DNA of 64,000 bases from Posidonia oceanica (taxonomy: Eukaryota; Streptophyta; Magnoliopsida; Alismatales; Posidoniaceae), in the NCBI GenBank assembly GCA_037176725.1, contig JAZBRS010000013.1:6203001-6267000 (forward strand). The letters are read 5' to 3'. The notes under the pieces were generated by a model. It was given only the letters and a program-made list of their open reading frames with translations, did no database searches and was not told where the DNA came from. This document shows positions 1 through 64,000 of this stretch, in pieces (position 1 is the stretch's first letter; every line of letters starts with the position of its first letter). The position numbers and the translations under genes were made by a program.

Positions 1-1100
1 AACATTAACCATCTCGAATATTCATTAATCATCTCGAACATTAATTAACCATTTCAAACCTTAATCATTCCAAACATTAATTAATCTTTTCAAACATTTT
101 AATCACTTTAAAAACATTAATCAAACACTTAACCATTAATCACTTCAAACATTTAAAACTCCGTTGATTAAACCTATAAACCCTTTCTTAATTATCCAAT
201 AAAGAAAATTGTCTCAAGTATCACTTAAAATATCTAACTCTTTAGAAAACACGCGAACCATTTAAAAAGTACAAACACCTCAGATTTTAATTAACACAAT
301 ACTAAATGAAATTAATTAAACTTTACGGAAAATACCACACTAAGGAAATTCTTTTCAATTCGACTATTTAGCTTGCATTAATTAATCCATCAACCTATCC
401 TAATAATTAATTTTCCTTAAGCAAACTTATCTTTTAATCTTAAGTTCACAAATTAATGAGTTAATTCCTCTCTAAGGAATTTATCCTAAAAATCATTAAT
501 AGTTCAATTCACCAATTAATCCATTAAGCATTCTTTTTAACAATTAAATTCTCTCTTTTAAATTCAGGAGAGAATTCTATTCCCCAAAATTTCACAACAT
601 TATTTACTTATGCATTATTAGCAAAAATATTCTAAAAATCAACTATTTCCATCCATTTCCAATCTAATTCACAAAAATACAGAAATAATAAATGTGCATA
701 AAAAGATAATGAAAGTCCCTCAAGTTTTATTATTAACCTATTATCCCATAAATTCCACATATTCCATCGTTAATAAATAAAATAAGTCTCCTAATTTCTG
801 GAAAAAATTTGACATAACCTCCCCTTAATTTTCAATAATAAAAATTCATTTCCTGCAAGAAAAATTCACAAGAATATTCTCCTTCATCCATTCAATATAT
901 AATTCCACAAAAATATCCCTCCTTCGTTCAAAACCAAAAGAGAAAATTTTATTCACATTCTGCATCTTCATTTCATTCACAAAATTCCAAGAATTTTCAA
1001 ACATTCATTCACAATAACATTCAATATCCTTTAATTTTATTCATTCACATTTACAAAAACAAGAAAAACAAATCAAAACAAAAATTTTCAACTTCAATCC
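1..1100. other. AT-rich non-coding stretch with degenerate short repeats
   Basis: No convincing gene. The first 170 bases repeat a degenerate word of the type cattaatyaaccat-ctcaaa about every 20-25 bases. The rest is strongly A/T-biased with many short cattca/attcac words. It lies upstream of the tail and LTR of element A, so it may be that element's 3' untranslated region or an older repeat. I see no coding motif on either strand. Confidence 0.4.
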
Positions 1101-1560
1101 TTCCACTGTCAAGCTACTGCCCCCTCTCCGGCCAAACACCGCCGTTGCCTGCCGTCCCACCGTCGCCAGCCACTTCACCAAAAAAACCCACAGAAGCAAA
1201 GGAGATGAGGAGGAGGAGATTACCTCCTCCGTCGGCGTGCCCCGCCGTCGTTGCCACCCGCACCACCGCCCTCACTGCCGCCATCGCTCGCCATCAGGGA
1301 AGGAGAAGCACCACCGCACCATGCCGGAAACCGCCCCACCACGCTGGAGATCACCGTCAAATCGCCGGAGAGGAAGACAGAGGGTGCTGGACTAAGAAGA
1401 AAGAGGAAGGAAGAAGGAGGTGGAGGTCTGAAAGAAGGGGGCAACGGTCCAGTTTTGTTACTGAACCCGTGCCCTGGTCGCCGAAACAAACAACGCCCTT
1501 CTAGACGCCTCAAATCATGGCGACTCAACCTTTGGCTTCCATAGGAAGTCAACTTCCTGC
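1101..1560 (-). other. GC-rich island, possible LTR/5'-UTR-like fragment
   Basis: A sudden GC-rich block in AT-rich surroundings. Both strands are open for about 100 codons, but the peptides are low complexity (Pro/Arg/Gly-rich) with no domain, so I do not call a protein. Read on the minus strand it goes from CT-rich to a Gly/Ala-rich coding-like stretch, the composition seen at 8560-9800 in the LTR of element C. It could be a diverged LTR fragment, but I cannot align it. Confidence 0.25.
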
Positions 1561-2500
1561 CTCAGTTTGAACTGCCCCAGTAGAGGCCATGTTAGCATTC
1601 GTCGCCTACAAATGCGGTGACAAGCTTCTGACTTCGCATGGCGCCAACTTTCCCACTCTGCTTTGAACCACCTTGACGCCAATGAAATAGGCGACTATTT
1701 CGAGCACCTAGATCAGCGACGACTGGAACTTTAGGACAGACCATCCTTTGCCCCCTTTCATAAAGGATGATTTTGCCCAACTACAAATTAAAAAGCGAAG
1801 ACGAGGGACGAGCCCCTGCCCCAAAGCTCACACCGTGTCCAATGACACCACTGCTGCGACTAAAGACGAAACATCGGTTTGGCAAGTGAAGGGTTGACTC
1901 CCTCACCCGATTCTCTATGCATAGAACCTCTTTACTTGCCAAATTGAGCTGTGGGACGACAGTCTTTTCCTGAGAGTACCGGTCACACTCGAGGACAGAA
2001 AACACTTGACCACAACAAATTGCATTCATTTATTTTGCATATGTCCATATGGTTTGGGACCAACCGTACCCCTCCAGCCTAACCTAGCATATGGACCATT
2101 CATTGCATTGTATGTTGACCTTGCATTATCATTGTTTGCTTGAATCATGCATCCATGCATTTTCTCATATCATTGGAAGTGGAGCACGGACAGAGCCAAA
2201 TGACCTTCAAGAGTGTTAGAAACCCTTAGGACATGTGATTCTCCTGGAGCCAACCTAGTTCCTACCTATCCTTTTATCAATTCCAATCCGAGTGAAGTCT
2301 TGAACAAGATGCCAAACTCCTTTTCGATCGTGTCTGGATAAAACTCCACGATTTCCTCCTTAGTTCCTGCCCCATTGGAGCACCCTTACATGGTTGACCT
2401 GGTCTTGGCATCGGCTGTGACACATAGTTCCGAAACCGACTTGACCCCTCCATGCCTGAGTCTCCAATATGATGGCAGTTTAAACCTCTTTTTATCTTTC
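1561..2500 (+). other. Probable 3' untranslated region of element A
   Basis: No coding domain visible. GGCGAC/GTCGCC words (for example near 1650-1720) recur here and are also frequent in the downstream LTR, which suggests the stretch belongs to the same element. Short open frames of 60-80 codons have no recognisable motif. Confidence 0.35.
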
Positions 2501-2504
2501 TTTT

Positions 2505-2623
2505 GGCTACTCAACCGACAAATTGTTTGAGACAGAGCTCCCCTTTTCAGGAAATGCTCAATAGGACATCATTCTTACCTTAGAACCGATCTTGTTCCAA
2601 GATCAGCTCCAAGGAGGGGCATC
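2505..2623 (+). other. 3' end of element A interior with polypurine tract
   Basis: About 120 bases before the LTR that are closely matched at 56036-56156, before the second LTR of this type; both contain the word TTGTTCCAAGATCA. It ends in the purine-rich tract AAGGAGGGGCATC at 2611-2623, immediately before the LTR's TG. This is the expected layout of a plus-strand priming site and shows that the LTR at 2624 is a 3' LTR on the + strand. Element C has a near-identical tract at 28175-28187. Confidence 0.7.
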
Positions 2624-2774
2624 TGTAGATATCCCATTTTCACATTTCTGAGAGTTCTTAGAGGATAGGAACCAACTAGGCGCCCCATATCACACAAGTA
2701 AGGCTTAATAACACATTTTCCATATTTCCCGTGTTTTGTTTAAAGCATCGCTTGATTTTACTTGACTCAAGGCT

Positions 2775-2822
2775 GTTAGCTGTGGCATAGCTAGCGCACT
2801 TAGACTCGTGGCAAGTCTAAGT
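2775..2822 (+). promoter_or_regulatory. Double hairpin near the LTR start of element A
   Basis: Two adjacent inverted repeats. The first is GTTAGC at 2775-2780 facing GCTAGC at 2790-2795 (one mismatch). The second is ACTTAGACT at 2798-2806 facing AGTCTAAGT at 2814-2822, a perfect 9-base stem with a 7-base loop. The same pair occurs three times at 56302-56510 with different but still complementary arms. Function is unknown; it lies about 150 bases into the LTR, in the part upstream of the promoter. Confidence 0.65.
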
Positions 2823-3541
2823 ACCTTGAGCACCCTTTTTCCTACTCAGATCAATGGCAGATTCGAGTTAAAGAAGAGGTTTTTATGATTTCATGAGATC
2901 TCTGAAGTTTCCCAGGCTTTTATCATGTTTCTATGGATTAACTTAAAAGACAGGGTTAAAAACGCAAAAGACCTAGCTAGTTGCCTCCCAGAGCGGTGAC
3001 ACATCTAGGCGCCTTTTAGAGGGGCGACTGAAATGTGGAGGCGCATTCGAGACAGGCGACTAGCAATTTCTCTCTCTCTTTAGCTTGATAATTAATATCC
3101 TGAACATTAATATAATACATGGGGAGGCTTTATAATTTATTATAACACTTTTTCTATATTATCAATATTTCTATGGTTTTCAAGTATTTAATATATGATA
3201 TATCTTATAAAAAATCAATTAAGGAAAGGAATAAATCTAGAAAATCCTAGGTGGCTTCCAAATTAAAAGCTAGATCTTTCTAAAACACGTTTTTCAATCT
3301 GTGATTTATCTTCCTAAAAATCAGAAACCAATCCAGGATTTATCTCCTACAAATCAAAAACAAATCTTTTAGTTGTTGGATTAGTGCCACAGTTAGGCGC
3401 CTGTGTTACAGGTGACTGACTGACGTGGACTCGCCGCTGACCTGGTCACACGGTGTCTCCCTGGCATTTCCACGATCTTCTCGGGAGATATTTATGCCAG
3501 TCACCCTCCTAGGCGGCGACTAGTCCTAAATATCAGTTCCC

Positions 3542-3559
3542 TTCTAGAAGCTTCTAGAA
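3542..3559 (+). promoter_or_regulatory. Perfect heat-shock-element-like palindrome
   Basis: TTCTAGAAGCTTCTAGAA is a perfect 18-base palindrome made of four alternating TTC/GAA units separated by two bases, the consensus layout of a heat shock element. It lies 36 bases upstream of a strong TATA box in the same LTR. By family knowledge, similar elements drive heat activation of the ONSEN copia element in Arabidopsis. That this one works is inference. Confidence 0.6.
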
Positions 3560-3595
3560 CCTTCCTAGGTCTAAGCCACCCGTGTCCCACGAACC

Positions 3596-3605
3596 TATAA
3601 AAAGG
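3596..3605 (+). promoter_or_regulatory. TATA box of element A LTR
   Basis: TATAAAAAGG in a CCTATAAAAAGG context. Transcription would start about 25-30 bases downstream, near 3630. The following sequence, with AAACCCTAG words, looks like a plant 5' leader. This divides the LTR into about 1 kb of U3 and about 0.6 kb of R-U5, if the LTR ends at 4212. Confidence 0.65.
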
Positions 3606-4212
3606 ATCCGTGAGTCAGTGCTCGGGAGATCGGAATTCATTATCAAAAAAGGAGGCAAAATTCATTATCAAGAGAGTATCTTCCAAGAGAGAAACCCTAG
3701 CCTCCACCTTCAATCTCGAAACCCTAGATCACCGTATCCTACCTTGAATCCCAGATATCTCAAGGATTCCTGGAGCTCCAACCGTGCCTCCGCTTCCTCA
3801 TCCCATTGCATACAGCACGAGGGTGAAGGGAGTATCATCTTCCATTCTCTTTATTTTCATTATTGCATTCTTTAGATTATATTCATGGCATATGCATGCG
3901 GGGAACAACCCCTGGTTAGTATTAGTTGCATTTATTTATATCATCTCCTATTTATTTGATCGATTTACTACACACGAACTCATCCAAATCTTCTGTTACT
4001 TGTTTTTTTTGAAGGAAAAGGAATCCGCTCACGTAATACGAGGAAGCCACTAGACGATACCCTACTGTCGATCCAGTGAACCGACTACCCACATCATCAT
4101 CATCTCCCCAGATGCCTTGTCTGTCCATTGATAAGTGGCGATCACAACAAAGTTGACAACGTACGTGGAAGCGTAGTCACCTTCATAAACACCCCCCAAA
4201 TCCACATCTACA

Positions 4213-5440
4213 GGGTGGAGTGATCCACTCACTCATTTCCCACATTGAGAGTGTGGTTGTATTCGTGGGAATGCCGTCATGCTTCCCCAATCAACGTTGG
4301 CCCATTTCGCGTCACCGGAGTCATGCATTTCGGCATTGAAGTCCGGCACTTGGACTGTCACCGGCCGGAGTTTGAGCCGAAGCTCCGTGTGATCCCGGCA
4401 ACCATTTTGCATGTTAATTGTATGCTTTTACTCGTGGATGTATGCTCTTGATTTCCATGTGTTTAGTTGCTTGTTTTGCATCGCCGATGATGCGTGATTT
4501 GGCGACGAAGTTCGGCCTCTGGACTGCCAGGTGCATCGCTTATTCTAGCAGCGACTCTTGTCGTGTTTCAGGCAGTCCCCAAGCCGGACTTTGAGCCGAC
4601 GTATCTCGTGATCTAGGCATTCATTTTGCATACCAATTGTATGGTTTTAATCCTGGATATGCCCTCTTGCTTTCCATGTATTTAGTCTCGCGTTTTGCAT
4701 CGCTTACATGTCATTTTAACAATGATGAATGTTGCTATCTGAAGCAGTTTTGGTCGCCAGTCCTAGGAGCGGCTTGTGCAGTCGCCGCTCATGCAGGTGA
4801 CTTGTACTGTCGCCGTTCCTACCAATGATCTATGCCGCCACCGCCGCTCAAACCGGCGACATGTGCTGTCACTGGGGTGACAGGCGACTCAGGCTAGGGT
4901 TCAGACAGTGGACAGAGTCCCCTGTTTGCCGCCTTGTCTTCCGTTTACTTGACTTGTTTGACTTTGGTTTTTTTCCCTGGTCTGTTTATCATCACATCAT
5001 GTTATTTCAACTTTAATTAGTCATTTTGGCATGGTTTTGCTAAGCTTTGCATGGTTTATAAATGCATGTTGCATACCGCCCTCGGGCGAACATAAACCGG
5101 CGTTATACGCCAACACAAGAGCGGAATAGCCAAGAAAGATCGACTCCCTCGGGCGTATCAGGGGTGCCTAACACTTTCCCCGTGCGTAACAAGAGTCCTT
5201 ACCCTTTCTCTGGACTGCAATGACTTTGTGTCATACACATTCGGGTCGGATTTGCATATTTTCGAACTCCATGAGTTTTGCATGTTTTTGCATACGATTT
5301 TCCTAGTCTTCCGGTTTTAATAGATTAGGTGGTGACTTCATGTCTTTTCTCTTATTTTCCTTTGCATTCACCTACTTTTTCGGTGTTTTCGAGTCGACTT
5401 CCCTTGAATCCACCATTAGTCGTGGCCCCTCTCCCCGACC
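4213..5440 (+). repeat. LTR 3'-part-like sequence between A and B
   Basis: Not coding. It holds a diverged direct duplication (4325-4490 and 4500-4695, both with a CCGGAGTTTGAGCCG-like core) and a perfect hairpin, CTGTCAC at 4866-4872 facing GTGACAG at 4877-4883. It also has a module at about 5130-5350 that matches the last 350 bases of element C's LTR: GGGGTGCCTAACAC, CGTAACAAGAGTCCTT and TAATAGATTAGGTGG occur in the same order. It is therefore either the end of A's LTR or a fragment of another gypsy LTR. Confidence 0.45.
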
Positions 5441-5878
5441 GGTGCATGCGAGCTTTGGCAGCGTGCGACCGCGTCGCCGAGAACGGTCATACCGACACTT
5501 TGTAAAAAGCATGTGGTTTCTTAAAGTGATTGTTTATGCTTTAAAAGTGGCATGTTTAGCGTGGTTTGTGATAGTTTTGGTTTTATTCGCCTTAGGACTT
5601 AAATTATGTTTCTGTTTGCCATGGTTTTGGTGGGCACGTACTGGGTGACTTAGATGTCACTCACGTGTGTTTTGTGTTTTGGTTTTCAGGTGCAGGGTCA
5701 AGGTACAGTTCAGCCTGGTGCTTGTTTAGGAGCCACGTAGCCGCACATTGGGGATCTTGGGAAGTTTTGTAAAAGTTTTAAATTTGTTACCAAATGTAAT
5801 TAAATGTATATTTATTAAATGATTGTTTAATATTATTTTGGTTGAGTTGGTACTGTGGAGTCGCACCGGGGCATGACA
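5441..5878 (+). repeat. 3' part of the 5' LTR of element B (Tekay-like)
   Basis: The LTR end is fixed by GGGGCATGACA ending at 5878, followed four bases later by an initiator-Met primer site. The GTTTTGTAAAAG...TTAAATG stretch before it is typical of Tekay/Del LTR ends as I recall them. The LTR start is not identified; it may lie as far left as 4213 or be truncated near 5440. No partner LTR of B is present in the window. Confidence 0.5.
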
Positions 5879-5882
5879 GAAA

Positions 5883-5894
5883 TGGTATCAAAGC
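5883..5894 (+). other. Primer binding site of element B
   Basis: TGGTATCAAAGC differs at one base from TGGTATCAGAGC, the complement of the plant initiator methionine tRNA 3' end. It sits four bases after the LTR's CA, as expected for minus-strand priming. Confidence 0.8.
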
Positions 5895-6015
5895 TTAGGT
5901 TCACTAAGTACACCAGCTTAGTAGTGTCCGATCTAGTGGCTCCGTAGGACTGTACCATTTGTGTTTTATGCACCTGATCTTTTGTTCTGTGTTTTGCTTT
6001 TATGGCTATAGCGAG

Positions 6016-7110
6016 ATGGCACCCAAGAGCAGAGGTAAGGGTAGAGCGTCTGCATCCAGTTCTAGCTTGGAGGATGAAGGTGGATGGAAGGATGTTCAGC
6101 AAGAGTTGGGGGAGATGGTGCAGGGACTAGTGCAATCCCTTGAGAAGAGTAGTTCCAATGAAACCAAGGGTGATCCGTGGATTTCCCAGTTCCGCAAGTT
6201 AGGTGTACCGAACTTTGATGGCAAAGGCAAGCCAGAGGATGCTGAATCTTGGCTCTCTAAGGTTGAGAAGATTTTGGAGAGTCTGGAGTGCCCAGAGAAG
6301 AAGTGGGTTCGCTTGGCAACCTTCCAGTTCAAGGGTGAAGCCGGTTAGTGGTGAAAGTCGACACACCGCCTCAAGTTTCCGGATGTAGATCTGTTAGCTA
6401 TACCCTGAGAGGAGTTCTGGGAGGTGTTCTATGAGATGTATTTCCCAAAGTATGAGAGGGATTGCCTGGATAGAGACTTCCGAAATCTGAAGCAGGGGAG
6501 CATGACTGTAGCGGAGTACGAGGCAACTTTCACTCGGCTAGAGCAGTTTGCTCAGGTGTTTGACACAGAGAAGCGCCGAGCAAAGAAGTTTGTAGAAGGT
6601 TTGGTGCCAGCGCTGAGGTCAAGGGTTTTGGGTTTCCGATGCCCTACCTTGGCTGTTGCTGTGGAGCTCGCAGCCAGATATGAGGATGACCGCAAGCTGT
6701 TCCTGGAAGAACACCCCAAATGGAAGGGGAAGACGTCCTCTCAGCTGCCGAACACTTCTGGAGGGCCGAGCTCTGGTAGTTCTGGGCTCAGGGAAGAAGA
6801 GGAAGGAGCGCTCGGACTCAATTGCTGAAGAGGGGCGCAATTCTTTTGGAAGAGGGAGTACTGGACACAGCCAGATAGGCTCAAGCGGAGGTCCAAGAAT
6901 GTGTTTTAGATGTGGGAAGCTAGGACATATGGCCATGTATTGCAACAGTCAGCCGCAGAACCCAGGGCTCGTGAGATGCTACAACTGCGGGAAGACTGGG
7001 CATATTTAGTGGAACTGTCCTAAGCCTCCTAAGCCTGCTGGGGATGCACCTCATCAGCCGACCAGGGGAAGAGTGTTTTCCATAGCCGCTCCTAATGCTG
7101 GTCCCGCAGG
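6016..7110 (+). pseudogene. gag of element B, interrupted
   Basis: Starts at ATG 6016 (MAPKSRGKGR). A gypsy-type capsid domain follows: FDGKGKPEDAESWL at about residue 70, then FYEMYFPKYERDCLDRDF and YEATFTRLEQFA. Two CCHC zinc knuckles close it, CFRCGKLGHMAMYC and CYNCGKTGHI-stop-WNC. The frame is broken by TAG and TGA near 6346-6354, a TGA near 6408, a frameshift near 6785 and a TAG inside the second knuckle; most fall where Trp or Gln is expected. A capsid of this type coats the retroelement RNA in cytoplasmic particles. It ends at the insertion site of element C. No functional product is expected. Confidence 0.85.
7106..7110 (+). repeat. Target site duplication of element C, left copy
   Basis: GCAGG directly before the LTR's TGTTGACACC; it recurs at 34166-34170 directly after the right LTR. 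It is five bases long, as expected for gypsy integrase. Confidence 0.9.
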
Positions 7111-10100
7111 TGTTGACACCCCATTTTGACAGGCTGAATCGATTGGAATCTTCTGGTGGCTTCTGAACCCAAACCTAGGTCCAAACCCACACCTTTCCTT
7201 TCTTCTTTCCCTTCAAAATAAGCCCAAACTCAACCTAAGATTACACCCCTTTTCCGAATCCAAAAACTACCCAAAAACCATAGGGAAACTCACCCATCCC
7301 AACTTAGCAAGCCTACCAAAAAGCTCTTAAAATTTCAAACCAAAACCACTCCCAAAAATCCTAGAAAACCTAGGTAAAAATACCCTTTTTCTACACCTCA
7401 AAACCCTTCTAAAACCTTCTCAAATCCAAATCCAAACTCTTGGTCCAACACTAGGGACCATAGGCTACACACCCACCAAAATTCACCCCTTTTCAAAACC
7501 TCTAAACCCTCCTTTTGCCCAAATTATCCATTTCTCTCTCCTAGATTATTTTTTTCTCTCTCCTCTCTCTCTCCTGATTATCCTCATTCTTTTTCCCCCC
7601 TTTTCTCCCTCTTTTTTGCTTGACTGTGAGCCCCCCTTGTGCTCCTATCCGTTCTCAATCTTATTCCTATTTTTATCTTATTTTTACCATTTTCTTTGAT
7701 TTTCAAAAAATTATTTTCTTTCAACTCCTCTCTTTCCTGTTTATTCCTCCATTTCTCCCTTTTCCCCTCCTTTCTAATTTCCTCTTCTTTTCTCTTACTA
7801 AACCCCTAAAAATTCTTGAAAAACCTTCAAAATCCTGAAACAAAAGGGAAACAAACCAAAACCCTAAGAAAAATAATTAAAAAATATTAAACAAACAATT
7901 AAAAACCTAAACCTAACTAAATCCAACTAAAAAGGAAATTAAGAATGCAATCTAAAAAATACAAAACAAACAAAAGAAAATGCCATAAAATCAAGTAAAA
8001 AATCAAAATATAATCAAAACAAACCAAAAGTAAAAACCTCATTAAAAATGATCAAAAACAAATCCTAAAAAAGAAGAAAACAATCGAAAATACTAAGACA
8101 AGTAATTAAGAAAAAACCTAACTTAATAAACCTAAAAGAAGCAATTAGAAAACTTCAAAACAATTTAATTGAAAAGGAAAAAGCTTAACAAGAAAAACTT
8201 AACTAAAAAATTACTAAAAGAATTTAACAAACAAAATCAAAAAGCAATTTAAAAAGGACTTAAGAAAAACTAAAATCAAAAAACCCAAAACTCCACCTAA
8301 CTAATTAAAAAACAACCCATTAAAAAGGCCTAATTAAAAACCCCAACTTAACAAGGAAAAACTTAACAAGGAAAACTTAACTAAAAAAACAATTAAAAAG
8401 GTTAACAAACATTTAAACCAAATCAAAACAATTTAAACAAAACTTAAATCCTAAAAACTTAAATCAAAGCTAAAACTCTTTCTAACCCTGATTAACTTAA
8501 AAACAATGTTTAAAAACCTAATTAAAGATCCTAACTTAAAAACAACCACCCTAAATTGTTTTCAAAACTTTTCATCTTTTTTCTATTTTTATTTTAATTT
8601 TTCTTTCCTTCCTTCCCCTCCTTTCTTTCTTCTTCCTTATTTTTTTTTCTCTTTTCCAATTTTTCTGGTCCGGCCCAAATCCCCTCTCCTCCTTCCTTTC
8701 TTTTTAATTCCTTTTCTCCCACGCGCAGACAAGGCCTGGCCCACGCCTGCAAACCTCCTCCTTCCCTCCTTCTTCCTCTCCTTCTCCTCCCTCTAGTTTT
8801 TTTTCTTCTTTTTTCTCTGCCAACTACCTCCTGGGATCGACAGCACATCGTCCTCTCCTGGCCGTCCCTGCGCGCCGCACGTCGTCTACCCAGGCCGAGC
8901 CGGCGTGCGCTGCTCTCCTCCCGTGCACCCTACAACCTCCTGCCATCACCTCTCCGAGCAATTAATGGCAGCCGAACCTGCAGATCAAAACCCAGCAAAA
9001 CCAGCTCCAGAAGATACCAGAGAGGACGACCCTTCACTGCCCAGTTCCTCCACGCTCTTCCTTGTGCAATCCCCAGCCGGAGAGAACCCAGAAATCCACC
9101 CTCTTCCACTGCCAAAAACCAGCATCTTCCTCCTCTTCCATTCGATCTAATCCAGAGCCTCCAACACCCAGCAAATCCCTCCGAATTCCTCCCCCAAATC
9201 CACCCAAACTTCCAACATCCAGCTCCTTCACTCCACAGCCAAATCCATCCCAGAATCACCCCGCAACTCTTCCATTTTCCCCACAGAACCCAACTCCCAC
9301 TTCCTCTGAAATTCCCGACACCACAGGCCTCCATTTCGTCCCAAATTCCAGCACCCAATTCTTTGAAACACCAGCTTTCTAACACACCTAAGCTTCACCT
9401 TCAACCCTCACCACAGATCAGACCAACCATTACAAACACCTGCCACACTTTCTGATCCAGAAATCCACCATCAGCAAACTCCCTCTCCAGCAATCCACGA
9501 CCCAACCTAAACCCTTCCACACACTCACTGAGGTTCCAGAAGTCCACCGACTACCTCCACTCGAACCAGAGAGCAGCGGACATCCGCCCCCACCTCCGGC
9601 TGTCAGCAGTACACCCAAATTTGCCGCTTCTGCCTCCGGCCATCAAAGCTTCGCTCCAACCAATCAGGAAGCACCGGAGGACCACATGGAGTAATTCCAG
9701 ACGATCGCGAGCTGCCGACGACGCTTCCATCAACTGGACGAACCTCGCCGGCATCTGCAGAACCCACCTACGTCGGGGGGACTCTCCGGACGCCAAACCA
9801 GGTATTTTTCTTCACCGTTAATCTCGTTCTCTCTTCCTTCTGCTTCTCCGCCCCTTAGAATGGGGTTTCCCTTCTCGCGTCGGTTCAGCACCGACGCTGA
9901 CTCGTCTTCTCCGGTGAGCTCCGAGCTCGCCTCGTCGCTCCGGCCTGCAGAACGCCCCTCCGTTGATTACCCGAGCTCCGCGCAGCCTCTAGGAGCACAG
10001 GCCAGCCCTCAGAATCTTCCGATGTCCGGACTGCTTCAAAACGTCCTGCAGATCTCCGTCGTCTTCTCCAGCCAGCTTTAGGCCACGTCACCGCCCGCCG

Positions 10101-10499
10101 ACGTTGCTCCAGCCTCCGTGCAGCTCCGGAGCAACCCGCCGCCGCATCTGCGCCTGTCCAGCACCCCGCATTCCTCTTCTCCGGCCACTAGTAGCGCTCT
10201 GCTACAGTGGCTCCTTTTCTTCATTTCACTGTGCTGTTATTTTTGCTTAGCATGCATATTTTACCGTAAATTGCATTTTTACCTTACGTTCTTATTTTAT
10301 TGCTTTCCAGTCCTGCCATCGTTTATGATTCATTTAATTCTGAATATAAATCTTATGAAATTGCATGAAAAACCCAAAAAATCAACTAATTGCGTGTCAG
10401 TCCTGCCACAGTGTTTCTCTTCAGTGTTTCCTTTAAATTCCAGTCCTCTTGTTTTATATTATTGCATGTTAGCCCTACTGATATTAATCTGATTTAATG

Positions 10500-11090
10500 C
10501 TTATATTTTACCTTGCTATATTGCATTTCTGGCCCCTGTTGCTGTTCTTATTTGCAATTTAATCCTCTGATCTGCTAACTTAGGTTTTATTTTTCACTTT
10601 TTCTTACTGCATTGCATCATTTCCCTCATATTATCTGATTCTTGCATATAGGTCCTTCATCAATGCACATCATGCATTTAAATGCTTATTTTGCTTATAA
10701 AATTGCATTTTTGACCCCGCATGTTTGAAAAATTGCACATAGGCCCCTGTTTGCTTTCCCAGACCACTCAGACCCCTGTTTTGCTGGAAAGTTGCATTTC
10801 AGACCCTGTTGATTTCAAAATTGCATGCCGATTTACCATTCGATTTCCAAAGCTTGCTCTGATGCATGGCTACCCTGAAAATTTGCATTTTGAACCCTGC
10901 ATTTTGTAAAATTGCATTCAGGCCCTCCGCTTCCCAAAAACCTTGCATAAAAGCCTCTAACCTTTCAAAATCCTTGCATTCAGACCCCCATCTTTTCAAA
11001 ATTGCATGTAAGTCCCCAGTTTTCTGAAAAATCATCCCTAAGTCTTTTCTTGCATTCTGCATGCATTGCATTCATGCATTCTTACATCTG
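10500..11090 (+). repeat. Degenerate TTGCAT-type repeat zone in 5' LTR
   Basis: A loose repeat of about 30-40 bases whose units read roughly AAAATTGCATnnnGGCCCCTG with TTTTC or TTTGAAAA between. At least ten units can be followed by eye. The right LTR carries the same zone at 31600-32170, with a short extra GCATTGCATTCAT copy near 32155. Confidence 0.6.
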
Positions 11091-11418
11091 GCATCTCTCG
11101 CACACACCTGAGCACTCTTAGCTCCCATTTACGTGGGAGGACCTGTTTTGCACACCCTTAGGCCCCTTTTACACTTAGATCTTATCTTCTCCCCTGTTCT
11201 GGCCTCCTGCCTTGAAGTCTGGATATCTTCAGATCCGGCCGTTGGATCTTCTCAACTAAGCTACCTGGGCGACCCCGGCGGAGCGCTCTTCAGCATGGAC
11301 CAATTAGATTTCAGATCTGGCATCAGATTTCTAAGGTAAGTCCTCTCGAACTTCGGCAGCATCTTTTGCATATCCTTCGCAATGCATGGCTTTTACACGC
11401 TCTATTTCGTCTATTTTT

Positions 11419-12590
11419 CACACCGTTTTGCGTGCAACTTTGTTTCTTACACCGTTTTGCGTGCCGCTTTGTTTCTTGCATCGTTTTGCATGCCGTTTTG
11501 TTTCTTCCACCGTTTTGCATGTCCGGCTTTGTTTCTTGCACCGTTTTGCCTGCCGCTTTGTTTCTCGCACCGTTTTGCGTGCCGCTTTGTTTTTCGCACC
11601 GATTTGCATGCCGCTTTGTTTCTCGCACCGATTTGCGTGCCGCTTTGTTACTCGCACCATTTTGCGTGTCCGACTTTGTTTCTTGCACCGTTTTGCGTGT
11701 CCGATTTTGTTTCTTGCACCGTTTCGTGTGCCGCTTTGTTTCTTGCACCATTTTGCATGCCGCTTTGTTTCTCGCGCCGTTTTGCGTGCCCGACTTTGTT
11801 TCTTGCACCATTTCGTGTGCTGCTTTGTTTCTTGCACCATTTTGCATGCTGCTTTGTTTCTTGCGCCGTTTTGCGTGCCCGACTTTGTTTCTAGCATTGT
11901 TTTGCGTGCCCGATTTTGTTTCTTACACCGATTTGCATGCCGACTTTGTTTCTTGCACCGTTTTGCGTGCCGTTTGTTTCTCGTACCAATTTGCGTGCCG
12001 CTTTGTTTCTTGCATCGTTTTGCGTGCCGTTTTGTTTCTCACACCGTTTTACGTGCCGCTTTGTTTCTCGCACCGATTTGCATGCCGTTTTGTTTCTTGC
12101 ACCGTTTTGCGTGCCGCTTTGTTTCTCGCATCGATGTGCGTGCCACTTTGTTTCTTACACCGTTTTGCGTGCCTGACTTTGTTTCTTGCACCGTTTCGCG
12201 TGCCGCTTTGTTTCTTGCACCATTTTGCATGCTGCTTTGTTTCTCGCGCCGTTTTGCATGCTCGACTTTGTTTCTTGCACCGTTTCACGTGCCGCTTTGT
12301 TTCTTGCACCGTTTTGCATGTCGCTTTGTTTCTTGCGCCGTTTTGCATGCCCGACTTTGTTTCTTGCACCGTTTTGCCTATCCGTTTTGTTTCTTGCACC
12401 GTTTTGCGTGCTGACTTCGTTTCTTGCACTGTTTCACATTCTTGCGCCGTTTTACGTACTGACTTTGTTTCTCGCACCGTTCTGCCTTCTCGTTTTGTTT
12501 CTTGCACTGTTTTAGGTCTTACCTCATTTCTTGTATCGTTTTGCGTGTCGACTTCGCTTCTCGCACCGTTTTGCGCGTTTTACGTTGTTT
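11419..12590 (+). repeat. 30-base tandem array in 5' LTR of C
   Basis: About 40 diverged units of roughly 29-31 bases with the core CCGTTTTGCGTGCCGCTTTG followed by TTTCTTGCA. Because units are near multiples of three and lack stops, long open frames appear in several frames of both strands. These translate to FACRFVSCTVLRAALFLAPF-like repeats and are not evidence of a protein. Confidence 0.85.
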
Positions 12591-13227
12591 CCTCTCGCAT
12601 GTTGCCCGCATTGCCTGTTTTCACTGCTGTTTTGTTTTATCGCCTGCATTTGCATATAGGGCAGTGATGCTTACTGTCTAGAGTTCTCACGAGCCAGGTT
12701 TCGCCCGGTTCGGAACACAAACAGCGTTGCTGAGCACTTAGACTGCACGTTTACTTTCTTGCATAGCATTCCATCACTTAGAGCACACCTTTGAGCATTT
12801 AGATAGGCATTCATTGGCACTTAGGCATTCAAAGTCTACATTTCCCTGCGTATGCGAGCGTAAGCCTAGAAAGACCGATTCTCGGGCGTGTCGGGGGTGC
12901 CTAACACCTTCCCCACACGTAACAGGAGTCCTTGCCCTCTCTCTTGGCCCGCAATGACCATATTGCCCTTATTCTAGGCACGAGTCACATCATTTGCATT
13001 CATTTGCATTGCCTTGCATTGCATCTTTTGCTTGGTTTTGCGTGATTATTCACGCATTTCCCCGGTTTTCCTTGTCTCCCGATCTAATAGACTTGGTGGC
13101 GACTCCGATTTTGTCTTATCTTCTTCTTTTCTTTCCCTTTTCCCTTTTTTAAATGTTTTCGAGTTAAGTCTTCCTTCTCGGACTTAGCCGCTAATAGTAA
13201 CCCTGATTCTGATTGAGATTACTACAG

Positions 13228-13245
13228 TGGCGACTCCGCTGGGGA
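13228..13245 (+). other. Primer binding site of element C
   Basis: TGGCGACTCCGCTGGGGA begins one base after the LTR end. It starts with TGG, as expected for pairing with a tRNA CCA end. From memory, Tat/Ogre elements use a tRNA-Arg site of this form; the exact tRNA was not checked. Confidence 0.8.
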
Positions 13246-14562
13246 TACTAGACTCCAGCTTTCGCTTTGGCTTTGGCTCGCTCGCATTCTGCTTGGGATT
13301 TGCCTTCTTTGTTTGCCTTTGTGCTTCCTTTTCCTGTTTTGCTCATTTTCCTGTGCAAACTCCTGGCAAGTCGCCCCGTGGCTACTCAGCTTTGGTTTTG
13401 CACCCCCTTTGCCTCGGTTTGCGCTCCGTTTTGCTCTGCTTTGCCTCTGTTGCTTGTTTGCTCGTTTATTTCCTCACTTCTACTCTTGTTTGCTTTGCAG
13501 CTTACTTGTTTTTACTTTCTTTATCCCTTTTACCTATTATTGCTTTATTTCCTGCACAATGCATGTCTACATACTTGATTGGCAACAATGCATGTCTTTT
13601 GAATGATGAATGCTTTCTTTTACACATTTGCTATGTCACTACGCACGCACAATGCTCTGTATATATGCCTTTTGACATGATGAATGCTTTCCCTTCACTA
13701 TCATGCTCACGGACACTCGCACATGCCATGCACTTGCCTTTTGCTCTGTTGTATGTTGTTGCCTGCCATATTTGGTTGATTTTCTTCCCTTTTGCACATG
13801 CCATGCCTAGGATAGTAGAGACTGATTGCTTTTTTCGGTGGTTAATTAAAAATAGCAAGTAAAAATAAGATCTAGGGTTAACTAGAGCCATCAACACACT
13901 TGCACCCTCCTAGAGTTAATAAAATACGCAAGATAAAAGATTTTAATCATTTGCATGAAGCATCATATAGGGCATGCATCTTCTCATCTGAGTCCACCTA
14001 TTAGTCTGTGAAGGATGGTTCCGGCCTCTCACTCCGATGCTTTGGCATGGTGTGAGTCGGTCGGTCTGTCCCCCCTTGTCAGGGGTCATGTCAGTGCTAG
14101 TGGAGGGTACTTCCTACGCTTAGGCGAGGTTGAGGCCACCAACGCACCACCCTGTTATTACCTGAGCTTTGGGCTAGGAGTTAGATAGGGGACCTACTTT
14201 TCTGACCTGAGTCGGTGACCCGTACACTTGTGGATATCCAGAGTAGACTACCTGATAGGAAACACTAGATTGGTGAGAGAGAGCATGCTAGAAAGCATAC
14301 ATGTCATTCATGCCACCACTTAGTGCATTTGCATTTCATTTTCTGTTCCTAATCCTGGTTTTCTGTTGTGTCCTTAACAGAGTTCAGTAAGCGATTTCCT
14401 TAGCTGGAGCTCGGGTTCCTCCCCTTGCTAACACCTCTACTGAGACACCTGTGCTCAACCATCTCCTTCTGAGCTACTCGCCTTTGCGAGCATAGCTCCT
14501 CGTAGAGCCCGTCCGTTTTTCACTCATCGCAGCCCCGTTTTGACTCGCTCTCGGTCAGCAAT
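13246..14562 (+). other. Leader of element C
   Basis: About 1.3 kb between primer site and gag. A 211-codon open frame starts in the primer site itself, but it is hydrophobic, T-rich low complexity with no domain and is not called. Ogre elements often have an extra ORF1 here; I see none. Confidence 0.6.
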
Positions 14563-16143
14563 GGCCCAGCGCACCGTCAAACCCCCGCTTACCCTTGCCT
14601 CAGAGGTGGTTTCTGATCCGGCCCCTCCGACTCCGGTTTCTAACCCCTCTGTGCCCCTTGTGATGCCAGGATTTCCCTCTGTCGTCTGGAGCACCCCAGT
14701 TTGCTGTGGGACAGTGGCAGACACTCGCTCCTCCTGATCCGGTCGCCGAGTCCATCCTGATGACCACTACTCGCATTCTGGAGGTGCCTCTGACCCCACC
14801 TTCTCAGGGATTTCTCGCTTTTGACACCCCTTCTACTGCTGCGGCGACTCTCGCCCTAGGACTTCAATCTCCTGGACAGTCCGAATCTCTTGGCTCTGGC
14901 CCCTCGTCGGCACTGCAATTCAGTGTTCCCACCGATGGGACACCTGAAGAGCAGTACCAGCATCTAATAGACACTATCCAGTGGCTGCAGGGTATGGCTC
15001 TATCAGTCCGCCCTTCTTCCTTTCCTGTTGGTCCTGAGGTTCCTGTGCGGCCTGCTCTCGCACATCATGCATTGCACTCTACACTTCCGCCTAGACCGTC
15101 GTCTCAACTGCTCACAGTTCCAACGACGGGGCCACGTATCCCGCCTCTTGCATCTGCACCGCACCACACACAGCATGCACCTCCGCCACCTGGTGGCCAG
15201 TCATTCGGACTGGTGGGAGCACAGTATCTCGCAGGCCCGCCCCCCGGCACTGCACCGGTGCGGCCACTGTTGCTCCAGCATTCTGCACCCACCGCACAGC
15301 ATACCATCTATCCTCCCCCTTGCATCAGGTTCAGAATTCCACATGCATCCCCCTTGCACTCCACCACAGCACGGGTATGCCGGCCATCACCTTGCGTCAC
15401 CAGGCGATGTGATGGTAGATCCGGAGGAGCACCTCGGTGCGACCCAATCGGCATACGTGGTCCCTGCTCCCGCTGCCTCATCACCTGTGGCAGCTATTCC
15501 AGACCCCATCAACAACAGGATGGATGTTCTAGAGAAAGCACTGCGTCTAGTGCAGGGCACAGACCACCAGACCTACCAGTTCCGAGACCTCTGCTGTTTC
15601 CCAGAGGCGGTACTCCCTCCAAAGTTCAAAATCCCGGACTTTGAGAAGTATGATGGTAGGGGCTGCCCTATAGCCCATCTGAAGGCGTACTGCGGTGATC
15701 TCGCCCAGCTTCAGGCTGACGAGAGGTTGCTGATCCGCCTGTTCCAAAAGAGTTTGTCCGGTCCAGCCCTCAAGTGGTTCACCTCACTTGACATGTTTGC
15801 AATCTGGACATGGAACGACCTAAGCCAGGCGTTCTTGGAACAGTATTCCTTCAACCTCGATCTGGTCCCAAAGCGCGCAGACCTAATCGCAACCAAGCAG
15901 AATCCGGGCGAGCCGTTCGGGGAGTACGTCGACCGCTGGCGTGCCCTTGCTTCGCAAGTTCGAGATAGGGCCTCTGACAAGGAGTCTATCAAGATCATTA
16001 TAAAAGAGGCACAGCCGTCCACCGGAGCTTTGCTTAGCATCCAACCTGTCACAACCTTCACTGCATTGATCCGAGCTGGCACTTGCGTAGAGAGTTCGTT
16101 GCGGAGTGGCAACTTCCCCGCACTCTCTGTGCTTGCCAGGTAA
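14563..16143 (+). pseudogene. gag (matrix-like and capsid part) of element C
   Basis: Starts plausibly at ATG 14563 (MAQRTVKPPL). It continues through a long Pro/Ser/His-rich region in at least three frames, with frame changes near 14720 and 15320. The capsid domain lies at about 15520-16080, with DFEKYDGRGCPIAHLKAYC, a region including SGPALKWFTSLDM, then FLEQYSFNLDLVPKRADL and GEPFGEYVDRWRALASQV, characteristic of Tat/Ogre Gag. It ends at TAA 16141. The next domain continues in another frame, so the original fused gag-pro frame is broken. Role: structural protein of the retroelement particle. Confidence 0.85.
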
Positions 16144-16266
16144 GCCCCCACCAGCAATAACAGTAGCAGCAGCAGCGCCATCAACAACAACAACGACATC
16201 AACAACAATCGTCCCAAGAGGAAGGATCCGCCGAAGCCCGTTGTTGCATACGTCGATTCCCCTGCT

Positions 16267-18210
16267 GTGCCTGTTCGTCTGGCATCCCGGACTGCCCCTC
16301 CTCAGATCTATTACGCACCTGCACCTAGGACACACCCCACACCACAAATCACTACCACCGCTCGACCGGTCTATCCTACCGTACCGGTTCAGCAAGGACA
16401 ATTCCAGAGGCCGAGACGGCCACCCGTTGAGAAGCGGAAGTTCGCCCCACTGGTGGAACTGCTCACCGCCGTCCTCCTGAAGGTTGCGTCACTCCTGAAG
16501 TTTTCGGAGGTTCGCCTGCCACCAAACCCACTACCGCATTGGTTTAAGGCGAACCTTTTCTGCGATTTCCATCGAAGCGTCGGGCATTCGACTGATAATT
16601 GCTTCACTCTCCGGAATGCTATCCAGGATTTGATCGAATCGGGAATGATTGTGATCGACACACACGAGGCGTCCACTTCTACACCATCTCATGCACCTGC
16701 ACCAGCATCTACCTCAGCTAATATTGTTCGCCAGCCCCTGCCGGAGCACTCCTATTCAGGAGGCGCAGGGACCTCAAGAATCCATTCACTTTTTCCTTTT
16801 GGATTTCCCACATCTATGGTAGATCCTTCTGAGCTTATCCATGATATTTCTACTCCCTTTCCGGTCTCTCTTTATCTTGCTGCTATCGCCGGCTCCGAGT
16901 CGGGCGTTCATATGATCCGACCGCGCACCAGGCTGGAGCGTTCTTCTGCACCAGCTGCCATGCTTTCTCGGGCCCAAGCCCCAGTACACCTGCTAGGTAA
17001 CCCCCAGCCAGTACCCCCAATACATCTCCTAGCCAAACCTCAGCTAGGGTCTCCTGTGCACCTGTTAGCAAAACCTCAATCCCCACCCCGTTTGCCTTCT
17101 CAGCAATCCTCTTATCCATACCCTCCTCAACCAATAGGCACCCCTGTAGCCCCTCTCGTGCTCGCTGCACGCGCTCCCATGGTTATTAACCTAACTCAGG
17201 ATACCCATCGCGTACCTTACAGCTACGCCACAGAAATGTGTGCAGAAGTGACGCGATCGGGGAGGGTCTACAAACCCCCAGCACCAGTGGCTAGACCTAG
17301 TCATCCAGAACCTGCAACACCTCTTCCCTTAGGCCAGCCTATAACCCTACCACCTCCAGGCCAACCTCTTGAATCCACCATAGCTGAACCTGTCCCCAAG
17401 GCCACGCTCCCTACCGCCAAGAAGGGCCAGCCTAAGGCCGACATTACTACCCAACTCAAAAAGGTTAAAGCCGACATATCCATTTGGGACCTGATACACA
17501 CTTCCGTCGAACACCATGAGGCTTTTCTTCGCGTGTTCCAAGCTGCCCATGTGTCCCAAACCAAAGAACCTGCCGCCTTGGAAAGCATGGTTGGAATGAT
17601 TGCAGAACCCCAGGTCATCACTTTCATGAGTGATGAGTTGCCTCCGGTGGGGATTAATCATAACCAACCCTTGTTCGTCACGGTACAATTCAAGAACTTT
17701 CGCATTCCCCTTGCGCTGGTCGATAATGGGTCAGGCCTTAACATCTGTCCCTTGCGAACAGCAACTAAGCTCGGATTCAAGGCCAAGGACATTACTCCGG
17801 CTGTAAAGGGAATGACAGCTTTTGATAATACCCACCATGACGCTCTAGGGATTTTGGTTATTTCTCTTATCATTGGTTCGGTCACATTCGATGTGGAATT
17901 CTACGTTGTTGACTTGGAGCCTAACTTCAAATTTCTGCTTGGGCGCCCTTGGCTCCACAGGCATCAGGTTATCCCCTCGACCCTCCATCGCATGATCAAG
18001 TTTCGCCGAGGTGACGATGTCATCGTTGTCATGGCAGAGAATTTTGAGAAGGAGCGGATCGAGGCAATCTCCTCTGTCTCTTCGCGGACTGTCCCTTTTG
18101 ACCCTGAACTCTCGAACGCTTTATACCGTGTTAATCGGTGCGAGCCGGTTAACTTTTTACCAGATCTTGAACGTGTCAACTCCTTGGCCGTTCACAACAA
18201 CCCTTTTTAG
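16267..18210 (+). pseudogene. gag zinc finger, Pro-rich linker and aspartic protease of element C
   Basis: A 647-codon open stretch; the Met at 16267 is only the first in frame, since the region normally continues from gag. Order: a zinc-knuckle-like motif CDFHRSVGHSTDNC (about 16559), a Pro/His-rich linker, then a conserved QLKKVKADISIWDLI segment. A retropepsin core follows with VDNGSGLNICPL near 17720 and FLLGRPWLHRHQ near 17935. The catalytic triplet reads DNG instead of DTG/DSG. The frame closes with TAG at 18208, immediately before the G-patch segment. The protease would cut the polyprotein during particle maturation. Element D has the same arrangement, plus one more protease. Confidence 0.85.
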
Positions 18211-19158
18211 ATGGTCAAGAACGTCTGTCACAGGTGGGGCTACGTCAAGGGGACGCCGCTCGGGCGATACGGCCAGGGAATCGCTGAGCCGATCGTGGCA
18301 GAAGAACGAAGAGACAATGAGGGTCTTGGATACGACCCACAAGCTGATGAAAGTAAGCACCCGCAAGCGAAGAATCGAAGAATGATCATACCCCAGAACC
18401 TCGCTAACTTCACAAGTGCGGGTATCCTAGGTTCAAGCGCCGTTCAAGCCATAGTGCAGTCGGAGCCATGCCAAAGCTCTCCGTCACTGGGAGAAGACTG
18501 GGTCTGCATTGAGGACTACTACTCGGATGAGGAACAGTCTAGCACAGCAGGGGCAGCCCGGACCTGCAGCGAAAGCCAGCCCAGCTCAACAGCACCTTGG
18601 TCAGTTTGTTTGGCCCTTCCTTCCACAGATCATAAAGCAGCAGATTTGACAGAACCTTTGGCAGACTTGATAGTCTCTGATTTTCCTGCAGTCTTGTCAG
18701 CATCACCAATATTAGCTCAAGCCGCTCTGAGTTCAAAGACACCAACTCAGGCGCAGTTAGTCAGTTCGCTCACAACCGCTGTCGTATCAGTACAACTGTC
18801 ACCCTCTCAGGAGGGTCAACCACTGAGTTCAGTCAGTAGCGTAACTCAGCCCTTTTTAGTAGCCGCATCTCAAGCAATGCCGCCGGCTCAGTCAGTCACA
18901 CATTCTCCTGCCGCAGAACAGCAACTCTCATGGCAGGACCCTATGGTGTCGGAGGCCGCACTCTCACTGTCACCACCAGTTGCAGAGGACCAGCTGAGCA
19001 TCATACTCTCCCGGCCCTTGAGCCCTCAGAAGAGCACCTCAGCCTACCCTCTAACTGCAACAATGACTCTGGCAGCATTCCTGTCTGTGGCCCCGCTCAC
19101 TAGCCTGTCTGGATCTCCCATGCCGAGGCTATCACTATCAGGCACGCCCGTGAGCTAG
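18211..19158 (+). pseudogene. G-patch segment and Ser/Pro-rich linker of element C
   Basis: The first 45 residues contain WGYVKGTPLGRYGQGI followed by NEGLGYDP, a G-patch-like pattern (an RNA-binding module found next to retroviral-type proteases). The rest, to residue 315, is Ser/Pro/Gln-rich with acidic patches (EDYYSDEEQ) and no domain. It is separated from the protease only by TAG 18208, which may be a mutation or a readthrough point. In Ogre elements the pro-RT junction holds an intron, so part of 18340-19690 could be intronic here. Confidence 0.7.
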
Positions 19159-19691
19159 ACCATGCAAATACCAAGGACAGTGATCCATCTTGCAGCCGAG
19201 CCAGTGCCGCAGGCCCCCGGCACCTACTACGTCGACTCACCCTCAGATGAGGAGGAAGGAGGGGCGATAGAAGCCCAGGTCGATTCATGAATGTCTGACT
19301 TGGAGCTGCTTTATCAAGAACAGCTTTATCAAGAACAGCTCGAGTCGATAGCAGAAGACCTGGCACAGCACCAAGCCGTAGAAAGGAAAGGAAAAGCCGT
19401 GGTTACGGACCCTCCTCTGCGAGAAGACCACACCTCCATCATGGTCCTGGAAGAAAATTCAGTAATACCGGACCCCCTAGACCAGACGAGCTCATTACCC
19501 TTCAACCAGAAGGTGGGTCTAGGTGGCTCGTGCATCACATGCCTCACTTGAGCAGGGTAGCAAGTGACAGTATCCAGGTCAGCTGCCAGTCCGACATACC
19601 CTCCACAAGCATATTAGCAGACTCAGAAGAGGAAGCACCAGCAGATCACGCAACAGCAGTAACAGAGTAGAAAGCAGAATCAGTAACAGAG
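19159..19691 (+). other. Broken linker between G-patch and RT in C
   Basis: Several frames with acidic segments (DSPSDEEEGG near 19230; a direct repeat LYQEQLYQEQLE near 19310) but repeated stops. At 19600-19800 there is a CAGCAGT/TCAGTAGCAG simple-sequence stretch. It probably derives from coding linker or intron. Confidence 0.5.
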
Positions 19692-20983
19692 TTGTCAGCA
19701 GTCTCAGTAGCAGGGCCATCAGCAGTATCAGTCACAGAATCAGCAAGACCTTCAGTAGTATCAGTAGAGCATGCAGCAGTGTCATCAGCAGCAGAACAGA
19801 CAGGGGAAGTCACCAGGACAGAGGTCGCGCGTCGAGGATACAGAAACACTCGAGTAGGCGTGACCATCCTGAGGCGTCACCAGGGCCAAGAAGCAGAACA
19901 TCTACGCTCCTTTGATATAACAAACCCCACCTTCGAAAAGGAGATCCTCTCGGAACTTGTTGCATACGGAGAAGAAGACGATACAGGCGAGGATGAGAAT
20001 GATGACCCATTGCCTGAGTTCCGGCCCTACGACGACGATCCAGAAGGCCCCAACCTGCATGTTGAGGAAGAAACGGAGGTTGTTAACCTCGGCACACCCG
20101 AAGAAACCAAAGAAGTTTGCATCAGCGCCCTACTATCACCCCAGGCCAGAATAGAGTTCATTGCATTCCTGAAAGAGTATGCGGATGTCTTTGCCTGGAC
20201 TTATGAAGATATGGTTGGCCTCGATGTCGAAATAGTAGTCCATAACTTGCCCTTGAAACTAGATGCCAAACCAGTAAAGCAAAAGCTGAGAATATGGCGA
20301 CCACAGTGGCTGCTCATGATCAAGGAAGAGATAATGAAGCAGCTCGATGTCAATTTTCTGAAGGTCATCCTTTACCTTGAGTGGCTTGCGAACATCGTGC
20401 CAGTGCCCAAGAAGGATGGCCGGATCCGGATATGTATCGACTACAGGGACCTGAACAAGGCAAGGATGACTTCCCATTGCCTCACATTGACGTCCTAGTC
20501 GACAACACTGCAGGCCACAAGATGCTATCCTTTATAGACGGCTTCTCCAGTTATAATCAGATCAAAATGGCAGAAGAAGACATGGAAAAGACTTCATTCA
20601 TCACCCCCTGGGGGGTCTTCTATTATCAAGTTATGCCGTTTGGGCTGAAGAATGCTGGCGCAACCTATCAGAGGGCCATGACTACACTTTTTCACGACCT
20701 CATGCACCAAGAAGTGGAGGTCTATGTAGACGACATGATTGCTAAGACCAAAGAGCCTGAGGATCACCTTGCTTGCCTGAAGAAGCTTTTTGACCGATTG
20801 AGGAAATACAGACTGAGACTTAACCCCAGAAAATGCGTGTTTGGGGTTTCATCTGGCAAACTTTTGGGCTACATTGTTAGCCAAAGGGGGATTGAAGTGG
20901 ACCCGATGAAAGCAAAAGCCATCGTAGACATGCCACCCCCTAGAACCGAGAAGGAGGTTCGAGGCCTACTTGGGCGTTTATAG
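19692..20983 (+). pseudogene. Reverse transcriptase of element C
   Basis: Palm and fingers of a gypsy RT: VNLGTPEETKEVCISALLS, NIVPVPKKDGRIRICIDYRD, then after a frameshift near 20465 DDFPLPHIDVLVDNTAGHK, SFITPWGVFYYQVMPFGLKN and the catalytic YVDD at 20723-20734. The frameshift looks like a small deletion in the LNKA..KDDF motif, which is unbroken in element D. TAG at 20981 replaces the Gln expected after LLGRL. RT would copy the element RNA into cDNA. Confidence 0.9.
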
Positions 20984-22249
20984 TATATCAGTCGCTTCAT
21001 TGCACAGCTTACGCCCATCTGCGAGCCTATATTCAAACTCCTGAAGAAGAATGCACAAATCGACTGGAACGAGGAGTGCCAGGTCGCATTTGATAAAATC
21101 AAGCAACTTTTGGTCAAACCTCCTGTCCTGGTTCCTCCCACGCCAGGAAGACCTTTGCTTCTCTACCTTTCTACCACGCAGCATTCCATGGGTGCCGTCT
21201 TGGGCCAACATGACGAATCTGGTAGGAAGGAGCGCGCCATTTATTACCTGAGCAAGAAGTTTAATGAATGCGAGGCCAAGTACAGCACAATGGAGAAGAC
21301 CTGCTTGTCCCTTGTCTGGGCCGCACAGAAACTGAGGCATTATATGATGGCATACCTAGTTCAGCTCTTGTGCCGGCATGATCCTATCAAGTTTCTCTTC
21401 CAAAAGCCGGCTTTGGCGGGCAGATGTGTCAAATGGCAGGTGTTGCTATCTCAGTACGACATCACCTTCGTCACACAAAGATCTATGAAGGGCCAGGCCA
21501 TGGTAGATCACCTTGCTGATTTTCCTTTGCCTGAATACCAGCCACTCCAGATGCAGTTCCCTGACAAGGACATTCTCTTTGCAATGGAGGACTCTGAGGA
21601 GAAAGACCCTGAGGAGCAAGAGCAATGGCAACTGTACTTTAACGGCGCTGTCAACAAAAAGGGTCGAGGCATTGGCGTAGTGCTGACCATGCCCCAGGGG
21701 CAGATGATTCCTTTTGCGAGGAAGTTGACTTTCACATGCACAAACAATGAAGCAGAATATGAAGCGTGCATCCTGGGTTTGAAAGTCGCCCTCGAGCATA
21801 AGGCGCAAAAGTTGTGTGTGCACGGCGATGCCATGCTGGTGATCTCACAAGTGCATGGTGACTGGAAGACAAAGGATCCGAAACTTGTGCCATATCACAA
21901 ATGCCTGCTGAGGCTAATAGAAGAGTTCAGGAGCATCAATTTCACATACATGAACAGAGCAAAGAATGCGTATGCAGACGCACTAGCAACCCTGGCATCC
22001 TGGCTCAGTATACCAGAAGATAGCACAGTAGATGTGTCAGTTACCTGCATAGAGGAGCCCGCGCATTGCATGAATGTAGAGGAAGCAGATTCGGCAGAAG
22101 AGCGGCCATGGTATCACGACATTAAAGCATTCTTAGAATCCGACAGCCTTCCGCCTGGCACTACTGCAGAAGATAAGAGAGCTTTGGTGCGTCTGGCATC
22201 AAAATATGTATTAGGGGCTGGGCAGCTATACAGAAGATCATACAATTAG
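20984..22249 (+). pseudogene. RNase H and second (archaeal-type) RNase H of element C
   Basis: The RT connection and first RNase H run from 21000 to about 21540 (GRPLLLYLSTTQHSMGAVLG, RAIYYLSKKFNECEAKYSTM). A second RNase H domain follows at about 21640-22010: WQLYFNGAVNKKGRGIGVVL, NNEAEYEACILGLKVALE, VHGDAMLVISQV, NAYADALATLAS. The extra domain is a hallmark of Tat elements. The first catalytic Asp is replaced by Asn (FNG instead of FDG); the corresponding motif in element D is intact. The stretch ends with TAG at 22247 just before the integrase zinc domain. Confidence 0.88.
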
Positions 22250-23350
22250 ATGCTATTACGCTGCCTGGACAAGCCGGAGGCTGATACGCTAATGCTTCAA
22301 GTGCATGCAGGGACCTGTGGCCCGCACATGAACGGCGTCCTCTTAGCCAAGAAGATCATGCTCCAAGGATATTTCTGGCAAACCATGGAGGCGGACTGTT
22401 ACCGGTTCGTGCGTAAATGCCACAACTGTCAGGTCCATGGTAACTTTATCAAGGCTCCCCCTCATCAGCTGCATAACATGTCCTCGCCATGGCCTTTCTC
22501 CACCTGAGGGATCGACGTCATTGGCGCAATACACCCCACTACTTCAAACGGCCATCGCTTCATCATGGTAGCGATTGACTACTTCACTAAGTGGATGGAA
22601 GCAGCCTCTTATAAGACAGTCACCGCGGTGGCAACAGGAAAGTTTATCAGGAACAATATCGTTGCCCGATACGGGGTCCCGCACTCCATCATCTCTGATA
22701 ATGGCACAAACTTCATTGCCAAAAGAACTAAGGAGTACCTACAGAGTCTCAAGATCAAGCATCACAGGTCCTCGCCTTATCGGCCACAGATGAATGGAGC
22801 GGTGGAGTCTGCTAACAAAAACATTATCAAAATCATGAAGAAGATGGCAGAAACCCACAAGGATTGGCATGATAAGCTCCCGTACGCGCTCTGGGCGTAC
22901 AGGACATCAATCCGGACCTCGACAGGAGCCACCCCGTACTCTCTGGTGTACGGCATGGAAGCAGTATTACCCGTCGAAGTAGAGATTCCCTCACTACGAA
23001 TCCTACGAGAAGCTGAGTTGGAAGAGGCAGAATGGGTCGAAGACCGCTACGTCCAACTGAATCTGATAGATGAGCACAGACTACAAGCTATGCATAATGC
23101 TCACTGTTACCAGAAACGAATAGCTAGAGCGTTCTTGAAAAAAGTCCGGCCTAGAAGCTTCCAGCCAGGGGATCTCGTTTTGCGTGCCATTCATTTACCC
23201 GACGGTCGAGGCAAATTCCGACCTAACTGATGTGGGCCCTTCGTGGTTAAGCAGATCTTCTCAGGCGGCACGGTAACTCTTGAGGACATGGACCAGGTCG
23301 AGCAGTCCAAGCCGGTCAACTTGTGCTACCTCAAGAAGTACTATCAGTAG
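22250..23350 (+). pseudogene. Integrase of element C
   Basis: The zinc-binding N-terminus has HAGTCGPH and CHNC motifs (22300-22430). The catalytic core carries the D,D,E triad in AIDYFTKWMEA, ISDNGTNF and NGAVESANKNI (22565-22820). The C-terminus ends LCYLKKYYQ at TAG 23348. TGA codons at about 22505 and 23229 stand where Trp is conserved in related integrases. There is no chromodomain, as usual for Tat. It would insert cDNA with 5-bp duplications such as the one flanking this copy. Confidence 0.9.
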
Positions 23351-24716
23351 CTGGGAGCAACCATTGCGGATCCTTCATCCCACCTTTCGTACTCCCATCA
23401 CTTGCATGTTTCTGTTCCTCTTTTCGCCTTATCTCCCCCATACATCGCTTCATCCTACCTTCTGCATTTTTTTTTATCACGGCATTCCCCCACATTCCTT
23501 CTCTCATCTCCTTTACAATCATCATCGTCATCCCCTTTAATCATGCATCACTCCCTTGCCCGGTGATGAAAATCGGAAGTGCTTGCCTGCTCCGGAAGGA
23601 GTCTCCCGACCTCACCTGACACTACTTAGATGTCTTAGCTAGTGAGGGAGCCACTACTCAGTGAGCACGGGTGAAATGCCCAAACACCTAGGGACTTACA
23701 CTCGTAGAAAGATGCTAGGCTTTAGCCAGAAAGGAACACGTATCTATGCCCAGATGTATAAGAAAGGAAAGAAAGAGAAAGCCAAAAGTCAATACCCGAA
23801 GGCCCTAACCCCCACGGCTCAGAAGTCAGACACCCATTTCCTCTAGGGTAGGGATAGTGGAGACCTGCAAGCCTGAAAAAAAAAAAAAAAAAAGGGAAAA
23901 AAAAAGAATGATAAAAAAAAAGAGAAGAAAGAAAAACAACAAAAAAAGAGAATGATAGAAAACAAAAAAAAGAGAATGATAGAAAAGGAAAAGGAGAGGA
24001 ACAAAAGTCAAATCCCAAAAATGAAGGCAGGCAAGGTAATCCCGCACCTTTCACCTACCCCAGAGAAGAGTCAAAGTTTAGGCCAGGTCCTCCTTGTTTC
24101 CAAAATAGGAATGAGGAGAGCCCTGCACACCTACATCAAAAAAGAGGGAAAAGGTAGAAGTGAGTGTAAGTCCTTGAGAGTTTGGCATGGAGCCCGTCCT
24201 CTCTACACCACCACCAAACATCACCAACACCCTTTCCTGGAGTGCCACTGACAAGTTAAGAGTCTGAGTAGAGTCCAGTGAGTCAAGGACCGCCCCCTTC
24301 CGATACAGCAGGCACCAAAGCATTCCCAATGCTGAGGGCGAACTACACCAATCAAAAATCATGCATACATCTGCATTTCCAATCATCTCCCCTCCCTTTG
24401 ATCATTCCGCTTTGCAAGGCTTGCTTTGGCACTGAGACAGTACTCCTACTCAGCACGCGTTGGCATCATCGGGCTGCGATGACCCAGAACTCTTGCCGGT
24501 CCCCGCCCCGCGCCAACAGAATCCCTTTGCTTATATGTGTTTAGTTGCCATGATTTGAATGTTTACTGTTGGATGTGTTGAACTGTTTTACCAGCTTCAG
24601 AGTCTGCTTTCAATCAGTAATTATGTGCCTATATGAGATCTGATAATTCACAGTCTTGGTAACAGGTACCTGAAGATTTTGCGATAGCTGTCTGCCTACG
24701 TTCTGCAGTCTACGCA
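23351..24716 (+). other. Spacer after integrase in element C
   Basis: No gene seen. Includes a purine block at 23871-24000 with A-runs and AGAATGATA words, probably a simple-sequence expansion. The sequence before 24717 (TAACAG then GTACCTG) could be a splice acceptor for the extra ORF. Confidence 0.55.
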
Positions 24717-25919
24717 ATGGGTTTCCCCACTCTAGTGACCCCGGCACACTGTTTTGAGATCCTGCGAGAGTGGATCGGCAAGCTTACCAAAGATGACTGC
24801 GAGAAGCTGCGCCTATGGGGCATTCCAACCAAACTGCTGAAGGCTGCTGATGTAGAAGTGAGCCGCCATCTTCTGTGCGCTGCTGCAAGGTTCTGGAAAC
24901 CGGCACACCATGTCTTCCGTTTTAGCAGAACTGAACTGACACCCACACTGGAGGAAGTGCGCCGGATCTGTGGCTTTTCCAAGATCTTGGGGCCGCCCAT
25001 CTTCATGAGGCGTGACGGATACATTGCGGTCCTGAAACAGCTGACTGGGCTCTCTACTCGAAGTTGCTAGCAAAGACTGATTTGCACCAGCAGGCCCATG
25101 CCCCTACTTCGCCTAGCATATTTTGATAATACTGTGGAAAAGCGTGCTGAACTCGGAGATGAGCTGTGGCTCCGAGGATTTGTTACCCGTTTCCTAGGTG
25201 AGTTGGTCTTTACTCATGGTAAAGTGATGGTAGTCGTCGAGATCGCTGAAGTAGCACTCGTTGTGGTGACTCGACAGATAGACCTAGCACCGGTTGTTCT
25301 GGCAGAAACATACCACGGACTGGACCGCATCTCGCATCGCTGCCGCCACTTTCATGGTTACGGGGCACTTATTCAGGTTTGGCTAGTCGCACACACCGAG
25401 ATAGACCTTCTGTGCCCCCAGGTACACGCTTTCGAGGCCTACTGCAACAGCGGCCATGCCAAGACAGTCAAGAGCATCAAGGAAGAATATGAGAAGCTAT
25501 CGGAGCTGACAGATGACACAGTAACCTGGCGTATCATACCTTCCATGGCCGAACCATTCACTGTCTTCTTCAGCACACGCGACATGCGATTGATTGTACT
25601 ACCAGGATTCACCGCAGGTGTGGAATATCATCCTATCAGGGTCATGCACCAGTTCGGTTTCCAACAGGATGCCTTTGTCGACAGCACAGCACCTAGGCTC
25701 CTTCAAGCATATCCCCTCAGTACAACCGCCCCAACGAAGGAACTAGCCAATCTGATGCAGCATGGAGTGCGATCAACAGACATCGCGGCTACGAGAGGCA
25801 CAGGGTGTACTCCTGAGTACATCATCGAGGTGCAAGACCTCTGGCCCATCAATGAAATCCCGCCAAGCAGTCCCTTGTTCCCTGACTCTGGAAAATCAAA
25901 GAAGGCCCGAACCAGCTAG
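24717..25919 (+). pseudogene. Extra sense ORF of element C (PMD/DUF7745-like)
   Basis: Two open parts, 24717-25070 and 25098-25919, separated by a frame break near 25070. Features: an N-terminal helix with LREWIGKLTKDDCEKLRLWG, then RFWKPAHHVFRFSRTELTPT followed by LEEVRRICG. This is the W-P-x-x-H-x-F-x-F...E-x-T-x-T-L-E-E pattern typical of plant mobile domain and DUF7745 proteins as I recall them. Further on come VLAETYHGLDRIS and FHGYGALIQVWLVAHTE, also seen in such proteins. The C-terminus is basic. It lies on the same strand as pol, unlike the PMD-like genes of element D. Molecular function is unknown. Confidence 0.6.
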
Positions 25920-26381
25920 GGCCGTTATGCAGCTGCCGTTTAGTTTCCTTTCAAGTTATGTTGTATCTTTTGGCCTGCCACAGGCGTGTAATCAACAGTT
26001 CTATCAATGCAAAAGTGTTTTGTGCTGGCTGCTCGCATTTCAAAGCTGCTTAATGCATTCCATGTTCCTTACCAATCATATCCTAAGGCCCCTGGCCAGG
26101 CTTGTTGCCCACATGACGCAGGAAAGTCCTCAGCAATCAACCCAGACTCCAGGACCTCTGCAGACCCACGCCGTCAAATCCTGCTACCAGGCATCCCCAG
26201 CTGAGTCTCCGTCGGGCTGGTACCCCAAACTACTCATTTGACAAACACGTTAGTTTTGTCCATCCTTCGCTTTTCGATGCCAGGGATGCTTCGACTGACC
26301 CCTGGTATCATCCTGATACCAGGGGCATCTTTTCAGATGCCCTGCGGTATCTCATTCGTATCATCCCTTTATTTCCCCTTT
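25920..26381 (+). other. Spacer between extra ORF and tandem arrays in C
   Basis: No coding domain. Near 26270-26350 short inverted words appear (CCTGGTATCATCCTGATACCAGG is a hairpin around 26300), introducing the hairpin-based arrays that follow. Confidence 0.5.
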
Positions 26382-26680
26382 GCCGGCCAATAAGTCCGAT
26401 ATCTTATCATCTCTTTCCCTTTGCCGGTCGATAAGTCCGATATCTTATCATTCCTTTATCCCCTCTTTGCCGGCCGATAAGTCCGATATCTTATCACTCT
26501 ATTCTTTTATTCACTTGCCGGCCGATAAGTCCGATATCTTATCACCTCTTTCCCTTTGCCGGCCAATAAGTCCGATATCTTATCATTCCTTTATTCCCTC
26601 TTTGCCGGCCGATAAGTCTGATATCTTATCACCCCTTTCTCTTTGCCGGTCGATAAGTCCGATATCTTATCAATCCCTTT
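26382..26680 (+). repeat. Short-unit hairpin array, 7 copies
   Basis: Seven units of 41-48 bases, each with GCCGGYCRATAAGTCCGATA plus TCTTATCA and a CT-rich spacer. Each unit contains the inverted repeat GATAAG...CTTATC with an 8-base loop. Confidence 0.85.
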
Positions 26681-26710
26681 CTGATCAATCAATCAAGCAA
26701 TCAATCACTG

Positions 26711-27605
26711 CTCTTTCCGGTTGATAGGACCATAAACTATCATCTTGGGCTGATATCCAAAACTATCCCGCAGTTGTGTTATATGGCTGACATCCAGTAA
26801 CTGTCACTCGTAATTGCCCCTTTCCGGTTGATAGGACTGTAAACTATCATTCTTTGGCTGATGATCCAAAACTCATCCCGGGCTGATATCCAAAACTATC
26901 ACTGGCAATTACGTTATACGGCTGATATCCAGTAACTATTCCTTGCAATTGCTCTTTCCGGTTGATAGGACCGTAAACTATCATTCTCTGGCTGATGATC
27001 CAAAACTCATCCTAGGCTGATATCCAAAACTATCACTCGCAATTGCATTATACGGCTGATATCCAGTAACTATCACTCGCAAACACCCCTTCCGGTTGAT
27101 AGGACCCTAAACTATCATTCTCTGGCTAATGATCCAAAACTCATCCTAGGCTGATATCCAAAACTATCACGGGTTTGCGTTATACGGCTGATATCCAGTA
27201 ACTATCCCTCATAATTGCACCTTCCAGTTGATAGGACCGTAAACTATCATTCTTTGGCTGATGATCCAAAACTCATCCTGGGCTGATATCCAAAACTATC
27301 ACTCGCAATTATGTTATACGGCTGATATCCAGTAACTATCACTCATGGTTTGCCCTTTCCGGTTGATAGAACCGTAAACTATCACTTCTGGCTGATGATC
27401 CAAAACTCACCCTGGGCTGATATCCAAAACTATCACCTGCAACCATGTTATACGAGTGATATCCAGTAACTATCACTCACAACTGCACCTTCCGGTTGAT
27501 AAGACCGTAAACTATCGCTTCCGGTTGATAGGACCGTAAACTATCACTCTCGGCTGATGATCCGAAACTCATCCCCCCGGGCCGATAAGTCTGATAACTT
27601 ATCGC
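26711..27605 (+). repeat. Long-unit hairpin array, about 6 full and 2 partial copies
   Basis: Units are about 110-140 bases. Each contains several small inverted repeats in fixed order: TGATAG..CTATCA, GATGA..TCATC, TGATA..TATCA and again TGATA..TATC. The array ends near 27605 with GATAAGT..ACTTATC. It lies between pol and the 3' LTR, where Tat elements are known to carry hypervariable tandem repeats. Confidence 0.85.
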
Positions 27606-28174
27606 TTTCTTTGCGCAACTTCGTTCCAAAAGATGGAGCCCCGCATCCCTCCGTGCCAGGAGAGGGTCCCCCTCTCCCGTCGCACCTCTGTAGTTTTGGT
27701 TACCCCTTTTCTGGCGGTTCCAGCCGCCTTGCTTGCTTGCTCCCTCGGACGAGAACAAGCTGCCCCTTTTTCCCCTCCTTGTTGCGCAGGTTTGGACTTA
27801 CCGCCAAGTTCCGCGTCACGTTGCAGCTCCCCCTTTCAGCATCCTGTTGCATCAACTCTTCAGTTGCGCAACATCGCAAGCTAGTCTAAGCATCATCGGC
27901 ATCATCGGCATCATCAACATCATCCGCGTTGTATCGGCTTCCCCATCTATACTAACTCCACCACTAACTTTTGCATTGCATCAGCATTAGCATACATTGC
28001 ATACATTGCATTCCATGCATCCGCACCTGCACTTTGCATTGCGGCAACGATCTACGACGTTCGGTGCATCCGCCGAATAAGTGGCTCACACCGACAGCAA
28101 TCCTCTGCTCCCGTCGGTCAGATGGGGTGTCTCGTCAACCCTGAGCAGTGGCCTCGCTTCGCTTGACCTCACTC
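27606..28174 (+). other. 3' untranslated region of element C before the PPT
   Basis: No domain. Several overlapping open frames are low complexity. Contains CATCATCGG/CATTGCATA simple repeats at 27890-28020. Confidence 0.5.
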
Positions 28175-28187
28175 AGGGAGGGGCATC
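28175..28187 (+). other. Polypurine tract of element C
   Basis: AGGGAGGGGCATC immediately before the TG of the 3' LTR; nearly the same as the tract at 2611-2623 in element A. Confidence 0.8.
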
Positions 28188-31100
28188 TGTTGACACCCCA
28201 TTTTGACAGGCTGAATCGATTGGAATCTTCTGGTGGCTTCTGAACCCAAACCTAGGTCCAAACCCACACCTTTCCTTTCTTCTTTCCCCTCAAAACAAGC
28301 CCAAACTCAACCTAAGATTACACCCCTTTCCTGAACCCAAAAACTATCCAAAAACCATAGGGAAACTCACCCTTCCCAACTTAGCAAGCCTACCAAAAAG
28401 CTCTTAAAATTTCAAACCAAAACCACTCCCAAAAATCCTAGAAAACCTAGGTAAAACTACCCTTTTTCTACACCTCAAAACCCTTCTAAAACCTTCTCAA
28501 ATCCAAATCCAAACCCTTGGTCCAACACTAGGGACCATAGGCTACACACCCACCAAAATTCACCCCTTTTCAAAACCTCTAAACCCTCCTTTTGCCCAAA
28601 TTATCCTTTTCTCTCTCCTGGATTATTCTTTTCTCTCTCCTCTCTCTCTCCTGATTATCCTCATTCTTTTTCCCCCCTTTTCTCCCTCTTTTTTGCTTGG
28701 CTGTGGGCCCCCTTTGTGCTCCTATCCGTTCTCAATCTTATTCCTATTTTTATCTTATTTTTACCATTTTCTTTGATTTTCAAAAAATTATTTTCTTTCA
28801 ACTCCTCTCTTTCCTATTTATTCCTCCATTTCTCCCTTTTCCCCTCCTTTCGAATTTCCTCTTCATTTCTCTTACTAAACCCCTAAAAATCACTGAAAAA
28901 CCTTCAAAATCCTGAAACAAAAGGGAAACAAACCAAAACCCTAAGAAAAAAAATTAAAAAACATTAAACAAACAATTAAAAACCTAAACCTAACTAAATC
29001 CAACTAAAAAGGAAATTAAGAATGCAATCTAAAAAATACAAAACAAACAAAAGAAAATGCCATAAAATCAAGTAAAAAATCAAAATATAATCAAAACAAA
29101 CCAAAAGTAAAAACCTCATTAAAAATGATCAAAAACAAATCCTAAAAAAGAAGAAAACAATCGAAAATACTAAGACAAGTAATTAAGAAAAACCTAACTT
29201 AATAAACCTAAAAGAAGCAATTAGAAAACTTCAAAACAATTTAATTGAAAAGGAAAAAGCTTAACAAGAAAAACTTAACTAAAAAATTACTAAAAGAATT
29301 TAACAAACAAAATCAAAAAGCAATTTAAAAAGGACTTAAGAAAAACTAAAATCAAAAAACCCAAAACTCCACCTAACTAATTAAAAAACAACCCATTAAA
29401 AAGGCCTAATTAAAAACCCCAACTTAACAAGGAAAAACTTAACAAGGAAAACTTAACTAAAAAAACAATTAAAAAGGTTAACAAACATTTAAACCAAATC
29501 AAAACAATTTAAACAAAACTTAAATCCTAAAAACTTAAATCAAAGCTAAAACTCTTTCTAACCCTGATTAACTTAAAAACAATGTTTAAAAACCTAATTA
29601 AAGATCCTAACTTAAAAACAACCACCCTAAATTGTTTTCAAAACTTTTCATCTTTTTTCTATTTTTATTTTAATTTTTCTTTCCTTCCTTCCCCTCCTTT
29701 CTTTCTTCTTCCTTATTTTTTTTTCTCTTTTCCAATTTTTCTGGTCCGGCCCAAATCCCCTCTCCTCCTTCCTTTCTTTTTAATTCCTTTTCTCCCGCGC
29801 GTAGACAAGGCCTGGCCCACGCCTGCAAACCTCCTCCTTCCCTCCTTCTTCCTCTCCTTCTCCTCCCTCTAGTTTTTTTTCTTCTTTTTTATCTGCCAAC
29901 TACCTCCTGGGATCGACAGCACATCGTCCTCTCCTGGCCGTCCCTGCGCGCCGCACGTCGTCTGCCCAGGCCGAGCCGGCGTGCGCCGCTCTCCTCCCGT
30001 GCACCCTACAACCTCCTGCCATCACCTCTCCGAGCAATTAATGGAAGCCGAACCTGCAGATCAAAACCCAGCAAAACCAGCTCCAGAAGATACCAGAGAG
30101 GACGACCCTTCACTGCCCAGATCCTCCACGCTCTTCCTTGTGCAATCCCCAGCCGGAGAGAACCCAGAAATCCACCCTCTTCCACTGCCAAAAACCAGCA
30201 TCTTCCTCCTCTTCCATTCGATCTAATCCAGAGCCTCCAACACCCAGCAAATCCCTCCGAATTCCTCCCCCAAATCCACCCAAACTTCCAACATCCAGCT
30301 CCTTCACTCCACAGCCAAATCCATCCCAGAATCACCCCGCAACTCTTCCATTTTCCCCACAGAACCCAACTCCCACTTCCTCTGAAATTCCCGACACCAC
30401 AAGCCTCCATTTCGTCCCAAATTCCAGCACCCAATTCTTTGAAACACCAGCTTTCTAACACACCTAAGCTTCACCTTCAACCCTCACCACAGATCAGACC
30501 AACCATTACAAACACCTGCCACACTTTCTGATCCAGAAATCCACCATCAGCAAACTCCCTCTCCAGCAATCCACGACCCAACCTAAACCCTTCCACACAC
30601 TCACTGAGGTTCCAGAAGTCCACCGGCAACCTCCACTCGAACCAAAGAGCAGCAGACATCCGCCCCCACCTCCGACTGTCAGCAGTACACCCAAATTTGC
30701 CGCTTCTGCCTCCGGCCATCAAAGCTTCGCTCCAACCAATCAGGAAGCACCGGAGGACCACATGGAGTAATTCCAGACGATCGCGAGCTGCCGACGACGC
30801 TTCCATCAACTGGACGAACCTCGCCGGCATCTGCAGAACCCACCTACGTCGGGGGGACTCTCCGGACGCCAAACCAGGTATTTTTCTTCACCGTTAATCT
30901 CGTTCTCTCTTCCTTCTGCTTCTCCGCCCCTTAGAATGGGGTTTCCCTTCTCGCGTCGGTTCAGCACCGACGCTGACTCGTCTTCTCCGGTGAGCTCCGA
31001 GCTCGCCTCGTCGCTCCGGCCTGCAGAACGCCCCTCCGTTGATCACCCGAGCTCCACGCAGCCTCTAGGAGAACAAGCCAGCCCTCAGAATCTTCCGATG

Positions 31101-34100
31101 TCGCGCCGATCGTCTGGACTGCTTCAAAACGTCCTGCAAATCTCCGTCGTCTTCTCCGGCCAGCTTTAGGCCACGTCACCGCCCGCCGACATTGCTCCAG
31201 CCTCCGCGCAGCTCTAGAGCAACCCGTCGCCGCATCTGCGCCTCTCCAGCACCCCGCATTCCTCTTCTCCGGCTACTAGTAGCGCTCTGCTACAGTGGCT
31301 CCTTTTCTTCATTTCACTGTGCTGTTATTTTTGCTTAGCATGCATATTTTACCGTAAATTGCATTTTTACCTTACGTTCTTATTTTATTGCTTTCCAGTC
31401 CTGCCATCGTTTATGATTCATTTAATTCTGAACATAAATCTTATGAAATTGCATGAAAAACCCAAAAAATCAACTAATTGCGTGTCAGTCCTGCCACAGT
31501 GTTTCTCTTCAGTGTTTCCTTTAAATTCCAGTCCTCTTGTTTTATATTATTGCATGTTAGCCCTACTGATATTAATCTGATTTAATGCTTATATTTTACC
31601 TTGCTATATTGCATTTCTGGCCCCTGTTGCTGTTCTTATTTGCAATTTAATCCTCTGATCTGCTAACTTAGGTTTTATTTTTCACTTTTTCTTACTGCAT
31701 TGCATCATTTCCCTCATATTATCTGATTCTTGCATATAGGTCCTTCATCAATGCACATCATGCATTTAAATGCTTATTTTGCTTATAAAATTGCATTTTT
31801 GACCCCGCATGTTTGAAAAATTGCACATAGGCCCCTGTTTGCTTTCCCAGACCACTCAGACCCCTGTTTTGCTGGAAAGTTGCATTTCAGACCCTGTTGA
31901 TTTCAAAATTGCATGCCGATTTACCATTCGATTTCCAAAGCTTGCTCTGATGCATGGCTACCCTGAAAATTTGCATTTTGAACCCTGCATTTTGTAAAAT
32001 TGCATTCAGGCCCTCCGCTTCCCAAAAACCTTGCATAAAAGCCTCTAACCTTTCAAAATCCTTGCATTCAGACCCCCATCTTTTCAAAATTGCATGTAAG
32101 TCCCCAGTTTTCTGAAAAATCATCCCTAAGTCTTTTCTTGCATTCTGCATGCATTGCATTCATGCATTGCATTCATGCATTCTTACATCTGGCATCTCTC
32201 GCACACACCTGAGCACTCTTAGCTCCCATTTACGTGGGAGGACCTGTTTTGCACACCCTTATGCCCCTTTTACACTTAGATCTTATCTTTTCCCCTGTTC
32301 TGGCCTCCTGCCTTGAAGTCTGGATATCTTCAGATCCGGCCGTTGGATCTTCTCAACTAAGCTACCTAGGCGACCCCGGCGGAGTACTCTTCAGCATGGA
32401 CCAATCAGATTTCAGATCAGGCATCAGATTTCTAAGGTAAGTCCTCTCGAACTTCGGCAGCATCTTTTGCATATCATTCGCATTGCATGGCTTTTACACG
32501 CTCTATTTCGTCCGTTTTTCGCACCGTTTTGCGTGCCGCTTTGTTTCTTGCACCGTTTTGCGTGCCGCTTTGTTTCTCGCACCGATTTGCATGCCGCTTT
32601 GTTTCTCACACCGATTTGCGTGCCGCTTTGTTACTCGCACAGTTTTGCGTGTCCGACTTTGTTTCTTGCACTATTTTGCGTGTCCGACTTTGTTTCTTGC
32701 ACCGTTTCGCGTGCCGCTTTGTTTCTTGCACCATTTTGCATGCCGCTTTGTTTCTCACGCCGTTTTGCGTGCCCGACTTTGTTTCTTGCACCATTTCGCG
32801 TGCCGCTTTGTTTCTTGCGCCGTTTTGCGTGCCCGACTTTGTTTCTTGCACTGTTTTGCGTGCCGCTTTGTTTCTCGCACTGTTTTGTGTGCTGCTTTGT
32901 TTCTCGCACCTATTTGCATGCCGCTTTGTTTCTTGCACCGTTTTGCGTGCTGCTTTGTTTCTCGCACCGTTTTGCGTGTCGCTTTGTTTCTCGCACCTAT
33001 TTGCGTGCTGCTTTGTTTCTTGCACTGTTTTGCGTGTCGCTTTGTTTCTCACACCGATTTGCATGCCGCTTTGTTTCTTGCACTGTTTTGCGTGCCCGAC
33101 TTTGTTTCTTGCACCGTTTCGCGTGCCGCTTTGTTTCTTGCACAATTTTGCATGCCGCTTTGTTTCTCGCGCCGTTTTGCGTGCCCGACTTTGTTTCTTG
33201 CACCGTTTCACGTGTCGCTTTGTTTCTTGCACTATTTTGCATGCCGCTTTGTTTCTTACGCCGTTTTGCGTGCTCGACTATGTTTCTTGCACCGTTTTGC
33301 CTGCCTGCTTTGTTTCTTGCACCATTTTGCGTGCCGACTTCGTTTCTTGCACTGTTTCACGTTCTTGCGCCGTTTTGCGTACCGACTTTGTTTCTCGCAC
33401 CGTTCTGCCTTCTCGTTTTGTTTCTTGCACTGTTTTAGGTCTTACCTCGTTTCTTGTATCGTTTTGCGTGTTGACTTCGCTTCTCGCACCATTTTACGCG
33501 TTTTACGTTGTTTCCTCTCGCATGTCGCCCGCATTGCCTGTTTTCACCGCTATTTTGTTTTATCGCCTGCATTTGCATATAGGGCAGTGATGCTTACTAC
33601 CTGGAGTTCTCACGAGCCAGGTTTCGCCCGTTTCGGAACATAGGTAGCGTTGCTGAGCGCTTAGACTGCACGTTTACTTTCTTGCATAGCATTCCATCAC
33701 TTAGAGCACACCTTTGAGCATTTAGATAGGCATTCATTGGCACTTAGGCATTCAAAGTCTGCATTTCCCTGCGTATGCGAGCGTAAGCCTAGAAAGACCG
33801 ATTCTCGGGCATGTCAGGGGTGCCTAACACCTTCCCCGCACGTAACAGGAATCCTTGCCCTCTCTCTTGGCCCGTAATGACCATATTGCTCTTATCCTAG
33901 GCACGAGTCACATCATTTGCATTCATTTGCATCTCATTTCTTTTGCATTGCCTTGAAATTACATCTTTTGCTTGGCTTTGCGTGGTTATTCACGCATTTC
34001 CCCGATTTTCCTTGTCTCCCGATCTAATAGACTTGGTGGCGACTCCGATTTTGTCTTATCTTCTTCTTTTCTTCCCCTTTTCCCTTTTTTAAATGTTTTC

Positions 34101-34165
34101 GAGTTAAGTCTTCTTCTCGGACTTAGCCGCTAATAGTAACCCTGATTCTGATTGGGATTACTACA
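28188..34165 (+). repeat. 3' LTR of element C
   Basis: Starts TGTTGACACCCC and ends GGATTACTACA. It matches 7111-13226 throughout. The main length difference is in the 30-base array (32511-33513), which is 178 bases shorter between the same flanking words than in the left LTR, about six units. Small indels occur near 31100 and 32155. Confidence 0.92.
32511..33513 (+). repeat. 30-base tandem array in 3' LTR of C
   Basis: Same unit as in the left LTR (core CCGTTTTGCGTGCCGCTTTG), about 34 units. The open frames of 323-386 codons across it are a repeat artefact. Confidence 0.85.
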
Positions 34166-34170
34166 GCAGG
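34166..34170 (+). repeat. Target site duplication of element C, right copy
   Basis: GCAGG, identical to 7106-7110. Confidence 0.9.
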
Positions 34171-34570
34171 GGATGTTGTTGAGGGTCAGGAGCAAGAGTG
34201 AATTGTACTATGGATTTTGTGATGTAATATGTATCCAGTACTTTTCCCTAATAATGTATGTGTGGTTTGTTGTTGTGTTGTGCTATACCAGGTTCTTTTC
34301 TTGTGGCTGGTAATATGGCCAGAATTTTGTTTGACTCAGGGAGTTCTTACTCATTTATATCTGAGTCATTTGTAGCTGAGATTGGCATGAGACCAGCAAG
34401 ATTAGCATTTCATGTTGATGTGCTGACTCCTTTAGGGGAGCACAGCCTGGTATAGAAGTTTTTGAGGTCCATTGATGTGAAGCTAGGAGAGATGAACTTT
34501 GAGGCCAGTCTTATAATTATGGACATGCAGGAGTATGATGTCATACTAGGGATGGACTGGCTAGCGCAGT
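34171..34570 (+). pseudogene. gag end and protease of element B
   Basis: The gag frame continues from 7110 for ten codons to a TGA at 34199. After a 92-base interruption with GT...AG-like ends, the protease follows from 34291: GSFLVAGNMARILFDSGSSY followed by SFIS, then MQEYDVILGMDWLAQL. This is the DSG active site and GMDWL motif of gypsy proteases. A TAG lies at about 34455. The frame is cut at 34570, directly after the MDWL motif, where the LTR of element D begins. Confidence 0.85.
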
Positions 34571-35223
34571 TGTGGATACGGGGTTTTGGAGGAGAGAACT
34601 TTGTTTCGTTTCTTTTACTTTCTCGAGGTCCCCTTTTGTTGTATCCAACTTTGCCACTCCACGTATGAGGAAGTTGGTGTGATTGCCACACCAGGTTTGC
34701 TTTTATCGGCCCTCAAAATGCCTTGGGGAGATTGATCGGAGTAGGTTCAGCTACCTTGGGACAACGCCGGCGTTGCCCAAGGGTGCTCGTGCTTTGGTGA
34801 GTTCCTTCTTCTTTTTCTTCCTTGCAAAACAATGTTAGAGATCCAGATTATTATGGTATAGTAAATTATCCCAAAATAAAACTAAAAACCAACATAAACA
34901 AATCAGAGAAGTACTTACCTAAGGGGTTTTATCCCCCTCGTTGCAACTAAATATGAGTATGCCTAGCTACAACAATATGTAAAATGACATGCGATATGTA
35001 AAAATACTAAGGAAGAAAACCCCTTTTAATCTAAGAAATGTGATGTGTTGACGTGACGTGGTTGGAGAAAGAAGAAGGCTAGCTCTTTGGCTCTCTCTTT
35101 CTCTCCAATTTCTCTCTTCAAATTCGTGTCTCTCTCAATTTTGATTTTTGGTCTTCCCCCACTCCAAAAATTTGTCCTTTCTCCCAAATCCCCCGTCCTC
35201 TCTCAAGGTTGAGGGTACCCCTA

Positions 35224-35231
35224 CTTTTATA
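35224..35231 (-). promoter_or_regulatory. TATA box of D 3' LTR
   Basis: Minus strand CTTCTATAAAAGTAGGGG. The equivalent in the solo LTR is at 54498-54505 with CTTCTATAAAAGCAGGGG, so it is conserved between copies. Confidence 0.7.
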
Positions 35232-35324
35232 GAAGCTGGGGAAGAACAAAATGGTGTCAAAGGGAGCCAACTCAGCAAAGTTTTCAAAACAGAAATGTTA
35301 GACGCGTATATCTCTGCTTTCAAC

Positions 35325-35352
35325 GTTAGACGCTGGGAAACCAGCGTCTAAC
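35325..35352. promoter_or_regulatory. Perfect 12-base hairpin upstream of the D LTR TATA box
   Basis: GTTAGACGCTGG faces CCAGCGTCTAAC across the 4-base loop GAAA. It lies about 95 bases upstream of the TATA box in the element's orientation. A related pair, GTTAAACG facing CGTTTAAC, lies at 35794-35821. The same word family recurs upstream of each cargo gene. Confidence 0.75.
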
Positions 35353-36177
35353 AGCCTCCCGAGCTACAGTTGTTGTGGATAAAGAATATTCTCCCTTAAA
35401 TGCTAATTAACCATGATTAAGCCACTCTTAATTGGCATTAAAGGGCTTTGACTGGTCAGGGAATCCAAACATGGTAAAAGAACCCAGATCGAATTTGGAC
35501 CAGATATGGAAAGTTGATCCAACAAATTATCGTCGTAAGACACATGGAACCATGCATTCTACGTTGGACGGCTGGATCCCAACGTATAACGACCCTCTGA
35601 GGTACAACTGTGGATTTGAAGGAATAATCAGCAATTAATGGTGGATTAATACCAATTAAATAAAGATTTATCAATCACTTGGTCAACGGACCTCCAAAAG
35701 GAGCAACAAACAAGAACTCGGATTTGGCTAAATAAGGAAAGTTGGGGTCAACACTGGGTTTCAACGTTAAACGCTGTTAAACTAGCGTCCAATGTTAAAC
35801 GCAGGGATACCCACGTTTAACACACCCAGGCAGTCCACCTTCCAAATTTGGCCAAGAAATTAAGGGTGCTCAAATTGCTGTCATTAAAGTACAAATAAAG
35901 GACTCCTTAAAGGCATGAAGACAATGTTGTGACCTGGAGATTAAGTTGGATTTATGAAATGGGCTGATCTGGCCACAGTTCCTCAGGGTTGTTAAACGGG
36001 TAATATCCTGCATCCAATGTAGGATGCTAGGAAATAATCTTCCAACACCCACGATAAGCGTTTGGCTTGAATGAGAGAGCTTAGATTGAGAAAAGGGCCT
36101 CTAGAGGTGAACTAAGCATGATATGGTGCAAAGGGGTTTCACTACAATGAGAGAAGTGCCAAAACGGGGTGTCTACA

Positions 36178-36193
36178 GATTGCCCCCCCTTTA
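36178..36193 (-). other. Polypurine tract of element D
   Basis: Minus strand reads AAAGGGGGGGCAATC directly before the LTR's TGTAGACACC. It fixes the element's orientation. Confidence 0.75.
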
Positions 36194-36325
36194 AGACACC
36201 TTCGGTAAAAAGCTAACTACAAGGCGAGACAATACCCCTGTGTGGCACTAGCCAGGGTTTCTAAAAGAAATCCAATGCCTGCTGCCACCAGGCTTGGACG
36301 AGACACAATAAGGGTCGGATGAAGA

Positions 36326-36565
36326 GACACAGCCAAGGACGTTGCCCGAGGAGGACAGACTAAAAGACACAGCCACGGGGGTTACCCGAGGGGGTCAAAC
36401 TAAAAGACATGGCCACGGGGGTTGCTCGCGGGGGTCAAACTAAAAGACACAGCCACGGGGTTTGCCCGCGGGGGTCAAACTAAAGGACACGGCCACGGGG
36501 GTTGCCCGTGGAGGTCAAACTAAAAGACACGGCCATGGGAGTTGCCCACGGGGGTCAAACTAAAA
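36326..36565. repeat. 40-base tandem array of D, first block, 6 units
   Basis: Six 40-base units of the form GACACRGCCACGGGGGTTGC followed by CCGNGGGGGTCAAACTAAAA. The G-runs are separated by GCCC, so units can fold back on themselves. Confidence 0.85.
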
Positions 36566-37202
36566 GATGGGTAGCAAATGTCTCCGACGACCACTCAATG
36601 CGTATGCAATGTAATGCGCTATGCATGGATGCGTGTTGGCGGGAATGCATGGGAGGTGATCATGATATGTAATGCATGACCCTAGATAATGAGGTTCCTC
36701 CATCATTGCCGGCTTTGATTTGTATACCGAGTTGGCTCAGGAATTTTTCTCATTACCTAAAGCAAATTGATACATGCATGAATGCAATTTGTCATAGTCA
36801 AGTACCCATTCATCGAGTGTAGCCTACACTCTCCATAGGAACCATCGTCCTATGATACGCAGGTTGGTGAGTGAGAGGTCCATGATGCTCCCAAGTGTTG
36901 GGCAAAGGGGGTTGACCTCTTCTCTGCTAGCTGTGTTGGCTTTATTTGTCATAATCGGGTGTCTTTTTATCGAATGTAGCCTACATTCTCGACAGGGACC
37001 ATCATCTTATAACCTGTGAATTAGTGAACGATGGGTTCACTAATACCGTTGGCTTTATTCATCAGATCAAGTATTTTTTCATCGAATGTTGCCTACATTC
37101 TCGACAGAGACCATCATCTCATGACCTGTGAATTAGTGAACGATGGGTCCACTAATACCGTTTGCTTTGTTTACCCGGTTGTGCTCCGGGGTGTTTATGT
37201 TA
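36566..37202. repeat. Three diverged copies of a medium-length repeat
   Basis: Between the two 40-base arrays, a block with GAATGTAGCCTACATTCTCG (itself a hairpin), then ACCATCATC and ATTAGTGAACGATGGG, is present at about 36805-36900, 36965-37060 and 37080-37165. The last two copies are the closest. No coding content. Confidence 0.7.
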
Positions 37203-37985
37203 AAGGATACGGCCACGGGGGTTGCCTGAGGGGGTCGAACTAAAAGACACAGCCAGGGGGGTTGTCCAAGGGGGTCGAACAGGAAATTTAAAAGACATGG
37301 CCTAGGGGGTTGCCCAAGGGGGTCGAATTGAAAGACACAACCAGTGGGATTGCCCGAGGGGGTCGAATTGAAAGACACGACCAGGGGGATTGCCCAAGGG
37401 GGTCGAATTGAAAAGACACAGCCAGGGGGATTGCCCAAGGAGGTCGAATTGCAAGACACAGCCAGGGGGATTGCCCGAGGGGGTCAAATTTGAAAGACAC
37501 AGCCAGGGGGATTGCCCAAGGGAGTCGAATTTGAAGGAAACAACCAAGGGGGTTGCCCGAGGAGGTCGAATTGAAAGACACGGCCAGGGGGATTGCCCGA
37601 GGGGGTCGAATTTGAAGGACACAGCCAGGGGGATTGCTCGAGGGGGTCGAATTTGAAAGACACAGCCAAGGGGATTGCCCGAGGGGGTCGAATTTGAAAG
37701 ACACAGCTAGGGAGATTGCCCAAGGGAGACAAATTTGACAGACACAGCCAGGAGGATTGCCTGAGGGGGTCGAATTTGAAAGACACAGCCAGGGGGATTG
37801 CCCGAGGGGGTCGAATTGAAAGACATGGCCAGGGGGATTGCCCGAGGGGGTCGAATTTGAAAGACACAGCAAGGGGGATTGCCCGAGGGGGTTGAATTGA
37901 AAGACTCAGCCAAGGAGATTGCCCGAGGGGGTCAAATTGAAAGACTCAGCCAGGGGGATTGCCCGAGGGGGTCGAATTGAAAGAC
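37203..37985. repeat. 40-base tandem array of D, second block, about 19 units
   Basis: Units of 40-41 bases: GACACAGCCAGGGGGATTGC followed by CCGAGGGGGTCGAATTTGAAA. One unit carries an insertion. Minus-strand open frames up to 194 codons cross it (repeats like FDPLGQSPWLCLSNSTPSGN), and they vanish at unit indels, so I treat them as non-coding. Confidence 0.88.
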
Positions 37986-38341
37986 ACATATTCAAATAGC
38001 ATTGACTTTGTTTGTCCAGTTGTGCTCTGGGGATTCTGGATTTCCCTTTTCCTCTGCTCTGGAGCGTTGAACGCTTGATTTTCTGCGTCCAACGTTGAAC
38101 ACGCATATTCCTGCGTTTAACGTTGAACGGCAGGCGGCTGCGTTTTACGTCTCAAGACAGACTGCCTTTCTTTCCTTCCTTGATATCACCAATCCAACAG
38201 TAAATCTTTGATTTATTGGTTGTTTCCTTTCGTGTGAGGACTCCATGGCCTATATTAAGCCCCCTCCTTGGCTTTGATTTGCAAAACACAAGTGAATCTC
38301 TTCTTTGTCTCTGTTACTTGTGAGGAATTGCAGCTGTCCTC
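37986..38341 (+). promoter_or_regulatory. Promoter region of cargo gene P1
   Basis: A cluster of palindromic words lies at 38065-38150: CGTTGAACGC at 38065-38074 faces GCGTCCAACG at 38085-38094 (one mismatch), followed by GTTGAACACGC and GCGTTTAACGTTGAAC. A TATA-like CTATATTAAGC is at 38250-38260, about 90 bases before the ATG at 38342. The same layout precedes the other two cargo genes. Confidence 0.6.
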
Positions 38342-39729
38342 ATGGATTTAAGCAAGATTCCTTGTCATGCTTTCAAAGTAGCCAACTTTTCTTCTCCTTC
38401 TGACCAAATGCAACTTCGGTTAGAGGCCATGCCTAACCATCTGGTGAATCTTTTGGTGAATGAAAAGGTACTATTTTTTTTTATGTCTCTTCATACTACT
38501 TTCTTTTTCTTTTCTTCCTTTTTCCTTTTTTTTTTGTTTTTTCTTGTACCGATCTTTTCCTTCTTCTTTTCCTCTTTCGTAGCCTCTAGCTTGCTCAAAT
38601 AGCAACCAGGATGGTAAGGCCTACCAATTGGATTAGGTCCATAATTTCCATACTTGGATATTAAATAGGTACCGAGATCAATTGGAGGAGGCTGGCTTCT
38701 GTCAAATCCTTCAGCGACTACGGCAACCCATTGACTGGAAGGCGTTCTTTGGCCTTTGTGGGCTATGGAACCCCCTTACTCATACATTCTTCACCTCAGT
38801 GGGGGGAGCTTACTATTCTTCTGGAGGAGGTAAGTGCTTTATTGGGCATTCGACAAGCTGATCCTTCCATTTATTCTAGGGATGCGTATCTTTTGCCAAC
38901 TGGGGTGGTAGGATCCTTTTCCCTCCTTAAACGCATCTTTGGCTCCGTCATTGTCCTGGAGGATCTGGTGTTGGATGGTTGTATCAACCTCGCCTCTTTG
39001 TGGAAATTCTTTTCGAAGCAGCGGGACAACATTCGTTCGGAAGCCTCTTGCTGGGAGTGCATCTTTATTTTGATTGGTGGGCTGGTGCTCTTCCCAAATG
39101 AGGCTTTAACCATTAGCGCATACCATGCTGAGCTTATGTGCATGAGCGTCCACAATCTGGAGAAAAGTTTGAGTCAATCTGTGTTGGCTTTCACCATTCG
39201 GGGTTTATCCAGTGCTTACCTCGGTGGGCCATTCTTTGGGTCACCTTTTCTGGTTCTGCGGTGGCTGGATGAGCATATTCTGCTGCCTACTCTTGATGCT
39301 AGCCATCCCCTCGAGGAGTATGTTCGCAGGTTCTGCACATGTGAGGTTGAGCCTCAGATTGATTTCTTCAACCACCTCTCAACATTTCGGATAGCATACG
39401 ATCCTAAGTATTTCTTGATACTTGTTGGGGCAACAGAATTTGTGAGGTACAACCCCCAACGCTGCTTTTCTATGTTGGGCATTCCTCGGGCTATACCTCC
39501 CATGCCTCGTTTCTCGGATATGATCCTTCCCCGCCTGAGGGACACCCCTGGAGATATTGCTCAAGTTTACTTTCACGCCGGCATCTGGGATGGAAAAGGA
39601 CAAAGTCATGTCCTTTCTTTGTGGGATAACCCGAATGTGGACCGTGAAGCCATCTCCAACGCTACTCATGATGTTTCGTACAAGGGGGTGAAGCCCAATT
39701 TCTTCATTGAGTTTCCTGCGAAGAAGTAA
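38342..39729 (+). pseudogene. Cargo gene P1: PMD-like protein, one frameshift
   Basis: Exon 1 38342-38467 (MDLSKIPCHAFKVANFSSPS start; AAG/GTACTA donor). Exon 2 begins near 38669 and runs to TAA 39727-39729. The domain begins with IDWKAFFGLCGLWNPLTHTFF, then GELTILLEEVSALLGI, matching the plant mobile domain pattern W-x-P-x-x-H-T-F...E-x-T-x-x-L-E-D-V. Later come a Cys-rich EASCWECIFILIGGLVLFPN and GPFFGSPFLVLRWLDEHILL. A one-base excess in the G-run at 38801-38806 breaks the frame between the two halves of the domain, and the exon 1-exon 2 phase also does not fit cleanly. It lies antisense within element D. Function unknown; host PMD proteins act in silencing and development. Confidence 0.65.
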
Positions 39730-40154
39730 AAGTTGTGATCAATCTTTTATCTTTAATCATCAATAAAGTCATATTTTATTTTTCTTTGGCTGCTTCCCTC
39801 TTTCTATCAAATATTCATGCCTTCTATCAAATAAAATTAAAGTTCAGAATACTCCCTGTATTAGATGTGTTAGACGCGTGAACTGGCACGTCCAACATTA
39901 TCCACTAGGATCTCTACGTTTAATGCTTTGCCTTCCTTGGGGTGTTGGACGCGTCGTTTTGCGCAGACAACGTTTTGCCTCCCGATGCATTGGACGACCC
40001 AGTTCACGCGTATAACGTTGAATGGTATAAAACCTCTATTTTACACAGCGGGCTGGCATCCTTTCTTCTTCCTTTCCTCTTCTCCAGCGACAGCGGCCTT
40101 CCTCCCTCCAACAACGACTTCCTGATTCCGGTGAGGTCCCTCATTTCATAAAAA
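39730..40154 (+). promoter_or_regulatory. Promoter region of cargo gene P3
   Basis: Palindromic words at 39868-40020: GTTAGACG at 39869-39876 faces CGTCCAAC at 39889-39896 (one mismatch), then GTTGGACGCGTC and CACGCGTATAACGTT. The TATA box is TATAAAA at 40026-40032, about 125 bases before the ATG at 40155. Confidence 0.6.
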
Positions 40155-43100
40155 ATGAAGAAACGTATTTCCCATTTCTACTCACGAGCGGCAAAATGTG
40201 TCCGGACGGAACCCGGGCCAATGACCCCCGGCGAGCCTGGGGAGGTCCCATCGACTATTTCAGCAGCTGTTCCGGTAGTGGTAGAGACAGCACCGACAAC
40301 TGTGGAGGCCAAGGCAGGGGCTACCGGTGCTGTGGCTGAGGAGGCGGCGGCTGTGGAGGCCGAAATAGGGGCTGCGGGTGGTGGGGCTGCGTCGGCTGAG
40401 GTGGTGGCTGTAGGTGGGGACACCGGTGACGCGGCCGTGGTGGCGGCTGGGGCAGTGGCCGAGGATGCTATGGAGGCTGAGGTGGTGGCTACAGGTGCCG
40501 TGGCCGTAGTGGCAGAAACGGGGGCTGCCGGTGACGATGCTGCGGAGGCAGGGGCGCTTCCGAGTGTGAGCTCTGGCGACTCCGCTAGTTCATAGGAGGA
40601 CTCGGGGGAGGACTCAGAGGAGACGTTTTCAGAGGAGGAGATGCCCGAAGCGGGGCCCGTCGATCCTCTGGTTGCTCAGTTTGGCGAGGACAACGCCTGG
40701 TACCGCAACATTTTGGACTTCTTTCGACAGGAGGGGGAGGGTGGCGCTATGGATCCCCTAGACTTTTGGCGGGCCTAGATTCCCCACGACGAGGTTCAGG
40801 CGTCGGGACCACATAGGGATGTGTCCCAGATTGAGTATGCCACTGCCACTTTAGCATTGAGAGGACAGGTAACTTTTCTTTTAATCTCTTTCTCATTTAA
40901 TTTGATTATGTCTGCCTGCTTGACAATTCTTTTCTCTTGTAGAGTCGGGCGCCAGCGGTGATTCGATGCTACTGGGGGCGGGTCCGCCGATCCTATGATA
41001 TGCTGGCTCCTTTTCAGCGGGAGCGCCTGGGATAGATGGGATTTGGGCACTTCCTGTCCATTCCTAACTTTCCCTTACCACTCATGTTCTTGGAGGCAGT
41101 TGAGGAGCAGTACAACTTCCGAACCAGCTCTATAGTCACGAGAGCTGGCGAGTTCGTCCTTTCACTAGAGGATATGGCCCGGCTAACTAGCCTACGAGTG
41201 ATGGGCCACCCGGTGACTAGACGGGTTCGCTCGGACTATACTTCCTTGACGAAGGAGCTAGTAGGCAAGCAGATGGCTATGCACGGGCACCAGCTCTTGG
41301 TCATTTCTTCTGTGGTCTGTCGAGTCGAGGAGTTGGCAGTGACGATGACTGAGCCGGGTGTGGAGGCTGACCAGCAGCTCCGAGCTTTTCTGTTGGTGCT
41401 GTTTGGGGAGGTCCTCTTTTCCCACGCTTCTTCAAAGCTGTCTGCTGTCTTCTTGCCCCTTCTAGCTGATCTGGATCGAGTGGGAGAGTACACTTGGGGA
41501 GCAGCAAGCCTAGCTCACTTGTACTCGACCCTCTTCCACTTCACAGATGGCAGTTCTCATTAGCTAGGTGGGAACTTGCCTTTTATCCAGGTAAAATGCT
41601 TGCTTGCTTGTGAATACCGCACGATATGATATAATATGCTAATTGAACACTCATGTTTCCTATGCAGATGTGGGCGTGGGACCACTTCACCTTCTTGCGA
41701 CCCACTCCTCCTCCTGTTCCTCTGATGGGCGTACCCTTCCCCCGAGGATTGATTTGGGTTGATGCTGAGCAAGCCCTTGAGCCAGCAGATGAAAGCCGCT
41801 ATGTTGGTCGTCAGCTTTTCGAATTGCTGGTCCCTACTCATGTAACTTGCTTCCTTATGTCTTTTCTGCTTTTGCTTATTTATTTATCTGATATTCTTTT
41901 GCTCTTTTCAGATGGTCTGGCGCCCCTATGCTGAGGGGGAACACGAGGATGTCCCAGATATTGCCCGTGATCGGGTCGTTTTTGCCAAGGACATTTGGAT
42001 CCACTGCTAGAACCACTGCCACTTCCAACAGATCAGCAGGGCGCTTCGATAGTTGGGGCACCAGCAGATTCAACCTCTCCCTCCTCCTCACAAGCTTTGG
42101 TGGGAGACTCGAGGCGGGGGCAGCCACGCTCGTCACTGGGTCGACGTCTACGACCTGCAGTTGCTGGACTGGGCTCGTCACGGTTCCCCTACTCCGACGG
42201 ACGTGACGGAGCAGGACGAGGCTGCCTGGGCCGGATGGATGGACGTTGAGTTCTCCTCTCTGATGGTCTTCCACCAGACCCACTTCCTCGGGCGTTCGAA
42301 CCTTCCCATGGGGGACACAGATCCTGGGGCTCGGGCGGCACTGCTGGCGGAGGCTCAGTCGTACCGTGCCCAGCTGGAGATAGCGATGAGCTTTTAAATT
42401 TCATTTATAACCTGCCAATTCAGTTTGCTGACTTGCTTCTTTTCCTTTTGTAGTTCAAGGCTGAAGATGAGCAGGCTCAACGAGAGCGTGGCCTGACCCA
42501 GCAACTATCTTCCTTGACAAGGGAGATCGAGCGCCTTCGTGCCTCTACTTCATAGGTATTTTTTACATTTTTGTTGCTTTGAAAACTTGTTTATAGATTG
42601 TAACTGAATACTTTCTTCTTTACAGCCCTCGACCAGCTCTACGCCTCCTCCAGATCATTCAGAGGAGATCTCCCAACTCCAGGATAAGGTATATGGATAC
42701 TTCTATTTTTGCTTTTGAATGAATCCTACTTGATATTAACACTGTTGCCTGTAGGTTGCCTATCTGGAGCACGAGCTGCAGGAACGGGTTGGTGACTTCA
42801 TTGTTGCCAACTCTATGGAGAGACTGAGCGAGTTGGAGGGGACAATGGCCTCCCATGCTACTCTGATCCGGGAGTTGGAGCAGCGAGTTGCAGACAGGGA
42901 TGCTAAGGTTACCAGGACTCAGGCGGTATAATTGGCTTTGCTTCAGCTTTCCTTTTATTTCTTTGTCCTTGCTTGTATTTGATATTTTGATTGCTTTTTT
43001 TTTTCTCTACAGAGTTTGCAAGGCACTGAGGGGGTCATCTCACAGCTTGAGATCGAGCTAGGACACTACAGGAAGCTCGCTTATATGAGTGGTGCTAGGT

Positions 43101-43270
43101 TAGGGCAGCCAATTCCTCCTCCACCGACGCATGAGTCGAACCACCGTTCGAGTAGTCGCTGCTCCCGATCTGTCTCTAGGGCTCCATCAGGTGTTTCAGT
43201 TCGCCCTCCTACAATTCCCTCTCCGGCTCCTCCTTCAGCTCTCGAGGGTGAGGGAGAGAGTACTCCCTAG
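40155..43270 (+). pseudogene. Cargo gene P3: multi-exon PMD / PP7-long-form-like gene with coiled coil
   Basis: Splice-site reading suggests exons 40155-40868, 40943-41590, 41668-41841, 41912 to about 42397, 42454-42555, 42626-42688, 42755-42925 and 43013-43270. The N-terminus is an Ala/Val/Glu-rich low-complexity stretch. The middle has FRTSSIVTRAGEFVLSLEDM (PMD-like), a segment with YTWGAASLAHLYSTLF, then MWAWDHFTFLRP and MVWRPYAE. The C-terminus is coiled-coil-like (LTREIERLRAS; LEGTMASHATLIRELEQRVA). In-frame TAG codons occur at about 40593, 40777, 41033 and 41561, plus others near 42008 and 42051, mostly where Trp or Gln would fit. The layout resembles proteins annotated as PP7 long-form homologs. 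It is decayed, but exon borders remain recognisable. Confidence 0.6.
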
Positions 43271-44103
43271 CTGGTTGCTGTTGTTTTTCTTTTTATTTGT
43301 CCGCATTTGTATCTCAGGGGTATGCCCCGATGATCTTGTAACAACAAACTCATTTTTGAATGATAAAGATTTTCTGCGCACTGAGCAAACTTGTCAAATA
43401 TCTCTTTTGAATTACCTTTCTCGGAGTTAAAATGAACTTAAGCGACCAATATAGTTAAATAATGGCCTCTAATTCAAATTAACTTGAAACCAGCGTATTC
43501 ATGTGAAATAATATGTAAATGACAAAGTTATGAAGAAAGATTTCACTTGTGAGCTTTAAAATTAAGTTTTGAGGTTGTCGATGCCTTAGCGAGCCATCAA
43601 CTCGATGAAATGCATAACTGATGATTCTGAATGGCCTAGATGTCCAAAAAGTACGAAACCAGTGCTCATACGTGTATTCCAACTTGATTAAGCCTCTAGG
43701 ATTGACAAAACACTGATTTAGGGGAGCCATAGCCAAGTTCAGCAACTTAAGTCACTAATAAAACGTTAAACGCGTGATCTGGTGCGGTTAACATTATATG
43801 CTGGATTATCTGCGTCCAATACTGGAAAGCTGGTTTGAACGTAAGACGCTTGATATGATGCGTATTACATGGGACACACTAGTTCCCACGTACAACAAAG
43901 CGAGCCCAGAATCCTTTCTTTCCTTTCTTGATCTTGGCTAATTTTCTGGAATGCTGCGAGATTTTCTCAATGCCCTCGTAGGAGACCTCCGACGGTCTTC
44001 CTGTGCTTATAAAAGCTTGGCGGCCCCTTTGGACTCATGCACCCTTGTTCTTTGTATTCTTGCTTGTGTTGGTGCACTTGTGCATCTCCTCTCCCTTGTT
44101 CTC
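43271..44103 (+). promoter_or_regulatory. P3 3' flank and promoter region of cargo gene P2
   Basis: 43271-43400 looks like a 3' UTR (TGTAACAACAAACTC, AATGATAAAGA). A palindromic word cluster lies at 43762-43895: GTTAAACGC at 43765-43773 faces GCGGTTAAC at 43784-43792 (one mismatch), and GTAAGACGC faces GCGTATTAC. The TATA box TATAAAA at 44008-44014 is 90 bases before the ATG at 44104. Confidence 0.6.
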
Positions 44104-45447
44104 ATGGCATCTACTTCAGTCCCCAACGTCTCTATGCACAACAAGAGAGGAATTGCAAAGCCTTTGGAGGAAATTGAAAGGCACATGATGTCCCATATTA
44201 AGGCCGAGAAGGTATGATTCTCCTCACTGGTTTCTTATTCTTTCTTGTTCCTCATCTTTTGCTCTCATTTGCAGGAGATCCTTAACTTTACAAAGGCACC
44301 CTACTTTGCTAATGATTTCCCTTACTATTCTCCCTAGGTGAAGGAATTTGTGCCTTGGGCTCTGGAAAGAAAGTCCGTCTTAGCACGCACAAGCTTTGGT
44401 GGGCTCCTAGACTTGTTGGGAACTGCCTTGGACTGGCCTCTACTCCATGCCTTATGTGCTTTCTGGAGTCCTAAAGCTCACACTTTCTTCCTTGGGGGCT
44501 GTGAGATGACGATCCTGGTGGAGGACGTTCATGGCCTTCTTGGTGTTACCCAGATTGGGGCCTTCCGACCAGATATTGACTTCCCATTGCCATATGAAAA
44601 AGCAGACATGCAAGTGTTCATGGATCGTATCTTCACTGCTCCACCCACTTTCCCGGTGCTCAAAGGTCGCCGGCTCAACTTGGCACATCTGTATTATAGC
44701 TTCTGCCAGATCGAGGATTCTGCCTCCAAGGATCAGCTGCAGATCTATCTGCCTTTATTGATTGGAGGCCTCACCATATTTGTCTCCAAAGACTTTACCT
44801 TGGACGTTTATCATACTGAGTTCTTGGTGGGGCTCACCAAGTACTTTCGGCGTTCTCCTTCGGTTGCCATCCTTGCAGCCACATACCTTGGTCTGACCAG
44901 TGTCTCAACCGGAGGGGATTTTGTAGGCTCTCCTTTTCTTCTTTCCCGGTGGTTGCATGTCCACTTCCCGAGACTCGAGCCTACGAAGATTGATCTTATT
45001 GAGGAGAGAGTCTGCTTCCTGTCCTCTGCTTCTATCAACATCTTCACACCCTCTACTCCATATTATCGCAAACACCTGGCGCAATGGTCTCCGATTGAAT
45101 TAGAATTGATTGGGCCCACCCACTTCGTGGTGTACAACTCTCATCGCTGCTTTGAGATGGTGGGGCAAAAGAAGGGAGCATCGCCTCGGCTAAGCTCTAT
45201 TCCTCTTATCCGAACTCAGGAATGCGGCTCTCCAACTGATGCAGCGATGGTGTATTACATTCGAGCTCTTTGGGCAATGTTGGACCGCCATGATGACTCA
45301 GATGGGACCCACTCTACTCCTTTGACTTGCTGTCTACTCCGGGAGGATGAGCACTGGAATTGGTACTCAAAGTTGCCGCCCAAACCTAAGGAGTGGATTG
45401 AGGAGACCGACATGCTACGCAAAAAGAGGAAGAGACCAATTAGATAG
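44104..45447 (+). CDS. Cargo gene P2: intact PMD-like protein, two exons
   Basis: Exon 1 44104-44211, intron 44212-44337 (GTATGA...TCCCTAG), exon 2 44338-45447 ending in TAG; 405 residues with no internal stop. Exon 2 carries LDWPLLHALCAFWSPKAHTF, then EMTILVEDVHGLLGV, the plant mobile domain signature. GDFVGSPFLLSRWLHVHFP follows, paralogous to GPFFGSPFLVLRWLDEHILL in P1. The C-terminus is basic (MLRKKRKRPIR), possibly a nuclear signal. An alternative acceptor at 44274 would run into a stop, so 44337 is preferred. Neighbours are the paralogues P1 and P3 on the same strand, all antisense to element D. The fold is related to a domain found in transposons and in Arabidopsis MAIN/MAIL1; biochemical activity is unknown. 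Confidence 0.7.
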
Positions 45448-45880
45448 GCCATCTTTGCAGTTCATTTCCATTTTTGGACCATGTATTTTTAATTCAAGGA
45501 ATGAATATATGAATATATATTTTCTTTTATTTCAACTCTTATTCATATGCTTTAGACAGTGTTGAGTCTAGAAATACTCCCTGGTGACTTTGGCATTGGC
45601 TCAAGGGCCCCTTTGTCTGAATTCAGTAACTTAAGTCACTGTTAAAACGTAAGATGCTCAATCTGGCGCAGTTAACATTATACGCATGAAGTCCTGCGTA
45701 TAACGTTCCTTTGTTAGTCATTAAACGCAGAAGGTGGGACGTCCAACGTTGAATGCTGAGATTTGCCCATTTAACGCCTCTGAATGATTTTCTGCACAAT
45801 CTTAGCAAACTTATTATTCCATCTAGGGTTACCATTGCCCCTAGTCTTACATAAACCAAAATGACTTTCATGAAAAGAAA
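45448..45880. other. 3' flank of P2 and a fourth palindrome cluster
   Basis: After an AATGAATATATG-rich 3' flank, a further word cluster occurs at 45645-45780, including the perfect pair TTATACGC at 45678-45685 and GCGTATAA at 45696-45703. No TATA box plus ORF follows on the + strand, so this may be the relic of a fourth cargo unit. Confidence 0.5.
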
Positions 45881-46180
45881 AACTTAAAATGACCTTAATA
45901 TAATGAAAACAAAATGACCTTTGAAAAATGAAACTAAAATAACCTTAAAAAAAAATGAAACCAAAATATCCTTTGAAAAACTTAAGACATATAATGACCA
46001 AAATGACCTTTGAAATAACTTAGGATGACCTTAATAGAATGAAACCAAAATGACCTTTGAAAAATGAAACTAAAATGACCTTTAAAAAATGAAACCAAAA
46101 TGCCCTTTGAAAAACTTAAGACTTATAATGACCTTAAAATAATGAAACCAAAATGACCTTCATGAAACAAAAAACTTAGG
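45880..46180. repeat. Roughly 30-base tandem repeat
   Basis: About ten diverged units of AATGAAACCAAAATGACCTT with TGAAAA. A-rich, no coding potential. Confidence 0.7.
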
Positions 46181-47530
46181 TTTTGGATAACAAGTATTGG
46201 CCTCAGCTTTGTTGTCTAAAGATGATATGCCTGACGAGGGGCTGTCTCTTCTTGAGATCTCAATCCTGACTCGTAGGCGAATACCAAGTGACCGTCCTGA
46301 ATAGGAGGGGTCAAGTACGACTCGGAGTCGTAAAATTTCCTAGATTTTTGCATCATAGGCCTTACTCTTTATCAGTTTCATGATGTGATGTTGGTTGGGT
46401 AGATTTTACCCTACTTTCTATTTTTTTTGGAATTTTGATCTTTTGCTATTTTTTGGATTTTTTATATTTTGCTATTTTTTGGATGTTTGGTTTTCTCATT
46501 TTTTTTTTGGATTTTGGGTTTTTTCATTTTTTTGGATTTTTGGGTTTTTCTTTTTTTTTTGGATTTTCTAGGTTCTCATTTTTTGGATTTTTGATCTTTT
46601 TTATTTCTTTGGATTTTCTAGGTTTTCTCATTTTTTGGATTTTTGATCTTTTTCTTTTTTTTTGGATTTTTGGGGAGTAGAAGAATCTTCCATGGAGTTG
46701 GGAAATAGGAGACCTCATGGTTGGGAAACCTTGATAATTGAGTCCCTTGTGCATCTTGGAGCCCAAAGATACTTCAGGCTTGCTTTGGCGCCTTACTGCC
46801 CCTAGACCTAGGTTTCTGCCCCTTGCCTCTAAGTGTGCAATGCAGGGTGTGGTGAAGGAGGGTCAGTGTCCAAAGATACTTCAGACTTGCTTTGGCGCCT
46901 TACTGCCCCTAGACCTAGGTTTCTGCCCCTTGCCTCTAAGTGTGCAATGCAGGGTGTGATGAAGGAGGGTTAGTGTCCTATCCTAGGATTTCAGCTAAAT
47001 ATTTGAAGCCTATACCCCTCCTAGTTCAAGGTTAATTCCTACTGCGCTTGATAATTCCCAATTTTCAGTTTTGACTCTTTGGACAGCTTCTTTGCTGCCT
47101 TCTTTTCCTCTCTTACTTTACATGGACAGCTTCTTTACTATCTTCTTTTTACCTCTACTTTCTTTTCATGGGTATTCTAGCAAGCATCAGTAGTCTCACC
47201 CTTTTTTTTTTGAATGCTCGGCCAACGGATATTCATGGACTGAGACATTCTTCTATTTGTTACACTCCCCTCTTTTCTACGCTTCTAAATTTGGCCTTAG
47301 ACGCCTACCCAGTTTGCACTAGGGTAGTGTGTCTGACTCAAAGAATGTGTATGGACTTGTTGTTTCATGAACTGGGAGGGGGCTTCTTATGATTTGCCTC
47401 TATCTCAATGTTGGACCATTCCCCCTCCTTCTTCCACAAGGTGTTTGTGAGGTGAGGCTAAGGTATGATTCCTAGGCTTTGGAAACAATAGGTCCTCAAG
47501 CACGGCTAATTCGGTGGCTCAGTGTGCATG
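46181..47530 (-). other. 3' untranslated region of D next to integrase
   Basis: Holds a T-rich tract of TTTTTTGGATTTT words at 46420-46680 and an exact-period (107 bases) tandem duplication at 46763 to about 46976, with four or five differences between copies. The rest shows no domain on either strand. Confidence 0.6.
46763..46976. repeat. 107-base direct tandem duplication
   Basis: Copy 1 starts CCAAAGATACTTCAGGCTTG at 46763 and copy 2 at 46870 with CCAAAGATACTTCAGACTTG. Both contain CCTAGACCTAGG and end in GTGTCC. Few differences mean it is recent compared with its surroundings. Confidence 0.85.
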
Positions 47531-48696
47531 TCAAGGGTAGTACCTTTTGAGGTGCAGTGCATGCCAGGGATATTCAAGCCTAGTTCCGTCCTCTCCGACC
47601 AAACAATAGGCATTGCTCGGATATGCTTTAACCACCAAGTACGATCCTTCCCAATTTGGTCTCAGTTTTCCATGCTTGCGAAGAAGGATTTCTTTAAGCA
47701 CCCATTCACGAATATTGAATTTACGTTCAATTAATTTCCTTTTATAAGCTCTTGCAAGTCATTCTTGGTAGAGGCGTGCATGCTCAACTGCCTGCAACCG
47801 CTTCTTATCTAGTAAATCTAACTGTAAACTTAATAATTGCCTCTTATCCTCAGCATTTATCTCATCGTCGAGTTGGATTCTAGATAAGGGGACCATGATT
47901 TCAAATGGAACTACTGTCTCCATACCATAAGTAAGCGCGAACGTGGTTTGACCCGTAGGTGTTCTTATGGAGGTTCAGTAGGCCCATAAAGTATCAATTA
48001 GTTTATCTGTCCAATCAGGTCCCTTGGCACCTCCTACCGTTCTTTTAAGGATTCGGATTAACGTTTTATTAGTAGCTTCAGCTTGCCCATTACCTTGGGG
48101 GTAATATGGTGATGAATGATGCATCTCAATCTTGAACTTCTTGCAAAGCTTTTTGAAGTCCTGGGATACGAAGATTGCACCGTTATCTACTACTAGTCTC
48201 TTTGGAATCCCGAATCTTGAGAGGATGTTCTTTCGCACGAACTTGCAAAGGTTTGAATCTTTGATCTCAGTGAACGCTTCTGCTTCAACCCATTTGGTGA
48301 AGTACTCAGTAGCAGTGAGCATGAACTTGTTCTGCTTTTCGGTGGCAAGGGGTCCTACGACATCGAACGCCCACATGGAGAAGGGCCATATTGCTTGAGT
48401 TGGATTTAACTCTGATGCTGGTGCATGTATTCTGTCTGCATGGATCTGGCATTACTTGCACCTTCTTACCTTATCTGCACAATCTACCTCCATTGTGGGC
48501 CAGTAATAGCCCCTCCGTAGTATCATTTTTGCCATGAATTGAGAACTGATGTGTCCTCCATATATCCCTTCGTGCATTCCTCTAAGGATGAATTCGAGCT
48601 CCTCGTAGGTGACGCAACGAAGCTCTATTCCGCTGAAGGATCTCTTGAAAAGGACTCCGGCTCTCATGAAGTATCTTGTGGCCATTCTTCTGACTA
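47531..48696 (-). pseudogene. Integrase of element D
   Basis: Minus strand. The zinc domain has MHEGIYGGH and CADKVRRCK-stop-CQIH, the stop falling where Gln would fit. The core has TATEYFTKWVEAEAF, VVDNGAIFVS and NGQAEATNKTLIRI, giving the D,D,E triad. A TGA follows LWAY, where related integrases have Arg (element C reads WAYRTSIRT). The C-terminus ends HLKRYYP at a TGA complementing 47531-47533. It would catalyse cDNA insertion. Not functional as read. Confidence 0.88.
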
Positions 48697-49340
48697 CCTC
48701 TTAATCATGTGAAGTTGTATACTCAGGGAAGGTCCTGTCTTGAATGTAGCTCCAGATGTCGAAGAACCATGGGTTCCCATCATCTTCTATGTTGTAGCAA
48801 ACTTCAAACTTGATTGCCTTCGATTCCCCAATTCTCTGTTTAAGCTCCACCGCCCATGATTCAGTTGAGTCAATGACAAATGTCCCATGCTGCTGCACCA
48901 TAATTGTTTTCTCTTGGGTATTTATGGGGAACTCAATTGAAGAAGCCAATGAAGCAAGAGCATCCGATAGAAGGTTGACTCTGGAGGGTATGGACATACA
49001 CCACTTGCTGGAATTGGGCTAACAATAGACAGGCAATGCCTTTGTATGTTTCTAGCCTTGGGTTGAGGGTTCTGTACTTGTTCAGAATTTACCTTAGGAC
49101 CAACTAGGAGTCTCTGATGAGCTTTAGTTGCTTTGCCCCTAGCTCCAGAGCTAGGCGTAATCCGTGGATCAAGGCCTCGTATTCTGCAATGTTGTTGGTA
49201 TTTACGGCGAAGTTCAGTTGCATAGCTCGTGAGATGAGGACTCCTTCCAGGGTGAGAAGCGCCACTCTGATGCCTGCCCCTTGCCTGTTGAGTGCTCCAT
49301 CAAAGTAGAAGGTCCATTGTTGACTGGGAGGCTCTGCAGC
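48697..49340 (-). pseudogene. Second (archaeal-type) RNase H of element D
   Basis: Minus strand. WTFYFDGALNRQGAGI carries the first catalytic Asp that element C has lost. NNIAEYEALIHGLRLALELG and, after frame breaks, LSDALASLASSIEFP follow. The domain marks the Tat lineage. Several stops lie between 49020 and 49120. Confidence 0.8.
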
Positions 49341-51010
49341 TTATATTTCCAGTATTTCCTCATTTGGGAAGTCTGTTTGGACTGGTTGATAGTCTTCTAT
49401 TGGTAAACTTGCTAAATGATCCTCTATGGCTTGCCCCTTAACTGCTTTCTGAAGTACATATTGAAGATCAAACTCAATGAGGAGGAGTTGCCATCTTGCT
49501 AGCCTTCCAGAGAGGGCTGGCTTTTCGAACATATACTTGATTGGATCCATTTTGACAATGTAGCAGACTTTATGAGCCAGGAAATAGTGCCTCAATTTCT
49601 GGGATGCCCATACCAAGGCTAGGCAATGTTTCTATGGATGCGTACTTTTCCTCGTACTCCAGGAAAGTTCTACTCAAATAGTAGATAGCCTTCTCTTTCT
49701 TTCTGTCTTCATCATGTTGGGCTAGCACTACTCCAATGGAGGATGAGGTGACCGCCACATACAGTAATAAAGGCTTTCCTGGTACGGGTGCTGACAGGAC
49801 CGGAGGGCTCATGAGATATGCCTTGATCTCGTCAAAAGCTTTCTGGCAACTTTTATCCCAAACAAACTCTTTTCCTCCCTTTAATAGCTCGTAGAAAGGC
49901 TTACATTGGTCGGCGTGTTGCGAAATGAATATCTTGATGAACTGTAAGCAACCGATGAGTCCTCTGAGCTCCTTGATATTCCGTGGAGGAGGCATTTGTG
50001 CTATTGCTCTAGCCTTCTGTGGGTCTACTTCAATTCCTCTTTTGATGATGATGAAGCCCAGTAGTTTCCCAGCTGTAACTCCAAACACACATTTCTTTGG
50101 GTTCATCTTTAACTGATATTGCCTTTCTCTGCTTAATACCCTTCTTAGTGCTTCGAAGTGTCCTTCCCTTGTTTTTTATTTGACCAGGATATCATCAACA
50201 TACACTTCCATGCGGTCGTGCATCATGTCGTGGAAGATTGCCATCATTGCTCTTATGTCGCACCGGCATTCTTGAGACCAAAAGGCATGACCACATAACA
50301 GTATGTTCCCCATGGTGTAATGAATGATGTCTTCTCTTGGTCTTCTTCTGCTAGCTTGATCTGATTGATGCCGGAGAAGCCATCCATGAATGATAACATC
50401 TCGAATCCCGCTGTATTGTCAACTAGTAAGTCGATATGTGGCAAAGGGAAGTCATCTTTGGGATAGGCGGTGTTGAGGTTGCGATAGTCAATGCAAACCC
50501 TAACTTTTCCGTCCTTCTTGGCTACTGGCACTATGTTGGAGACCCAGTCAGGATATACCACCACTCTGATGAATTTTGCCTTATGGAGCTTGTTGATCTC
50601 CTCTTTGACTTTGAGTGCTAGCTCTAGCCTCAATCGCCTCAGTTTCTGTTTGACAGGTTTGGCTCCAGGGTTTAGTGGAAACAGGTGTTCGACTAGGGCT
50701 GATCGCAGACTGGGCATGTCTTCGTATTTGAAGGCCAACACATCCACAAACTCCTTCAGAATTTGCACCATCTCTGCTTGCTCTTCTGGGCTCAAACTGG
50801 CACTTATGAGTATTAGCTTTAGCTCTTTTGTGGTCCCCAGGTTGACTTCTATGGTCTCTTCTCTGACTGCCTTAGTCTGCTCATCATATTTATCCATTAG
50901 GTGCTTAAGTAAGTCTGAGTCGGTTTCTTGGTCCTCCTCATCATTGCTGCAATTGACTAGCTCGTGTGCCTCGATTCCTGCACACTTAACAGATTGATCA
51001 AATTCTTCTA
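49341..51010 (-). pseudogene. Reverse transcriptase and RNase H of element D
   Basis: Minus strand, entering from the intron at 51010 with VEEFDQSVKC. Contains VNLGTTKELKLILISASLS, SNIVPVAKKDGKVRVCIDYR, then the intact YPKDDFPLPHIDLLVDNTAG. A frame break at about 50250 is followed by YVDD at 50202-50191, then GKLLGFIIIKRGIEVDPQKA and a first RNase H (LLLYVAVTSSSIGVVLAQHD; AIYYLSRTFLEYEEKYASIE). A further frame break lies near 49610. Confidence 0.9.
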
Positions 51011-51247
51011 CTAGGAAAACCATGTTAGCAGTAGTTAGCTACTGAGGCATTGCCTCCGTGTATTGACACACGTGCACAGTTTTTGAAGCAATGGTCGATG
51101 TTGACCACGAGCTGCTACAACCAACATGGTGATCCTCTCCCTTTTTGAAAACAGAAAGTAAATTGCCACTATTTCTAGGAAATGAAAACAATGCAGAATT
51201 TAACAGAGTTTTATTTACAGAATGTAAGAGGATGTCCCTAGAGTTAC
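51011..51247 (-). other. Putative spliceosomal intron before RT in element D
   Basis: Minus strand donor GATGGAG/GTAACT at 51247 and acceptor TTTTCCTAG/TAGAAG at 51011, 237 bases, with a CTGCTAAC branch-point-like word about 15 bases before the acceptor. The joined reading frame (Gly-Val-Glu-Glu-Phe) leads straight into the RT frame, whereas unspliced sequence has stops. Ogre elements are known to splice an intron between protease and RT, so this fits the lineage. Confidence 0.65.
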
Positions 51248-51959
51248 CTCCATCAGTAGAGGTTGGTGCCTTTCTAGGCGAGCTTGTCATCGCTGACGTT
51301 CCCACCATCTTTGAAAAGCTCATGATCTGTTCCTAGGTCAGGATCGATTTCGAGCCCATGGGGTTGCAGATCTTCAGAGAGGTTCGTAGTAATGCAATGA
51401 GCCTTATCTACCAGTCGTTGTGACCTGCATAGATTTTTATCCGTCAGTTGCTCCAAAGAAGAATAGAGGTTCGGAGCTGAAGCAAGAGAGGGCTCAGAAG
51501 AGGCAGTGTCGGAAGGAGAGGGAAGAGAAGGAGGTGGCTTGCCTAGAGGTTCGGGAGCTGGTGTGCCTAACAGTGGTGGCGATGATGATTCCTCAGCAGG
51601 TGGAGAAATTTCTGTTGCAGTCTGACCTTATGGAGGCTCTGCTGGCAACTCTGTTGCAGTCTGACCTTCTGGAGGCTCTGCTGGCAACTCTAATGGCGAT
51701 GGTGGAGTCCCTGTTGCAGTCTGACCATCTGGAGGCTCTATTGGCAACTCTGTTGCAGTCTGACCTTCTGGAGGCTTTGCTAACAACTCTAGTGTTTGGA
51801 ATAAGCCGGAAATGTATTCGTCGGCTGTGTCCTCTTCACTTGGGAGGGTAGATTTGGTTGGTTTCGCCAATATAATATTTCGCAGTGGGGATGTATTCGG
51901 ATTGAAAATCCCTACGCTGGTAAAATGCTATTGTAAACTCCACTGTAACGGATGCTCGT
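51248..51959 (-). pseudogene. Linker with 39-base coding repeats in element D
   Basis: Minus strand. Between G-patch and intron, an open stretch contains repeats of about 13 residues (ELPAEPPEGQTAT and variants) at 51620-51800, then Ser/Pro-rich sequence and SMEQLTDKNLCRSQRLVDKA-like sequence. The Pro/Glu-rich repeat is probably a disordered spacer. The plus-strand open frame over the same repeats is a shadow. Confidence 0.6.
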
Positions 51960-52110
51960 CGAGGAACTAGTCGAAACCAAGTCCTCCTTTCCCTTCTCTG
52001 TCATAAGCATGGACTGGCTCCTTTATTCCTTTTCCTTCTGGGACTAAGCCCTGACCTTCCTTATAGCCAATCTTTCTCATGATCTCCCAACCTACGCTCA
52101 TGGAGGGCCT
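51960..52110 (-). pseudogene. G-patch domain of element D
   Basis: Minus strand WEIMRKIGYKEGQGLVPEGK continuing GIKEP, then GKGGLGFD: the aromatic start, G-Y-K-E-G-Q-G-L core and closing GLGF match a G-patch. It sits between protease 2 and RT, as in element C. It ends at a TAG (Asp-stop-Phe). Such a module next to a retroviral-type protease probably binds nucleic acid or RT. Confidence 0.75.
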
Positions 52111-52850
52111 TCAGGACTTTGGAGATGCTTTTCTTTTGTGAACCAGCTTGGGCTTGGCCCATTTGTCCCTTAGCTCAACCATAGATACAATGTTCTTTCC
52201 TTTCTCAGCTCTAGTTGGCTTTTCTCGCACACTGAATTGGTGTGGTAAGTATATCACGTTCGCCTCAGCTTCCTTGCCTGGTATGTCCCCTGTTATTTTG
52301 ATAATTTTCCCGTTGTAAGGGAATTTCAGACATTGGTGCCGGAGGGATGATACTCCTTTCAGGTTGTCAAGCCGTTGCCTCCCCAAGATGATTTGATATG
52401 GAACATTCATGTCTATGACAATCAATTGGGTTAGAACCTGGGTTTGTCCTATCCCGATTTTGGTAGTTCATTTGCCGTGAGCTTTTCTCTTGCTGTCATC
52501 ATATCCAGGAATTGTCATGTCTATGGAGGTCAGTGAGGCTTCATTCACACCCAGAGCCCTTATTGTATTCAAAGAACAAATATTCATTGATGCTCCGGCA
52601 TCTATAAGCACGCCAGACACTAAATGATTATTTATGGAAATTGTTATATTTAGTGGTGCTTTCCTCGTTTCCAGTGGTGCCAGCTCGCTATCAGCAAATG
52701 TAATTATAGGCTCTACAAAAGCTATTGTAGCTATTACATGGAGATCCTCTACTGGTATGTCCGGAGCAACTTACGCCTTCTCCAACAATTCCTGTAGAGC
52801 TTTTCGATGTAAGACTAAGCTGTTATGAGATCAAAAATAGAGATCCTGGC
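52111..52850 (-). pseudogene. Protease 2 (canonical Tat position) of element D
   Basis: Minus strand. ILEQLKKTQARISIFDLITA, the segment that precedes protease in element C, then GVLIDAGASMNICSLNTIRA with DAG at 52602-52594, and YQIILGRQRLDNLKGVSSLR. The active-site triplet reads DAG instead of DTG/DSG. Frame breaks lie near 52465 (TGA/TAG) and 52770. This is the orthologue of element C's protease by position and flanking motif. Confidence 0.82.
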
Positions 52851-53844
52851 CTGTGTTTTCTTCAGCTGCTCCAAGATGTCATACTCTGTTGGCACAGATC
52901 CTTCTCGTGGTCTAACCGGCTCTGTTTGCTCCACTGGTGACATTATCCGGTTTGATAACCGTCCTCCTCTCGTAATGGGTGCCGCTGCCTCATCCTCTCT
53001 ACTTTGACTTCCTGATTCTTCTTTCTTTTTGTGTGGCAAGGCGAAGACAAACTTCTTTTGCATGGGCCCCTAAGCACTGGTGGTTTAATGGCTCTGGATG
53101 GTTGTCTTGCTGGTACTTGGAAGATTGAAGATGGCAGAGTAGTAGTGTTCCGAAATACCAAAGTACTTTGTGAGCCTGGTGCTTTGAAGATTGGCAACTG
53201 GCCTGATGGTGGCCTAGCTGCTCTGAAGATTGGGGAGACCGGCGGTGATTGTGGCTTAGGACCCCACAGCGATAACTTTCTCCATGGTGGGAGTTGTGCC
53301 TCTTCCTTATCCTGAAGGGTAGCTATTTGAGGTTCAAGCATCTTGAATTTGCATAATATCCCCGGACGATTAGCAGGAATGCTAACAACCGCACCCTCGT
53401 ACTTGAATTTCAGCAACTGATGAACAGGAGATGCCACAGCTCCGACTTCTGCTAGCCAAGACCTCCCGAGGATGAGAGGTTCTAGGACTTCTTCCTTCAA
53501 GATGATTACTATGGTGATGCTGGTCAAAGGGCCCACTGTAATTTCCATTGGTATTGTCCCTAGAGCCTATTTCTCGCTTTGATCGAACCCAATGCACATG
53601 AAAGGGGTCTTGTCTAGTCCATCCTCATTGATCCCTAGGCTTTGGAGCGTGGCTAAAGAACTAAGGCTTTGTCTTGCTCCAGTATCAACTAGCACTCCCT
53701 GTAGCACATGGTCATTGATGCCCACTGTAATGACGAAAGGCAGTTCTTGCTTATGCGGTGGCGGAAGCGTGGATTCTTGGAAGACAATGTTTTCTTGTTC
53801 AAATTGCTTGGTGGCTTTTTGAATCAAGGTGAGAGAGTTTTCTT
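52851..53844 (-). pseudogene. Protease 1 (extra retropepsin) of element D
   Basis: Minus strand. LPFVITVGINDHVLQGVLVD followed by TGARQSLSS, with a canonical DTG at 53686-53678, then EPLILGRSWLAEVGAVASPV and LLKFKYEGAVVSI. All parts of a retropepsin core are present: two beta-hairpin halves, DTGA and the ILGR-x-WL motif. A long Pro/Ser-rich linker to 52943 leads to protease 2. It is absent from element C, whose zinc finger runs straight into a linker and one protease. One TAG occurs near 53565. Confidence 0.82.
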
Positions 53845-53849
53845 CCTCC
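53845..53849. repeat. Target duplication of solo LTR, left copy
   Basis: CCTCC, repeated at 55045-55049 at the other end of the solo LTR. Confidence 0.85.
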
Positions 53850-55044
53850 TATAGATACGGGGTTCTTTTCGTGTTGGAGGAGAAGATGGGTTTTGCTCTT
53901 TTGTTGGCTTCTCGGAGTCCCCTTTTTTTTGTATCTGATTTCAACACTCCACGTGTATCAAAATCGGTGTGATCGCCACTCTCGATTTGCTTGCGCTAGC
54001 CCTCGAGACGCCTTGGGAGATGTGATGTGTGGGTTCAGCTACCTTAGGACAACGCCAGCGTTGCCCAAGGGTGCCTGTGCTTGGTGAGTCTCTTCTTCTT
54101 CTTCTTCCTTGTAAAACAAATGTTAGCAAAAATATGGATCAATATGGTGTAGTAACTTATTCAGAATGAATAAAATGGGACATAAAGAAATACTTACCCA
54201 AGGGATTTTATTCCCCTGGTTGCAACTATGTATGAATGCCTAGCTACAACAATATATGAAATGAAATGCGATTCGCAAAAATAAAAAGAAAAACCCCTTT
54301 GTTTATTTAAGAAAAGTAATATGCGATTGGCGTGCTTGGAGATAGAAGAAAACTCAAGCTCTCTCAAAACTCTTTCTCAACATAATCTCTCTTGAGATTC
54401 TGGCTCAAAACTCTCTCAATTTTTCTTTCACAAATTCCTCTAAAAATTCCCTCCTAATTCAAAAATCGTGTCCCCTGTGGCTATGGGGGTACCCCTGCTT
54501 TTATAGAAGCAAAGGAGGAACAAATATGGATTAAATGGCCAGATCAGCAAACTTTCCAATTCAGGGGTGTTATAAGCTGAAATCCTAGTGTATAACGACC
54601 TCCGAGGTACAATTGCCAGAATAAAGGAATATTCCCTGAATAAAGGTTGATTAAGAGTCTTTAAACTAGTTTTAATTGCCTTGACTGGTCAACAGATTCT
54701 AAAGAAGATAAAAACATGGATTTCGTATTTGGCTAAATAAGGAAATTTGTGTCTGGCACTGGGCTTCAACATTAGACGCTGGAAAACCAGCATCTTACGT
54801 TATAAGTTGGGATTCCAGCATATGATGCCCTCAGTCAGTCCACCTTTCAAATTTGGTCAAGAAATGAAGGATACTCAAATTGTTGACACTTAAAGCGCAA
54901 TAAGGGATGAAGATAATGTTTTGAACTAGGGAATAGGTGTTTGGCTCAAGTGAGAGGTCTTGGATTGAGCAAAGAGCCTCTCGGGATGACCTAATGCAAA
55001 AGACTACACTACCATGAAGGGAGTGCCAAAACGGGGTATCTACA
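53850..55044 (-). repeat. Solo LTR of the D family inside D's gag-pro gene
   Basis: Minus strand TGTAGATACCCCG at 55044, ending CCCCGTATCTATA at 53850; 1,195 bases with near-perfect inverted ends and CCTCC on both sides. No internal region. Removing it and one CCTCC leaves the gag-protease 1 frame open across the junction, so it is a later insertion that recombined to a solo LTR. It shares blocks with the D 3' LTR. Confidence 0.88.
54498..54505 (-). promoter_or_regulatory. TATA box of solo LTR
   Basis: Minus strand TATAAAAG in CTTCTATAAAAGCAGGGG. Palindromic words upstream on that strand: GTTATA at 54569-54574 facing TATAAC at 54591-54596, and a decayed copy of the 12-base hairpin at 54772-54797. 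Confidence 0.65.
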
Positions 55045-56025
55045 CCTCCGTGCTATCTTGCGGTTCATTTGCTACCGTGAAGATGAACTGGCTAAAAAGA
55101 TCTTCAATTGTTAGCCCTTCGCCTGCTTCGCTGTCCCAGTCATCATCTGAGATCATTTCTTCATCATTGGCTTGGTTGCCCCAGTCTTCATCTGATATTG
55201 CTTGGCTGTCCCAGTCCTTTGTTATTAATGGGTTAGGGATCTTGTCGTCCTTGAATGCCATTATTTGATGATTAGGGAGGGGGTCATTGTAGATTTACTG
55301 AGATGCCCCTATTTGCTCCCTCTATTTGGCTCTCTTTACCAAGACGTCCCATTCAAATACATCTACCTCTACCATGTCATAGACTGCATCTCTGAAGGTC
55401 CAGCAGTCATCTATGTTGTGACCATGTCTTCTATTGAATGGACAATACTTGTTCTGGTCACAGTTCGGAATTTCTGGCTTGGTTGGCGGGAGTTCAATTG
55501 CTTTTGGGCTTTCTAGCTCTATGAACATATCCGCCAGTGTGACTGGCAGAGGAGGGTAATGGTCCCTTTTTCCCCCTCTAGGTGGCAATAGCTGTGGAGG
55601 GGGGACATTATGATAATTGCCCCTATTCTCATTGTTGTTGCGGGGATTACCATTGTTGGCTTGATTGCTCTGTTTGCCCCTATTCCATTGGGGTTGGGGG
55701 GTATTCCACAGAGGGCAGATTCATTGCTGCTGAGGAGGATGGCTCCATGCTTGTTGCTGAGGGGGGCGGCCCCATGATTGTTGCTGCTGAGGAGGGCGGC
55801 CCCAAGATTATTGCTACTGAGGATGGCTCCATGCTAACTGCTGAGGAGTTACTATGGCTCTTTGCTCCGGTGGTTTGGGAGCGGTATTAATTCTGTTTAT
55901 AGCTCCAGTTACGCCTTCCACTACTTGTGCTCTTTTGCTCCTCACCTGGCTGTGCGATAAATTCCCAAACCAGGTAGGTCCCACCTTTTTGGCTGTGTGA
56001 CAATCTTCCAAAATCAAAAGGTGTT
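55045..56025 (-). pseudogene. gag C-terminal part of element D
   Basis: Minus strand. A Gln/Pro-rich linker with repeated QQQSWGRPP-like words (55700-55860), then PPRGGKRDHYPPLPVTLADM and a zinc-knuckle-like CPFNRRHGHNIDDCWTFRDA (about 55430). An acidic segment (DEDWGNQANDEEMISDDDWD) leads into protease 1. Stops occur near 55260-55320 and in the Gln-rich linker. The capsid domain is missing: the element is truncated near 56025, where A'-type sequence starts. Confidence 0.8.
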
Positions 56026-56035
56026 TTCAAATTTC

Positions 56036-56156
56036 TTTCATCCCCTAGTGGCTGATTGTTTGAGAGCGAGTTCCCCATTTTAGGAAATGCTCAATAGAAT
56101 ATCAATCTTACTGTAGAGTTAATCTTGTTCCAAGATCAACTCCAAGGCAGGGCATC
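56036..56156 (+). other. 3' tail of an A-related element (A')
   Basis: Matches 2505-2623 closely (TTGTTTGAGA..GAG, TTGTTCCAAGATCA) and ends in AAGGCAGGGCATC just before the LTR's TG. It shows a second, + strand element of the A type whose interior left of 56036 was lost or replaced. Confidence 0.75.
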
Positions 56157-57790
56157 TGTAGATATCCTATTTTTTGCATTTCTGAGAGTCAATTAAGGAT
56201 AGAAAACTTTGAGGCATCCTAAATCACATAACTAAGGATATTTAACATATCTTTCAGATTTTCCATAATTTATTTAGAGACATCTTTCTTAATTCAAGGT
56301 CGTTAGCTGTGGCAGAGCTAACACACTCAAACTAATGGCAAGTTTGAGTACCTTGAACTTTTTTCTTAATGTGAGGTTGTTAGCGGTGGCAAAGTTAACA
56401 CACTCAAACTAGTGACAAGTTTGAGTACCTTAAACATTATTTAATGTGAGTTTATTAGCTATGGTAGAGTTAATACTCTCGTTGTACTCAAATTAGTGGT
56501 AGATTTGAGTATTTTAATGTTAAAGAAAATGTTTTTATCATTTTATGGAATTTTTTAGATTATTCTGGACTTTTAACACATCTCTTTGGATTAATATAAA
56601 ATCAGGGAAAAATTACAAAAGACCCTCTCGTTGCCTTTGGGATAGGCGACACGTCTAGTCACCACCCTCACTAGCGACTAGACTCGTCACCACCCATACA
56701 GGCGACGAGTATCCTAGAAGCCTTTCACAAAATATTTTGTCATCTTGGACTTTAATATAATATATGGGACTTTTATAAAGTATTTTAATAATTTTTCCCA
56801 TAATAATTAATATTTCTACGATTTTCCTAGTACTTAAATATGATCTTCATGATATATATATTTAAAAATAGCAACTAATTAAGGAAAATTCTAGAAAGTG
56901 GATGACGTCCAGTTTTAAAATGATATATCTTTATTTTGTTCAAAAATTCAGTTTTTAAGTTGGTTATCACATTTTTAATTGTTATAACTATATTTAATTC
57001 AAAATAATATTTAAAAGTGAAGATAAATCCAAAATATCCAAGTAGTTACGAATTTAGACTAAGTCAAAAATATCCATAAAACTAATTAACTTCTCCCATG
57101 AAATTATAGAAGATATTAATTTTAAATATAAGTTACTTAATTAATATGCTTGTGTTTAAATTTAAAATTTCCTATAAATATTTTTTCGTTACGGAGAAAA
57201 TTTAAAAATGGAGATTAAGTCTTAAATGGTTACTAGGTTCGTAACAAAATTAGTTTGGGATTTAAATTTTAAATATTTTGAATTTTAAAGCTCGTTGCTT
57301 GTCTGAGCGGCAACTAACTTAAATAGATTATTTTATTACCTTTAATTGATTTTCTGCACTAAGAAAATAAAATATCTGTGCTTGTCACCGCTACATTTGG
57401 CGATAAGTTAAAATATCTGATTTAAAATTTTAAAATTTTAATTTTGGATTTAAATTTAAACCTAAAATAATATCTCCTTGTTTTCCAACGAAATCACGTT
57501 AGAAAATATTCTATAAATTATCCCTAGCTCTAGAGTTAGAGGGAAGGCTTTTAAAAAATTTTAAGGGAAGCTTCCTAAAAAGTGAAAATCTGATTGTGGA
57601 GAGATCTAGGCTTTGAGAGAGTGCCTTGTGAGAGCCATACAATGGAGAGATTCTGAGAGTTCTATAGCCCCACTCTGTCAAACCCTTGTGAGAAAACCTA
57701 GATCCAAAGAGATCGTGCCCATCCTAAGCAAAACACGCATCCGAAGTTCCATCCACGACTCCGCAATAAAAGCAAAGTTGATTCTCTTTA
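56157..57790 (+). repeat. LTR of A-related element (A'), 3' end missing
   Basis: Starts TGTAGATATCC like the LTR at 2624 and follows the same order of landmarks: double hairpin, GGCGAC words, TAATATAATA stretch, then a TATA region (CTATAAATT near 57511) and a leader-like part with CCTAG words. It lacks the heat-shock palindrome. No CA end is found; it fades into copia-flanking sequence near 57790. Confidence 0.65.
56302..56510 (+). repeat. Triplicated double-hairpin unit in A' LTR
   Basis: Three tandem copies of a unit of about 80-100 bases. The second hairpin of each reads ACTCAAACT/AGTTTGAGT at 56325-56349, ACTCAAACT/AGTTTGAGT at 56402-56426 and ACTCAAAT/ATTTGAGT at 56486-56510. Arms of copy 3 differ from the others at one base pair with both sides changed. 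The element A LTR has one copy. Confidence 0.75.
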
Positions 57791-57924
57791 ATTTATCTAA
57801 CGATAAAACAATAGTTCAATACTTAAACAAAATAAGAATTACTAAATAGAGTTCACCAAACAAACATGATATCACATAATACATCATTATCTAAACTATC
57901 AAAGCAAAATCTCAAAAGAACTGA
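57791..57924. other. Junction between A' LTR and copia pol
   Basis: AT-rich, with no LTR end, polypurine tract or target duplication recognised. The 3' LTR of the copia element is expected here but is absent. Confidence 0.5.
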
Positions 57925-57927
57925 TTA

Positions 57928-58258
57928 GATCCATCTTAAGCACATGTGTTCTCTAAAGGTACTCGAGGGTAGTGCCTTTGTAAAAGGATCAACTAGCATT
58001 GAGTCAGTTCTAATATACTCAATAGACACCAAATGATCTCTAATTTTCTCTTTTACAATCAAGAACTTGACCTCCATATGCTTGCATGCACTAAAGTTCT
58101 TGTTGTTGTTTGAGAATTTAACCACTACTTCATTATCACAATACATCTTGATAGGTCTCTCCATAGAACCCATAACTTTCAAATTTGTGATAAAGTTGCA
58201 TATCCAAATAGCTTGCGAAGATGCCGTATAATAAGCTACATACTCAGTTTCCATAGTG
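57928..58258 (-). pseudogene. RNase H end of copia element E
   Basis: Minus strand METEYVAYYTASSQAIWICN, then MYCDNEVVVKFSNN and HMEVKFLIVKEKI, then VDPFTKALPSSTFREHM: conserved copia RNase H C-terminus. No LTR follows. Confidence 0.85.
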
Positions 58259-59520
58259 AATGCGACAATTATTTTCTATTTGGTACTACACCAAGAAACA
58301 GCTTCTCCAACAAGTAGGAAAACAAATTATGAAGTGGATTTCCTAGTATCGAGACACTCGACAAAGTCTGAGTCAGAGAATCCCACAATCTCTAGTTGAT
58401 TGGATCTTTTATATGTGAGTATGAGATCTTTAGTTCCTTACAAGTATCTCAAAACCTTTTTTGCAGCTTGCCAATGCGAAAATCCTGGATCACTTTGATA
58501 TCTACCTAAATACCCTGTGACAAAAGCTACATCTGGTCGAGTACATGTCTGTGCATAGTTGAGACATCCAACTACTGTAGCATATGGTTTATCCTTCATT
58601 GCAAGTCTCTCTGTATCTATCTGAGCACTTTGCAATTTCCTTAGTTTACCATCCTTTACAATAGATGCATTATCATAAGCACAATTTTCCATTGAAAATC
58701 TCTTTAACACAGTTGATATGTAAGACTTCTGAGACAACCCAAGCAAGCCTAGAGACCTATTGCAATGAATCTCTATGCCAATAACATAATTGGCTGCATC
58801 CATGTCTTTCATATCAAAGTTGTTAGATAGAAAATCTTTAGTCTCCCTCAACAAACCAAGGTTTGTACTTGCAAGTAGAATATCGTCTACATATAAAACA
58901 AGTAGTATCCATCCATTCCCACTTTCCTTTAGGTATATACATTAATCAACAATGTTTTCCTTAAACCCAAAAGACATAATAACTTCATTGAACTTGAAGT
59001 ACCATTGCCTGGAAGCTTGCTTGTGTCCATATATAGATTTCTTTAGCTTTCAAACCATATGTTCCTTTCCTTTAACCTCTAAACATTGAGGCTGTTGCAT
59101 GTACACTTCTTCTTCGAGTTCTCCATTTAGGAAAATCGTTTTTACATCCATCTAGCGTAGCTCTAAATCAAAATGAGCTACTAAAGCCATGACTATCCTT
59201 AATGAATCCTTTGAAGAAACTAGAGAATAAGTCTCATAATAGTCAATGCCTCCCTTTGTGTGAAGTCCTTTGCCATTATATCATTCTACTATCCCTTTGG
59301 AATTTCTTTTGGTCTTATAGACCCATTTACAACCAATTGATTTCTTTTTCAAAGGTAAGTCAACGAGTTCCCCGACTTGATTGCTATCCATAGAGACAAG
59401 CTTTTCTTTCATGGCTTGCAACCAATTGTTGACATTTACACAATCTATGGCTTGTAAGAACGTCGTCTGGTCATCAACCCCTTGTCCCATGTCCTCACCG
59501 AATAAGTATACCACATAATC
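58259..59520 (-). pseudogene. Reverse transcriptase of copia element E
   Basis: Minus strand, broken. WLQAMKEKLVSMDSNQVGEL and GCKWVYKTKRNSKG open the domain (59281-59430). LYVDDILL near 58895 is the catalytic motif. NYVIGIEIHCNRS and LNYAQTCTRPDVAFVTGYLG follow. A TAG sits where Gln of the QMDVKTAFLNG-type motif would be (near 59150). Several further stops. Confidence 0.85.
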
Positions 59521-60900
59521 AGATGAAAAACTTGAACATGTGGATCAATGATAGGCTCTTGAATTGGTTGTTCATGTGGTTGTTCTTGAGTTGGTGTAAT
59601 TACCTCCAGAGTATTGTCTATTGGAACAACAAGTGGTAAATACATCTGAGTCTCTTAAGTAGGAGCAAAATTAGTATCCTTAGAATCCTAATTAGGAACA
59701 ATGTCTTCATGATACTCCCACTAACACAATCATCCTCTAAGAAATTCGCTCTGTCAATTTCAACGATTCTTGTGGTACGTGTCAGACAGTAAAAACTATA
59801 GCCTCTCGACCACTGTGGATAATCAATGAAGTATCCATTGACTGATCTTGAACACAGTGACTTCTCTTGTGGGTTATAGATTTTAGCTTCAGCTAGGCAT
59901 CCCAAATGTGCATGTAACCTAAAGAGGGTTTCTTGTTTGTCCATAACTCATAGGGAATTTTTTTTATGGATTTGGAAGGAACCTTGCTTAGAATATGCAC
60001 TGCTGTCTTTAAAGCTTCACCCCATATTGAGACTGGTAATGTCGAGTAGCTCATCATTGTCCTGATCATTTCCTTAAGTGTTCTGTTTTGTTTTTTAGCA
60101 ACTCCATTCATGTTGGGTTTGCCTGACATTGTGTATTGAGGTACTATGCCATTTTACTTAGGAAATTACGCAAATGGTCTTGGCATCTGTCCTATCTTAG
60201 TATGTCTACCATATTACTCACCACTTCTATCTGATTTGATTGACTTGATAGGTCTTCCTAATTGTTTCTCTACCTTCAATTTGAAATCCTTGAAAACTTT
60301 AGGGACTTTAGATTTTTCATGAAGAGATAAAGATATATATACCTAGAATAGTCATCAATAATGGTGACAAAATATTTCTGACCTGTAAAACATGGACTAA
60401 AAGGTCCACCAACATCTGTATGAATCAAATCTAAAGTTGCTCGGCATCTAATGACATGTTTTCTATGTGTTGATTGTTTTTGACTTTATACAATCAACAT
60501 AGGTTTCAAAATCAGTGAAATCTAATGATCCCAAAAGATCATCTTTCATCAATCCATTCACCCTTTTTTGAGATATATGTCCCAGCCTTCTATTCCATGG
60601 ATACCTAAATTGTCACTTATTCTTTTCCCCTTATTAGTACATACTAGAGATACTACAGATTCAAAAGTAGAAGAGACTTTCAATTTAAGTAATCCATCAA
60701 TAATAGTTGTACCAATGGGAATATTTCCCTTAATTAAAGACATCCCTGAAGCATTAAAAAAAGTCCTATAATTGTCTTTAATTAACTTACTATAGATATT
60801 AAGTTTCTCTGAAAAGATAGAATATAAAAATAGTCTCTTACAATTAGTAGTTCTCCAAAATCTAAGGTAATTCTGTAGTCTCCCACTGACTTTATGTGTC
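59521..60900 (-). pseudogene. GAG-pre-integrase and integrase of copia element E
   Basis: Minus strand. MNGVAKKQNRTLKEMIRTMM, WGEALKTAVHILSKVPSKSI and PYELWTNKKPSLGYMHIWDA are typical copia integrase C-terminal motifs (59893-60129). The region 60130-60540 carries broken core segments, and 60558-60900 resembles the GAG-pre-integrase zone. Confidence 0.75.
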
Positions 60901-61170
60901 AACGCATTTGGTTTCCCAAGATCACGAACCTTTCGCACTCAGTTGGAGCTTGCCTTATCAGAAACCCCTCCAAAGTTGTTGAAATGTGCACAATGGCACC
61001 CGAGTCAATCCACCAGCTAGAACTGGGAACAGAGGCTAAATTTGATTTATGACTTGCAATAGATACAAAGTTACCAGAATTCTTCTTCTCAAGCCATTTC
61101 TTATACTTTGCACAATCAGTCTTCAAATGCCCAAATTTCTTGTAGGAATAGCACCTAATTAACCTTAGTG
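60899..61170 (-). pseudogene. Zinc knuckle and protease of copia element E
   Basis: Minus strand. CYSYKKFGHLKTDC is a CCHC knuckle with the second Cys changed to Tyr. It is followed by SSSWWIDSGAIVHISTTLEG, the copia protease active site (DSG). Confidence 0.8.
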
Positions 61171-61800
61171 ATGGACTTGATAGTCACACCAACCTTGTAC
61201 TTTTTCTCAAAATTCTTATGGACTTTTTTTCCTTTAGATGCGCGGCCCCTGATCCGTGAGTAACCAAATTTGCAGAGTGGCTCATGGCGTTCATCTTGTT
61301 ATTAGCTTGCCTTTCTTCTTTCTGAACACACTTGGTCATAAGTTCATTAATAGACCATTCACCCTTATGTGTGTTGTAGGAAACCTGAAAAAGGTCATAC
61401 TCAGTTGATAACATTTGTAAAATGAAATGGTCAAGAAAGAATCTGTAATGGTAATCTTAAGATCATTTAGTTTTCTTGCAATATCACGTATAGTTATGAT
61501 GTATTCCTTTATATTTTCCTTTCCTATATAGCTCATGGAAGTGAATCTCTAAATCAGGGTGTCTGCCTTAGCTTTATCAGATCCAACAAACTGTTGCTCA
61601 ATCATATCTATATAAATTGCATACAGAGTTTCAGAAGTCACAGGACCCCTAATATCTAGGCACATAATGTAGTATATACGAAAGAGACAATCTGTTGGTT
61701 CTTTCTCATTTTTCATATTGAACCTTTGCATTCGCACTGCTTTCTTCTGTGAGTACTGTAGGAACAACAGACACTCAAAAGCAAAGGTCAAAGTCCATCA
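61171..61800 (-). pseudogene. gag of copia element E
   Basis: Minus strand in several frames: FLLQYSQKKAVRMQRFNMKN-like sequence at 61680-61750, then DIRGPVTSETLYAIY, GKENIKEYIITIRDIARKLN and SVNELMTKCVQKEERQ-like segments, in the order expected of a UBN2-type copia Gag. The start codon is not identified. Confidence 0.7.
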
Positions 61801-63358
61801 AGTCCAAATGAAATAGTAAGGTTTCCTTTCATTTTAGGAATTTTGTACCATTCAATAATAGTACTCGAACCAGATTTGTGTCAAAAGATGCAAAATAATC
61901 ACTCACATAAGAAGACTTTATATAAACATATAATCAAAAGAAAATACACATGTTTAAGGTTAACAATAGCATCATGATAACTCTACGTTAGCAGATGAAA
62001 TAATATGTCAGTAGTTAAGCACCATGAAACTAATCTTGTTTATATACATGTTTATGTCACATGGTATCGTTGGATACCTGAATGTACCATATTAAGTAAA
62101 CAAACAAAAAATTATTTCACCCATTTAGATATAAGCATAACAGTCCACATTGGTGGAAATTTGTTAATCTAATTTATCTAAATGCAATTAAAAAATACCA
62201 TCCTTACTAGGTTTAAATTTCCGAAGAAAATTTAATCTAAACTTAATGTAAATAAAACAATTGACTCTTTCTACTTGGTGTCACGTTGGTGAGAAATCAA
62301 GTTGTCCAAATCAAAAGTTCATGACATGGTGTTCCATAATTCTTTAATATAATTGGACTAATTTTGTGAAAAATTACTTTAATAATGCTAAATGAACTTT
62401 ATAACATGTTAGAATCAACAAAACATGTTCCTTAATAGCATGTAGAACAAAACTTAATACTATCACACATAGGTCTAATTTGTCCTTAAGTGTAATTTAT
62501 AATATAACAATTAATCTTTTAACAGAAAAATTACCAAAAATTACATGGACAAGATAATATTCTAGATTATTTAATCCCAAAATTTCAGGCTTAATAATCC
62601 TAAACCAAGCTCTATAAAAATATATCATCATCAAAGCACAATATTAAGGACTGAAAAATAATTAAAATAAACAACAGTAGTTCATTCTAATTCAAACTTA
62701 AAATAGATACTACAGTAAATATACACTTATATGCAAAATCACATACTATCAAGGACTAAATCATAAAATATAAATTAATTGGAGTTTTCGTTAATTACAG
62801 AAAATTTATAAGTAATAAACGAAAAACTCAAAAGTGAACATGCAAATTTACTTAATAATAAATGTTATTTATTTATTTATTTTAATTTATTTAATCGGGT
62901 AGGGTAAACAAATCTACCTCGGATCAACTTACTCGACAGGCTAATGAAACCTTAATGGGTTTTACACGAGAGGAGAAAAAGGGGTGCAGCGATAGGGCAC
63001 ACGTGGAGTCCCTGGCTGGCTATAGTCGCTGCTCCTGTGCGTGCGCAGTCTACTACGCTGCGATGAGCCACCTAGGCCCCTGCTCCTGTGCGCATGCGGT
63101 CGCGATTGAAGCTCTTCACTACGCACAGCCGTCGCTGTTGCGTGCTACTGCACGCGGCCGCTGTTGCGCCCAACAACGCTGTATGGCCTGCTGCTTGCCG
63201 GACCCAGTGGCCATCCGACCCTAACCTCCGACGATTTCATCGTCGTATGCGAGCATGATGGAGAAATCGCCTCAAATGCATACAAAACAAATCATACTAA
63301 TGAAATCATCACTGAATCACAAATCGATAAAATAATATTTATGTAATCGACAAGAACT
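61801..63358 (-). other. Leader of copia element E
   Basis: About 1.5 kb between gag and primer site, longer than usual for copia. Mostly AT-rich, with a GC-rich block at 62990-63230 (TGCTCCTGTGCG words). No domain. A nested insertion cannot be excluded. Confidence 0.5.
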
Positions 63359-63374
63359 GGCTCTTGATATCACT
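63359..63374 (-). other. Primer binding site of copia element E
   Basis: Minus strand AGTGATATCAAGAGCC, close to TGGTATCAGAGCC, the initiator-Met tRNA complement; directly adjacent to the LTR end TCTATCA. Confidence 0.7.
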
Positions 63375-64000
63375 TGATAGACCTTATGGGACTTACTCGT
63401 CGTTGTCTTGTCAATTATCTTAATGTGGAATCGTCTGTTCAATCTTCACAATAACCACTTCTACTCCTTTGAAGATAGTCTCTCATGCGCAATAAGAGCC
63501 GATAAAATTTCTTGTATGATTATTATATTAAAACCCTAGATATGAGATATACTTATATATCACACTCGATAGTTGTATTATAATATTCCTTAAGTATCAC
63601 TTTACTTAATATGTTTCTACAATTAGACTAGTCCATTAAGTTAATTAGGTCATATTAAATTGAAAATTAAGACTTTAGGTCTAATGTTAACAGCAACCAA
63701 TTGTGGCTACGTATTTGGTCCCGTTAGTTAATTGTTGTTTTGCCTTTTGCTACTGAAGCGTATCATTGAGAATTGACTAGTCCCACTGAAACGCTTCCAA
63801 TCTTTTTTACGTCCCATAAAATACGTGTCAGCGAAAACAATCAAACCAAAAGAAGAATAGTGAAGGTAAGACGATACATATTTAAGTGTACCTTTCTTTA
63901 TTACCTTGAAGATACCTAACGCACCATTGAAACATCAACGTACGTATCAAGTTGCACGAGTGCGACAAAGTCAAAATCCTCATTCTAGCGGCTTCATTTT
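63375..64000 (-). repeat. 5' LTR of copia element E, cut by window edge
   Basis: On the + strand it begins TGATAGACCTTATG, so the minus-strand LTR ends ...GGTCTATCA. The other end is not seen within the window. Confidence 0.6.

What the first reader, a model, noticed from the sequence alone, without database searches (positions are those of the whole stretch)
36178..45880. A retrotransposon carrying three antisense PMD-like genes as cargo
Between integrase and the 3' LTR of element D lie three genes on the opposite strand (P1 38342-39729, P3 40155-43270, P2 44104-45447), each with introns, its own TATA box and a PMD-like domain. P1 and P2 are clear paralogues (GSPFLVLRW / GSPFLLSRW); P3 is a longer multi-exon form with a coiled coil. 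Antisense extra ORFs are known in some Tat elements (for example Grande), and PMD-type domains are known in transposons. A three-gene battery with separate promoters is more than I know to be described. Host PMD proteins MAIN and MAIL1 act in transposon silencing in Arabidopsis, so a decoy or anti-silencing role is a testable guess.
Basis: partly seen in the sequence, partly recalled or inferred. Interest (0 to 1): 0.88.

Follow-up and report, generated by a model that had tools for sequence, protein, structure and literature searches.

The report
Retrotransposon with three PMD-like antisense genes
An abundant plant retrotransposon family carries three antisense genes related to plant-mobile-domain proteins, and the same palindromic DNA motif is arrayed in its terminal repeat and in front of each gene, so one of these proteins likely binds the motif and would keep the element switched on.

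Summary
The three antisense genes are real and belong to the element, a Tat-clade Ty3/gypsy retrotransposon. Of 11 other copies read from the same 2.96-Gb genome, 7 keep the order P1-P3-P2, 3 have P3-P2 and 1 has P2 alone. dN/dS is about 0.2-0.3 for all three genes, so they were kept as proteins while the family spread. In this copy all three are broken, and the similar LTR at 54-55 kb is a solo LTR.

A palindrome, GCGTYYAACGTTRRACGC, mostly spaced 28 bp, is arrayed in the LTR upstream of its TATA box, upstream of each gene, and downstream of P2. In 29 other copies of the P2 locus, 274 of 276 motif hits lie in the same two spots. The genome holds 62,801 exact sites against 1 for the reversed control, and another LTR family carries arrays too.

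PMD domains in gypsy elements and antisense genes are known; a PMD trio with shared operator-like arrays was not found in my eight literature searches. Best reading: a self-encoded, VANC-like activation or anti-silencing system. Binding is untested.

The parts
34571..36177 (-). 3' LTR of the element (TGTAGACACC...TCCACA on the - strand), TATA box at 35231
   Evidence: same LTR type at the same place in L051, L053, L055
35294..35353 (.). palindrome array 1 in the LTR, centres 35296.5, 35324.5, 35352.5 (28 bp apart)
35757..35822 (.). palindrome array 2 in the LTR, centres 35765.5, 35793.5, 35821.5 (28 bp apart)
36178..36192 (-). polypurine tract
   Evidence: read directly
36281..38022 (.). tandem repeats of 40-41 bp next to the 3' LTR
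   Evidence: families D2, D3
38063..38151 (.). palindrome array upstream of P1; TATA box at 38251
38342..39729 (+). P1, PMD-like gene: predicted exon 1 38342-38467, exon 2 38583-39729; broken in this copy
39869..40025 (.). palindrome half-sites upstream of P3; TATA box at 40026
40155..43270 (+). P3, multi-exon PMD gene with a tail of coiled-coil look (by eye); broken in this copy
   Evidence: read directly
43762..43850 (.). palindrome array upstream of P2; TATA box at 44008
   Evidence: present in other copies
44104..45447 (+). P2, PMD gene: predicted exon 1 44104-44211, exon 2 44275-45447; broken by one in-frame stop in this copy
45646..45756 (.). palindrome array downstream of P2, partly a duplicate of the one upstream (77% over 78 bp)
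   Evidence: present in other copies
47534..48700 (-). integrase pieces
   Evidence: rve 1.2e-13, Integrase_H2C2 9.6e-7
49107..49340 (-). second RNase H between RH and INT
   Evidence: RVT_3 6.7e-8
49344..51038 (-). RT and first RNase H pieces, frame broken
51976..52110 (-). G-patch domain
   Evidence: 4.2e-10
53570..53842 (-). protease-like piece
   Evidence: Asp_protease_2 0.0042, below its cut-off
53843..55041 (-). solo LTR of a related family with target duplication GGAGG; not this element's 5' LTR
55325..55720 (-). gag-like piece
   Evidence: recognised by eye; no Pfam match; weak similarity to element C's gag

Best explanation
This is the 3' part of a Tat-clade Ty3/gypsy retrotransposon family that carries three PMD-like genes antisense to gag-pol, with one palindrome, mostly spaced 28 bp, arrayed in its LTR and upstream of every one of the three genes, and one or more of the three proteins likely bind these arrays and would activate or un-silence the LTR and the trio together. 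How it would work: the antisense genes are probably transcribed from their own promoters (inferred from conserved TATA boxes); because their predicted introns are antisense, splicing of the genomic RNA would not remove them (inference); the proteins would enter the nucleus (inferred from P2's basic tail); a dimer would sit on each palindrome (inferred from its symmetry) and, like VANC on VANDAL transposons, keep that DNA transcribed or unmethylated (untested). Sites before the trio's own genes would give positive feedback, and sites in the LTR would couple this to genomic RNA. Shown: order, orientation, arrays, spacing, recurrence in other copies, and purifying selection. Not shown: transcription, binding, or any effect on silencing.
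For: Trio in the same order and orientation in 7 of 11 other copies read. dN/dS: P2 median 0.28 (351 pairs), P1 0.19-0.30 in the 11 of 15 pairs with dS above 0.28, P3 PMD exon median 0.22 (36 pairs). Motif: the exact 9-mer half-site occurs 11 times in 64 kb, all in the 3' LTR (5) or upstream of P1 (3), P3 (2) and P2 (1); the 12-mer with up to 2 mismatches 34 times against 8.9 in shuffles, 27 of 34 in the LTR and four spacers, 0 of 200 permuted patterns reaching 27. Spacing of 27-28 bp in both LTR arrays and at P1, P3, P2 and downstream of P2; 101 of 138 neighbouring spacings up to 80 bp are 28 or 29 bp over the window and 11 copies. In 29 other P2 loci 274 of 276 hits lie in two spots. Genome: 62,801 exact palindromes against 1 reversed control. 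VANC is a proven precedent of a transposon protein with its own motif arrays (PMC5735166, passages).
Against: No evidence here that any PMD protein binds DNA; the structure model failed (pLDDT 30). The DUF1985 match of P3 is below cut-off (18.2 against 35.1 bits). Another LTR family, not similar to this LTR, carries many arrays, and I do not know that it encodes PMD genes. The array downstream of P2 has no gene behind it. The half-site with 1 mismatch is only mildly enriched over the whole window (47 against 29.6), and with 3 mismatches 67 of 114 12-mer hits lie elsewhere. In a blind word count, random region sets equalled or beat the real one in 3, 2 and 4 of 300 trials at k = 7, 8, 9. P1 fails the PMD cut-off. 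The window's own copy is broken in all three genes.
Confidence: 0.42

Rival explanations
1. A host transcription factor, not an element protein, binds the palindrome; this element and other LTR families gathered the same host sites and are expressed together, and the PMD proteins do something else.
For: Arrays also occur in an LTR family with no BLAST similarity to this LTR, and the motif is extremely abundant in the genome. The core AACGTT is an ACGT-type core that plant bZIP factors are known to use (recalled, no call).
Against: The arrays stand before each of the three element genes as well as in the LTR, which fits self-regulation; I tested no host promoters.
Confidence: 0.32
2. The PMD proteins are decoys that tie up the host silencing proteins MAIN, MAIL1 and PP7L; the arrays are ordinary promoter elements.
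For: Host PMD proteins act in transposon silencing and interact with each other and PP7L (PMC5418596, PMC7156037, passages).
Against: Does not explain one palindrome shared by the LTR and the three promoters. P1 and P2 are distant from the PMD profile.
Confidence: 0.14
3. The arrays are satellite-like filler without regulatory function, spread because the elements spread; palindromes would matter only as hairpins.
For: [quoted passage not shown] The spread through copies follows from descent alone.
Against: Placement before every TATA box of the LTR and trio, absence from the genes, fixed spacing, and presence in an unrelated LTR family.
Confidence: 0.1
4. The three genes are ordinary host genes lying between transposon fragments.
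For: Introns, separate promoters, long distance from pol.
Against: P2 search: 36,456 first-look candidates, the 111 scored ones 83-100% identical and on many contigs; trio next to the same LTR in L051, L053 and L055.
Confidence: 0.02

Closest known systems
Extra ORFs of Tat-clade elements: Ogre with PMD (Neumann 2019, PMC6317226, passages and section 13 read; Steinbauerova 2011 seen only as cited)
   Same: Tat clade with a second RNase H between RH and INT; PMD domain in extra genes (57% of Ogre elements)
   Different: Three PMD-like genes in one cassette, antisense, each with its own TATA box, and palindrome arrays shared with the LTR
Retand antisense ORFs (Vicient 2025, PMC11963269, part 1 of 5 and passages read)
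   Same: Long region from pol to 3' LTR with antisense ORFs and tandem repeats
   Different: There the domain is mostly TRP28 (PF04195) and the region 2.9-6.6 kb; here PMD and about 11 kb, and no PF04195 match in the pieces scanned
Grande gene23 (as described in PMC7264820, passages; Gomez-Orte 2013 not read)
   Same: Antisense gene between pol and 3' LTR with its own promoter; nuclear protein
   Different: One gene; no PMD reported; no shared motif with the LTR reported in the passages seen
PMD-A1 and PMD-A2 of gypsy elements, and host MAIN/MAIL1 (Ikeda 2017, PMC5418596, section 11 and passages; PMC7156037, passages)
   Same: PMD protein family encoded by gypsy elements
   Different: Clade of P1-P3 not determined here; three genes and arrays not described there in what I read
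VANC anti-silencing proteins of VANDAL transposons (PMC5735166, passages)
   Same: Works like, if the reading holds: transposon-encoded non-transposase proteins with short motif repeats in the non-coding parts of the same elements
   Different: DNA transposon; DUF1985 and DUF287; 8-9-base motifs; binding and demethylation proven there, untested here

Membership tests
Ty3/gypsy, Tat clade (Ogre/Retand) | second RNase H between RH and INT | tested here: met
   RT_RNaseH at 49344-50175, RVT_3 at 49107-49340, integrase at 47978-48700; rule from PMC6317226
Ty3/gypsy, Tat clade (Ogre/Retand) | two LTRs with primer binding site | tested here: inconclusive
   3' LTR and polypurine tract present; no 5' LTR in window or next 19.8 kb
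Ty3/gypsy, Tat clade (Ogre/Retand) | Ogre or Retand by RT tree | not tested
   no reference sequences used
PMD (PF10536) | profile score over the curated cut-off: P2 and P3 | tested here: met
   P2 40.9 bits, P3 PMD exon 80.9 bits, cut-off 34.9; two other P2 copies 36.6 and 45.3
PMD (PF10536) | profile score over the curated cut-off: P1 | tested here: not met
   11.2 and 10.4 bits; kin to P2 at 32% identity
VANC (DUF1985, PF09331) | DUF1985 profile over cut-off | tested here: not met
   P3 18.2 bits against 35.1
VANC (works like) | short motif repeated in non-coding parts of the same elements | tested here: met
VANC (works like) | own protein binds the motif and lowers methylation | not testable with these tools
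   needs binding and methylation data
Retand antisense ORFs | TRP28 domain (PF04195) | tested here: not met
   no match at E up to 1 in the five pieces scanned
PMD-A1/A2 (gypsy) or PMD-C (MAIN/MAIL1) | position in a PMD tree | not tested
   no reference sequences used

The most novel reading that the evidence does not exclude
A retrotransposon runs its own regulon: a trio of PMD-like proteins recognises a palindrome phased at 28 bp in the LTR and in the trio's own promoters, a self-encoded, sequence-specific anti-silencing switch, and the operator has been taken up by other LTR families, leaving tens of thousands of copies of one 18-bp palindrome across the genome.
Probability: 0.33. Interest if true: 0.92.

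Novelty: new variant of a known kind. Interest (0 to 1): 0.78.

Why it matters
What the antisense genes of plant gypsy elements do is an open question (PMC7264820, PMC11963269). Here a recurring trio under purifying selection comes with a concrete candidate target, one palindrome found 62,801 times in the genome. One DAP-seq or gel-shift experiment could tell whether LTR retrotransposons encode their own sequence-specific activators, and would bear on why gypsy elements hold relatives of the host silencing proteins MAIN and MAIL1.

Tried and rejected
Host gene cluster: rejected by the recurring LTR-P1-P3-P2 order.

P2 intact in this copy: my first exon model used an AG that most other copies lack; dropped.

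The LTR-like stretches at 34.6-36.2 and 53.9-55.0 kb as the two ends of one element: rejected, since the second is a solo LTR with its own target duplication; the distance between them (K2P 0.36) was therefore not used as an age.

P2 structure: failed, pLDDT 30. PDB by sequence: no match for P3's PMD exon or P2. Protein database: 2 relatives of P2, none for P3. Viral contigs: no relative of P2 or integrase and one 14-residue match for P3; the exact palindrome occurs in 6 viral stretches, not followed up.

Codon positions of P1 against P2 within the window differ too much to be telling; copies were used instead. The bacterial promoter scan says nothing here. A genome-wide count of the 28-bp spacing was asked and never answered.
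Full report
Anatomy. The element is on the - strand. Its 3' LTR ends at 36177 (TGTAGACACC read on the - strand) and is preceded by a polypurine tract at 36178-36192, so the stretch from 36178 upward is internal to the element. Further 5' on the - strand come integrase, a second RNase H, RNase H, RT, G-patch, protease-like and gag-like pieces, with stops and frame changes. The order RH, second RH, INT is the mark of angiosperm Tat elements, Ogre and Retand (PMC6317226 section 13). The stretch at 53843-55041 has its own 5-bp duplication GGAGG and sits between gag and protease: it is a solo LTR of a related family (72% identical), not the 5' LTR. I found no 5' LTR in the window or in the 19.8 kb to its right.

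The three genes. P1 (38342-39729), P3 (40155-43270) and P2 (44104-45447) are on the + strand. P2 and P3 pass the PMD cut-off; P1 does not, but is 32% identical to P2. Other copies showed that the AG I first took as the acceptor of exon 2 in P1 and P2 is mostly not kept, whereas an AG further upstream is (23 of 29 P2 copies, 5 of 5 P1 copies). With the corrected exons each gene is broken in this copy, P1 and P3 more than once. The stretch with P2's stop is open in 17 of 29 other copies and the one with P1's stop in 4 of 5. Each of the 5 other P1 copies counted has 1 to 5 stops further on. Of the 111 P2 matches scored in the genome 14 have no stop inside the matched part, the window's 369-codon stretch being one of them. 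TATA box and start codon are kept in 6 of 6 P1 copies, 4 of 4 P3 copies, and 24 and 26 of 29 P2 copies.

Recurrence. The window lies in a 2.96-Gb genome of 80 contigs. A P2 search gave 36,456 first-look candidates; the 111 scored ones, window included, are 83-100% identical in amino acids. I fetched 10 kb upstream of P2 for 11 other copies, all on the + strand and picked from the list, not at random. Seven have P1, P3 and P2 in the same order and orientation: L050 (P3 split by a nested LTR), L051, L053, L055, L056 (P3 doubled), L057 and L058 (P1 partial). Three have P3 and P2 (L048, L052, L054), one has P2 alone (L049). The same LTR type follows at the expected place in L051, L053 and L055.

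Selection. dN/dS by Nei and Gojobori, stop codons skipped. P2 exon 2: 27 of 30 loci (3 dropped because their match begins one residue later than my fixed offset), 351 pairs, median dN 0.056, dS 0.198, ratio 0.28; the window's copy against the others 0.37. P1, second part of exon 2: 6 sequences, 15 pairs, 0.19-0.30 in the 11 pairs with dS above 0.28 and 0.40-0.85 in the 4 closest pairs, as decay after insertion would give. P3 PMD exon: 9 sequences, 36 pairs, median 0.22. The P2 loci were ranked by P2 similarity, which can lower dN; the P1 and P3 sets were not ranked by their own similarity, but copies with gaps in these parts were left out. All three genes were kept as proteins while the family multiplied.

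The palindrome arrays. Reading the spacers I saw a recurring word, GCGTYYAAC, which with its mirror forms GCGTYYAACGTTRRACGC. In the window the exact 9-mer occurs 11 times, all in the 3' LTR (5) or upstream of P1 (3), P3 (2) and P2 (1). With one mismatch it has 47 hits against 29.6 +/- 5.6 in shuffles, a mild excess. The 12-mer GCGTYYAACGTT with up to 2 mismatches has 34 hits against 8.9 +/- 3.3, 0 of 100 shuffles reaching 34: 27 in the 3' LTR and four spacers (3.1 kb in all), 2 in the solo LTR, 5 in the LTRs of the neighbouring element C. None of the 34 lies in P1, P2, P3 or pol. With 3 mismatches 67 of 114 hits lie elsewhere. Of 200 permuted patterns none reaches 27; the best has 11. Since I chose the regions and the word by eye, I also ran a blind word count: words of this motif came first, but random region sets equalled or beat the real score in 3, 2 and 4 of 300 trials at k = 7, 8 and 9, some with densely repeated words, some at k = 9 with ties. 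With up to one mismatch, palindrome centres are 28 bp apart in both LTR arrays, upstream of P3 and P2 and downstream of P2, and 28 and 27 bp upstream of P1, alongside some other spacings. Over the window and 11 copies 101 of 138 neighbouring spacings up to 80 bp are 28 or 29 bp. Each array lies upstream of a TATA box except the one downstream of P2. Similarity between these regions is almost confined to the arrays, apart from P2 upstream against downstream (77% over 78 bp) and matches of 20-25 bp.

In other copies. In 29 other P2 loci 274 of 276 hits fall in two windows, upstream and downstream of P2 (17.4 of 119 kb), two or more sites upstream in 25 of 29 and downstream in 29 of 29. I set the windows. 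The best of 60 permuted patterns has 45 hits in these windows. Common descent explains that copies share the arrays; it does not show function.

Beyond this family. A 3.4-kb LTR nested in L050 (imperfect flanks GATGG and GATAG) has no BLAST similarity to this LTR but 17 sites with up to one mismatch, 13 of 19 spacings being 27-29 bp. A relative of it (81%) lies in L057. Its end resembles element C's LTR (73% over about 600 bp), yet C's LTR has only 3 scattered sites. The genome holds 62,801 exact 18-bp palindromes against 1 for the pattern read backwards; by my own arithmetic, ignoring composition, chance would give about 0.7. I do not know how many of these lie in which family.

Interpretation. 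A protein binding as a dimer to a phased array, placed at the LTR promoter and at the promoters of the three genes, is the simplest reading. Whether it is one of the three proteins or a host factor is not decided. I favour the element's own proteins because the genes are retained, PMD proteins are tied to transposon silencing (PMC5418596, PMC7156037), P2 ends in a basic stretch that looks like a nuclear signal (by eye, recalled rule), and VANC on VANDAL transposons is a worked example of a transposon protein with its own motif arrays (PMC5735166). Against this stand arrays in another LTR family, no DNA-binding evidence for PMD, and a DUF1985 match below its cut-off. In tea, PMD genes yield phased small RNAs (175 PHAS loci; PMC10673657, passages), which fits a host response to such genes; I did not identify the species of this window.

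What is known. [quoted passage not shown] sections or passages seen; of PMC10398659 only the abstract and outline; Steinbauerova 2011 and Gomez-Orte 2013 only as cited). In eight searches I saw no description of a three-gene PMD set or of one motif shared by an LTR and the promoters of antisense genes. That library lacks most subscription papers.

Noticed in passing
window 7111-34166: Element C, a second Tat-like element on the + strand: LTRs of about 6 kb (97.3% identical), target duplication GCAGG, two RNase H domains, G-patch, and a PMD/DUF7745 gene in SENSE orientation after integrase (24663-25916, PMD 5.8e-10 for its second part).
   Followed up: partly
G000:C62, about 1.36-1.86 Mb: PMD matches repeated about every 25.4 kb, beside transposase-like ORFs in the loci read (L011-L015): looks like a long tandem array of a PMD-bearing MULE.
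   Followed up: no
L050 4262-7657; L057 about 45-2736: A 3.4-kb LTR family nested in copies of this element, not similar to its LTR but full of the same palindromes.
   Followed up: partly
L056 2696-8800: P3 and its upstream region are doubled in tandem within the cassette.
   Followed up: no
protein P0002 (ENA, contig of 1063 bases): A hybrid whose first part resembles P1 and last part P2, as if the two genes had recombined.
   Followed up: no
window 52471-52770 and 53570-53842 (- strand): Two successive protease-like stretches in pol; only the second named one has a (weak) Pfam match.
   Followed up: no
window 57514-61797 (- strand): Copia-type pol fragments upstream of the element's gag, recognised by eye.
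   Followed up: no
L008 (G000:C75:7965734-7966819): The best PMD match of the genome (330 bits over the whole profile, open frame of 704 aa), perhaps the host's own MAIN/MAIL-type gene.
   Followed up: no
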